Assembly (NCBI GenBank): GCA_964017235.1
Contig: OZ024940.1
Location: 124,001 to 188,000 of the forward strand
Direction: 5' to 3'
DNA from: Sabellastarte sp. h YS-2021
Taxonomy: Eukaryota > Annelida > Polychaeta > Sabellida > Sabellidae
DNA: 64,000 nt
The notes under the pieces: generated by a model
Database searches by the model: none
Seen by the model: only the letters and a program-made list of their open reading frames with translations
Told to the model about the DNA's origin: nothing
Made by a program: the position numbers and the translations under genes
Shown: positions 1 to 64,000 of the stretch, in pieces
How the letters are laid out: the number at the start of each line of letters is the position of its first letter
How positions within the stretch are numbered: the first letter of the stretch is position 1

Positions 1-2300
1 ATTGGTCCTAGAGGTTTATGATGGTATACCAACATATAGGAAATCATGTGCTGGGAATCTTCTTGTGTGGTCAGATTTGACCTTGGGCCTCTCCTTCAAG
101 GTCAAACGAACATAGCCAAACTTAAAAGTGCTTATAACTGACTTATTATTGGTCCTAGATCTTTGGGATGGTATACCAACATATAGGAAATCATGTGCTG
201 GGAATCTTCTGGTGTGGTCGCATTTGACCTTGGGACCCTCCTTCACGGTCAAATGAGGATAGCCAAACTTAAAAGTGCCTAAAACTCGCTTATTATTGGT
301 CCTAGAGGTTTGGGATGGTATACCAACATATAGGAAATCATGTGCTGGGAATCTTCTTGTGTGGTCAGATTTGACCTTGGGCCTCTCCTTCAAGGTCAAA
401 CGAACATAGCCAAACTTAAAAGTGCTTATAACTGACTTATTATTGGTCCTAGAGGTTTGGGATGGTATACCAACATATAGGAAATCATGTGCTGGGAATC
501 TTCTGGTGTGGTCGCATTTGACCTTGGGACCCTCCTTCAAGGTCAAATGAGGATAGCCAAACTTAAAAGTGCCTAAAACTCGCTTATTATTGGTCCTAGA
601 GGTTTGTGATGGTATACCAGCATATAGGAAATCATGTGCTGGGAATCTTCTGGTGTGGTCGCATTTGACCTTGGGCCACCCCCTTCAAGGTCAAACGAGC
701 ATAGCCAAACTTAAAAGTGCTTATAACTTGCTTATTATTGGTCCTAGATGTTTGCGATGGTATACCAACATATAGGAAATCATGTGCTGGGAATCTTCTG
801 ATGTGGTCGCATTTGATCTTGGGCCCCTCGTTCAAGGTCAAATGAGGATAGGCAAAGTTTAAAGTGCTTATAGCTCACTTATTATTGGTCGTAGAGGTTT
901 GCGATGGTATACCAACATATAGCAAACCATGGGCTGGGAATCTTCTGGTGTGGTCGCATTTGACCTTGGGCCCCCCTTCAAGGTCAAACGAGCATAGCCA
1001 AACTTAAAAGTGCTCATAACTTGTTTATTATTGGTCCTAGATGTTTGCGATGGTATACCAACATATAGGAAATCATATGCTGGGAATCTTCTGGTGTGGT
1101 CACATTTGACCTTGGGCCCCTCCTTCAAGGTAAAATGAGGATAGCCAAACTTAAAAGTGCTTATAACTCACTTATTATTGGTCCTAGAGGTTTAGGATGG
1201 TATACCAACATATAGGAAATCATGTGCAGGGAAACTTCTGGTGTGGTCGCATTTGACCTTGCGCCGCTCGTTCAAGGTCAAATGAGGATAGGCAAAGTTT
1301 AAAGTGCTTATAACACTCTTATTATTGGTCCTAGAGGTTTGGGAAGGTATACCAACATTTAGGAAATCATGTGCTGGGAATCTTCTGGTGTGGTCGCATT
1401 TGACCTTGGGCCCCCCTTCAAGGTCAAACGAGCATAGCCAAACTTAAAAGTGCTTATAACTTGCTTATTATTGGTCCTAGATGTTTGCGATGGTATACCA
1501 ACATATAGGAAATTATGTGCTGGGAATCTTTGACCTTGGGCCCCTCCTTCAAGGTCAAATGAGGATAGCTTATAAGTCACTTATTATTGGTCCTAGAGGT
1601 TTAGGATGATATACCAACATATAGGAAATCATGTGCAGGGAATCTTCTGGTGTGGTCAGATTTGACCTTGGGCCCCTCGTTCAAGGTCAAATGAGGATAG
1701 GCAAAGTTTAAAGTGCTTATAACTCACTTATTATTGGTCGTAGAGGTTTGGGATGGTATACCAACATATAGGAAATCATGTGCTGGCTTTCTTCTGGTGT
1801 CGTTGCATTTGACCTTCAGCCTCTCCTTCAAAGTCAAGTGAGCATAACCAAACTTAAAAGTGCTTATAACACGCTTATTATTAGTCCTAGAGGTTTGGGA
1901 TGGTATACCAACATGTAGGAAATCATGTGCTGGCTTTCTTCTGGTGTGGTCGCATTTGACCTTGGGCCCCTCCTTCAAGGTCAAACAAGGATAGCCAAAC
2001 TTAAAAGTGCTTATAACTCACTTATTATTGGTTCTAGAGGTTTGGGATGGTATACCAACATGTAGGAAATCATGGTCTGAGAATCTTTTGGTGTTGTTGG
2101 ATTTGACGTTGGGCCTCTCCTTCAAGGTCAAATGAGCATAGCCAAACTTAAAAGTGCTTATAACTCGCTTATTATTAGTCCTAGAGGTTTGGGATGTTAA
2201 ACCAACATGTAGGAAATCATGTGCTGGGAACTTCTGGTGTGGATGGATTTGACCTTGGGCCTCTCATTCAAGGTGAAACCAGCATAGCCAAACCAAAACG
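1..2300. repeat. 147-bp tandem satellite (about 15.6 copies)
   Basis: The motif ATTGGTCCTAG recurs at 1, 148, 295, 442, 589, 737 and 884, which gives a period of 147 bp with occasional one-base slips. Each unit carries GGTATACC, an 8-bp perfect palindrome, and the shared text GGAAATCATGTGCTGGGAAT. The array is open to the left and decays after about 2290. Because 147 is 49 codons, the minus strand stays open across several units and reads as 49-residue repeats. Frames break repeatedly to the right, so this looks like a by-product of the period and not a gene. Confidence 0.95.
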
Positions 2301-2680
2301 TGCTCCTTCTACTTTGCAGCTGAAAACACAGTCAGCTGATACAGAACCCATTCACAGGCACTGATTGCTTTTTTCGGTTTAAGGTCACTCTTGTGTCCCT
2401 AACATGGTCCTTGCAGGAGAATTTCTCTTCACCAATAACATTTACCTTTTCACATTGGTCCTTTAGCATTTCATATAAAACTTAAAAGCTGTAGGGATGC
2501 TTTGTTTTTGTGTACAGAAACTTTTGTCTAGTTAAATTCAAGATGCAACAGAAATGGTCATTATTCTTCTAACAGTAGAATAGTATAGACCTTTCTCGTA
2601 GTTTTGATTGTGTAGTTTGCATGTCACATTAAATATATATGTATATATGTTGCATACATTTTTGTCAACATCAAGCCTTT
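2301..2680. other. AT-rich DNA with no recognised feature
   Basis: This stretch follows the 147-bp array. I see no open frame, RNA gene or clear repeat in it. Confidence 0.5.
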
Positions 2681-3240
2681 CAAGCTGACATATTGTTCTT
2701 TCCAGGTAAGGTGGGCTAGAACATATAAACGCAACTTACGATAATTAAATACAAGATGCGAACAAGAAGCATTTCAAGCTGACATATTTTTCTTATCATT
2801 GTAAGATGGGCTAGAACACATCAGCCCAACTTGCGATAATTATATTCAAGATGTAACAGAAAGAGAAATGCAAACATAAATTTCTGTTAACAAGAACCAT
2901 TTCAAACTGACATGTTTTTCTTCCATCGTAAGATGGGCTGGCATATGTCAGCCCAACTTATAACAATTAAATTTCAAGATGCAACAAAAAAATTGCAAAC
3001 ATGATTTTCTGTCAAGAACAAGGATTTAAATTTGACATATTTCTCTTGCCATTGTAAGGAAGGCTAGAACATTTCAGCCCCACTTATGATAATTAACTTC
3101 AAGAAGCAAGAGAAATCGAATTGCAAACATAAATTTCTGTCACCAGGAAGCATTTCAAGCTGACATATTGTTCTTGCCATTGTAAGATTGGCTAAAACAT
3201 ATCAGCCCAACTGACAATAATTAAATTCAAGATGATTTAA
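2680..3240. repeat. Degenerate repeat of 90-130 bp, about five copies
   Basis: The phrase CATTTCAAGCTGACATAT, with variants, recurs near 2684, 2770, 2888, 3022 and 3150. Each time it is followed by a TCTT...GTAAGATGGGCTAGAACA...CAGCCCAAC segment and an AATTAAATTCAAGATGCAA tail. GGGCT and AGCCC form a potential stem in most copies. In the copy near 2935-2955 the stem is almost a full palindrome around GCATATGT. Copies differ by many substitutions, so the array is old. Confidence 0.75.
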
Positions 3241-4060
3241 AGCCAAAATTAATACCAACACATTAGATAGCATGTACATAGCTAAAATTGACAGTTATTT
3301 GCCCGAATTATTTGGACTTAAAAATATGGAATAAAATTAAACAACAAAATTATTTTCTCTAGGTTTGAAATATGTACAAATTTCCATGATACATTCAAAT
3401 TATGTTTGTTAGAAGCTTACAGTGAGCAAACATTTTAATGACATGAAAACCACTAGTGCCCAAATTAAATGCTTTATCTAATGAAATGGTTTGAGTACAT
3501 ATTTGGACATATTGCCTGCTTACTCAAATCATGTAGCATCACGTATTTGTAGGAATTTTAGTATTATTAAACTTGGCCTAAATCCCATCACATACATGTT
3601 TGGCAGAGTGTGGTATGGTGTAATTAAATAATGTAGCCAAAATTGTGTACTACATGTGTAGAGCCGCAGCTAGCAGTGCAGCAGAATTGTTTTATTTAAA
3701 AAACTTCTATTTTTGAAAAAAGCTGCATCCTTTTCGTGGCTTTTATGCATTTTTCTTTAATCTTTTGATTTCAAACATATTACCTTATAAAAATATTCAT
3801 CCTGTTTTCGTCTTTATATAATACCTACAACAGAAGTTTATCATGGATAAATTAAGTACTTGAAAGCAAGAAAGAATGAAAATATTGGCAGTGATCAATA
3901 TAAACAGTATGAATTATGATTCTAATTAAACCTTTATAGCGCTTAATATCTGATGATTGCAGAATCTGACAGAATCTAAGGCATAATAAATCAAAACCAA
4001 AATCCAATTTCATATATCCTGTGTGAAAGTCAGCAACCAATGAGATACCATAGAAGGAAA
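3241..4060. other. AT-rich DNA with no recognised feature
   Basis: No open frame shows family similarity, and I see no RNA gene or repeat structure here. Confidence 0.45.
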
Positions 4061-5340
4061 AGAATTAAGGTGCATAGGCTTTGAAAGAAAATGGCCCTTT
4101 AATATAGATCTGAAAGAGGTAGCTTATTCGATATATCAGAAATTTTATTCCATGTAATAGGGGCATCATAAGGTAAACTACTGCCACAGTGTTTCTTTGT
4201 TCAATGGATAAACGGGTGAAAAGTTGGGCTATGTAGAAACAATGTTCCAGGCCTACTTCTCCTGGTATTACAGGAAGAGGCAAATAAAGTTTAATATGAA
4301 CTTAATATGAAGATATTTAGGACAGCCACTGTAATTATACATCAACCATTTGGAAAATGGAGTGTTGTTCAACAGAGGGTAAATGTAGATTTCTTAGGCT
4401 AGGTGTTACATGAACAAAGTTACTAATATTGGTAATGAACCTGCAAGACTATTCTTGATGCACCGCAACTTCTAGAGGTTTGAGCATGACCAACTTTGAA
4501 AGAGAGCATTGCCGTAGTCAAGACAACTATTCACCAAAGCATTTGCTGCCATGATGACAATTTGCTGATGGAGGTATTTTCTGACCCATCTCAAGACCTT
4601 CAGATGAATGGAGTATCAATTGACAGTCAGAATGAACATGACTAGAGAAGGAAAAATCAGAATCATACAACACACTCATGTGTCTAACAAGAGAAGGACT
4701 GGCCAGGCTTTTTATGTGTACTAACTGGGAATTATTCACCAAGCCTATCTCTTTGGTACTTGGAGATAAAAGAATGTATTCAGTCTTTTCTGGATTAATC
4801 TTGAGTTTGCAGAAAGACATTCACATTTGAACATTATCAAGGCACTCCTTTAGTGTTGCAAGAGAACAGGAAGCATTTTTGACTAAGGTCGACATGTAGC
4901 TCGGTATCATAAAAGTGGAATTGGATATTTTTGTGTTGGTAATCACAAATGTCAGAATTTGTGTACAAAGAAAATAATGTAGGACCCAGGACTGACTCCT
5001 GTAGAACCCCAAGGTTGAGCTTGCCCAGATTAGTTAATGAAGAGCTAAGTTTGATTTTCAATTAAGCAACAAATCTGCACACTCCAAACCAGGATGACAA
5101 ACTCATGAGAAGAGTACAGTGGCCAATAGCATCAAGGGCAGCAGATATAGCGAGCAATATTAATGAAGTGTGTTATCAAATGATAGTTACAATGATGAAT
5201 AATTCTAGTACAGGGACACTGGTCCAGGTTCTTTACTATGGAGAGATTGAGTACTAATAAGAGAAGGGTAGATGTCAAGTGTGTGTGAGAATAATGTCCC
5301 TTCTTCAGATTGAAGTATTTAACCCCATTCATTTTAATAA
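4060..5340 (-). pseudogene. Decayed CR1/L2-like non-LTR retrotransposon reverse transcriptase
   Basis: Minus-strand frames contain reverse-transcriptase landmarks in the right order. A GVLQESVLGPTLFSLYTN segment (about 5010-4960) corresponds to the GVPQGSVLGPLLF motif. An FYDTELH segment (about 4910-4890) sits where the catalytic YADDTQLY motif belongs. A KLKINPEKTEYILLS segment (about 4815-4770) matches the usual LxxNxxKTE block. Next come a degraded LGVLYDS-type block and a C-terminal relic resembling the family end, with GPFSFKAYAP at about 4096-4067. Stops and frame changes separate these pieces, and the catalytic YADD is not preserved. This is a 5'-truncated, dead copy. Assignment to the CR1/L2/Jockey group rests on these motifs alone. 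Confidence 0.8.
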
Positions 5341-5955
5341 CAAACTATTACAGTAAATATAAACAATTAAGTACATGTAATAGGAGAGATATGATACCAC
5401 ACATGTGCAATCAATGCTAAAGGCTGATTCACACATTCACGAACACAATGACAGAATCACTAATGCAAAATTTCTGCATATATTTCCATCGATCATTTCA
5501 AACTTACAGGTTTTTCTTGCCTAAAATACTGTTTGTATAGAAGATTGTATAGAAAAATAAACTATGTGAATATCGAACTGGCTGGGCTACCATCATTGAT
5601 AGGTCTACAACTATATGTATGAGTTACTGATACTGCTTAGACAGTTAAAATTATCGCCTGTCAAATGAATGCTGAAAGACAAGCAAAATTTATATTTAAT
5701 CAAATCCAACCAAAGCTTAAAACCTATTAACCTTTCACAGCATTTAATGATATAAATGTTGAACTTGGGTTCTATATTTTTAAAATTAATTAGAAATAAG
5801 TAAATGGTCTCATTTTTCTGTAAAATGGGGAAAATTCTACCATTTTAGTTTTAAGAGATCCAAATTATGTCAAGGTTGGTCACACAGTTATGTGTGAGAC
5901 ACTTGTTTCTACACAGGAGTTAGTTCATTCGACAAGGCTGCCAGCTCAGCAGTCT
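5341..5955. other. AT-rich DNA with no recognised feature
   Basis: I see no convincing coding or repeat signal between the reverse-transcriptase relic and the next degenerate repeat. Confidence 0.45.
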
Positions 5956-6757
5956 CTTTTGACTCCATCAGCTCTTGCATCTTCTATTGCCTTTTGATCA
6001 GGAACCACTGGATGGATTCTCTTCTATTTGGCACATGTATGTAGTAGCATTGAAAGATAGAGCAATTTCAACGAAATTTTTGACTCCCAGGGCACTTGCA
6101 GACTCAACTGGCAAGTTTTCCCAAAAATCCTTTTTGCGAGACTTTTCTCAAAAATAGTTTTTGTGTCATTTTTTACCATTATCTTAAATTTCTGTGTAAA
6201 CTGAAACGAATGCATTTATCTCAGAAACAGTGTGAGATAGAGTGATTTGATTTATTTGAAACCCCAGGGTGTCTGCAAAGTAAACTGACAACTTTTCTCA
6301 AAAAAATCATTTTCCCCTATTTTTAGCGGCCATCTTGAATTTCTATGTAAAATGCAATAATGCATTTATCTTGCTGAATACAAGGCAGAATAGAGTGATT
6401 TCAGCTAAAATTCTTACCCTCAGCCTATCTTAGTAGTAAAAATTGGAAACAGTGTAAAATAGAGTGATTTCAGCAAAATTTTTGAACCTCCCAGGCTATC
6501 TTCATAGTCAAAGCTGCTGATTCTTCTCACAAATCATTTTCCAGCCATTTTTGGCAGCCATCTTAAATTTCTTTATAAAATGCAAAAATGCATTGATCAC
6601 AGAAACGGCGCAAGATGGTGCACTTTTGACAAAATTTGACCACAGGGTATCTGCATAGTTTACCCCCCCATTTTGTTTTAAACACAGAAACACATTTATC
6701 TTGGAAGCATTTCCCCGCTATTTTTGGCAGCCATCTTGAATTTCCAATTTGATTATG
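5956..6757. repeat. Degenerate tandem repeat of 150-180 bp, left flank of the DIRS insertion
   Basis: AGATAGAGTGATTT-type words recur near 6053, 6236, 6389, 6459 and 6613. They are followed by a CCATTTTTGGCAGCCATCTT-like block and AAATGCAAAAATGCATTTATC. The spacing of about 70 bp between the 6389 and 6459 copies shows one truncated unit. The same sequence type reappears at 12090-12180, beyond the DIRS element, so the element inserted into this array. Confidence 0.75.
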
Positions 6758-7870
6758 CTACAATAGTCCTACCTATTGTGACCATATGCTGAATCCCAGC
6801 ATTCTGGATGTCCCCCTTTTTCTTCCCTGAAACTTGGTGAGAAGGAGTCATCACCTGCTGTGCTGCAATGAAGGTGCCTAAGTGGAAGGAGCCCTCTGAT
6901 TGGTCTTGTCTGGCCAGATCTTTGAGGTAGAATCTGGTGAAGGTGTTGTGTGATTTCCAATGGCAGGCTTGCATGACTTGATCAATGGAAATTCCCCCAT
7001 AAAAGGCCTTGGAAGCTTCAAACACTCTAACATCATGGGCCTTTACCCCTATAAATTCCATGTTTGCATTATCCACCTTGGTGTAGCAAAATATTATAGT
7101 GTTTTTAATCCAAGACGAGATGGTAGAACATTGTATATCCTTGGAGTGGCCCAATTTATAAGGGATAAACAATAACTGTTTACCACCCTCTGGAATCCTT
7201 AGTTTCGTCCCGGTTACACTGAAGAGCCTTGACAGGGCAAAGCAGGATATCTGTGTCCTGAGAGTCCTGATTACACGTCAAGGCTGGTATGACAACTGGT
7301 GATATAGACTGCAGTCCTTCTTTTGCTAGCTGATTTTTTGGCAATGAAGGGGGTGCGACGGACAGTTGGATCTGATCCCTGTCGACCAGGCATAAAAGTC
7401 CATCTAAGGTCCAGGCATGGATCTCACTATGCCTTTTCCTAGAGACCAAGGCTAGTAAGAAGACTGTATTTCATGTTAGGAATTTTAGAGCTGCTTCCTT
7501 TTGTGGCTCAAAAGGGGGCTGGGTGAGTGTCTGCAAATCAAGATTCCACTTAGGAATGGACCTGGAACTCTTGGGTTTATCCCTGTGAAAAATAGCAATA
7601 AGTCTAGCAATTTGTACTAATGTTTTGTTTAGTATTCCCAAGGGTATCTGCGATGGCTGTTCTGTAACCTTCAATAGTAGAAGGGCATCTATTTAAGTCA
7701 TTGAACAGATAGCAAAAGTTGCAGATATCTCCTAGAGAGAAAACTCTTGAAGTCCACCTTCTTTTCTGTGCACCATCATTGGAAAACAGTCCACTTTGAT
7801 TTGTAGATGAATCTTGTTGAGAGTCTCTGAGGAGCAGCAATTCTTTCTGCCACTTCTGCAGCGAAACCAT
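6753..7870 (-). pseudogene. DIRS tyrosine recombinase (YR), frameshifted
   Basis: The C-terminal half is one open frame (7172-6753) containing VKAHDVR, which supplies the HxxR catalytic box, and CHWKSHNTFTRFYLKDLA, which supplies the catalytic tyrosine region typical of DIRS recombinases. N-terminal pieces lie upstream in other frames. They include SRVFSLGDICNFCYLFNDL...STIEGYRTAI (about 7755-7650), a SAM-like core-binding segment, and CPVKALQCNRDETKD (about 7230-7190), which precedes the catalytic domain. The family enzyme inserts circular cDNA by strand exchange and leaves no duplication. The frameshifts show this copy is dead, although the catalytic half still reads cleanly. Confidence 0.88.
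6758..6790. repeat. DIRS inverted terminal repeat, 3' end of the element
   Basis: This 33-bp sequence beginning CTACAATAGTCC is the exact reverse complement of 12049-12081. The recombinase reading frame runs through it and stops at 6753-6755, immediately outside. Confidence 0.93.
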
Positions 7871-8039
7871 GTTCTTGGTTTACTGAACTCCTAGATACCA
7901 GACACGGTGGTTCAGGGATGTTGGGTTGGCATGGTAATGGTTCTTGAGTGGTTGTTTTAGCAGAGTGTGTATGGGTGGAAGTTGTCTTGGGATGTCCAGG
8001 GACAACTCCATCAGGTCCCAAAACCATGGTTTTGTCGGC

Positions 8040-8654
8040 TAGCCTGTGCTTTCAGAATCATACTGCATGTTTGAGATTGAAATTTTTGTACAACCTTGGG
8101 CAGCAGGGCGGTGGGAGGAAAAGTGTAAGCAGCAAGGTTTTCCCATGGGATGTTGAGAGCATCTACTGCCCAAGCCTGAGGATCCGGAATCGGAGTGACA
8201 TATGCAATAAGTTTTTTGTACAGGCTGGTTGTGAACAGGTCCACTTGGGGACTCTCCCAAAGTTTGGAAATTTGTTTGAAAATCTGTGGAGACAGAGACC
8301 TCTTTGTTCATTGGATCTACTTCCTCTTTGAGAGGCTGTCCGCTATCACATTGAGTGAGCCCAGTACGTGTCTTGCTCTGAGTGTGACATTGTTCTGGTG
8401 ACACCAGGTGAGGATTCTCCACATTAGAGCACAGAGTTCTACTGATTTTGTGCCGCCCTGTTTGTTAATATAAGCCACCACTTAGGTGTTATCTGAGGTG
8501 ATGAGGACTTGATTGTTCCTGCAATCTGCTTTAAAGAATTGCAGGGCCAGAAGAACCACCTTCATTTCTAATACGTTGATGTGAAGGTGCTTTTCTGAAA
8601 GAGGCCAGAGCCCTCCTGTAGAATTTTGACCTAAGTGAGTGCCCCAACCTGCAT
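8040..8654 (-). pseudogene. DIRS RNase H-like region and linker, broken
   Basis: Minus-strand fragments downstream of the reverse transcriptase resemble the RNase H part of DIRS polyproteins. One piece, near 8500-8440, reads like a DNT..V.A.INKQGG block. Next come an arginine/leucine-rich block and a segment reading AVDALNIPWENLAAYTFPP (about 8165-8107), a shape common at the end of DIRS/Ty3-like RNase H domains. Stops and frame changes occur throughout. A SINE separates it from the reverse-transcriptase part at 8669-8889. Confidence 0.65.
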
Positions 8655-8668
8655 TTGAGACGTCTGTA

Positions 8669-8889
8669 GGGGACTCGGTGGTGTAGTGGTTAGAGTTCTC
8701 GCCTCCAACCGCTGAGGCCGCTGGTTCGAATCTCGGGCCGGGCGCTTCATGTTGGAAAGTTGGTAGTTACTTGCCGATGCCCAGTGGTTTACAGTGCATT
8801 ATGCACTGGTTTCTTCCACCTGTAAACTACCCGTCGCAATATGACCCTGGCTGTTGAAAGCGACATAAAACACCAAATAAATAAATAAA
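8669..8889 (+). mobile_element. tRNA-derived SINE, copy 1, inserted in the DIRS polyprotein
   Basis: A 14-bp target-site duplication, TTGAGACGTCTGTA, flanks it at 8655-8668 and 8890-8903. The head has a pol III A box, TGGTGTAGTGG (8679-8689), and a B box, GGTTCGAATC (8723-8732). A non-tRNA body follows (CTTCATGTTGGAAAGTTGG onward), then an AAATAAATAAAT tail. Perfect duplications make this the youngest-looking SINE of the three related copies. Confidence 0.93.
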
Positions 8890-8903
8890 TTGAGACGTCT
8901 GTA

Positions 8904-9900
8904 AATATCAGTTTTTCGTGTTCCCTGGGGTGGAGCTGTTCTCCTTGTCTAACCACCATTCCCTGTGTCGTATCATCTTCTGATTCCAGGGGATCGGTGT
9001 GTCCAGAGGCATCAGATATTTCCAATGAACTTTGAGATGCCACTGAAAAGGCCTCATATGCATCCTGCCCAATTTCACAGTCCTCTTCGTTGATGCAAGC
9101 AATCCAATGTTGGACATGAGAGTCCTTGCACTGATAACAGACTTCATGGAGAGGTGATGGAACGTCTGAAGTTTTGTCCACCTGTCTTGTGTGGGCTTCA
9201 CAAGAGCCAAACCTAATAAAGAATGGTAACCCAGGAAGTCGAACCTCTGAGATGGTTTGAGTTCTGACTTCTTGAGATTTACTGTAAAACTCAAATCCTT
9301 CACCAGCTTTAATAGTTTTTGAGTCTGATCCATGCATTGCTGTTCTGAGGGGTTGCAGATCAACCAGTTGTCCAGGTATTGGTGGATTCTGATTCCTCAT
9401 TGTAAGGCTATCAGTTTGATCTCTTTGACTATACTGGTGAAAATGAGGGGGGGACTGAATGGGAGGCTGGTGAACTGGTACGTGACGCCTTTGAAATTAA
9501 ATCTTAGGTATTTCTGAGACTGGGAATGAACTGGTACATGTAGGTAGGCGTCTGTAAGGTCTATTGATGTGACTCATTCCCCTTTTCTGAGGGAGGCATG
9601 AATGAACTCTGGGGTCTCCATCATGAATTTTGGGACGGCCAGGAAGTGGTTTAGTGAGCTATGACTGGCCTCCAGTGGTTGCCTGGTTTTGGAACCAGGA
9701 AGAGACAGCTGTAAAAACCCAGACTCTGTGGAGTATGAACAATTTTGATGGCGCCTTTCTGCAGCAGATCTTGAATAGAGGTCCATAAGGCATTTTCCTT
9801 GTTGAAGCCTGCGTAACTGATTTTGTGCCAATAGATTTGGGGGTTCCCTGAAGGGAAACTTGTATTCGTCTCTTATGAGCATTGTAATCAACCAGTGACA
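8904..9900 (-). pseudogene. DIRS reverse transcriptase with YLDN active site
   Basis: Frames reconstruct a DIRS reverse transcriptase. A FKFPFREPPNLLAQ-like entry segment lies near 9880-9835. A KGEWVTSIDLTDAYLHVPVH-type fingers block, which holds the first catalytic aspartate, lies near 9590-9535. A YLRFNFKGVTYQFTSLPF block follows, then HQYLDNWLICNPSEQQ (about 9385-9340), then LKLVKDLSFTVNLKKSELKPSQRFDFLGY (about 9315-9230). Family members usually read YLDDWLI at the active site, so the second metal-binding aspartate is replaced by asparagine. A TGA stop lies just upstream of the active-site block, near 9401. The copy cannot encode a working polymerase. Confidence 0.87.
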
Positions 9901-9973
9901 CCCTTGTTTTTCCCACTCCGGATGGAACTGCCTTAGTCTCCCCCAACTTGCTTGGATATATCCTGAGACTGAT

Positions 9974-10150
9974 CACACAGAGTTTTTCCCCCTCTGGTGG
10001 GGACTGTACACACAGTCTTTCCCCTCTTCGGTAGGGGTTGTACACATGGGGTCTTTTCCCCCTTCGGTGGGGACTGTACACATGGAGTCTTTTCCCTCTC
10101 CGGTAGGGTTAACACACTCACAGTCTTTTCCCCCTCTGGAGGGGTTATGG
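9974..10150. repeat. 36-bp minisatellite inside the DIRS gag/RT junction, five units
   Basis: GGTGGGG/GGTAGGG-type cores lie at about 9993, 10026, 10062, 10098 and 10134, a spacing of 33, 36, 36 and 36 bp. Each unit holds a CCCCCTCTGGTGGGG-like stem. Unit lengths are multiples of three, so on the minus strand the array encodes 12-residue repeats of the GGKDPMCTTPTE kind without a frame change. Confidence 0.85.
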
Positions 10151-10750
10151 GAAAAACACAATGTGAGCGATCTCCTGAAAGCATTGTTAGTTCTAATCCA
10201 GGGTTTGTGAAAATATGACATGGTATTGAGTGTCATTGAGGAGGTTGCTGCTGCTTATTACCACCTGTGTTATGTCTGCAGCCACAACCCCTGCAACTGC
10301 CACATCCTCTGTGACCACCCTGAGGTGGAGACTGAAAGAAGGGTTGTTGCGCCCTGTATTGTGGAGCCGACATGGGTTGATAGTAAACCCCTTGAGGAGC
10401 TTGTTGACATCCACTCCTACTCTTCTTGTTTTACTTATATGGATGGAAACTTTGCTCCTTCTTTGAACCAGGTTTCACTCCTAGCCCTTTCAAGAGTTGT
10501 ATGAGATTCCTCTCAAACAGGCCACCACCAGAGACTGGGGCTGCGCACAGGTTGCATACCCTAAAAGCATTCAGTGTTGGGGTGAGCATGGTATAGATAG
10601 GCATCATGTCTGAGAAGCACCAGGTTCGTGAGCGCGGAGAGAAAGTTTGTTACCAACTCTGCATAAACCTTGGACATACTCCTGCTTATATGCAGCATGA
10701 ACTGCATCTGGGCAGATTCCTGTTGAGTCATGGAGTAGAGCTGCAGCATG

Positions 10751-10955
10751 GGGGTTCGGTGTTGTAGCGGTTAGAGTTGTCGGCTCAACCTCTGAATCTC
10801 GGGGCGGGCGCTTCATGTTGGATAGTTGGTAGTTACTTGCTGATACCCGGTGGGTTACAGTGCAGTATGCACTGGTTTCCTCCACCTGTAAACTACCTGT
10901 TGCAATATGACCCTGGCTGTTGAACGCAATGTAAAACAACAAATATATCTAAATC
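10751..10955 (+). mobile_element. tRNA-derived SINE, copy 2, B box deleted
   Basis: A 15-bp target-site duplication flanks it, TAGAGCTGCAGCATG (10736-10750) and TAGAGCTGCAACATG (10956-10970), with one mismatch. The body matches copy 1 (CTTCATGTTGGATAGTTGG, ACTGGTTTCCTCCACCTGTA, CCTGGCTGTTGAA). Compared with copies 1 and 3 it lacks about 14 bases between CTCTGA and ATCTCGG. That removes the B box. Confidence 0.92.
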
Positions 10956-12048
10956 TAGAGCTGCAACATGACCTACTCCCTGGCAGACCTGTCCATGGTG
11001 GAACGAAATTGATCAAACAACCTCTCTCTCTCTCTGGTCCCTTGAGACATGCAGGTTGTTGAGACATGACTCACTGGCCATCCTGATGAGCTGAGTCCTA
11101 GGAGTCTATGGGATCTCTGTTGTTGAGACAGCCCTCTGTGGTTGTGGGAATGACAAGGCCGCCACTCTTTCCACAACTGATTCTCTCCCAGGAGTTGCAT
11201 GTGGTGCGAATCCTGGTGGTGGAATGTCCTGTGTGACTGTCTGAGACAGATGGTGCGATGCCCTGAAAAGGGCTGAAGATGGAGCAGTCACAGACTGCTG
11301 TACCAGACCCATAGTAAAAGAAGTTGTATGGATATTGTGTGAGGGTAATGGAGCCGGTGATAGGTGCACTGGTACCGGATTCTTCCGGTTCTAGATCCAA
11401 GAGAATGTTGTGCACCCGTGAGAAGTCTTCACCGGTCATCGCCGGTTCTTCTGTCTTCGGCTCCTAAAATGAGTCACCCTGAGAGCTGTTTTGTGCCTGT
11501 AAGCAGACCTCTTGGCAAAATTTTCTCTAATTGGGACCACTGTTCCTCGGTCAGAGATGCACACACTGAGCACTGCATAGGTGTCAACTCCTTAGGCACA
11601 GGGATCTTGTCCCTTGCACTTGGCCCCACAGCCAAAGCAGGAGCCATGACAATCAAACTGGGGCATAAAATGTCACACTGGCCGATTTTCTGGTAAGGAG
11701 GTGTCTTAACCATGTTTACCAAAGTTATCTGTGAACTGTTATGAAACAATTTAATCATAATTTAACTGTCTACCCACATTTATATAGCTGTGAAAATTCA
11801 ACAAAGTGAGAGTCACAAGCAAGCCAAATTGACAAGATGGCTTTCAAAAAAGTTCTCATGGGAACAATCTGATAGGTTCCCTAGGTCAAGTGGCCAATCG
11901 AGCAGGTGCGTGTTTACCCGCACCGGTACTATATCACCAGCATTCCCTGTGACCAGTATTCCGGATAGCCCCGTCCATCTGAATTCTACGGGTAAAATTT
12001 TTCAACTTTTACTCCGGTTGGAAGCTTCCGGTGGCCAACCACCGGTAA

Positions 12049-12081
12049 AGCATATGGTCACAATAGGTAGGACTATTGTAG
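12049..12081. repeat. DIRS inverted terminal repeat, 5' end of the element
   Basis: This begins AGCATATGGTCA and is the exact reverse complement of 6758-6790. It marks the upstream end of the minus-strand element. Confidence 0.93.
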
Positions 12082-12190
12082 AACAATAAAAATAAACCAT
12101 TGTTTTATCCCCAGTTTTGGTGGTTGTCTTAAATTTCTGAATCAAATGCAAAATTGCATGTATCTTGGAAGTGGAGCAAGCTAGACTGAC
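12082..12190. repeat. Resumption of the pre-DIRS degenerate repeat
   Basis: The block TTGTCTTAAATTTCTGAATC...AAATGCAAAATTGCATGTATC matches the units at 5956-6757. It marks the right side of the DIRS insertion site. Confidence 0.65.
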
Positions 12191-12756
12191 CCACAATTAT
12201 TGACCCACAATCCCTGTAAAATATTTAATATTTGGGTGATTTTGATGAGACTATTGCAAATCAATGGCTGTGCCAAATCCCTGTAAAACAATCAATATGT
12301 AGGTTATTTTTAACAACCACCAAATTGTACCTTAATATATAGAGAGAATACTCGTCTATAGCTACCTTAACTATAAACTAGGTATGATATATCTTAAAAT
12401 TAAGAAACTTTACATCCAATATGCATGACGAAAAACGCCCAATTAAATAGCACTTACAATTCAAAGGATATGTTACAACCCTTGTAATATACTTAATATT
12501 TGAGTCATTTTTATTAGACAACCTCCAAATTGTCCCTTATTATGTGTAAAATACTCGACTGAAGCTATTTGAACTACAAACTGAGTATAAGATGTCTTAA
12601 AATTAAGAAACTTAAGCAGCAACATTCACTGTAAAAATTCGAACAATTAAATAATACTGGAAATCAAAGCTCAGGTTTGAATCCCTGCACAATGCTTAAT
12701 ATTTCATGAATTTATTCAGACCAAAGCTAAAATACTCTTTATTATGTGTATAATTA

Positions 12757-13952
12757 TGGAAGCTCTGAACTGCCAAAGTTTTTTTATTTTAGTAACTTGA
12801 ATATACGAGTTAGCTAACTCGAATGTTACTAACTTGAAACTACCAGTTAACTAACTTGAATATACGAGTTAGCTAACTTGTATATACGAGTTAACTAACT
12901 GGAATATATGAGTTAGCTAACTGGAATATACAAGTTACCAAGTGGAATATATGAGTTAATAACTGGAATATACAAGTTAGTAACTTCAAAATACCAGTTA
13001 ACTAACTTGAATATAAGAGTTAGCTAACTGGAATATACAAGTTAACTAACTGGAATATACGAGTTAGCTAACTTGAATAATATACGAGTTAACTAACTCA
13101 AATATACAAGTTAGCTAACTGGAATATATGAGTTAACTAACTGGAATATACAAGTTAACTAACTTGAATATACGAGTGAGCTAATTTGAATATACCAGTT
13201 AACTAACTTGAATATACGAGTTAGCTACCTGGAATATATGAGTTAATAACTGGAATATATGAGTTAGTAACTTGAATATACGAGTTAGCTAACTGGAATA
13301 TACACGGTAACTAACTGGAATATACAAGTTAGCTAACTGGAATATACGAGTTAACTAACGGGAATATACGAGTTAGTAACTGGAATATACAAGTTAACTA
13401 ACTTGAATATACGAGTTAGTTAATTTGAATATACCAGTTAACTAACTTGAATATATGAGTTAGCTAACTGGAATATATGAGTTAATAACTGGAATATATG
13501 AGTTAGTAACTTGAATATACGAGTTAACTAACTGGAATATACACGGTAACTAACTGGAATATACAAGTTAGCTAACTGGAATATACAAGTTAACTAACGG
13601 GAATATACGAGTTTGTAACTGGAATATACAAGTTAACTAACTTGAATATACGAGTTAGTTAATTTGAATATACCAGTTAACTAACTTGAATATACGAGTT
13701 AGCTAACTGGAATATACAAGGTAACTAACTGGAATATACAAGTTAGCTAACTGGAATATACGAGTTAACTCGTATATTCCAGTTAGTAACTTGTATATTC
13801 AAGTTAGCTAACTCATATATACAAGTTAGTGAACTGGTATATTCAAGTTAGGTAACTGTTCTTTTCAAGATAGTAACTTGTACATTCAAGGTAACTAACT
13901 TGTATATTCAAGTTAGTAAAATAAGAAAACTTTGGCAGTCCAGAGCTTCTGT
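12757..13952. mobile_element. Foldback-like element with about 48-bp terminal inverted repeats
   Basis: The left end (GAAGCTCTGAACTGCCAAAG, from 12759) matches the reverse complement of the right end (CTTTGGCAGTCCAGAGCTTC, 13930-13949). The match extends inward for about 48 bp with about three mismatches. Between the ends lies only a 22-bp tandem array, and no open frame belongs to it. The element interrupts one unit of the surrounding 200-bp satellite within its GTGTAGAATACTCGTCTATA part. The exact outer limits and any duplication are unclear. It resembles foldback elements or a MITE whose centre has expanded. Confidence 0.8.
12796..13918. repeat. 22-bp self-complementary minisatellite that reverses orientation
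   Basis: Units read GAGTTAGCTAACTGGAATATA with variants TTGAATATA and TTAACTAAC. The half-site AGTTAGCTAACT is itself palindromic. Up to about 13766 the units read GGAATATACGAGTT. From there they read AACTCGTATATTCC. The switch point, 13753-13780, is a 28-bp perfect palindrome. A few units have lost 4 bp (AGTTAGTAACT or AGTTAATAACT). Confidence 0.93.
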
Positions 13953-16900
13953 ATATAATGACCATCTTAAGCTATTTAAACTCAAAACTGCACATAAGAT
14001 ATCTGAAAAAATAAAAAAAAACTTAACATGTAACATTAACCGGAAAAACGCCCAGTTAAATAACACTAATAAATCAAAGGCTATGTTACAATCCCTGTAA
14101 TATACTTAATATTTGAATGATTTTAATCAAACTACCACCAAATTGCCCCTTATTATGTGTAGAACACTCGTGTATAGCTTTCAAGCTCGAAACTATGTAT
14201 AAGATTTCCCAATTATCAGAAATTCTGCAGCAAAAATTCACAGAAAAAAATTGTCCAAATTAAATAACACTGGCAATGAAGTCCTATGTTTTAATCTCTG
14301 TAAAATAATCTTTGGGTGAGGTTTATCAAACAAACACCAAAGTGTCCCTTATTATGTGTTGAATACTTGTGTCTAGCTACCTAAACTACAAACTAAGTAT
14401 AAGGTATCTTAAAAATAAAAGAACTTACCATCCAACATGCACGGACGAAAATTGAGAAATTAAATAACACTAATAAATGGAAAGCTATGTTACAATCCCT
14501 GTAAAATACTTAATATTTGAGTGTTTTTGATGATACTACCACCAAATTGTACCTTGATATGTGTAGAACTCTTGTCTATAGTTAACTAAAGTACAAACTA
14601 AGTACAAGAGGCCCCTAAATTCAGAAACTTAACAGCAACCTACATGGAAAACATTTGCTAAGTTAAATAACACTGGAAATCAAAGCAGAGGTTTAAAGCC
14701 GTGTAAAATACTTAATTTTTTTAAATTTTAATCAGACAAAAGCCAAATTGTACCTTATTCCATGTACAATACTCATGTATAGCTAGTTTAGCTACGAAGT
14801 AAGTATGAGATGTCTTAAAATAAAGAATCTTCACATCCAATATGCACAGAAAAATTCGCAGAATTAGCTCACTTTGAAAATGAATGACCATGTTAAAATC
14901 CCTGTAAAACACTTAAAATTTGGTTGATTTTGATGAGACAACAACCAAATTGTACCTTATTATATGTAGAAAACTCCTATACACCCATTTAAACTAGGAA
15001 CTAACTACAAAATATCTTAAAATTATGACACTTGACATCCAACATGTACGGGCGAAGATCGCCCAATTAATAACACTAATACATCAAAGTCTATCTTACA
15101 ATCCCTGTAAAATACTTAATATTTGAGTGATTTTCATGAGACTACCACCAAATTGTACCTTATTATGTGTAGAAGACTTATCTACAGCTACTTACACTAC
15201 GAACTAAGTACAAGATATCGTAAAATTAAGAAATTTAACAGCAACATTCTCGGAAAAAATTGCAGAATTAACTTACATTGCAAATCAATGACTGTGTTAA
15301 AATATCTGTAAAACACTCAATATTTGGATTATTTTATAAGACAGCCACCAATTTGTGCCTTAATATGTGTAGAATACTTGTATATACTTGCCTTAACTAA
15401 GGACTAAGTAGAAAATATCTTAAAATTAAGAAACTTAACATGCAACATGCAGGGGCCAAAATTGCCCAATTAAATAACACTGGAAATCAAAGCTGAGGTT
15501 TGAATCCTTATAAAATGCTTAATATTTGGTTGATTTTCATCAGGCAAAGGCCAAATTGTTCGTTATTGTGTGTCGAAGACTTTTCTGTAGCTACTTTAAC
15601 TACGACTTAGGCTTAAGATGTCATAAAATTAAGAAACTTGACATCCAACATGTAGGGCCGAAAATTGCCCAATTAAATACACTAATAAATGGAAGGCTAG
15701 GTTACAACCACTGTAAAATACTTAATATTTGAGTGATTTTGATGAGAAAACCACCAAATTGTTGCTTATTATGTGTAGAAGACTCGTCTAAAGCTACTTT
15801 ACCTACAAAGTAAATGTAAGATATGTTAAAATTAAGAAATGTAACAGCAACATTCACGGAAAAATTCGTAGAATTAGCTTACATTGTAAATCCTTGTAAA
15901 ATACTTAATATTTGAGTCATTTTTATGCGAAAACCACCATATTGCCCCTTATTATGTGTAGAACACTCGTCCATAGATAGCTGAACTGTGAAGTAGGTAT
16001 AAGATATCTTAAAATTAAGAAACTTAACAGCAACATCCACGGAAAAAAATTGCCCCAATAAAATACTATTAGAAATCAAAGCCCAGGTTTTAAAGCCTGT
16101 AAAATACTTAATATTTGAGTGACTTTCATCAGACAACCAGTATATTGTCCCTTATTATGTGTAGAAGACTCGTCTGTACCTATTTAAACTAGAAACTGAG
16201 TATAAGATATCTTAAAATTCAGAAATCTGACATTACACATGCACAGGCGAAAATGTTGCCCAATTAAATAACAGTAATAAATCGAAGTCTATATTACAAT
16301 CCCTGTAAAATACTTAATATTTGAGTCATTTTGATGAGATAACCACCAAATTGTGCCTTATTATGTGTAGAACACTCACTTATAGCTATTTAATCTACAA
16401 ACTCAGTATAAGATGCCTTAAAATTAAGAAACTTAAGAGCAACATTCACGGAAAAATTCGCAGAATTAACTTCCATTGCAAATCAATGACTGTGTTGAAG
16501 TCCTTGTAAAATACTCAATATTTGGGTGATTTTTATGAGACATCCACCAAATTGTCCCTTATTATGTGTAGAAGACTGTACAAGATATCTTAAAATGAAG
16601 AAATTTGACATCCAATATGCATGACAAAAAACGCCCAACTAAAAACACTAATAAATCAAAGGCTTTGTTACAACCCCTGTAAAGTACTTAATATTTGAGT
16701 CATTTTCATGAAACTACCATCAAATTGTATCTTATTATGTGTAGAATACTCGTCTGCAGCTACCTAAGCTATGAATTAAGTATAAGATATCTTAAAATTA
16801 AGAAACTTGACAGGAACATTCACGAAAAAAAAACGTCCAATTAAATAACACTGGAAATTAAAGCTTAGGTTTAAATCCGTGTAAAATACTTAATATTTGT

Positions 16901-17301
16901 GTTATTTTCATGAAACAAAAGGCAAATTGTTCCTTATTATGTACATAATACTCATCTGTAGCTATTGAGGGTAGAAACTAAGTGTAACATGTGTTAAAAT
17001 TAACACAGAAAACAAATAAATTTATGAAGTAACACTGATAAATCGAAATATATGTTACAATTCTATAATACTTATTGTGTGAAGTATTTAAATTTTCCCG
17101 CTTTTTACATTTAAAAATTAAGCATAAGATATCTTTTAAAACAGATATTATATATTGTAGTTTGAAAATTAGGTGATATTTAAGCGATTTTCACATTTTA
17201 CTCACTGAATTCTGTCACTTTTTTCATTTGAATTCCAATTACCGTGAAAGTGTGAAATCACCTTTAGCATAGAAATTTCTGGAGACAGAGTGCACACAAC
17301 T

Positions 17302-17307
17302 TATAAA
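17302..17307 (+). promoter_or_regulatory. Possible TATA box for the LRR-Roc-COR gene
   Basis: TATAAA lies 71 bp before the ATG at 17373. That would allow a short untranslated leader. The region is AT-rich, so the match could be chance. The text TTTTTTGTAG just after it could also be a 3' splice site for an upstream non-coding exon. Confidence 0.3.
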
Positions 17308-17372
17308 ACTGCTGGATATCTAGGAATACAATGTGTATTTTTTGTAGCCAGTGAGAGATTTAGAGTGAAAAC

Positions 17373-18196
17373 ATGTCTGAACTTTACTGGAGTGACAAGG
17401 CTCTAAAAGACTCTGATCTTCTTAAAAAACTGTACGATGTGAGGAATGATTCACAATATAGAGTGTTAAATTTGTCCGGGAACAACCTGACATCTCTACC
17501 AGACCTGAGGACATTCAGGCAGTTTGACAACCTGAAAGTGTTACATCTGCGGCGTAACAACCTCAGAGACATTGATTTCAGCATCATTCCACCAACAGTG
17601 ACATGGCTTTACCTTAGTGAGAATAAACTTACACGTGTGGGGAGTCTGATTCATTGTACAGAACTAAAATACTTGTTTGTATCAGAGAATCAACTCACAG
17701 ATGTAGACTGGAGGAACCTTCCACCTGCACTGACAGGGCTTCACCTTGACAGTAATCAACTCACCACAGTGGGAGATGTGAGCCAGTGTACACGACTGAG
17801 TGGATTGGGGGTACAGGACAATCACATCACTCACATTGAGTGGAGGAACCTTCCACCTGCACTGACATGGCTTGACCTTGGCAATAATCAACTGACCACA
17901 GTTGATTTGATCCACTGTACACAACTGGAATGGTTAGATTTGAGAGATAACCCCACACTTCATACTATTGAGTCACTTCCAAATAAACACATTGATAATT
18001 TTTACATCAGTGAAAGTGTGAAGGTTTTGGGAAGAAAGTGTTTTCATGAAAACAACTACAACATGTTGAGGGAAAAGTGTGAATCACGATGGTCTGGTTT
18101 GAACCTAGAACAACCACCAGTAGAAGTGTTGTTACAAGGACTTGAGGCCGTGTTAGAGTATTACACAGAGAAATCCATCAGAACTACACACACTAG
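17373..18196 (+). CDS. Exon 1: leucine-rich repeat domain (residues 1-274)
   Basis: The start ATG sits in AAAACATGT, with A at -3. After a short N-terminal helix (SDKALKDSDLLKKLY), repeats of the LxxLxLxxNxLT type run from about residue 30 to 225. Examples are VLNLSGNNLTSLPDL, VLHLRRNNLRDIDF, WLYLSENKLTRVGS, YLFVSENQLTDVDW, GLHLDSNQLTTVGD and WLDLGNNQLTTVD. Two units share the phrase WRNLPPALT, encoded by near-identical DNA at 17709 and 17841, so a 44-residue pair was duplicated. A capping region with several cysteines and a helix (EVLLQGLEAVLEYY) leads into the GTPase. The exon ends ACT AG followed by GTAATT (phase 2). Read on as plain DNA, the frame stops at once in the intron. Confidence 0.9.
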
Positions 18197-18203
18197 GTAA
18201 TTT

Positions 18204-18285
18204 GTTTACTTTATTATTATTTTTTTTTTTGCTTGCCGTTTTTTTTTTTTTTTTCTTTTTGTTGTTTATTTTTTTATTTGGTTTA
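18204..18285. repeat. T-rich microsatellite next to the intron 1 donor
   Basis: Runs of T up to 15 long, with scattered G, A and C, start a few bases after the splice donor of exon 1. They are good candidates for length polymorphism. Confidence 0.85.
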
Positions 18286-18419
18286 TGTTATAAAGGACAG
18301 TAACTGCTTATATAGCACTAGAATCTCTCCAAAATGGACACAGTAAACAAGTTTCTGTGTGTGTGTAAGATTTATACTGTGCTTTTATTTTGTTTATTTT
18401 GTTCTCCAACGGTATTTAC

Positions 18420-19745
18420 TGTGTATAATTAGCGTCAAAAATCGGAAAATATGGGCCGAATTTTGCTGGTAATATTTCAAAAACTGTGTAAGCTACAGAC
18501 ATGTCACATACACCGTTGGAAAGGTATTTACACAGAGATTTTGCTCGTATTTGTTGCATGAAAATCCGTGCAGAAATAGTGGAGTAATAGCTAAATAAAG
18601 ATGGACGTTTTTGGTATCATTAACGCTACTTTAGTTTGAAAGTTAGCGTCACAAATATATAGTAGAAACAGCTACAATTTTTTTCTCTCCAAACATTTCA
18701 ATAGTTACAGAAGCACAAGTTTGTGTTATGTACAACATTACAAAGGTCTGTTTACAGAGTGTCTGTTCGTGTTTGTTGTACGGACATCCAAGCCAAAATT
18801 GCATAGAAATCTGACATTTTTCTGTTCATTGACGTGAGCTAAAGTTGAGAGTTAGTATGATATATTCAGAGTACACTGCCGATATTTCCCAAATATTTGA
18901 ATGATTATAAAAGCTAGAAGTTTGTGCGATATACACCATTAGAAAGATCTGTTTACCAGAGATTTTCTGCTCATGTTTATTTTATTGAAATCCGTGCAGA
19001 AATCACAAATATGAAATTAGCGTCACAAGATGTGCCGACGGCTTGTTTTGCTTATATCTCACTATGTAAGCTACAAATATGTGACTTACATCACTAGAAA
19101 GGTGTGTTGACAGACTTTCTGCTTGTGTTAGTTGCATGAAACTCTACGTAGTAATGGCAAGAGAAATCTCAGATAAAATCAGCATTAGAAATCCGTCAAC
19201 CAGTGCCGAGTTTTTCATTAATATTTTAGAAACTACTTGACTTATGAATTTTTCGTGTAGATCATTGGAAACGTATCTCTACACAGCTTCTTCTCGCGTT
19301 TCTTGCATCAAAATCTAAGCAGAAATGGTGGAGTAATCGCAAGCTCAAAATTGATATTTCTATATTTACTGACACTACTTGGGGTTAAAAGTTTACAGTA
19401 TAAGCCCAATATTGCAAATATTTAAATAATTACGTGAGCTATAAGTAAAAGTTATACTTCAATAGAAAGCTATATTTACACAGTTTCTGTCTGTTTGTTG
19501 TATTAAAATCCATGCAGAAATTGCAGAAATCTTGAGTTAAACATTGAAAGTTTTTGTGTGTACTTCGGAACATAAATACGTGTATCACAGCTGATTTATT
19601 CTCTCCATTCTTTGGTAATATCTCCCTCATTTTGCAAGTTAAAACTGTATGCTACACACTGTTAGAAAGCTATTTTACCAGAGTTTCTCCTCGTCTTTTT
19701 GCATTAAAATCCATGATGAAATGGTGGAGTAATCACAAGTTCAAA
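18420..19745. repeat. Old tandem repeat of 160-220 bp in intron 1, seven units
   Basis: A shared block, ATTGGAAAGGTATTTACACA then GAG.TTTCTGCTCGTGTTTGTT then GCATGAAAATCCGTGCAGAA, recurs near 18513, 18735, 18937, 19101, 19261, 19459 and 19658. Spacings are 222, 202, 164, 160, 198 and 199 bp. Units are heavily diverged, so the array predates the sharper satellites nearby. Confidence 0.8.
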
Positions 19746-19790
19746 ATTCATGTTGTGATCACTGGGAGATATTGCGCTCAAAAGATGTAA

Positions 19791-20027
19791 TGGAATGGCG
19801 ATGTAGCGGTTAGAGTGCTTGCCCTCAACCTCTGAGGTCGCTGGTTCAAATCTCGGCCCGGGCTCTTCATGTTGGAAAGTTGGTAGTTACTTGCCAATGA
19901 CCGGTGGGTTTACAGTGCAGAATCTAGACCCACTAGTATGCACTGGTTCCCCCAAGCGTAAACTGTCTGTTGCAACATGACATTGCTGTTGAACACAAAA
20001 AACAACAAATAAATCTAAATCTAAAAC
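19791..20027 (+). mobile_element. tRNA-derived SINE, copy 3, in intron 1
   Basis: This is the same family as the copies at 8669 and 10751. It has an A-box region CGATGTAGCGGTTAG, a B box GGTTCAAATC (19843-19852), the CTTCATGTTGGAAAGTTGG body and an AAATCTAAATCTAAA tail. The likely duplications are CAAAAGATGTAA (19779-19790) and CAAAAGATATAA (20028-20039). It has a short insertion, AATCTAGACCCACTAG, near 19920-19935 and is otherwise full length. Confidence 0.88.
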
Positions 20028-20144
20028 CAAAAGATATAAAATGACGTAAAGTTAAATAAATAATCACATAAACTGATTTCAACAAATTTCAGAAAACTGG
20101 AGTTTTCATCAAGGACCAAGGAAACTGCTTTGACCATTGATTGT

Positions 20145-20450
20145 CTGCTACTGTGGCCTAGCGGGTAACACACTTGTCTAGCAACTCAGAGGACGTGGGT
20201 TCAAACATAGTGGCTTGGATGACCACTTAGAATGGTGGTCTTCTGTCATTAAGGCCTATCTCCAGTAGCAGGTTAAAGAACCTCAAGGATGTTGATAAAT
20301 GGTCATCCTTGAGCTTCTATCGTCCAGTAAGGGGAATGTCAGTTACTTGTGAGTTGAGGGCTGTACATGTGCAATTGAATTGGTTAAATAGCACTTTGAG
20401 TCTTGTAGTATATGGAGATATTGTGCTGAATATAAAAACACAATACCAAT
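20145..20450 (+). mobile_element. Second SINE family: tRNA head with L2-like tail
   Basis: An A box TGGCCTAGCGG (20153-20163) and B box GGGTTCAAAC (20197-20206) form a tRNA-like head. The roughly 220-bp body is unlike the other SINEs here. It ends in AGCACTTTGAGTCTTG...GCTGAATATAAAAACACAAT, which resembles the 3' ends of L2-mobilised SINEs. Target duplications were not found with confidence, so the ends are approximate. Confidence 0.7.
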
Positions 20451-20540
20451 ACTAATACATGCTATGTATAAATTTGAAAGTATTTCAAAAGAATGTTTGA
20501 CATCAACTCATTGCCTGTTGTTATTGTTGCTGCTTTTCAG

Positions 20541-22177
20541 CCTAATGCTGTTGGGCCCAACAACTGCAGGCAAGTCCAGTATCATGAAATCACTGATGGA
20601 GGGGAAAGCTGTTCTGGTCCACATTGATGATCGCACGCAAGTTGCTGACATCCAAACCTTGGAGATAACTCCACAAGATTCCATTCAACTCTTCGATCAT
20701 GGGGGCCATGATATATATAGGATAACAAGTCCCATATTCATTGTTCCTAATGGCACTGTCGCACTTGTTCATGACATCAGTCAAGTTGGTGAAAACAGGG
20801 TTGATGATACAACAGCCATTTTGCGCCATGCACTGGCTTATCACCCTGAAAACCAGGTTCACCTGGTGCTCACCCACACAGATGTTGTCAGTACAGATGA
20901 TGTACAGAAGAATAGGGACTTTATAGAGGCCAATGTTCATGCATGTATTGATCATGAAATCCAAAGTCTCACACGTCCCATTGAGGAGGACGAGGCAAGA
21001 AAACAGCTGGTAGCCCAACTGCAGAAGCAGAAGGACAACATGGAGGTGTTTCTAGTGTCAAGCAAAACTTTTGAGGGCATGGAAAATCTTAAGGAATTCC
21101 TTACAAAGGTAACATCTCAGAACCGGGTGTCATTGCCAGAGAAGTGGGTCAAGTTCTACAAACTCATGTTAAAACAGCAAAAGAACTTTTTCCAAATAAC
21201 TGAGTTGCAACAACTCTTCAAAGAATTGTTTTTCAAGGGCACACAGATGTTTCAACAGGAGAAAATCAAGAAGAAGTTTAGGTCAGCATTGGAATATTAC
21301 CGTGCTGCTGGGCATGTGCTACACTTCCCAGACAATCCTGTCCTAGCGGAGTATGTCTTTCATAACAAAGACTTCCTTCTAAGGCTCCTGCAGTCATGCT
21401 TTCACCACAATCTCAAGGATGCCACCAACTTTGGAGACCTGGTGCAAACCATGAATGTCTCTAACATCAATCTGATGCTACAACAGTATGATAAGGAGGG
21501 TCTGTTGGCTATTGAACTCCTGCGATTTCAGTGGCGACAATATGGGCTTAAAGAAGAGGAAGAAAGAGCAGTACTGGAAATAATGAAGAAATTCCATATC
21601 TGCTATCCAGTGGATGGCTCTGAGAAAGTATGGTTTTTTCCATATTTTGTGAGAAGCAATGAACCACCAGCTTCACTGGATTTAAAGAAAATGGATACAA
21701 CAAACAGGCAGTATTTCTCAGTTCTGCTGAACTGTGTGTTCAGTCACCTCATACCTATAAATGCGTTTGAGGCAATGCAGGTGCAGGTGCAGAAAACTGC
21801 CGTTGACAGAAAATACGGAAATTCACGTTATGCCTGGCACAATGGCATCCGTGTGAATATTGGCGCTTTGGAAATCACAGCATTAAGAAAAGCCTCGCAA
21901 TCAACAATTTCACTCTGTGTTTGTGCACCGAGTGATGATGTAGAACAGGTGTGGCAAGTCACTTCCACTGTCTATTCTGACCTGGAAGCAGTCATTCAGC
22001 CACTGCTGGGTGTCATCAAATTGATTTATTTCGAATGCACCCACTGCATTGAGAAACATCTACAGCCTGTGCACAAACGCACCCCCAGTGAAGTTCTCAA
22101 AAATGAAGGGCCAGATGTGACCTATGAGTGCTGCAACGGTGATGAAATTCCAAGAGCTTTGGTGATTGCACCCTCTG
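20541..22177 (+). CDS. Exon 2: Roc GTPase and COR domains (residues 275-820)
   Basis: The P-loop is GPTTAGKSS (280-288). A switch I threonine candidate is T307. The G3 motif is DHGG (327-330), where most GTPases have DxxG. The G4 motif is THTD (386-389), close to the THxD of Roc domains. G5 is VSSK (447-450). COR follows, with typical text such as LPEKWVKFYKLML, ITELQQLF, YYRAAGHVLHFPDNPVLAEYVF and CTHCIEKHL near its end. In ROCO proteins COR dimerises and controls GTP turnover. The exon ends at the strong donor CTG|GTGAGT. The hydrophobic leader that open-frame reading adds in front of the P-loop is the intron's pyrimidine tract, not protein. Confidence 0.92.
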
Positions 22178-22448
22178 GTGAGTTAGTAAGATCAAGTTGA
22201 TGTTCATAATTTATATAATTCAAAGAAAAAAACTTGTCTGGTCAAAAACTGAAGGGTGAGCTTTATATTTTCAGTTCCATTTTATGTTTCTTAAAATACA
22301 TTCTACTTGAGAAGTGTATGGGAAACTAGAGTTCTTTTTAACATTATATGTGTATATTTGAGTTTACCACCTTGATAGGTAGTTGCCTTTTCATAATTCG
22401 AACAAAAGATGTTCTGTAAAATCTCTTAATGTATTTTCTTGTTTGTAG

Positions 22449-22514
22449 CTGGAAGCAAGAGGATCAAAGAGCATGTCACAAAAGTACAAGCCCATCTGAA
22501 GACAACATTCCGAG
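22449..22514 (+). CDS. Exon 3: linker helix (residues 821-842)
   Basis: The acceptor is TTGTTTGTAG and the donor is CGAG|GTATAA. The 66-nt phase 1-1 exon encodes GSKRIKEHVTKVQAHLKTTF, a basic, probably helical linker between COR and FN3. Its frame fits both neighbours. No domain is recognised. Confidence 0.75.
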
Positions 22515-22945
22515 GTATAAAGTTTAAGAGCAGGTTTTACGTGTTGTTACAACACTGTGCATGTCACAGTATCATGTGTCAATTGTCAAGAAACTAATTA
22601 TGATAAATACCTTTAAAGTATAGTATGCTAAAATATATCCAAATCTTATAGCATGTAACATATTAATACTAATTAAGTGTTTTATATTAAGTGTTTTATA
22701 TAGATTTCTATTCAGAAATATTGACACTTAAAAATATTGTGACACTCATTGTAATGTGACATCCCTTTAAATAGCATGAAACCTTGCCCTCAAAGACAGA
22801 ATGTTGTACGTATGTTATTGTGATTATCTGTACAACTGTACAAACCTTGCCCCCAATGTCCTAAAAAGTCCATGTGCAATGTTAAAATTGATTCATAATA
22901 ATAACTATTGAACAGATTATTTTTTCCCAATGTTTGTCCTTACAG

Positions 22946-22984
22946 ATGATGACAATGATGATGGCAATGAAGTAAATACACATG
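22946..22984 (+). other. Possible alternative micro-exon, 39 nt, acidic
   Basis: A good acceptor (TGTCCTTACAG) precedes ATGATGACAATGATGATGG. Using the weak donor ATG|GTCATG gives a phase 1-1 cassette of 13 residues (DDDNDDGNEVNTH) that would insert between exons 3 and 4 in frame. The better-looking donor GAA|GTAAAT at 22972 would break the frame. The main model works without this exon, so it may be unused or alternative. Confidence 0.3.
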
Positions 22985-23210
22985 GTCATGTAAAATATCA
23001 GTGGGATGACATTGTTTTGACCTGCCATTATAAGTCTTAAACAACATTCTATGTTCTTAAAGTCACCTAGAATGTCTACAAACTATATTGATAATTTCTC
23101 TTGATAAAAAATAAAATGCTAAAATGTCTAGAGTATTGTGGGCATTGTATTTTGGCAGTGAACATATAACACATAAAATAATTAATGGCAATTGTAATTT
23201 TATTGAACAG

Positions 23211-23414
23211 AAACATCCTTGCCTGGCAAGCTACTCTACCTTGACTGTGAAGAAGATGGCAAAAATCAGTTTCAACTGTCTTGGGGTTGGCCTACTTGTG
23301 ATAAAGAGACTGGTGCTTTGGCTGCAACAACCCATGCAGCGGTGGAGTACAGGGAGGGGCAAAAGTGGTCACGACTGGGTGACGACATAAGAAAATCACC
23401 TTATCTGGTTGAAC
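23211..23414 (+). CDS. Exon 4: first part of fibronectin type III domain (residues 843-910)
   Basis: The acceptor TATTGAACAG and the strong donor GAAC|GTGAGC define a 204-nt phase 1-1 exon. It reads TSLPGKLLYLDCEED...FQLSWGWPTCDKETG...AAVEYREGQKWSRLGDD. The LSW tryptophan, the proline after it and the VEYREG strand are FN3 features. The frame continues past the donor for a few codons to a stop, so the splice is required. Confidence 0.82.
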
Positions 23415-23669
23415 GTGAGCTAAAAACCTCAGAATAACAGCCAGTAGATCATTTGAATGTATTTAGAATAATAAGGATGTAATTTGACAAAGAACATGTT
23501 TGTCTCTGCTGTGGATTACAATGTATCTATTAAGAAATATCTTTCTTATCTTAATTAATTTTATCATAGAATGATAAGAAATCACAAAAAATGAGATTAT
23601 TTATTAAATGTCTGTTGATTTTTTTGTATTTTTTTGTAACATTTGTTTGTACTTTTTTGTTTTTATCAG

Positions 23670-23756
23670 GTGATGCAGAAGAGTTCAGGGTAGCTGCAAT
23701 AAATAAGAATGGATTGGGAGAATTCTTATATGTTACCCCCTACCATGTAGTACAAG
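23670..23756 (+). CDS. Exon 5: second part of fibronectin type III domain (residues 911-939)
   Basis: The acceptor is TTTTTATCAG and the donor is CAAG|GTATGC. This 87-nt phase 1-1 exon reads DAEEFRVAAINKNGLGEF. That is the classic FN3 F-strand and FG-loop pattern (YEFRVxAxNxxGxGE), with the tyrosine position changed to E. It completes the fold begun in the previous exon. Confidence 0.85.
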
Positions 23757-24227
23757 GTATGCTAAACATTCAGGTAGTTTTACTCCTTTATATTTCTTTT
23801 TGGTAAATGAGTTATGCACCAAAGTATGCATAAAATTCTTACTTCAATTCAAGAGCACCCTCCTCTTTTCCAGCAAACACTTATTTGAAAATATTTAATT
23901 AGTGTTTTACATGGAACCTAGTTCCCTTTTATCAGTTTTTCGTAATGTATAGTTACAAGGGCAAAGAAAAACAGTACATTCAGTTGGTCAATGTTTTGTA
24001 CTTTAAACTGTCCACAAACAGTAAGCTAGTACCAGCCTCCACACTTTGAAGCAGGCCTTGATGTCAACTCCATTCTCAAGGCAAGTGTGTTAGCACCTAA
24101 CCACCATCACCCCTGTAACATGTGTAATAAGACATTTTTTTTATTAAAATCAAAGTTGAATAATCTTTGAAAGTAACAATTCTTAAAACTAGTATCATAT
24201 GTGATTGGTTGATTTAATGCTTTCTAG

Positions 24228-24389
24228 CTGATGAATTAATAAGTGACAGCGACAGGGACAAAATGAAGAAAAACCATGAGTTTTTCACCAGAATGAGCAA
24301 TGTTTCAGAAATTCTACTGAGACTCTTTACCAGAGGTGTTATTTCAGACTTAGCTCATGATAGACTCAACGGAGCAGAAAACAAAGCAG
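24228..24389 (+). CDS. Exon 6: first half of CARD (residues 940-993)
   Basis: The acceptor is GCTTTCTAG and the donor is GCAG|GTACTG. The 162-nt phase 1-1 exon reads DKMKKNHEFFTRMSNVSEIL then LRLFTRGVISDLAHDRLNGA. This matches helices 1-3 of a CARD, including the helix-2 LxxLxxxGVIS pattern. The intron falls between helices 3 and 4. Confidence 0.85.
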
Positions 24390-24653
24390 GTACTGAGTAA
24401 ATATTGTAGAACAATATGTGGAACATTGACAAGTTCTTAGTACTATTTATTTGTCATTAGAGGTTTAGGCTGCAAATTATGTTTATTGTTTATTATGTAT
24501 GGCTGTAAAGTACTTGGAATAGACAAAGAGTGTCTTAAAGATTTTTAATGCTTACTATGAGTCTAAATTCTTTGACACAGACATTTTATTTGACTGGAGA
24601 GATGATGATAAACAATTGGTTTGCTAAATTTTTGTTCTGGCTTATTTCTGTAG

Positions 24654-24898
24654 ATCAACTGATGAAGAGTGTTATCTACAGGTGCACATACAGGCAGCTT
24701 TACCTGTTCCAGAAAACTCTAGAAGAAACTGGCCAGTCAGTGATGGCTGCTACTGTGCCTGTGATACTACAGAAGAAAAAGGCACCATCTCATGAGTCTT
24801 CATATGCTGCAACTGCAATTCCACTAGTGCAAACAGAAATGGTAGAAGGTGGCATCACGTCTGATCAGAGGCAACTCACTTATCAGAGAGACTCATAG
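24654..24898 (+). CDS. Exon 7: second half of CARD and C-terminus (residues 994-1074)
   Basis: The acceptor is TTATTTCTGTAG. The exon completes the CARD with DQLMKSVIYRCTYRQLYLFQ and KTLEETGQSVMAATV. These correspond to the LLxxLxxRGxxAFxxFxxAL and GQxxLA patterns of helices 4-6. A Lys/Ser/Thr-rich tail of about 40 residues follows to the TAG at 24896-24898. The hydrophobic frame that seems to precede it (from 24548) is intron. Confidence 0.87.
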
Positions 24899-26500
24899 AG
24901 TTTGGTTTGAATGCTAATTATCTCAGTGTTGAAAAACATCAATCTATCTTATTTTATGTATGTAAGGTCAATCATATTCCCATGAAGGTAGTGTATTGTA
25001 TCATGTAGCTTTTATTTTTTCTGCTCACTGTTTGATTGATTACCATTTCTTGCTCACTCAAATTAGTTTATAGCAATTAATGAAACTTCTGCATTAAAAA
25101 CCATCAGGCACTGGCAAGGAATTTTCATATTTTTTCGCTTCAAGTTATTGCACAGAAAGCTAAAATATTTTGACTTGTGGTTTTAATTAACTAAATATTT
25201 TCCCTGTTTTTTTTATTGTGTTGCATTTTGTCTGGTTTTTCCACATCTGCAACTCACAAACCTGAGTTCTCATTAAAAATTGTCAAGATCTGAAGAATAA
25301 GTAAATAATACAAATACTCTGTGGAGCGATGTGCTCACAACCCTGTCCTCATAAAGCCCAAGTTGTTGAAAACAGAAAAATTTTGACAATTTTTGTGTAT
25401 GCTGTATGAAATGAACTTGCTGATAAAATATTCAAAGGTGGATATTTTAGCAGCTAATAAATTTAAAGGTATCCTGCTCAGAAAAGTTTCAGGTGATTCT
25501 TATGCGAAACAATCATGTGTGATGCTGTAGCTTGAAATCACTAGAATTTCAAAATTATAATTTCGTCTTCTGTCAACAGCTTGGGCATGTTATTTTTGTG
25601 TATGTCTTTTTCTGGAATGTCATGATGTACATAGCTTCATCCAACAGGGATGGATATGCAGTTTTGTTATTTTGTGATGAAATGTATTATATGGATATTT
25701 ATAATCACTGCAATAGCTTAAGCATTCAAGAATATGTTAGTGAAATTTTTTGTGTTGTGTTTCTTGATTTATTGTGAGTACAGCATTGTCTTGTTCACCC
25801 AAACTTGATTATATTTAAGGATCAAATTTATTAAAAAGGTTTGTATGTCTCCCAACATTTGAGATTTCTGTCAACAGATGTTGATGGACAGTAACAGGTG
25901 ATTTCATAAAAGTCTATATGTTAGTTGTCATATATTTATTTACTTAAAATATTCTGTGGATATACATAGCAATTCCATCTAAGTTACTTATTTTGGGGTG
26001 TTGGATTTTGTCTCGGCCCACATGTTGTTCTGAGCTGGATTTAAACCTGAAAAAGTTAGTGGTCAGCATCTATTGACAATTAGCCAAAACTGACAGAATC
26101 ATAAGGCCACTGCGGTCAATGTTTCAGTTTTCCAGTAAGTGAAACATGCATGTTATCATGAGCAAGATGCAAAATGTTAAACCATACTGATATTCTACCA
26201 GCAATTTCATTTACTGTTTTATGTGTAACACTGGAGGGGCTTAAAATTAACAGTAGCTTACAATAGCCCTTTAAAAGTACCTAGCTGGCTTTTTTTGGCT
26301 TGCTACAGAAATTGGGATGATGCACTTAGAACCTGTCCTAATATGACTTTGACCAATGAAAAATTATATAAGCATATCCAATTTATGAGTGCTGCCATGA
26401 ACATTGTATGAAAATAACTAAGAACCGAAGAATACAATATCAAAAGATATAATATTTCAGCAGTTCTTCATTTATTTATAATTTGATGTTCTTCAATAGC
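24899..26500. other. AT-rich 3' flank; no gene seen
   Basis: No recognisable coding sequence. AATAAA at 25456-25461, followed by GT-rich text, is a possible poly(A) signal for the LRR gene. ATTAAA at about 25093 is another. Some words of the degenerate repeat at 26.5-27.1 kb already appear near 25580-25740. Confidence 0.4.
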
Positions 26501-27130
26501 TTTACCATGCACTGATATATATACATGTTAGTTATTTTGGTGTATGTTTTCATGAAATCTGATGTACATCTATATTAAATTCAATATCTTAGGCATGCAC
26601 ATACATGTATAAACATTTGTTATCCTAGTATATGATTTCATGATGTGATATACATATTTTGTCAATACAATAATTCCTGCACATAGCCCATGTTATCATT
26701 TAAGCATTTCTGTATAATTTAATGATGGGATGTACAGGCATAGTGCAATAGCCTGGACATAAAGTTACTGTGTAGACAAATAGTCCTTATTTTTTCTATT
26801 ACATATATTCACATTGTTACATTTATGTTTAGATTGATGAAATATGATGTCATATATGTAAACTCAATACAGTAGCTTCAGTATCTGGGTTCATAAATGT
26901 GCATCTGTTATTTTTGTGTGTTTTCATTGAAATTGGTGATACATATCTAATCAATACAATAGTTTGTGAATGGAAGTACAAATATATATTTGTAATCTTT
27001 ATTGTCTATATATTTTATGCAAATCTTGTGTCACGTTTAAACTCTACATACAATTCTTTTTGGTGTGTCAGGATATATATATATTCATTATTTTGTGTGT
27101 TTTGACATGATACAACACATACTAAGTGTC
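26500..27130. repeat. Degenerate tandem repeat of about 75-110 bp
   Basis: The pattern TGTTATTTTTGTGTATG then TTTTCATGAAAT then TGATGTACATAT then TCAATACAATAGCTT recurs near 26524, 26618, 26690, 26812 and 26905, with a partial copy near 27085. Weaker copies lie near 25588 and 25660. Divergence is high. Confidence 0.65.
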
Positions 27131-28535
27131 TTGTTTTATTGCAAATACAAAAGGTACTTGCTCATCCAAACCCTGATTATTCACAAAGTCAGCTAAATGA
27201 ACAGTTTTTGGTCCAACTCAAATTTTTTATGTTCTTTTATTATTGCCAGACTGTAAAGCAGATGGACTTAACCATTCTGAAAAGTGTCAATGTGCATTTG
27301 AAATATGCAAAAAATAAGAAGATTTTGGATCTAAAATGAACTAATTTATGCTGCATGACTTTCTTTTTAATGCCATATTATTGGCAATTTAAATCATCAC
27401 TATTACTATATTTTGGTAAATTGATAAGAAAACAGATTTGGATCTAAAATGTACAAATTTAGCCAGAATGAAATTTCATTTGTAAATACATTGTTCACCT
27501 GTAGCCAGAGATAATTTTGTGGTTGGAATAAATATAGCAATAAATCTAGTTACATTTCAAATGTATATAATCTTAATCCTCTGTGATATATTTTTTGTAA
27601 ATATAGCATTTTGTGAGAGGAAATTTTATAACCATAAATGATGTGTTTATATCTTCTGTAGTTTCTAATTATAGCAAACATGGTATTTGAATGACAATAT
27701 TTTCAAAATTGAAATAAACATAAGAGAAAAATAAATATTGTGTTATTATTTCCACATGCATATGTGTTTTTCAAACTTATAGATTCCAATTAGTACAAGA
27801 AAATAAATCCTGAAATAATATTACTTGCATGTTACCACATCAGCTTCAACAGCTGGTAGTCATATTGAGACAGTATTTCGAACATGCTGCCACAAGCTAG
27901 GTTCAATCCCATGACCTATGTCAATAGGTTTTCATTAGCCAATTCCTAGATTAATATTTAACACAAACTTCCACACAACAAAAACAGCCTGCTATTACTG
28001 GAAATTTTAGCTATTCTGCACGAAAAAGAAAGTCTCTAAATTAATCACTGCATTATGAAGCTTGTTAGTCCTAAATTGGTTCAAAGGAACCTTTTTGACA
28101 CTGCTTCTTATATCAGGTACTTCAGTTTCTGTGTGAAATCAGGGTTTTGTGTCCTGTTCAAGAATCAGAGTCATACTGGGCAGGCCTTTCAGCATTATGA
28201 CCCTTGCAGAAGTCAAACCCACAAACTCATTGGATTAGATTCCCAACTCGATATCTTACTAGGCTAGTATCTTTCTTGAACTTTAGAAAAGTTGTCTTAA
28301 TAGTAATTTAGCATAGCTAGGTCCGGTGAACCAGATGAACTCTCCCAGACTTATGAGGCCTCTAATAGAAAGTTTATTATGGCAAAAATATATAATGTTT
28401 CAATTGTGGTTCAGACAGCCTGGAACGATAAAGCTACAAGTCATCCAAATAATACACCAGCACTTTGTGAACCAACCAAATAAAGTAACTAGATTTTGTA
28501 CTTTCTTTATTATATTATTATTAATCCCAAAGTGT
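27131..28535. other. AT-rich DNA with no recognised feature
   Basis: Open frames here are short and show no family features. This is the last non-satellite DNA in the window. Confidence 0.45.
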
Positions 28536-28640
28536 AATTCTATAGACTCAGACTGGACCCCTCTATCTATTGATGGAAAAAAATTGGTGTCCCTTGGACC
28601 CCTCTATCTATTGGTGGAAAAAAATTGGTGTCCCTCGGAA
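28536..28640. repeat. Left boundary of the large satellite with an internal duplication
   Basis: The array starts abruptly within a monomer (TATAGACTCAGACTGGACCC). Within this first unit the segment GGACCCCTCTATCTATTG.T through the GGTGTCCCT phrase is duplicated in tandem, about 40 bp. It gives a short extra piece before the regular pattern starts. Confidence 0.8.
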
Positions 28641-31600
28641 CGACCAAATTTGGCGTGCTGGGTGGTAAGTCATCTACACATGTATGACAAATTCCCCATC
28701 TAAAATCAATGGGAAATACTGTTTCTGGTCATATCTGCCACATTAAGGTCTTTAGACCCTACCCTGTTATATTGTATAGACTCAGATTGGACCCCTCTAT
28801 CTATAGGTGGAAACAAATTGGTGTCCCTCGGAACGGCCAAATTGGGCGTACTCGGTGGTAAGGCATCTACACATGTATGACAAATTCCCCATTTAAAATC
28901 AATTGGAAATACTGTTTCTGGTCATATCTGCTACATTAAGGTATTTAGACCCTACCCTGTTATATTGCATAGACTCAGACTGGACCCCTTTATATATTGG
29001 TGGAAAAAAATTGGTTACCCTCGGAGCGACCAAATTTGGCGAACTCGTTGGTAAGGCATCTACACATGTATGAGAAATTCCCCATTTAAAATCAATGGGA
29101 ATACTGTTTCTGCTCATATCTGCCAACTTAAAGTCTTTAGACCCTACCCTGTTATATTGTATAGACTCAGATTGGACCCCTCTATCTATAGGTGGAAACA
29201 AATTGGTGTCCCTCGGAGCGGCCAAATTGGGCGTACTCGGTGGTAAGGCATCTACACATGTATGACAAATTCCCCATTTAAAATCAATGGGAAATACTGT
29301 TTCTGGTCATATCTGCCACATTAAGGTATTTAGACCCTACCCTGTTATATTGCATAGACTCAGACTGGACCCCTTTATATATTGGTGGAAAAAAATTGGT
29401 TACCCTCGGAACGACCAAATTTGGCGAACTCGTTGGTAAGGCATCTACACATGTATGAGAAATTCCCCATTTAAAATCAATGGGAATACTGTTTCTGCTC
29501 ATATCTGCCAACTTAAAGTCTTTAGACCCTACCCTGTTATATTGTATAGACACAGACTGGACCCTTGTATCTATTGGTGGAAAAAAATTGGTGTCCCTCG
29601 GAACGACCAAATTTGAAGTAATCGGTGGTTAGGCATCTGCACATGTATGACAAATTCCCCGTTTAAAATCAATGGGAAATACTGTTTCTGGTCATATCTG
29701 CCACATTAAGGTCTTTAGACCCTGCCCTGCTATATTGTATAGACTCAGACTGGACCCATCTATCTATTTGTGGAAAAAAATTGGTGTCCCTCGGAACGAC
29801 CAAATTTGGCGTACTCGGTGGTAAGGCATCTACACATGTATGACAGATTCCCCATTTAAAATCAATGAGAAATACTGTTTTCTGCTCATATCTACCGATT
29901 TAAGGTCTTTAGACCCTACCCTGTTATATTGTATAGACTCAGACTGGACCCCTCTATCTATTGGTGGAAAAAAATTGGTGTCCCTCGGAACGACCAAATT
30001 TTGCGTACTCGGTGCTAAGACAACTGTACTAGTGTATATTGCATGGGAAATACTGTTTCTGCTCATATCTATGAAATTAAGGTCTTTAGACCCTACCCTG
30101 TTATATTGTATAGACTCAGACTGGACCCATCTATCTATTGGTGGAAAAAAATTGGTGTCCCTCGGAACGACCAAATTTGGCGTACTCGGTGGTAAGGTAT
30201 CTACACATGTATGACAGATTCCCCATTTAAAATCGATTGGAAATACTGTTTCTGCTCATATCTATGAAATTAAGGTCTTTAGACCCTACCCTGTTATATT
30301 GTATAGACTCAGATTGGACCCCTCTATCTATAGGTGGAAAAAAATTGGTGTCCCTCGGAACGACCAAATTTGGCGTACTCGTTGGTAAGGCATCTACACA
30401 TGTATGACAAATTCCCCATTTAAAATCAATGGGAAATACTGTTTCTGGTCATATCTATGAAATTAAGGTCTTTCGACCCTACCCTGTTATATTGTAGAGA
30501 CTCAGACTGAACCCATCTATCTATTGGTGGAAAAAAATTGGTGTCCCTCGGAACGACCAAATTTGGCGTACTCGGTGGCAAGACATCTACACATGTATGA
30601 CAGATTCCCCATTTAAAATCAATGGGAATACTGTTTCTGGTCATATCAACCGATTTAAGATCTTTAGACCCTACCCTGTTATATTGTATAGACTCAGACT
30701 GGACCCATCTATCTATTGGTGGAAAAAAATTGGTGTCCCTCGGAACGACCAAATTTGGCGTACTCGGTGGTAAGGCATCTACAAATGTATGACAGATTCC
30801 CGATTTAAAATCAATGGGAAATACTGTTTTCTGCTCATATCTACCGATTTAAGGTCTTTTGACCCTACCCTGTTATATTGTATAGACTTAGAATGGACCG
30901 CTCTATCTATTGGTGGAAAAAAATTGGTGTCCCTCAGAACGACCAAATTTGGCGTACTCGGTGCTAAGACAACTGTACTAGTGTATATTGCATGGCCAAA
31001 TCCCTATTTAAAATCAATGAGAAATACTGTTTCTGCTCATATCTATGAAATTAAGGTCTTTAGACCCTACCCTGTTATATTGTATAGACTCGGATTGGAC
31101 CCCTCTATCTATAGGTGGAAAAAAATTGGTGTCCCTCGGAACGACCAAATTTGGCGTACTCGTTGGTAAGGCATGTACACATGTATGACAAATTCCCCAT
31201 TTAAAATCAATGGGAAATACTGTTTCTGGTCATATCTATGAAATTAAGGTCTTTCGACCCTACCCTGTTATATTGTATAGACTCTGACTGAACCCATCTA
31301 TCTATTGGTGGAAAAAAATTGGTGTCCCTCGGAACGACCAAATTTGGCGTACTCGGTGGTAAGGCATGTACACATGTATGACAGATTCCCCATTTAAAAT
31401 CAATGGGAAATACTGTTTCTGGTCATATCAACCGATTTAAGATCTTTAGACCCTACCCTGTTATATTGTATAGACTCAGACTGGACCCATCTATCTATTG
31501 GTGGAAAAAAATTGGTGTCCCTCGGAACGACCAAATTTGGCGTACTCGGTGGTAAGGCATCTACACATGTATGACAGATTCCCCATTTAAAATCAATGAG

Positions 31601-34600
31601 AAATACTGTTTTCTGCTCATATCTACCTATTTAAGGTCTTTAGACCCTACCCTGTTATATTGTACAGACTCAGACTGGACCCCTCTATCTATTGGTGGAA
31701 AAAAATTGGTCTCCCTCGAAACGACCAAATTTGGCGTACTCGGTGGTAAGGCATCTACACATGTTTTACAAATTCCTCATTTAAAATCAATGGGAAATAC
31801 TGTTTTCTACTCATATCTGCCACATTAAGGTCTTTAGACCCTACCCTGTTATATTCTACAGACTCAGACTGGACCCCTCTATCTATTGGTGGAAAAAAAT
31901 TGGTGTCCCTCGGATTGACCAAATTTGGCGTACTCGGTGCTAAGACAACTGTACTAGTGTATATTGCATGGCCAAATCCCCATTTGAAATCAATGGGAAA
32001 TACTGTTTCTGCTCATATCTCTGAAATTAAGGTCTTTAGACCCTACCCTGTTATATTGTATAGACTCAGATTGGACGCCTCTATCTCTAGGTTGAAAAAA
32101 TTGGTGTCCCTCGGAACGACCAAATTTGGCGTACTCGGTGGTAAGGCATCTACACATGTATGACAAATTCCCCATTTAAAATCAATGGGAAATACTGTTT
32201 CTGGTCATATCTATGAAATTAAGGTCTTTCGACCCTACCCTGTTATATTGTATAGACTCAGACTGAACCCATCTATCTATTGGTGGAAAAAAATTGGTGT
32301 CCCTCGGAACGACCAAATTTGGCGTACTCGGTGGTAAGGCATCTACACATGTATGACAGATTCCCCATTTAAAATCAATGGGAAATACTGTTTTCTGCTC
32401 ATATCTACCGATTTAAGGTCTTTAGACCCTACCCTGTTATATTGTATAGACTCAGACTGGACCCATCTATCTATTGGTAGAAAAAAATTGGTGTCCCTTG
32501 GAACGACCAAATTTGGCGTGCTCGGTGGTAAGGCATCTACACATGTATGACAGATTCCCGATTTAAAATCAATGGGAAATACTGTTTTCTGCTCATATCT
32601 ATCGATTTAAGGTCTTTTGACCCTACCCTGTTATATTGTATAGACTCAGACTGGACCCCTCTATCTATTGGTGGAAAAAAATTGGTGTCCCTCAGAACGA
32701 CCAAATTTGGCGTACTCGGTGCTAAGACAACTGTACTAGTGTATATTGCATGGTCAAATCCCCATTTAAAATCAATGGGAAATACTGTTTCTGCTCATAT
32801 CTATGAAATTAAGGTCTTTAGACCCTACCCTGTTATATTGTATAGACTCAGATTGGACACCTCTATCTATAGGTGGAAAAAAATTGGTGTCCATCGGAAC
32901 GACCAAATTTGGCGTACTCGGTGGTAAGGCATCTACACATGTATGACAAATTCCCCATTTAAAATCAATGGGAAATACTGTTTCTGGTCATATCTATGAA
33001 ATTAAGGTCTTTCGACCCTACCCTGTTATATTGTATAGAGTCAGACTGAACCCATCTATCTATTGGTGGAAAAAAATTGGTGTCCCTCGGAACGACCAAA
33101 TTTGGCCTACTCGGTGGTAAGGCATGTACATATGTTTTACAAATTCCTCATTTAAAATCAATGGGAAATACTGTTTTCTGCTCATATCTACCGATTTAAG
33201 GTCTTTAGACCCTATCCTGTTATATTGTATAGACTCAGACTGGACCCCTCTATCTATTGGTGGAAAAAAATTGGTGTCCCTCGTAACGACCAAATTTGGC
33301 GTACTCGGTGCTAAGACAACTGTACTAGTGTATATTGCATGGCCATGTATGACAGATTCCCCATTTAAAATCGATTGGAAATACTGTTTCTGCTCATATC
33401 TATGAAATTAAGGTCTTTAGACCCTACCCTGTTATATTGTATAGACTCAGATTGGAACCCTCTATCTATAGGTGGAAAAAAATTGGCGTCCCTCGGAACG
33501 ACCAAATTTGGCGTACTCGTTGGTAAGGCATCTACACATGTATGACAAATTCTCCATTTAAAATCAATGGGAAATACTGTTTCTGGTCATATCTATGAAA
33601 TTAAGGTCTTTCGACCCTACCCTGTTATATTGTAGAGACTCAGACTGAACCCATCTATCTATTGGTGGAAAAAAATTGGTGTCCCTCGGAACGACCAAAT
33701 TTGGCGTACTCGGTGGCAAGACATCTACACATGTATGACAGATTCCCCATTTAAAATCAATGGGAATACTGTTTCTGGTGATATCAACCGATTTAAGATC
33801 TTTAGACCCTACCCTGTTATATTGTATAGACTCAGACTGGACCCATCTATCTATTGGTGGAAAAAAATTGGTGTCCCTCGGAACGACCAAATTTGGCGTA
33901 CTCGGTGGTAAGGCATCTACACATGTATGACAGATTCCCGATTTAAAATCAATGGGAAATACTGTTTTCTGCTCATATCTACCGATTTAAGGTCTTTTGA
34001 CCCTACCCTGTTATATTGTATAGACTTAGACTGGACCGCTCTATCTATTGGTGGAAAAAAATTGGTGTCCCTCAGAACGACCAAATTTGGCGTACTCGGT
34101 GCTAAGACAACTGTACTAGTGTATATTGCATGGCCAAATCCCCATTTAAAATCAATGAGAAATACTGTTTCTGCTCATATCTATGAAATTAAGGTCTTTA
34201 GACCCTACCCTGTTATATTGTATAGACTCAGATTGGACCCCTCTATCTATAGGTGGAAAAAAAGTGGTGTCCCTCGGAACGACCAAATTTGGCGTACTCG
34301 TTGGTAAGGCATCTACACATTTATGACAAATTCCCCATTTAAAATCAATGGGAAATACTGTTTCTGGTCATATCTATGAAATTAAGGTCTTTCGACCCTA
34401 CCCTGTTATATTGTATAGACTCAGACTGGACCCCTCTATCTATTGGTGGAAAAAAATTGGTGTCCCTCGGAACGACCTAATTTGGCGTACTCGGTGGTAA
34501 GGCATCTACACATGTATGACAAATTCCTCATTTAAAATCAATGGGAAATACTGTTTCTGGTCATATCTATGAAATTAAGGTCTTTCGACCCTACCCTGTT

Positions 34601-37600
34601 ATATTGTATAGACTCAGACTGGACCCCTCTATCTATTGGTGGAAAAAAATTGGTGTCCCTCGGAACGACCAAATTTGGCGTACTCGGTGGTAAGGCATCT
34701 ACACATGTTTTACAAATTCCTCATTTAAAATCAATGGGAAATACTGTTTTCTGCTCATATCTACCGATTTAAGGTCTTTAGACCCTACCCTGTTATATTG
34801 TATAGACTCAGACTGGACCCCTCTATCTATTGGTGGAAAAAAATTGGTGTCCCTCGGAACGACCAAATTTGGCGTACTCGGTGGTAAGGCATCTACACAT
34901 GTATGACAGATTCCCGATTTAAAATCAATGGGAAATACTGTTTTCTGCTCATATCTATCGATTTAAGGTCTTTTGACCCTACCCTGTTATATTGTATAGA
35001 CTCAGACTGGACCCCTCTATCTATTGGTGGAAAAAAATTGGTGTCCCTCAGAACGACCAAATTTGGCGTACTCGGTGCTAAGACAACTGTACTAGTGTAT
35101 ATTGCATGGCCAAATCCGCATTTAAAATCAATGGGAAATACTGTTTCTGCTCATATCTATGAAATTAAGGTCTTTAGACCCTACCCTGTTATATTGTATA
35201 AACTCAGATTGGACCCCTCTATCTATAGGTGGAAAAAAATTGGTGTCCATCGGAACGACCAAATTTGGCGTACTCGGTGGTAAGGCATCTACATATGTAT
35301 GACAAATTCCCCATTTAAAATCAATGGGAAATACTGTTTCTGGTCATATCTATGAAATTAAGGTCTTTCGACCCTACCCTGTTATATTGTATAGACTCGG
35401 ACAGAACCCATCTATCTATTGGTGGAAAAAAATTGGTGTCCCTCGGAACGACCAAATTTGGCGTACTCGGTGGTAAGGCATCTACACATGTTTTACAAAT
35501 TCCTCATTTAAAATCAATGGGAAATACTGTTTTCTGCTCATATCTACCGATTTAAGGTCTTTAGACCCTATCCTGTTATATTGTATAGACTCAGACTGGA
35601 CTCCTCTATCTATTGGTGGAAAAAAATTGGTGTCCCTCGGAACGACCAAATTTGGCGTACTCGGTGCTAAGACAACTGTACTAGTGTATATTGCATGGCC
35701 AAATCCCCATTTAAAATCAATTGGAAATACTGTTTCTGCTCATATCTATGAAATTGAGGTCTTTAGACCCTACCCTGTTATATTGTATAGACTCAGATTG
35801 GACCCCTCTATCTATAGGTGGAAAAAAATTGGTGTGCCTCAGAACGACCAAATTTGGAGTACTCGTTGGTAAGGCATCTACACATGTATGACAAATTCCC
35901 CATTTAAAATCAATGGGAAATTCTGTTTCTGGTCATATCTATGAAATTAAGGTCTTTCGACCCTACCCTGTTATATTGTATAGAGTCAGACTGAACCCAT
36001 CTATCTATTGGTGGAAAAAAATTGGTGTCACTCGGAACGACCAAATTTGGCGTACTCGGTGGTAAGGTATCTACACATGTATGACAGATTCCCCATTTAA
36101 AATCAATGGGAAATACTGTTTCTGGTCATATCTACCGGTTTAAGGTCTTTAGACCCTACCCTGTTATATTGTATAGACTCAGACTGGACCAATCTATCTA
36201 TTGGTGGAAAAAAATTGGTGTCCCTCGGAACGACCAAATTTGGCGTACTCGGTGGTAAGGCATCTACACATGTATGACAAATTCCCCATTTAAAATCAAT
36301 GGGAAATACTGTTTCTGGTCATATCTATGAAATTAAGGTCTTTCGACCCTACCCTGTTATATTGTTTAGACTCAGACTGAACCCATCTATCTATTGGTGG
36401 AAAAAAATTGGTGTCCCTCGGAACGACCAAATTTGGCGTACTCGGTGGTAAGGCATCTACACATGTATGACAGATTCCCCATTTAAAATCAATGGGAAAT
36501 ACTGTTTCTGGTCATATCTACCGATTTAAGGTCTTTAGACCCTACCCTGTTATATTGTATAGACTCAGACTGGACCCATCTATCTATTGGTGGAAAAAAA
36601 TTGGTGTCCCTCGGAACGACCAAATTTGGCGTACTCGGTGGTAAGGCATCTACACATGTATGACAGATTCCCGATTTAAAATCAATGGGAAATACTGTTT
36701 TCTGCTCATATCTACCGATTTAAGGTCTTTTGACCTTACCCTGTTATATTGTATAGACTCAGACTGGACCCCTCTATCTATTGGTGGAAAAAAATTGGTG
36801 TCCCTCGGAACGACCAAATTTGGCGTACTCGGTGCTAAGACAACTGTACTAGTGTATATTGCATGGGGAAAATCCCCATTTAAAATCAATGGGAAATACT
36901 GTTTCTGCTCATATCTACCGATTTAAGGTCTTTAGACCCTATCCTGTTATATTGTATAGACTCAGACTGGACTCCTCTATCTATTGGTGGAAAAAAATTG
37001 GTGTCCCTCGGAACGACCAAATTTGGCGTACTCGGTGCTAAGACAACTGTACTAGTGTATATTGCATGGCCAAATCCCCATTTAAAATCAATTGGAAATA
37101 CTGTTTCTGCTCATATCTATGAAATTGAGGTCTTTAGACCCTACCCTGTTATATTGTATAGACTCAGATTGGACCCCTCTATCTATAGGTGGAAAAAAAT
37201 TGGTGTGCCTCAGAACGACCAAATTTGGAGTACTCGTTGGTAAGGCATCTACACATGTATGACAAATTCCCCATTTAAAATCAATGGGAAATACTGTTTC
37301 TGGTCATATCTATGAAATTAAGGTCTTTCGACCCTACCCTGTTATATTGTATAGACTCAGACTGAACCCATCTATCTATTGGTGGAAAAAAATTGGTGTC
37401 CCTCGGAACGACCAAATTTGGCGTACTCGGTGGTAAGGCATCTACACATGTATGACAGATTCCCCATTTAAAATCAATGGGAAATACTGTTTCTGGTCAT
37501 ATCAACCGATTTAAGATCTTTAGACCCTACCCTGTTATATTGTATAAACTCAGACTGGACCCCTCTATCTATTGGTGGAAAAAAATTGGTCTCCCTTGAA

Positions 37601-40503
37601 ACGACCAAATTTGGCGTACTCTGTGGTAAGGCATCTACACATGTTTTACAAATTCCTCATTTAAAATCAATGGGAAATACTGTTTTCTGCTCATATCTAC
37701 CTATTTAAGGTCTTTAGTCCCTACCCTGTTATATTGTATAGACTCAGACTGGACCCCTCTATCTATTGGTGGAAAAAAATTGGTCTCCCTCGAAATGACC
37801 AAATTTGGCGTACTCGGTGGTAAGGCATCTACACATGTTTTACAAATTCCTCATTTAAAATCAATGGGAAATAGTGTTTTCTGCTCATATCTACCGATTT
37901 AAGGTCTTTAGACCCTACCCTGTTATATTGTATAGACTCAGACTGGACCCCTCTATCTATTGGTGGAAAAAAATTGGTGTCCCTCGGAACGACCAAATTT
38001 GGCGTACTCGGTGCTAAGACAACTGTACTAGTGTATATTGCATGGCCAAATCCCCATTTAAAATCAATGGGAAATACTGTTTCTGCTCATATCTATGAAA
38101 TTAAGGTCTTTAGACCCTACCCTGTTATATTGTATAGACTCAGATTGGACCCCTCTATCTCTAGGTGGAAAAAATTGGTGTCCCTCGGAACAACCAAATT
38201 TGGCGTACTCGGTGGTAAGGCATCTACACATGTATGACAAATTCCCCATTTAAAATCAATGGGAAATTCTGTTTCTGGTCATATCTATGAAATTAAGGTC
38301 TTTCGACCCTACCCTGTTATATTGTATAGAGTCAGACTGAACCCATCTATCTATTGGTGGAAAAAAATTGGTGTCACTCGGAACGACCAAATTTGGCATA
38401 CTCGGTGGTAAGGTATCTACACATGTATGACAGATTCCCCATTTAAAATCAATGGGAAATACTGTTTCTGGTCATATCTACCGGTTTAAGGTCTTTAGAC
38501 CCTACCCTGTTATATTGTATAGACTCAGACTGGACCAATCTATCTATTGGTGGAAAAAAATTGGTGTCCCTCGGAACGACCAAATTTGGCGTACTCGGTG
38601 GTAAGGCATCTACACATGTATGACAAATTCCCCATTTAAAATCAATGGGAAATACTGTTTCTGGTCATATCTATGAAATTAAGGTCTTTCGACCCTACCC
38701 TGTTATATTGTATAGACTCAGACTGAACCCATCTATCTATTGGTGGAAAAAAATTGGTGTCCCTCGGAACGACCAAATTTGGCGTACTCGGTGGTAAGGC
38801 ATCTACACATGTATGACAGATTCCCCATTTAAAATCAATGGGAAATACTGTTTCTGGTCATATCTACCGATTTAAGGTCTTTAGACCCTACCCTGTTATA
38901 TTGTATAGACTCAGACTGGACCCATCTATCTATTGGTGGAAAAAAATTGGTGTCCCTCGGAACGACCAAATTTGGCGTACTCGGTGGTAAGGCATCTACA
39001 CATGTATGACAGATTCCCGATTTAAAATGAATGGGAAATACTGTTTTCTGCTTATATCTACCGATTTAAGGTCTTTTGACCCTACCCTGTTATATTGTAT
39101 AGACTCAGACTGGACCCCTCTATCTATTGGTGGAAAAAAATTGGTGTCCCTCGGAACGACCAAATTTGGCGTACTCGGTGCTAAGACAACTGTACTAGTG
39201 TATATTGCATGGGGAAAATCCCCATTTAAAATCAATGGGAAATACTGTTTCTGCTCATATCTATGAAATTAAGGTCTTTAGACCCTACCCTGTTATATTG
39301 TATAGACTCAGATTGGACCCCTCTATCTATAGGTGGAAAAAAATTGGTGTCCATCGGAACGACCAAATTTGGCGTACTCGGTGGTAAGGCATCTACACAT
39401 GTATGACAAATTCCCCATTTAAAATCAATGGGAAATACTGTTTCTGGTCATATCTATGAAATTAAGGTCTTTCGACCCTACCCTGTTATATTGTATAGAC
39501 TCAGACTGAACCCATCTATCTATTGGTGGAAAAAAATTGGTGTCCCTCGGAACGACCAAATTTGGCGTACTCGGTGGTAAGGCATCTACACATGTATGAC
39601 AGATTCCCCATTTAAAATCAATGGGAAATACTGTTTCTGGTCATATCTACCGATTTAAGGTCTTTAGACCCTACCCTGTTATATTGTATAGACTCAGACT
39701 GGACCCATCTATCTATTGGTGGAAAAAAATTGGTGTCCCTCGGAACGACCAAATTTGGAGTACTCGTTGGTAAGGCATCTACACATGTATGACAAATTCC
39801 CCATTTAAAATCAATGGGAAATACTGTTTCTGGTCATATCTATGAAATTAAGGTCTTTCGACCCTACCCTGTTATATTGTATAGACTCAGACTGAACCCA
39901 TCTATCTATTGGTGGAAAAAAATTGGTGTCCCTCGGAACGACCAAATTTGGCGTACTCGGTGGTAAGGCATCTACACATGTATGACAGATTCCCCATTTA
40001 AAATCAATGGGAAATACTGTTTCTGGTCATATCAACCGATTTAAGATCTTTAGACCCTACCCTGTTATATTGTATAAACTCAGACTGGACCCCTCTATCT
40101 ATTGGTGGAAAAAAATTGGTCTCCCTCGAAACGACCAAATTTGGCGTACTCGGTGGTAAGGCATCTACACATGTTTTACAAATTCATCATTTAAAATCAA
40201 TGGGAAATACTGTTTTCTGCTCATATCTACCTATTTAAGGTCTTTAGTCCCTACCCTGTTATATTGTATAGACTCAGACTGGACCCCTCTATCTATTGGT
40301 GGAAAAAAATTGGTCTCCCTCGAAATGACCAAATTTGGCGTACTCGGTGGTAAGGCATCTACACATGTTTTACAAATTCCTCATTTAAAATCAATGGGAA
40401 ATAGTGTTTTCTGCTCATATGTACCGATTTAAGGTCTTTAGAGCCTACCCTGTTATATTGTATAGACTCAGACTGGACCCCTCTATCTATTGGTGGAAAA
40501 AAA

Positions 40504-43500
40504 TTGGTGTCCCTCGGAACGACCAAATTTGGCGTACTCGGTGCTAAGACAACTGTACTAGTGTATATTGCATGGCCAAATCCCCATTTAAAATCAATGG
40601 GAAATACTGTTTCTGCTCATATCTATGAAATTAAGGTCTTTAGACCCTACCCTGTTATATTGTATAGACTCAGATTGGACCCCTCTATCTCTAGGTGGAA
40701 AAAATTGGTGTCCCTCGGAACAACCAAATTTGGCGTACTCGGTGGTAAGGCATCTACACATGTATGACAAATTCCCCATTTAAAATCAATGGGAAATTCT
40801 GTTTCTGGTCATATCTATGAAATTAAGGTCTTTCGACCCTACCCTGTTATATTGTATAGAGTCAGACTGAACCCATCTATCTATTGGTGGAAAAAAATTG
40901 GTGTCACTCGGAACGACCAAATTTGGCATACTCGGTGGTAAGGTATCTACACATGTATGACAGATTCCCCATTTAAAATCAATGGGAAATACTGTTTCTG
41001 GTCATATCTACCGGTTTAAGGTCTTTAGACCCTACCCTGTTATATTGTATAGACTCAGACTGGACCAATCTATCTATTGGTGGAAAAAAATTGGTGTCCC
41101 TCGGAACGACCAAATTTGGCGTACTCGGTGGTAAGGCATCTACACATGTATGACAGATTCCCCATTTAAAATGAATGGGAAATACTGTTTTCTGCTTATA
41201 TCTACCGATTTAAGGTCTTTTGACCCTACCCTGTTATATTGTATAGACTCAGACTGGACCCCTCTATCTATTGGTGGAAAAAAATTGGTGTCCCTCGGAA
41301 CGACCAAATTTGGCGTACTCGGTGCTAAGACAACTGTACTAGTGTATATTGCATGGGGAAAATCCCCATTTAAAATCAATGGGAAATACTGTTTCTGCTC
41401 ATATCTATGAAATTAAGGTCTTTAGACCCTACCCTGTTATATTGTATAGACTCAGATTGGACCCCTCTATCTATAGGTGGAAAAAAATTGGTGTCCATCG
41501 GAACAAATTATGACAAATTCCCCATTTAAAATCAATGGGAAATACTGTTTCTGGTCATATCTATGAAATTAAGGTCTTTCGACCCTACCCTGTTATATTG
41601 TATAGACTCAGACTGAACCCATCTATCTATTGGTGGAAAAAAATTGGTGTCCCTCGGAACGACCAAATTTGGCGTACTCGGTGGTAAGGCATCTACACAT
41701 GTATGACAGATTCCCCATTTAAAATCAATGGGAAATAATGTTTCTGGTCATATCTACCGATTTAAGGTCTTTAGACCCTACCCTGTTATATTGTATAGAA
41801 TCAGACTGGACCCATCTATCTATTGGTGGAAAAAAATTGGTGTCCCTCGGAACGACCAAATTTGGCGTACTCGGTGGTAAGGCATCTACACATGTATGAC
41901 AGATTCCCGATTTAAAATCAATGGGAAATACTGTTTTCTGCTCATATCTACCGATTTAAGGTCTTTTGACCCTACCCTGTTATATTGAATAGACTCAGAC
42001 TGGACCCCTCTATCTATTGGTGGAAAAAAATTGGTGTCCCTCGGAACGACCAAATTTGGCGTACTCGGTGCTAAGACAACTGTACTAGTGTATATTGCAT
42101 GGGGAAAATCCCCATTTAAAATCAATGGGAAATACTGTTTCTGCTCATATCTATGAAATTAAGGTCTTTAGACCCTACCCTGTTATATTGTATAGACTCA
42201 GATTGGACCCCTCTATCTATAGGTGGAAAAAAATTGGTGTCCATCGGAACGACCAAATTTGGCGTACTCGGTGGTAAGGCATCTACATATGTATGACAAA
42301 TTCCCCATTTAAAATCAATGGGAAATACTGTTTCTGGTCATATCTATGAAATTAAGGTCTTTCGACCCTACCCTGTTATATTGTATAGACTCGGACAGAA
42401 CCCATCTATCTATTGGTGGAAAAAAATTGGTGTCCCTCGGAACGTCCAAATTTGGCGTACTCGGTGGTAAGGCATCTACACATGTTTTACAAATTCCTCA
42501 TTTAAAATCAATGGGAAATACTGTTTTCTGCTCATATCTACCGATTTAAGGTCTTTAGACCCTATCCTGTTATATTGTATAGACTCAGACTGGACTCCTC
42601 TATCTATTGGTGGAAAAAAATTGGTGTCCCTCGGAACGACCAAATTTGGCGTACTCGGTGCTAAGACAACTGTACTAGTGTATATTGCATGGCCAAATCC
42701 CCATTTAAAATCAATTGGAAATACTGTTTCTGCTCATATCTATGAAATTGAGGTCTTTAGACCCTACCCTGTTATATTGTATAGACTCAGATTGGACCCC
42801 TCTATCTATAGGTGGAAAAAAATTGGTGTGCCTCAGAACGACCAAATTTGGAGTACTCGTTGGTAAGGCATCTACACATGTATGACAAATTCCCCATTTA
42901 AAATCAATGGGAAATACTGTTTCTGGTCATATCTATGAAATTAAGGTCTTTCGACCCTACCCTGTTATATTGTATAGACTCAGACTGAACCCATCTATCT
43001 ATTGGTGGAAAAAAATTGGTGTCCCTCGGAACGACCAAATTTGGCGTACTCGGTGGTAAGGCATCTACACATGTATGACAGATTCCCCATTTAAAATCAA
43101 TGGGAAATACTGTTTCTGGTCATATCAACCGATTTAAGATCTTTAGACCCTACCCTGTTATATTGTATAGACTCAGACTGGACCCCTCTATCTATTGGTG
43201 GAAAAAAATTGGTCTCCCTCGAAACGACCAAATTTGGCGTACTCGGTGGTAAGGCATCTACACATGTTTTACAAATTCCTCATTTAAAATCAATGGGAAA
43301 TACTGTTTTCTGCTCATATCTACCTATTTAAGGTCTTTAGACCCTACCCTGTTATATTGTATAGACTCGGACAGAACCCATCTATCTATTGGTGGAAAAA
43401 AATTGGTGTCCCTCGGAACGACCAAATTTGGCGTACTCGGTGGTAAGGCATCTACACATGTTTTACAAATTCCTCATTTAAAATCAATGGGAAATACTGT

Positions 43501-46500
43501 TTTCTGCTCATATCTACCGATTTAAGGTCTTTAGACCCTATCCTGTTATATTGTATAGACTCAGACTGGACTCCTCTATCTATTGGTGGAAAAAAATTGG
43601 TGTCCCTCGGAACGACCAAATTTGGCGTACTCGGTGCTAAGACAACTGTACTAGTGTATATTGCATGGCCAAATCCCCATTTAAAATCAATTGGAAATAC
43701 TGTTTCTGCTCATATCTATGAAATTGAGGTCTTTAGACCCTACCCTGTTATATTGTATAGACTCAGATTGGACCCCTCTATCTATAGGTGGAAAAAAATT
43801 GGTGTGCCTCAGAACGACCAAATTTGGAGTACTCGTTGGTAAGGCATCTACACATGTATGACAAATTCCCCATTTAAAATCAATGGGAAATTCTGTTTCT
43901 GGTCATATCTATGAAATTAAGGTCTTTCGACCCTACCCTGTTATATTGTATAGAGTCAGACTGAACCCATCTATCTATTGGTGGAAAAAAATTGGTGTCA
44001 CTCGGAACGACCAAATTTGGCGTACTCGGTGGTAAGGTATCTACACATGTATGACAGATTCCCCATTTAAAATCAATGGGAAATCCTGTTTCTGGTCATA
44101 TCTACCGGTTTAAGGTCTTTAGACCCTACCCTGTTATATTGTATAGACTCAGACTGGACCCCTCTATCTATTGGTGGAAAAAAATTGGTCTCCCTCGAAA
44201 CGACCAAATTTGGCGTACTCGGTGGTAAGGCATCTACACATGTTTTACAAATTCCCCATTTAAAATCAATGGGAAATACTGTTTTCTGCTCATATCTACC
44301 TATTTAAGGTCTTTAGACCCTACCCTGTTATATTGTATAGACTCAGACTGGACCCCTCTATCTATTGGTGGAAAAAAATTGGTCTCCCTCGAAACGACCA
44401 AATTTGGCGTACTCGGTGATAAGGCATCTACACATGTTTTACAAATTCCTCATTTAAAATCAATGGGAAATACTGTTTTCTGCTCATATCTACCGATTTA
44501 AGGTCTTTAGACCCTACCCTGTTATATTGTATAGACTCAGACTGGACCCCTCTATCTATTGGTGGAAAAAAATTGGTGTCCCTCAGAACGACCAAATTTG
44601 GCGTACTCGTTGCTAAGACAACTGTACTAGTGTATATTGCATGGTCAAATCCGCATTTAAAATCAATGGGAAATACTGTTTCTGCTCATATCTATGAAAT
44701 TAAGGTCTTTAGACCCTACCCTGTTATATTGTATAGACTCAGATTGGACCCCTCTATCTATAGGTGGAAAAAAATTGGTGTCCCTCAGAACGACCAAATT
44801 TGGCGTACTCGGTGCTAAGATAACTGTACTAGTGTATATTGCATGGCCAAATCCGCATTTAAAATCAATGGGAAATACTGTTTCTGCTCATATCTATGAA
44901 ATTAAGGTCTTTAGACCCTACCCTGTTATATTGTATAAACTCAGATTGGACCCCTCTATCTATAGGTGGAAAAAAATTGGTGTCCATCGGAACGACCAAA
45001 TTTGGCGTACTCGGTGGTAAGGCATCTACCTATGTATGACAAATTCCCCATTTAAAATCAATGGGAAATACTGTTTCTGGTCATATCTATGAAATTAAGG
45101 TCTTTCGACCCTACCCTGTTATATTGTATAGACTCGGACAGAACCCATCTATCTATTGGTGGAAAAAAATTGGTGTCCCTCGGAACGACCAAATTTGGCG
45201 TACTCGGTGGTAAGGCATCTACACATGTTTTACAAATTCCTCATTTAAAATCAATGGGAAATACTGTTTTCTGCTCATATCTACCGATTTAAGGTCTTTA
45301 GACCCTATCCTGTTATATTGTATAGACTCAGACTGGACTCCTCTATCTATTGGTGGAAAAAAATTGGTGTCCCTCGGAACGACCAAATTTGGCGTACTCG
45401 GTGCTAAGACAACTGTACTAGTGTATATTGCATGGCCAAATCCCCATTTAAAATCAATTGGAAATACTGTTTCTGCTCATATCTATGAAATTGAGGTCTT
45501 TAGACCCTACCCTGTTATATTGTATAGACTCAGATTGGACCCCTCTATCTATAGGTGGAAAAAAATTGGTGTGCCTCAGAACGACCAAATTTGGAGTACT
45601 CGTTGGTAAGGCATCTACACATGTATGACAAATTCCCCATTTAAAATCAATGGGAAATTCTGTTTCTGGTCATATCTATGAAATTAAGGTCTTTCGACCC
45701 TACCCTGTTATATTGTATAGAGTCAGACTGAACCCATCTATCTATTGGTGGAAAAAAATTGGTGTCACTCGGAACGACCAAATTTGGCGTACTCGGTGGT
45801 AAGGTATCTACACATGTATGACAGATTCCCCATTTAAAATCAATGGGAAATACTGTTTCTGGTCATATCTACCGGTTTAAAGTCTTTAGACCCTACCCTG
45901 TTATATTGTATAGACTCAGACTGGACCAATCTATCTATTGGTGGAAAAAAATTGGTGTCCCTCGGAACGACCAAATTTGGCGTACTCGGTGGTAAGGCAT
46001 TTACACATGTATGACAAATTCCCCATTTAAAATCAATGGGAAATACTGTTTCTGGTCATATCTATGAAATTAAGGTCTTTCGACCCTACCCTGTTATATT
46101 GTATAGACTCAGACTGAACCCATCTATCTATTGGTGGAAAAAAATTGGTGTCCCTCGGAACGACCAAATTTGGCGTACTCGGTGGTAAGGCATCTACACA
46201 TGTATGACAGATTCCCCATTTAAAATCAATGGGAAATACTGTTTCTGGTCATATCTACCGATTTAAGGTCTTTAGACCGTACCCTGTTATATTGTATAGA
46301 CTCAGACTGGACCCATCTATCTATTGGTGGAAAAAAATTGGTGTCCCTCGGAACGACCAAATTTGGCGTACTCGGTGGTAAGGCATCTACACATGTATGA
46401 CAGATTCCCGATTTAAAATCAATGGGAAATACTGTTTTCTGCTCATATCTACCGATTTAAGGTCTTTTGACCCTACCCTGTTATATTGTATAGACTCAGA

Positions 46501-49500
46501 CTGGACCCCTCTATCTATTGGTGGAAAAAAATTGGTGTCCCACGGAACGACCAAATTTGGCGTACTCGGTGCTAAGACAACTGTACTAGTGTATATTGCA
46601 TGGGGAAAATGCCCATTTAAAATCAATGGGAAATACTGTTTCTGCTCATATCTACCGATTTAAGGTCTTTAGACCGTATCCTGTTATATTGTATAGACTC
46701 AGACTGGACTCCTCTATCTATTGGTGGAAAAAAATTGGTGTCCCTCGGAACGACCAAATTTGGCGTACTCGGTGCTAAGACAACTGTACTAGTGTATCTT
46801 GCATGGCCAAATCCCCATTTAAAATCAATTGGAAATACTGTTTCTGCTCATATCTATGAAATTGAGGTCTTTAGACCCTACCCTGTTATATTGTATAGAC
46901 TCAGATTGGACCCCTCTATCTATAGGTGGAAAAAAATTGGTGTGCCTCAGAACGACCAAATTTGGAGTACTCGTTGGTAAGGCATCTACACATGTATGAC
47001 AAATTCCCCATTTAAAATCAATGGGAAATACTGTTTCTGGTCATATCTATGAAATTAAGGTCTTTCGACCCTACCCTGTTATATTGTATAGACTCAGACT
47101 GAACCCATCTATCTATTGGTGGAAAAAAATTGGTGTCCCTCGGAACGACCAAATTTGGCGTACTCGGTGGTAAGGCATCTACACATGTATGACAGATTCC
47201 CCATTTAAAATCAATGGGAAATACTGTTTCTGGTCATATCAACCGATTTAAGATCTTTAGACCCTACCCTGTTATATTGTATAAACTCAGACTGGACCCC
47301 TCTATCTATTGGTGGAAAAAAATTGGTCTCCCTCGAAACGACCAAATTTGGCGTACTCGGTGGTAAGGCATCTACACATGTTTTACAAATTCCTCATTTA
47401 AAATCAATGGGAAATACTGTTTTCTGCTCATATCTACCTATTTATGGTCTTTAGACCCTACCCTGTTATATTGTATAGACTCAGACTGGACCCCTCTATC
47501 TATTGGTGGAAAAAAATTGGTCTCCCTCGAAATGACCAAATTTGGCGTACTCGGTGGTAAGGCATCTACACATGTTTTACAAATTCCCCATTTAAAATCA
47601 ATGGGAAATACTGTTTTCTGCTCATATCTACCGATTTAAGGTCTTTAGACCCTACCCTGTTATATTGTATAGACTCAGACTGGACCCCTCTATCTATTGG
47701 TGGAAAAAAATTGGTGTCCCTCGGAACGACCAAATTTGGCGTACTCGGTGCTAAGACAACTGTACTAGTGTATATTGCATGGCCAAATCCCCATTTAAAA
47801 TCAATGGGAAATACTGTTTCTGCTCATATCTATGAAATTAAGGTCTTTAGACCCTACCCTGTTATATTGTATAGACTCAGATTGGACCCCTCTATCTCTA
47901 GGTGGAAAAAATTGGTGTCCCTCGGAACAACCAAATTTGGCGTACTCGGTGGTAAGGCATCTACACATGTATGACAAATTCCCCATTTAAAATCAATGGA
48001 AAATACTGTTTCTGGTCATATCTATGAAATTAAGGTCTTTCGACCCTACCCTGTTATATTGTATAGACTCAGACTGAACCCATCTATCTATTGGTGGAAA
48101 AAAATTGGTGTCCCTCGGAACGACCAAATTTGGCGTACTCGGTGGTAAGGCATCTACACATGTATGACAGATTCCCCATTTAAAATCAATGGGAAATACT
48201 GTTTCTGGTCATATCTACCGATTTAAGGTCTTTAGACCCTACCCTGTTATATTGTATAGACTCAGACTGGACCCATCTATCTATTGGTGGAAAAAAATTG
48301 GTGTCCCTCGGAACGACCAAATTTGGCGTACTCGGTGGTAAGGCATCTACACATGTATGACAGATTCCCGATTTAAAATCAATGGGAAATACTGTTTTCT
48401 GCTTATATCTACCGATTTAAGGTCTTTTGACCCTACCCTGTTATATTGTATAGACTCAGACTGGACCCCTCTATCTATTGGTGGAAAAAAATTGGTGTCC
48501 CTCGGAACGACCAAATTTGGCGTACTCGGTGCTAAGACAACTGTACTAGTGTATATTGCATGGGGAAAATCCCCATTTAAAATCAATGGGAAATACTGTT
48601 TCTGCTCATATCTATGAAATTAAGGTCTTTAGACCCTACCCTGTTATATTGTATAGACTCAGATTGGACCCCTCTATCTATAGGTGGAAAAAAATTGGTG
48701 TCCATCGGAACGACCAAATTTGGCGTACTCGGTGGTAAGGCATCTACACATGTATGACAAATTCCCCATTTAAAATCAATGGGAAATACTGTTTCTGGTC
48801 ATATCTATGAAATTAAGGTCTTTCGACCCTACCCTGTTATATTGTATAGACTCAGACTGAACCCATCTATCTATTGGTGGAAAAAAATTGGTGTCCCTCG
48901 GAACGACCAAATTTGGCGTACTCGGTGGTAAGGCATCTACACATGTATGACAGATTCCCCATTTAAAATCAATGGGAAATACTGTTTCTGGTCATATCTA
49001 CCGATTTAAGGTCTTTAGACCCTACCCTGTTATATTGTATAGACTCAGACTGGACCCATCTATCTATTGGTGGAAAAAAATTGGTGTCCCTCGGAACGAC
49101 CAAATTTGGCGTACTCGGTGGTAAGGCATCTACACATGTATGACAGATTCCCGATTTAAAATCAATGGGAAATACTGTTTTCTGCTCATATCTACCGATT
49201 TAAGGTCTTTTGGCCCTACCCTGTTATATTGAATAGACTCAGACTGGACCCCTCTATCTATTGGTGGAAAAAAATTGGTGTCCCTCGGAACGACCAAATT
49301 TGGCGTACTCGGTGCTAAGACAACTGTACTAGTGTATATTGCATGGGGAAAATCCCCATTTAAAATCAATGGGAAATACTGTTTCTGCTCATATCTATGA
49401 AATTAAGGTCTTTAGACCCTACCCTGTTATATTGTATAGACTCAGATTGGACCCCTCTATCTATAGGTGGAAAAAAATTGGTGTCCATCGGAACGACCAA

Positions 49501-52500
49501 ATTTGGCGTACTCGGTGGTAAGGCATCTACATATGTATGACAAATTCCCCATTTAAAATCAATGGGAAATACTGTTTCTGGTCATATCTATGAAATTAAG
49601 GTCTTTCGACCCTACCCTGTTATATTGTATAGACTCGGACAGAACCCATCTATCTATTGGTGGAAAAAAGTTGGTGTCCCTCGGAACGTCCAAATTTGGC
49701 GTACTCGGTGGTAAGGCATCTACACATGTTTTACAAATTCCTCATTTAAAATCAATGGGAAATACTGTTTTCTGCTCATATCTACCGATTTAAGGTCTTT
49801 AGACCCTATCCTGTTATATTGTATAGACTCAGACTGGACTCCTCTATCTATTGGTGGAAAAAAATTGGTGTCCCTCGGAACGACCAAATTTGGCGTACTC
49901 GGTGCTAAGACAACTGTACTAGTGTATATTGCATGGCCAAATCCCCATTTAAAATCAATTGGAAATACTGTTTCTGCTCATATCTATGAAATTGAGGTCT
50001 TTAGACCCTACCCTGTTATATTGTATAGACTCAGACTGGACCCCTCTATCTATAGGTGGAAAAAAATTGGTGTGCCTCAGAACGACCAAATTTGGAGTAC
50101 TCGTTGGTAAGGCATCTACACATGTATGACAAATTCGTCATTTAAAATCAATGGGAAATACTGTTTCTGGTCATATCTATGAAATTAAGGTCTTTCGACC
50201 CTACCCTGTTATATTGTATAGACTCAGACTGAACCCATCTATCTATTGGTGGAAAAAAATTGGTGTCCCTCGGAACGACCAAATTTGGCGTACTCGGTGG
50301 TAAGGCATCTACACATGTATGACAGATTCCCCATTTAAAATCAATGGGAAATACTGTTTCTGGTCATATCAACCGATTTAAGATCTTTAGACCCTACCCT
50401 GTTATATTGTATAGACTCAGACTGGACCCCTCTATCTATTGGTGGAAAAAAATTGGTCTCCCTCGAAACGACCAAATTTGGCGTACTCGGTGGTAAGGCA
50501 TCTACACATGTTTTACAAATTCCCGATTTAAAATCAATGGGAAATACTGTTTTCTGCTCATATCTACCTATTTAAGGTCTTTAGACCCTACCCTGTTATA
50601 TTGTATAGACTCAGACTGGACCCCTCTATCTATTGGTGGAAAAAAATTGGTCTCCCTCGAAACGACCAAATTTGGCGTACTCGGTGGTAAGGCATCTACA
50701 CATGTTTTACAAATTCCCGATTTAAAATCAATGGGAAATACTGTTTTCTGCTCATATCTACCTATTTAAGGTCTTTAGACCCTACCCTGTTATATTGTAT
50801 AGACTCAGACTGGACCCCTCTATCTATTGGTGGAAAAAAATTGGTGTCCCTCGGAACGACCAAATTTGGCGTACTCGGTGCTAAGACAACTGTACTAGTG
50901 TATATTGCATGGGGAAAATCCCCATTTAAAATCAATGGGAAATACTGTTTCTGCTCATATCTATGAAATTAAGGTCTTTAGACCCTACCCTGTTATATTG
51001 TATAGACTCAGATTGGACCCCTCTATCTATAGGTGGAAAAAAATTGGTGTCCATCGGAACGACCAAATTTGGCGTACTCGGTGGTAAGGCATCTACATAT
51101 GTATGACAAATTCCCCATTTAAAATCAATGGGAAATACTGTTTCTGGTCATATCTATGAAATTAAGGTCTTTCGACCCTACCCTGTTATATTGTATAGAC
51201 TCGGACAGAACCCATCTATCTATTGGTGGAAAAAAATTGGTGTCCCTCGGAACGTCCAAATTTGGCGTACTCGGTGGTAAGGCATCTACACATGTTTTAC
51301 AAATTCCTCATTTAAAATCAATGGGAAATACTGTTTTCTGCTCATATCTACCGATTTAAGGTCTTTAGACCCTATCCTGTTATATTGTATAGACTCAGAC
51401 TGGACCCCTCTATCTATAGGTGGAAAAAAATTGGTGTCCATCGGAACGACCAAATTTGGCGTACTCGGTGGTAAGGCATCTACCTATGTATGACAAATTC
51501 CCCATTTAAAATCAATGGGAAATACTGTTTCTGGTCATATCTATGAAATTAAGGTCTTTCGACCCTACCCTGTTATATTGTATAGACTCAGACTGAACCC
51601 ATCTATCTATTGGTGGAAAAAAATTGGTGTCCCTCGGAACGACCAAATTTGGCGTACTCGGTGGTAAGGCATCTACACATGTATGACAGATTCCCCATTT
51701 AAAATCAATGGGAAATACTGTTTCTGGTCATATCAACCGATTTAAGATCTTTAGACCCTACCCTGTTATATTGTATAGACTCAGACTGGACCCCTCTATC
51801 TATTGGTGGAAAAAAATTGGTCTCCCTCGAAACGACCAAATTTGGCGTACTCGGTGGTAAGGCATCTACACATGTTTTACAAATTCCTCATTTAAAATCA
51901 ATGGTAAATACTGTTTTCTGCTCATATCTACCTATTTAAGGTCTTTAGACCCTACCCTGTTATATTGTATAGACTCAGACTGGACCCCTCTATCTATTGG
52001 TGGAAAAAAATTGGTCTCCCTCGAAACGACCAAATTTGGCGTACTCGGTGATAAGGCATCTACAGATGTTTTACAAATTCCTCATTTAAAATCAATGGGA
52101 AATACTGTTTTCTGCTCATATCTACCGATTTAAGGTCTTTAGACCCTACCCTGTTATATTGTATAGACTCAGACTGGACCCCTCTATCTATTGGTGGAAA
52201 AAAATTGGTGTCCCTCAGAACGACCAAATTTGGCGTACTCGGTGCTAAGACAACTGTACTAGTGTATATTGCATGGTCAAATCCGCATTTAAAATCAATG
52301 GGAAATACTGTTTCTGCTCATATCTATGAAATTAAGGTCTTTAGACCCTACCCTGTTATATTGTATAGACTCAGATTGGACCCCTCTATCTATAGGTGGA
52401 AAAAAATTGGTGTCCCTCAGAACGACCAAATTTGGCGTACTCGGTGCTAAGACAACTGTACTAGTGTATATTGCATGGCCAAATCCGCATTTAAAATCAA

Positions 52501-55150
52501 TGGGAAATACTGTTTCTGCTCATATCTATGAAATTAAGGTCTTTAGACCCTACCCTGTTATATTGTATAAACTCAGATTGGACCCCTCTATCTATAGGTG
52601 GAAAAAAATTGGTGTCCATCGGAACGACCAAATTTGGCGTACTCGGTGGTAAGGCATCTACCTATGTATGACAAATTCCCCATTTAAAATCAATGGGAAA
52701 TACTGTTTCTGGTCATATCTATGAAATTAAGGTCTTTCGACCCTACCCTGTTATATTGTATAGACTCGGACAGAACCCATCTATCTATTGGTGGAAAAAA
52801 ATTGGTGTCCCTCGGAACGACCAAATTTGGCGTACTCGGTGGTAAGGCATCTACACATGTTTTACAAATTCCTCATTTAAAATCAATGGGAAATACTGTT
52901 TTCTGCTCATATCTACCGATTTAAGGTCTTTAGACCCTATCCTGTTATATTGTATAGACTCAGACTGGACTCCTCTATCTATTGGTGGAAAAAAATTGGT
53001 GTCCCTCGGAACGACCAAATTTGGCGTACTCGGTGCTAAGACAACTGTACTAGTGTATATTGCATGGCCAAATCCCCATTTAAAATCAATTGGAAATACT
53101 GTTTCTACTCATATCTATGAAATTGAGGTCTTTAGACCCTACCCTGTTATATTGTATAGACTCAGATTGGACCCCTCTATCTATAGGTGGAAAAAAATTG
53201 GTGTGCCTCAGAACGACCAAATTTGGAGTACTCGTTGGTAAGGCATCTACACATGTATGACAAATTCCCCATTTAAAATCAATGGGAAATTCTGTTTCTG
53301 GTCATATCTATGAAATTAAGGTCTTTCGACCCTACCCTGTTATATTGTATAGAGTCAGACTGAACCCATCTATCTATTGGTGGAAAAAAATTGGTGTCAC
53401 TCGGAACGACCAAATTTGGCGTACTCGGTGGTAAGGTATCTACACATGTATGACAGATTCCCCATTTAAAATCAATGGGAAATACTGTTTCTGGTCATAT
53501 CTACCGGTTTAAGGTCTTTAGACCCTACCCTGTTATATTGTATAGACTCAGACTGGACCAATCTATCTATTGGTGGAAAAAAATTGGTGTCCCTCGGAAC
53601 GACCAAATTTGGCGTACTCGGTGGTAAGGCATTTACACATGTATGACAGATTCCCCATTTAAAATCAATGGGAAATACTGTTTCTGGTCATATCTATGAA
53701 ATTAAGGTCTTTCGACCCTACCCTGTTATATTGTATAGACTCAGACTGAACCCATCTATCTATTGGTGGAAAAAAATTGGTGTCCCTCGGAACGACCAAA
53801 TTTGGCGTACTCGGTGGTAAGGCATCTACACATGTATGACAGATTCCCCATTTAAAATCAATGGGAAATACTGTTTCTGGTCATATCTACCGATTTAAGG
53901 TCTTTAGACCCTACCCTGTTATATTGTATAGACTCAGACTGGACCCATCTATCTATTGGTGGAAAAAAATTGGTGTCCCTCGGAACGACCAAATTTGGCG
54001 TACTCGGTGGTAAGGCATCTACACATGTATGACAGATTCCCGATTTAAAATCAATGGGAAATACTGTTTTCTGCTCATATCTACCGATTTAAGGTCTTTT
54101 GACCCTACCCTGTTATATTGTATAGACTCAGACTGGACCCCTCTATCTATTGGTGGAAAAAAATTGGTGTCCCTCGGAACGACCAAATTTGGCGTACTCG
54201 GTGCTAAGACAACTGTACTAGTGTATATTGCATGGGGAAAATCCCCATTTAAAATCAATGGGAAATACTGTTTCTGCTCATATCTACCGATTTAAGGTCT
54301 TTAGACCCTATCTTGTTATATTGTATAGACTCAGACTGGACTCCTCTATCTATTGGTGGAAAAAAATTGGTGTCCCTCGGAACGACCAAATTTGGCGTAC
54401 TCGGTGCTAAGACAACTGTACTAGTGTATATTGCATGGCCAAATCCCCATTTAAAATCAATTGGAAATACTGTTTCTGCTCATATCTATGAAATTGAGGT
54501 CTTTAGACCCTACCCTGTTATATTGTATAGACTCAGATTGGACCCCTCTATCTATAGGTGGAAAAAAATTGGTGTGCCTCAGAACGACCAAATTTAGAGT
54601 ACTCGTTGGTAAGGCATCTACACATGTATGACAAATTCCCCATTTAAAATCAATGGGAAATACTGTTTCTGGTCATATCTATGAAATTAAGGTCTTTCGA
54701 CCCTACCCTGTTATATTGTATAGACTCAGACTGAACCCATCTATCTATTGGTGGAAAAAAATTGGTGTCCCTCGGAACGACCAAATTTGGCGTACTCGGT
54801 GGTAAGGCATCTACACATGTTTTACAAATTCCTCATTTAAAATCAATGGGAAATACTGTTTTCTGCTCATATCTACCTATTTAAGGTCTTTAGACCCTAC
54901 CCTGTTATATTGTATAGACTCAGACTGGACCCCTCTATCTATTGGTGGAAAAAAATTGGTCTCCCTCGAAATGACCAAATTTGGCGTACTCGGTGGTAAG
55001 GCATCTACACATGTTTTACAAATTCCTCATTTAAAATCAATGGGAAATACTGTTTTCTGCTCATATCTACCGATTTAAGGTCTTTAGACCCTACCCTGTT
55101 ATATTGTATAGACTCAGACTGGACCCCTCTATCTATTGGTGGAAAAAAAT
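40504..55150. repeat. Two tandem copies of a super-repeat of about 7.2-7.4 kb within the satellite
   Basis: Matching landmarks lie at 40504, 47711 and 55150, which gives intervals of 7207 and 7439 bp. Private variants confirm it. GAATAGACTC is at 41987 and 49231, and AACGTCC is at 42441 and 49685, both 7244 apart. GGTGATAAGG is at 44416 and 52048, and CTACCTATG pairs near 45026 and 52658, both 7632 apart. Step changes in the offset (37, 388 and -193 bp) reflect a small deletion and whole-monomer gains or losses. Confidence 0.85.
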
Positions 55151-58141
55151 TGGTGTCCCTCGGAACGACCAAATTTGGCGTACTCGGTGCTAAGACAACT
55201 GTACTAGTGTATATTGCATGGCCAAATCCCCATTTAAAATCAATGGGAAATACTGTTTCTGCTCATATCTATGAAATTAAGGTCTTTAGACCCTACGCTG
55301 TTATATTGTATAGACTCAGATTGGACCCCTCTATCTCTAGGTGGAAAAAATTGGTGTCCCTCGGAACAACCAAATTTGGCGTACTCGGTGGTAAGGCATC
55401 TACACATGTATGACAAATTCCCCATTTAAAATCAATGGGAAATTCTGTTTCTGGTCATATCTATGAAATTAAGGTCTTTCGACCCTACCCTGTTATATTG
55501 TATAGAGTCAGACTGAACCCATCTATCTATTGGTGGAAAAAAATTGGTGTCACTCGGAACGACCAAATTTGGCGTACTCGGTGGTAAGGTATCTACACAT
55601 GTATGACAGATTCCCCATTTAAAATCAATGGGAAATACTGTTTCTGGTCATATCTACCGGTTTAAGGTCTTTAGACCCTACCCTGTTATATTGTATAGAC
55701 TCAGACTGGACCAATCTATCTATTGGTGGAAAAAAATTGGTGTCCCTCGGAACGACCAAATTTGGCGTACTCGGTGGTAAGGCATTTACACATGTATGAC
55801 AGATTCCCCATTTAAAATCAATGGGAAATACTGTTTCTGGTCATATCTATGAAATTAAGGTCTTTCGACCCTACCCTGTTATATTGTATAGACTCAGACT
55901 GAACCCATCTATCTATTGGTGGAAAAAAATTGGTGTCCCTCGGAACGACCAAATTTGGCGTACTCGGTGGTAAGGCATCTACACATGTATGACAGATTCC
56001 CCATTTAAAATCAATGGGAAATACTGTTTCTGGTCATATCTACCGATTTAAGGTCTTTAGACCCTACCCTGTTATATTGTATAGACTCAGACTGGACCCA
56101 TCTATCTATTGGTGGAAAAAAATTGGTGTCCCTCGGAACGACCAAATTTGGCGTACTCGGTGGTAAGGCATCTACACATGTATGACAGATTCCCGATTTA
56201 AAATCAATGGGAAATACTGTTTTCTGCTCATATCTACCGATTTAAGGTCTTTTGACCCTACCCTGTTATATTGTATAGACTCAGACTGGACCCCTCTATC
56301 TATTGGTGGAAAAAAATTGGTGTCCCTCGGAACGACCAAATTTGGCGTACTCGGTGCTAAGACAACTGTACTAGTGTATATTGCATGGGGAAAATCCCCA
56401 TTTAAAATCAATGGGAAATACTGTTTCTGCTCATATCTACCGATTTAAGGTCTTTAGACCCTATCTTGTTATATTGTATAGACTCAGACTGGACTCCTCT
56501 ATCTATTGGTGGAAAAAAATTGGTGTCCCTCGGAACGACCAAATTTGGCGTACTCGGTGCTAAGACAACTGTACTAGTGTATATTGCATGGCCAAATCCC
56601 CATTTAAAATCAATTGGAAATACTGTTTCTGCTCATATCTATGAAATTGAGGTCTTTAGACCCTACCCTGTTATATTGTATAGACTCAGATTGGACCCCT
56701 CTATCTATAGGTGGAAAAAAATTGGTGTGCCTCAGAACGACCAAATTTGGAGTACTCGTTGGTAAGGCATCTACACATGTATGACAAATTCCCCATTTAA
56801 AATCAATGGGAAATACTGTTTCTGGTCATATCTATGAAATTAAGGTCTTTCGACCCTACCCTGTTATATTGTATAGACTCAGACTGAACCCATCTATCTA
56901 TTGGTGGAAAAAAATTGGTGTCCCTCGGAACGACCAAATTTGGCGTACTCGGTGGTAAGGCATCTACACATGTTTTACAAATTCCTCATTTAAAATCAAT
57001 GGGAAATACTGTTTTCTGCTCATATCTACCTATTTAAGGTCTTTAGACCCTACCCTGTTATATTGTATAGACTCAGACTGGACCCCTCTATCTATTGGTG
57101 GAAAAAAATTGGTCTCCCTCGAAATGACCAAATTTGGCGTACTCGGTGGTAAGGCATCTACACATGTTTTACAAATTCCTCATTTAAAATCAATGGGAAA
57201 TACTGTTTTCTGCTCATATCTACCGATTTAAGGTCTTTAGACCCTACCCTGTTATATTGTATAGACTCAGACTGGACCCCTCTATCTATTGGTGGAAAAA
57301 AATTGGTGTCCCTCGGAACGACCAAATTTGGCGTACTCGGTGCTAAGACAACTGTACTAGTGTATATTGCATGGCCAAATCCCCATTTAAAATCAATGGG
57401 AAATACTGTTTCTGCTCATATCTATGAAATTAAGGTCTTTAGACCCTACCCTGTTATATTGTATAGACTCAGATTGGACCCCTCTATCTCTAGGTGGAAA
57501 AAATTGGTGTCCCTCGGAACAACCAAATTTGGCGTACTCGGTGGTAAGGCATCTACACATGTATGACAAATTCCCCATTTAAAATCAATGGGAAATTCTG
57601 TTTCTGGTCATATCTATGAAATTAAGGTCTTTCGACCCTACCCTGTTATATTGTATAGAGTCAGACTGAACCCATCTATCTATTGGTGGAAAAAAATTGG
57701 TGTCACTCGGAACGACCAAATTTGGCGTACTCGGTGGTAAGGTATCTACACATGTATGACAGATTCCCCATTTAAAATCAATGGGAAATACTGTTTCTGG
57801 TCATATCTACCGGTTTAAGGTCTTTAGACCCTACCCTGTTATATTGTATAGACTCAGACTGGACCAATCTATCTATTGGTGGAAAAAAATTGGTGTCCCT
57901 CGGAACGACCAAATTTGGCGTACTCGGTGGTAAGGCATTTACACATGTATGACAGATTCCCCATTTAAAATCAATGGGAAATACTGTTTCTGGTCATATC
58001 TACCGATTTAAGGTCTTTAGACCCTACCCTGTTATATTGTATAGACTCAGACTGGACCCATCTATCTATTGGTGGAAAAAAATTGGTGTCCCTCGGAACG
58101 ACCAAATTTGGCGTACTCGGTGGTAAGGCATCTACACATGT
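54029..58141. repeat. 11-monomer higher-order repeat (2153 bp) and a 10-monomer derivative
   Basis: The same ordered set of monomer types begins at 54029, 56182 and 58142. The first interval is 2153 bp, the sum of 11 measured monomers. The second is 1960 bp, which is 193 bp less and so one A monomer short. Both blocks share the private change CTATCTTGTT (54307 and 56460), so the duplication is recent. Confidence 0.88.
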
Positions 58142-61100
58142 ATGACAGATTCCCGATTTAAAATCAATGGGAAATACTGTTTTCTGCTCATATCTACCGA
58201 TTTAAGGTCTTTTGACCCTACCCTGTTATATTGTATAGACTCAGACTGGACCCCTCTATCTATTGGTGGAAAAAAATTGGTGTCCCTCGGAACGACCAAA
58301 TTTGGCGTACTCGGTGCTAAGACAACTGTACTAGTGTATATTGCATGGGGAAAATCCCCATTTAAAATCAATGGGAAATACTGTTTCTGCTCATATCTAC
58401 CGATTTAAGGTCTTTAGACCCTATCCTGTTATATTGTATAGACTCAGACTGGACTCCTCTATCTATTGGTGGAAAAAAATTGGTGTCCCTCGGAACGACC
58501 AAATTTGGCGTACTCGGTGCTAAGACAACTGTACTAGTGTATATTGCATGGCCAAATCCCCATTTAAAATCAATTGGAAATACTGTTTCTGCTCATATCT
58601 ATGAAATTGAGGTCTTTAGACCCTACCCTGTTATATTGTATAGACTCAGATTGGACCCCTCTATCTATAGGTGGAAAAAAATTGGTGTGCCTCAGAACGA
58701 CCAAATTTGGAGTACTCGTTGGTAAGGCATCTACACATGTATGACAAATTCCCCATTTAAAATCAATGGGAAATTCTGTTTCTGGTCATATCTATGAAAT
58801 TAAGGTCTTTCGACCCTAACCTGTTATATTGTATAGAGTCAGACTGAACCCATCTATCTATTGGTGGAAACAAATTGGTGTCACTCGGAACGACCAAATT
58901 TGGCGTACTCGGTGGTAAGGTATCTACACATGTATGACAGATTCCCCATTTAAAATCAATGGGAAATACTGTTTCTGGTCATATCTACCGGTTTAAGGTC
59001 TTTAGACCCTACCCTGTTATATTGTATAGACTCAGACTGGACCAATCTATCTATTGGTGGAAAAAAATTGGTGTCCCTCGGAACGACCAAATTTGGCGTA
59101 CTCGGTGGTAAGGCATTTACACATGTATGACAGATTCCCCATTTAAAATCAATGGGAAATACTGTTTCTGGTCATATCTATGAAATTAAGGTCTTTAGAC
59201 CCTACCCTGTTATATTGTATAGACTCAGACTGGACCCATCTATCTATTGGTGGAAAAAAATTGGTGTCCCTCGGAACGACCAAATTTGGCGTACTCGGTG
59301 GTAAGGCATCTACACATGTATGACAGATTCCCAATTTAAAATCAATGGGAAATACTGTTTTCTGCTCATATCTACCGATTTAAGGTCTTTTGACCCTACC
59401 CTGTTATATTGTATAGACTCAGACTGGACCCCTCTATCTATTGGTGGAAAAAAATTGGTGTCCCTCGGAACGACCAAATTTGGCGTACTCGGTGCTAAGA
59501 CAACTGTACTAGTGTATATTGCATGGGGAAAATCCCCATTTAAAATCAATGGGAAATACTGTTTCTGCTCATATCTACCGATTTAAGGTCTTTAGACCCT
59601 ATCCTGTTATATTGTATAGACTCAGACTGGACTCCTCTATCTATTGGTGGAAAAAAATTGGTGTCCCTCGGAACGACCAAATTTGGCGTACTCGGTGCTA
59701 AGACAACTGTACTAGTGTATATTGCATGGCCAAATCCCCATTTAAAATCAATTGGAAATACTGTTTCTGCTCATATCTATGAAATTGAGGTCTTTAGACC
59801 CTACCCTGTTATATTGTATAGACTCAGATTGGACCCCTCTATCTATAGGTGGAAAAAAATTGGTGTGCCTCAGAACGACCAAATTTGGAGTACTCGTTGG
59901 TAAGGCATCTACACATGTATGACAAATTCCCCATTTAAAATCAATGGGAAATACTGTTTCTGGTCATATCTATGAAATTAAGGTCTTTCGACCCTACCCT
60001 GTTATATTGTATAGACTCAGACTGAACCCATCTATCTATTGGTGGAAAAAAATTGGTGTCCCTCGGAACGACCAAATTTGGCGTACTCGGTGGTAAGGCA
60101 TCTACACATGTATGACAGATTCCCCATTTAAAATCAATGGGAAATACTGTTTCTGGTCATATCAACCGATTTAAGATCTTTAGACCCTACCCTGTTATAT
60201 TGTATAAACTCAGACTGGACCCCTCTATCTATTGGTGGAAAAAAATTGGTCTCCCTCGAAACGACCAAATTTGGCGTACTCGGTGGTAAGGCATCTACAC
60301 ATGTTTTACAAATTCCTCATTTAAAATCAATGGGAAATACTGTTTCTGCTCATATCTATGAAATTAAGGTCTTTAGACCCTACCCTGTTATATTGTATAG
60401 ACTCAGATTGGACCCCTCTATCTCTAGGTGGAAAAAATTGGTGTCCCTCGAAACGACCAAATTTGGCGTACTCGGTGGTAAGGCATCTACACATGTTTTA
60501 CAAATTCCCCATTTAAAATCAATGGGAAATACTGTTTCTGCTCATATCTATGAAATTAAGGTCTTTAGACCCTACCCTGTTATATTGTATAGACTCAGAC
60601 TGGACCCCTCTATCTCTAGGTGGAAAAAATTGGTGTCCCTCGGAACGACCAAATTTGGCGTACTCGGTGGTAAGGCATCTACACATGTATGACAGATTCC
60701 CCATTTAAAATCAATGGGAAATACTGTTTCTGGTCATATCTACCGGTTTAAGGTCTTTAGACCCTACCCTGTTATATTGTATAGACTCAGACTGGACCAA
60801 TCTATCTATTGGTGGAAAAAAATTGGTGTCCCTCGGAACGACCAAATTTGGCGTACTCGGTGGTAAGGCATCTACACATGTATGACAGATTCCCGATTTA
60901 AAATCAATGGGAAATACTGTTTTCTGCTCATATCTACCGATTTAAGGTCTTTTGACCCTACCCTGTTATATTGTATAGACTCAGACTGGACCCCTCTATC
61001 TATTGGTGGAAAAAAATTGGTGTCCCTCGGAACGACCAAATTTGGCGTACTCGGTGCTAAGACAACTGTACTAGTGTATATTGCATGGGGAAAATCCCCA

Positions 61101-64000
61101 TTTAAAATCAATGGGAAATACTGTTTCTGCTCATATCTACCGATTTAAGGTCTTTAGACCCTACCCTGTTATATTGTATAGACTCAGACTGGACCCCTCT
61201 ATCTATTGGTGGAAAAAAATTGGTGTCCCTCGGAACGACCAAATTTGGCGTACTCGGTGCTAAGACAACTGTACTAGTGTATATTGCATGGCCAAATCCC
61301 CATTTAAAATCAATTGGAAATACTGTTTCTGCTCATATCTATGAAATTGAGGTCTTTAGACCCTACCCTGTTATATTGTATAGACTCAGATTGGACCCCT
61401 CTATCTATAGGTGGAAAAAAATTGGTGTGCCTCAGAACGACCAAATTTGGAGTACTCGTTGGTAAGGCATCTACACATGTATGACAAATTCCCCATTTAA
61501 AATCAATGGGAAATACTGTTTCTGGTCATATCTATGAAATTAAGGTCTTTCGACCCTACCCTGTTATATTGTATAGACTCAGACTGAACCCATCTATCTA
61601 TTGGTGGAAAAAAATTGGTGTCCCTCGGAACGACCAAATTTGGCGTACTCGTTGGTAAGGCATCTACACATGTATGACAGATTCCCCATTTAAAATCATT
61701 GGGAAATACTGTTTCTGGTCATATCAACCGATTTAAGATCTTTAGACCCTACCCTGTTATATTGTATAAACTCAGACTGGACCCCTCTATCTATTGGTGG
61801 AAAAAAATTGGTCTCCCTCGAAACGACCAAATTTGGCGTACTCGGTGGTAAGGCATCTACACATGTTTTACAAATTCCTCATTTAAAATCAATGGGAAAT
61901 ACTGTTTTCTGCTCATATCTACCTATTTAAGGTCTTTAGACCCTACCCTGTTATATTGTATAGACTCAGACTGGACCCCTCTATCTATTGGTGGAAAAAA
62001 ATTGGTCTCCCTCGAAATGACCAAATTTGGTGTACTCGGTGGTAAGGCATCTACACATGTTTTACAAATTCCTCATTTAAAATCAATGGGAAATACTGTT
62101 TTCTGCTCATATCTACCGATTTAAGGTCTTTAGACCCTACCCTGTTATATTGTATAGACTCAGACTGGACCCCTCTATCTATTGGTGGAAAAAAATTGGT
62201 GTCCCTCGGAACGACCAAATTTGGCGTACTCGGTGCTAAGACAACTGTACTAGTGTATATTGCATGGCCAAATCCCCATTTAAAATCAATGGGAAATACT
62301 GTTTCTGCTCATATCTATGAAATTAAGGTCTTTAGACCCTACCCTGTTATATTGTATAGAGTCAGACTGAACCCATCTATCTATTGGTGGAAAAAAATTG
62401 GTGTCACTCGGAACGACCAAATTTGGCATACTCGGTGGTAAGGTATCTACACATGTATGACAGATTCCCCATTTAAAATCAATGGGAAATACTGTTTCTG
62501 GTCATATCTACCGGTTTAAGGTCTTTAGACCCTACCCTGTTATATTGTATAGACTCAGACTGGACCAATCTATCTATTGGTGGAAAAAAATTGGTGTCCC
62601 TCGGAACGACCAAATTTGGCGTACTCGGTGGTAAGGCATCTACACATGTATGACAAATTCCCCATTTAAAATCAATGGGAAATACTGTTTCTGGTCATAT
62701 CTATGAAATTAAGGTCTTTCGACCCTACCCTGTTATATTGTATAGACTCATACTGAACCCATCTATCTATTGGTGGAAAAAAATTGGTGTCCCTCGGAAC
62801 GACCAAATTTGGCGTACTCGGTGGTAAGGCATCTACACATGTATGACAGATTCCCCATTTAAAATCAATGGGAAATACTGTTTCTGGTCATATCTACCGA
62901 TTTAAGGTCTTTAGACCCTACCCTGTTATATTGTATAGACTCAGACTGGACCCATCTATCTATTGGTGGAAAAAAATTGGTGTCCCTCGGAACGACCAAA
63001 TTTGGCGTACTCGGTGGTAAGGCATCTACACATGTATGACAGATTCCCGATTTAAAATCAATGGGAAATACTGTTTTCTGCTTATATCTACCGATTTAAG
63101 GTCTTTTGACCCTACCCTGTTATATTGTATAGTCTCAGACTGGACCCCTCTATCTATTGGTGGAAAAAAATTGGTGTCCCTCGGAACGACCAAATTTGGC
63201 GTACTCGGTGCTAAGACAACTGTACTAGTGTATATTGCATAGGGAAAATCCCCATTTAAAATCAATGGGAAATACTGTTTCTGCTCATATCTATGAAATT
63301 AAGGTCTTTAGACCCTACCCTGTTATATTGTATAGACTCAGATTGGACCCCTCTATCTCTAGGTGGAAAAAATTGGTGTCCCTCGGAACAACCAAATTTG
63401 GCGTACTCGGTGGTAAGGCATCTACACATGTTTTACAAATTCCTCATTTAAAATCAATGGGAAATACTGTTTTCTGCTCATATCTACCGATTTAAGGTCT
63501 TTAGACCCTACCCTGTTATATTGTATAGACTCAGACTGGACCCCTCTATCTATTGGTGGAAAAAAATTGGTGTCCCTCGGAACGACCAAATTTGGCGTAC
63601 TCGGTGCTAAGACAACTGTACTAGTGTATATTGCATGGCCAAATCCCCATTTAAAATCAATGGGAAATACTGTTTCTGCTCATATCTATGAAATTAAGGT
63701 CTTTAGACCCTACCCTGTTATATTGTATAGACTCAGATTGGACCCCTCTATCTCTAGGTGGAAAAAATTGGTGTCCCTCGGAACAACCAAATTTGGCGTA
63801 CTCGGTGGTAAGGCATCTACACATGTATGACAAATTCCCCATTTAAAATCAATGGGAAATTCTGTTTCTGGTCATATCTATGAAATTAAGGTCTTTCGAC
63901 CCTACCCTGTTATATTGTATAGAGTCAGACTGAACCCATCTATCTATTGGTGGAAAAAAATTGGTGTCACTCGGAACGACCAAATTTGGCGTACTCGGTG

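Follow-up and report, generated by a model that had tools for sequence, protein, structure and literature searches.

A ROCO-family gene with a putative C-terminal CARD in the annelid Sabellastarte, and its family of paralogues

The window analysed here is a 64,000-nucleotide stretch of the Sabellastarte sp. h YS-2021 genome (contig OZ024940.1, positions 124,001 to 188,000), and its forward strand carries a seven-exon gene at 17373..24898. Splicing the exons in silico gives an in-frame product of 3225 nt, which bears out the 1075 codons counted in a first-pass annotation (the stop is included, giving a protein of 1074 aa), and all introns have GT/AG borders. Exon 1 (17373..18196; 824 nt, ending in phase 2) encodes an LRR region at approximately aa 30-210, and exon 2 (20541..22177; 1637 nt) encodes a Roc GTPase followed by COR. 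Exon 3 (22449..22514; 66 nt) is a linker for which 26 of 29 close paralogues have a counterpart, and exon 4 (23211..23414; 204 nt), assigned by profile to the start of an FN3 domain, has one in 25 of the 29, both having been sought within 1.5-kb flanks. Exon 5 (23670..23756; 87 nt) would complete the FN3 and includes a conserved EFRVAAxNxxGxG-like stretch; exon 6 (24228..24389; 162 nt) matches the first half of a CARD by HMM and paralogue profiles; and exon 7 (24654..24898), which has counterparts downstream of paralogues and matches CARD profiles, encodes the second half, a tail and a TAG stop. Exons 3 to 6 are each phase 1-1, and the exon 2 acceptor AG and a donor GT, read by eye, are present in all 29 close paralogues (L010-L038). 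An additional 26-nt exon at 22946-22971 was considered and rejected; it disrupts the frame and its best counterpart in the 29 close paralogues matches at only 17 of 26 bases. The gene has repeats and a retroelement in its surroundings.

The LRR-Roc-COR core is recognizable in the window protein itself, as the first-pass annotation had proposed. Exon 1 matches Pfam LRR_4 (7.5e-24) and LRR_8 (1.2e-19) above their cut-offs, and Roc scores 28.0 bits (2.8e-6) against a cut-off of 27, with the Roc domain of LRRK2, the Parkinson's disease protein, giving the best PDB matches. The GTPase motifs are strongly conserved: both G residues and the K of the P-loop GPTTAGKS (G1, 20554..20577), and the T, H and D of the THTD motif (G4, THxD; 20872..20883), are invariant in all 42 family members compared. 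COR-A (PF16095; aa 474-641, 21136..21639) follows directly after Roc with 33.0 bits (6.6e-8), under the cut-off of 35.3, but a second Pfam run gives 34.9 bits, rising to 40.3 with neighbours in frame, and we count COR as present; COR-B is matched in paralogue L045 only (20.2 bits against 27). Neither a protein kinase domain nor a NACHT ATPase is found in the window protein by Pfam at E<=10, and exon 2 has no match when searched against phages. An AlphaFold model of exon 2, with no alignment supplied, is poor (pLDDT 39.7).

The two C-terminal domains of the first-pass annotation, FN3 and CARD, emerge from the family and not from the window protein alone. Even at E<=10, Pfam fn3 gives no match in the window protein; it matches six of ten family members, the window member not among them. 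A paralogue profile (A4) was built from ten FN3s; L013 and L017, whose exon 4 has an uncertain end, were left out, as was L046, which came to notice afterwards. Searched against the PDB, this profile matches titin FN3 chains, and the FN3 assignment thus holds at the family level only. For the CARD, neither Pfam at E<=10 nor phmmer with the window sequence finds a match, so paralogue profiles were used. Pfam CARD matches 8 of 15 family members (best E 0.0041), and again the window member is not one of them. The E-values of single members are weak. Our CARD profile (A1) comprises 15 CARDs; L068/L069 and L071/L072 were omitted because the first exon piece is cut short, L039, L044 and L050 because the second half is missing or incomplete, and in member 13 (L073/L074) the junction is assumed, the sequence piece ending there. 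Against PDB sequences the CARD family profile finds three chains, all of them CARDs: two of cIAP1 (0.0016 and 0.0084) and one of CED-3 (0.43).

Comparison with genomic CARDs points the same way. Using hhalign, the score against eight genomic CARDs is 41.8, compared with 19.6 for the best of 300 shuffles and 8.0 for the reversed sequence. One of the eight, L070, was chosen for its resemblance to the query, and with it removed the score is 31.0 (best of 300 shuffles 18.1, reversed 8.8) and the probability falls from 93.8 to 73.9. Exon 6 matches an HMM of the eight CARDs, including L070, with an E-value of 0.0046 in a small frame set. The sequence profiles thus suggest a CARD at the family level only. 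The terminal domain could instead be another death-fold domain (Death, DED or PYD) or an unrelated helical bundle, a reading favored by the lack of a convincing match to the window sequence alone, but CARD is the only domain matched in more than one family member, the PDB matches of the profile are all CARDs, and the shuffled and reversed controls score far below, so that we regard this alternative as distinctly unlikely.

The genome contains at least 79 Roc-COR loci, a lower bound in that 80 of 187 candidates were scored, as is the CARD-exon list (150 of 162). Downstream of 64 of the 79 listed loci, a CARD exon is matched (E<=1) in the first 20 kb of the same strand, mostly within 7 kb, where chance would give 0.06 linked matches, and at 50 loci both CARD exons are matched; at E<=0.001 a recount by hand gives 51 with a CARD exon and 41 with both. 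The remaining 15 have no CARD exon match at E<=1 in 20 kb. Among twelve distant loci (L039-L050), approximately 4 kb of downstream sequence contains a clear CARD-profile match in six and an FN3 match in seven, and neither in L040, L041, L043 and L049. In the distant paralogue L045, LRR-Roc-COR occupies a 1004-aa frame, and some 1.45 kb further downstream comes a CARD-like frame in one piece, which Pfam CARD matches at E 0.033, short of its cut-off, and the CARD HMM at 9.6e-6 when a small set of frames is searched. Three C18 loci each have three alternative terminal CARD exon pairs. No CARD-caspase neighbour is evident among the matches listed, from tables compared by eye.

These arrangements bear on whether the C-terminal exons might belong to a separate neighbouring gene. 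Their order and strand are kept downstream of most Roc-COR loci at short distance, whichever cut-off is used, the intermediate exons are conserved and the phases are compatible; we consider a separate gene highly improbable, and reject it on the linkage to the Roc-COR loci. An LRR-Roc-COR-FN3-CARD architecture encoded by one gene is supported by its predicted conservation across a large paralogue family.

Comparison of the paralogues also indicates how the parts of the gene evolve. Exon 2 dN/dS was estimated for 22 of the 29 close loci, omitting the near-duplicates L019, L020, L021, L024, L028, L030 and L036, and the median is 0.24 (21 loci, without L010). For the CARD, values are 0.16-0.45 at nine loci (9 of 14 paralogue pairs, picked without a preset rule), and by these estimates both Roc-COR and the CARD are under purifying selection. 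Three partial pairs covering the LRR part give 0.67, 0.23 and 0.67, the value of 0.23 (L015) not being elevated, and the LRR evolves faster in two of these three comparisons. The window gene shares a 2.5-kb tract (19650..22150) of approximately 99% identity, in 150-bp windows, with a copy on another contig (G000:C11:103.67 Mb), and the windows flanking the tract are 54-84% identical to that copy; the tract likely arose by gene conversion. The loci are concentrated near contig ends, with 44 of the 79 listed within 5 Mb of an end against an expectation of at most 10.5%; the uniform expectations (10.5% at 5 Mb, and 19.9%) are upper bounds computed with C15 excluded, and an 11-Mb threshold was chosen after the positions were known.

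The window copy, or much of the family, might alternatively consist of decaying or unexpressed duplicates, and stops within the match at some loci, together with the repeats and retroelement around the window gene, are in keeping with this. Against it, the window copy is open across 1074 codons, exon 2 and the CARD appear to be under purifying selection, and exon 2 is stop-free in 42 of 42 sequences compared, these being best matches and so biased toward intact copies. Decay on this scale seems unlikely.

We judge it about evenly balanced whether the window protein is a ROCO-family receptor-like protein that works in the manner of an NLR. It is best read, we infer, as an NLR-like sensor on a ROCO core and not as an NLR, and it is reasonable to suppose that an NLR-like function was reached by a separate path. 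The LRR would bind a microbial or damage-derived ligand, altering the nucleotide state and dimerization of Roc-COR; this would expose or cluster the C-terminal CARD, with FN3 serving as a spacer or for docking. Through homotypic contact the CARD would then recruit another CARD protein and set off cell death or inflammation. By duplication and gene conversion, the family could retain one uniform signalling core and still vary in its recognition surfaces. The dozens of relatives, many of them near contig ends, give the appearance of an NLR-like receptor set that arose independently.

A different role, which we think rather doubtful, is one in apoptosis or stress signalling: the protein would be a ROCO-CARD scaffold and not a pathogen sensor, its LRRs binding fixed host proteins and its CARD adjusting the activity of caspases or IAPs. 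Among solved structures the nearest CARD belongs to cIAP1 (BIRC2), human ROCO proteins have roles in cell death and trafficking, and the LRR pair L015 shows no acceleration; the dozens of copies, the contig-end bias and an LRR that changes faster in two of three pairs are features seen more typically in receptors. Extending the receptor reading, we raise tentatively the possibility of a third animal class of LRR-NTPase receptors, in which a ROCO-CARD repertoire driven by GTP (between 51 and 64 of the 79 listed loci, by cut-off) is kept near chromosome ends, the core is homogenized by gene conversion, the LRRs diversify and alternative CARD exon pairs possibly switch the output. If the CARD does signal, an LRR-switch-CARD sensor would have been built twice in animals, on an ATPase in NLRs and on an LRRK2-like GTPase here. 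The family would then provide a natural system for understanding how Roc-COR nucleotide state, a matter debated for LRRK2, controls a clear output, and would add to the candidate intracellular receptors known in the lineage of this animal.

Among known systems, NLRs such as NOD1/2 and NLRC4 combine LRR, NTPase and CARD as the window protein appears to, but the window protein has a GTPase instead of NACHT and the reverse order, with the LRR N-terminal and the CARD C-terminal. LRRK1 and LRRK2 share LRR-Roc-COR and the THxD motif, and provide the closest solved Roc, but have a kinase that is not found in the window protein. MFHAS1/MASL1 is similar in having LRR-Roc-COR and no kinase, and differs in that it is not known to have CARD or FN3. 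It is described as restricted to deuterostomes (Marin et al. 2008, cited by the available text of PMC4104024). DAPK1 resembles the window protein in joining a ROCO core to a C-terminal death-fold domain, but in DAPK1 that domain is a Death domain, a kinase precedes Roc-COR and LRRs are absent, according to the accessible part of PMC6337361. In the mollusc Aplysia, ROCO is likewise joined to immune-signalling domains, with TIR, EF-hand, MBT or Death in place of CARD in the portion of PMC9334734 available, and ROCO proteins of brown algae have been proposed as candidate immune receptors (PMC11378527, in part).

The first-pass annotation knew of no characterized example of this architecture, and a full-text literature search covering a minority of subscription papers and no bioRxiv preprints likewise gives, among the titles and abstract openings listed, no characterized ROCO-CARD protein and no bivalve ROCO-CARD family; none appears in the accessible text of PMC8195603, PMC7159879, PMC2575513 or PMC4346834. 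The word 'ROCO' is absent from a placozoan immunity paper (PMC6321704), so its authors did not count these proteins among immune ones. The ROCO-CARD combination as such was nevertheless already predicted in Trichoplax adhaerens, for ROC-COR proteins that carry CARD and death domains (Civiero et al. 2014, PMC4104024, available in part), which weakens the claim to novelty. The available text of PMC11378527 repeats that report and gives up to forty ROCO domain combinations in animals. The Trichoplax proteins are the nearest parallel, with ROC-COR amid LRR, CARD, death and other domains in at least 17 genes; in the accessible text FN3 is unmentioned, and LRR and CARD are given for the set and not for each protein. 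The present genome differs from that of Trichoplax in scale, with at least 79 Roc-COR loci against at least 17 genes (PMC4104024, same portion).

The seven exons proposed in the first-pass annotation (window 17373..24898, + strand) do splice in frame, yielding 3225 nt that encode 1074 aa and a stop. Exon 1 (LRR) ends in phase 2 and every subsequent junction is in phase 1; exons 3, 4, 5 and 6 (66, 204, 87 and 162 nt) are each symmetric 1-1 and could therefore be duplicated or swapped without loss of frame. The splice signals of exon 2 (Roc and COR), judged by eye, are conserved in all 29 close paralogues in this genome, with counterparts of exons 3 and 4 present in 26 and 25 of them, respectively, within the 1.5 kb flanks searched.

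Pfam searches of the window protein confirm the LRR (LRR_4, 7.5e-24; LRR_8, 1.2e-19) and Roc (2.8e-6), and match COR-A (6.6e-8) below its own cut-off in that scan, with no match to kinase, NACHT, FN3 or CARD even at E≤10. LRRK2 Roc domains are the top matches of exon 2 among solved structures (best E 5.4e-4), and none of 42 exon 2 sequences departs from the two glycines and the lysine of the P-loop or from the T, H and D of THxD.

A more complex situation is seen with the FN3 and CARD, which stand through profiles of the paralogues and not through the window member taken singly. Pfam fn3 matches six of ten family members (best E 0.03), not including the window member, but titin provides the top PDB matches to the ten-member profile (a multi-FN3 chain at 1.3e-46 and a chain of 104 residues at 1.2e-6). 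The C-terminal domain of the window protein by itself has no Pfam match, and its sole phmmer match in PDB (E 1.7) is not a CARD. However, Pfam CARD matches 8 of 15 domains (the window and 14 paralogues; best E 0.0041), and each of the eight other Pfam families listed for them matches one member. The 15-member profile finds three PDB chains at E≤10, all of them CARDs: cIAP1 twice (0.0016 and 0.0084) and CED-3 (0.43). Compared with a profile of eight CARDs from the same genome, the family profile scores 41.8 (probability 93.8, E 1.7e-7); one of these CARDs (L070) was included on grounds of resemblance to the query, and the comparison without it gives 31.0 (probability 73.9, E 2.8e-5). The corresponding maxima of 300 column shuffles are 19.6 and 18.1, and reversed profiles score 8.0 and 8.8.

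The window occupies G000:C21:124001-188000 in a 1.786 Gb assembly (647 contigs). Searching this assembly with exon 2 gives 88 pieces, which merge to at least 79 Roc-COR loci, and the two CARD exons give at least 144 matches at E≤1. Counting as linked any same-strand CARD exon that lies no more than 20 kb downstream, without an intervening Roc-COR locus, 64 of the 79 loci have at least one, 50 have both and 15 have none (51 with at least one and 41 with both at E≤0.001, recounted by hand). Uniform placement predicts about 0.06 linked matches, whereas 130 of the 144 are linked. Among the 14 unlinked matches, the full-length C5:33387058 (E 0.38) is a Pfam CARD in its own right (36.4 bits; 4.1e-9), and C5:140824266 (full length, E 0.97) is absent among the genome's Pfam CARD matches listed. 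The genome also encodes caspases, a single frame with CARD (3.4e-17) and Bcl-2 (7.8e-26) domains (L005 649-1779, - strand; G000:C19:13.8 Mb), and, in two C11 sequences (L003 and L007), ankyrin-repeat frames with a CARD following the repeats. Its CARDs, caspases and CARD-Bcl-2 frame mark this as the genome of an animal.

Three similar ROCO loci on C18 each carry three CARD exon pairs in tandem (G000:C18:153216-157848, 1846905-1851553 and 2123850-2128501), with stops inside some matches. Because the stop of the window gene sits in the last exon, these pairs could be either alternative ends or copies in decay. Among 12 distant loci, with about 4 kb downstream covered and weak matches (E>0.1) disregarded, six have CARD-profile matches (L039, L044, L045, L047, L048, L050), seven have FN3 matches (L039, L042, L044, L046, L047, L048, L050), and L040, L041, L043 and L049 have neither. 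L045 (G000:C3:111.9 Mb), which lies far from the contig ends, encodes LRR-Roc-COR within one 1004-aa frame, followed about 1.45 kb downstream by a CARD-like frame in one piece (14.7 bits with Pfam CARD, E 0.033, under the cut-off of 23.9; 9.6e-6 with the CARD HMM against a small set of frames), and the FN3 profile finds nothing in the locus and about 4 kb downstream. This arrangement is possibly nearer the ancestral form.

For exon 2 the median dN/dS is 0.24 (21 loci); individual values are 0.16-0.45 for the CARD (9 pairs) and 0.67, 0.23 and 0.67 in three partial LRR comparisons. In an alignment of four LRR stretches, judged by eye, scaffold residues are mostly conserved and adjacent positions vary (e.g. 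LTxLxLxNN), a pattern that is no more than suggestive.

Roc-COR loci are biased towards contig ends, which are not proven telomeres: 44/79 lie within 5 Mb, where uniform placement would put 10.5% at most, and 71/79 within 11 Mb, a threshold picked after positions were seen (19.9% at most if uniform). By cluster these are 14/31 and 25/31 (binomial 9e-7 and 6e-13), and for 43 listed Pfam CARD matches, three and six. In the one pair compared, a C11 copy matches window 19.65-22.15 kb at about 99% identity, against 54-84% in flanking windows, a pattern that would fit either gene conversion or assembly error. Tandem repeats of about 203 bp (14019-16964) lie immediately upstream of the gene, further arrays occupy 1-2304 (147 bp) and 12789-13917 (22 bp), and one of about 193/386-bp units runs uninterrupted from 28554 to the window end at 64000. 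Frames resembling a DIRS/Ngaro-type retroelement, judged by eye, span 6753-12089, mostly on the - strand; one short peptide is encoded twice, near 6.75 kb (-) and near 12.09 kb (+), which suggests inverted ends.

The first-pass annotation knew of no characterised example of this architecture. ROCO with CARD is already a known predicted combination: for Trichoplax, PMC4104024 counts no fewer than 17 ROCO genes, with CARD and death domains represented among their products. This is restated in PMC11378527, which also presents brown-algal ROCOs as candidate immune receptors; Aplysia joins ROCO to TIR or Death (PMC9334734). Full-text literature searches turned up no published account of the FN3-CARD form, of the family size seen here, of the bias towards contig ends or of the conversion tract. 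The domain parts and their conservation are established as sequence features; a ligand, a nucleotide cycle and a CARD partner would be expected by analogy with the roles generally held for LRRs, Roc-COR and CARDs elsewhere. The order LRR-switch-CARD is that of an NLR read in reverse, and NACHT is absent from the window protein (Pfam, E≤10), such that it is not an NLR by membership, though it may be NLR-like in its working.
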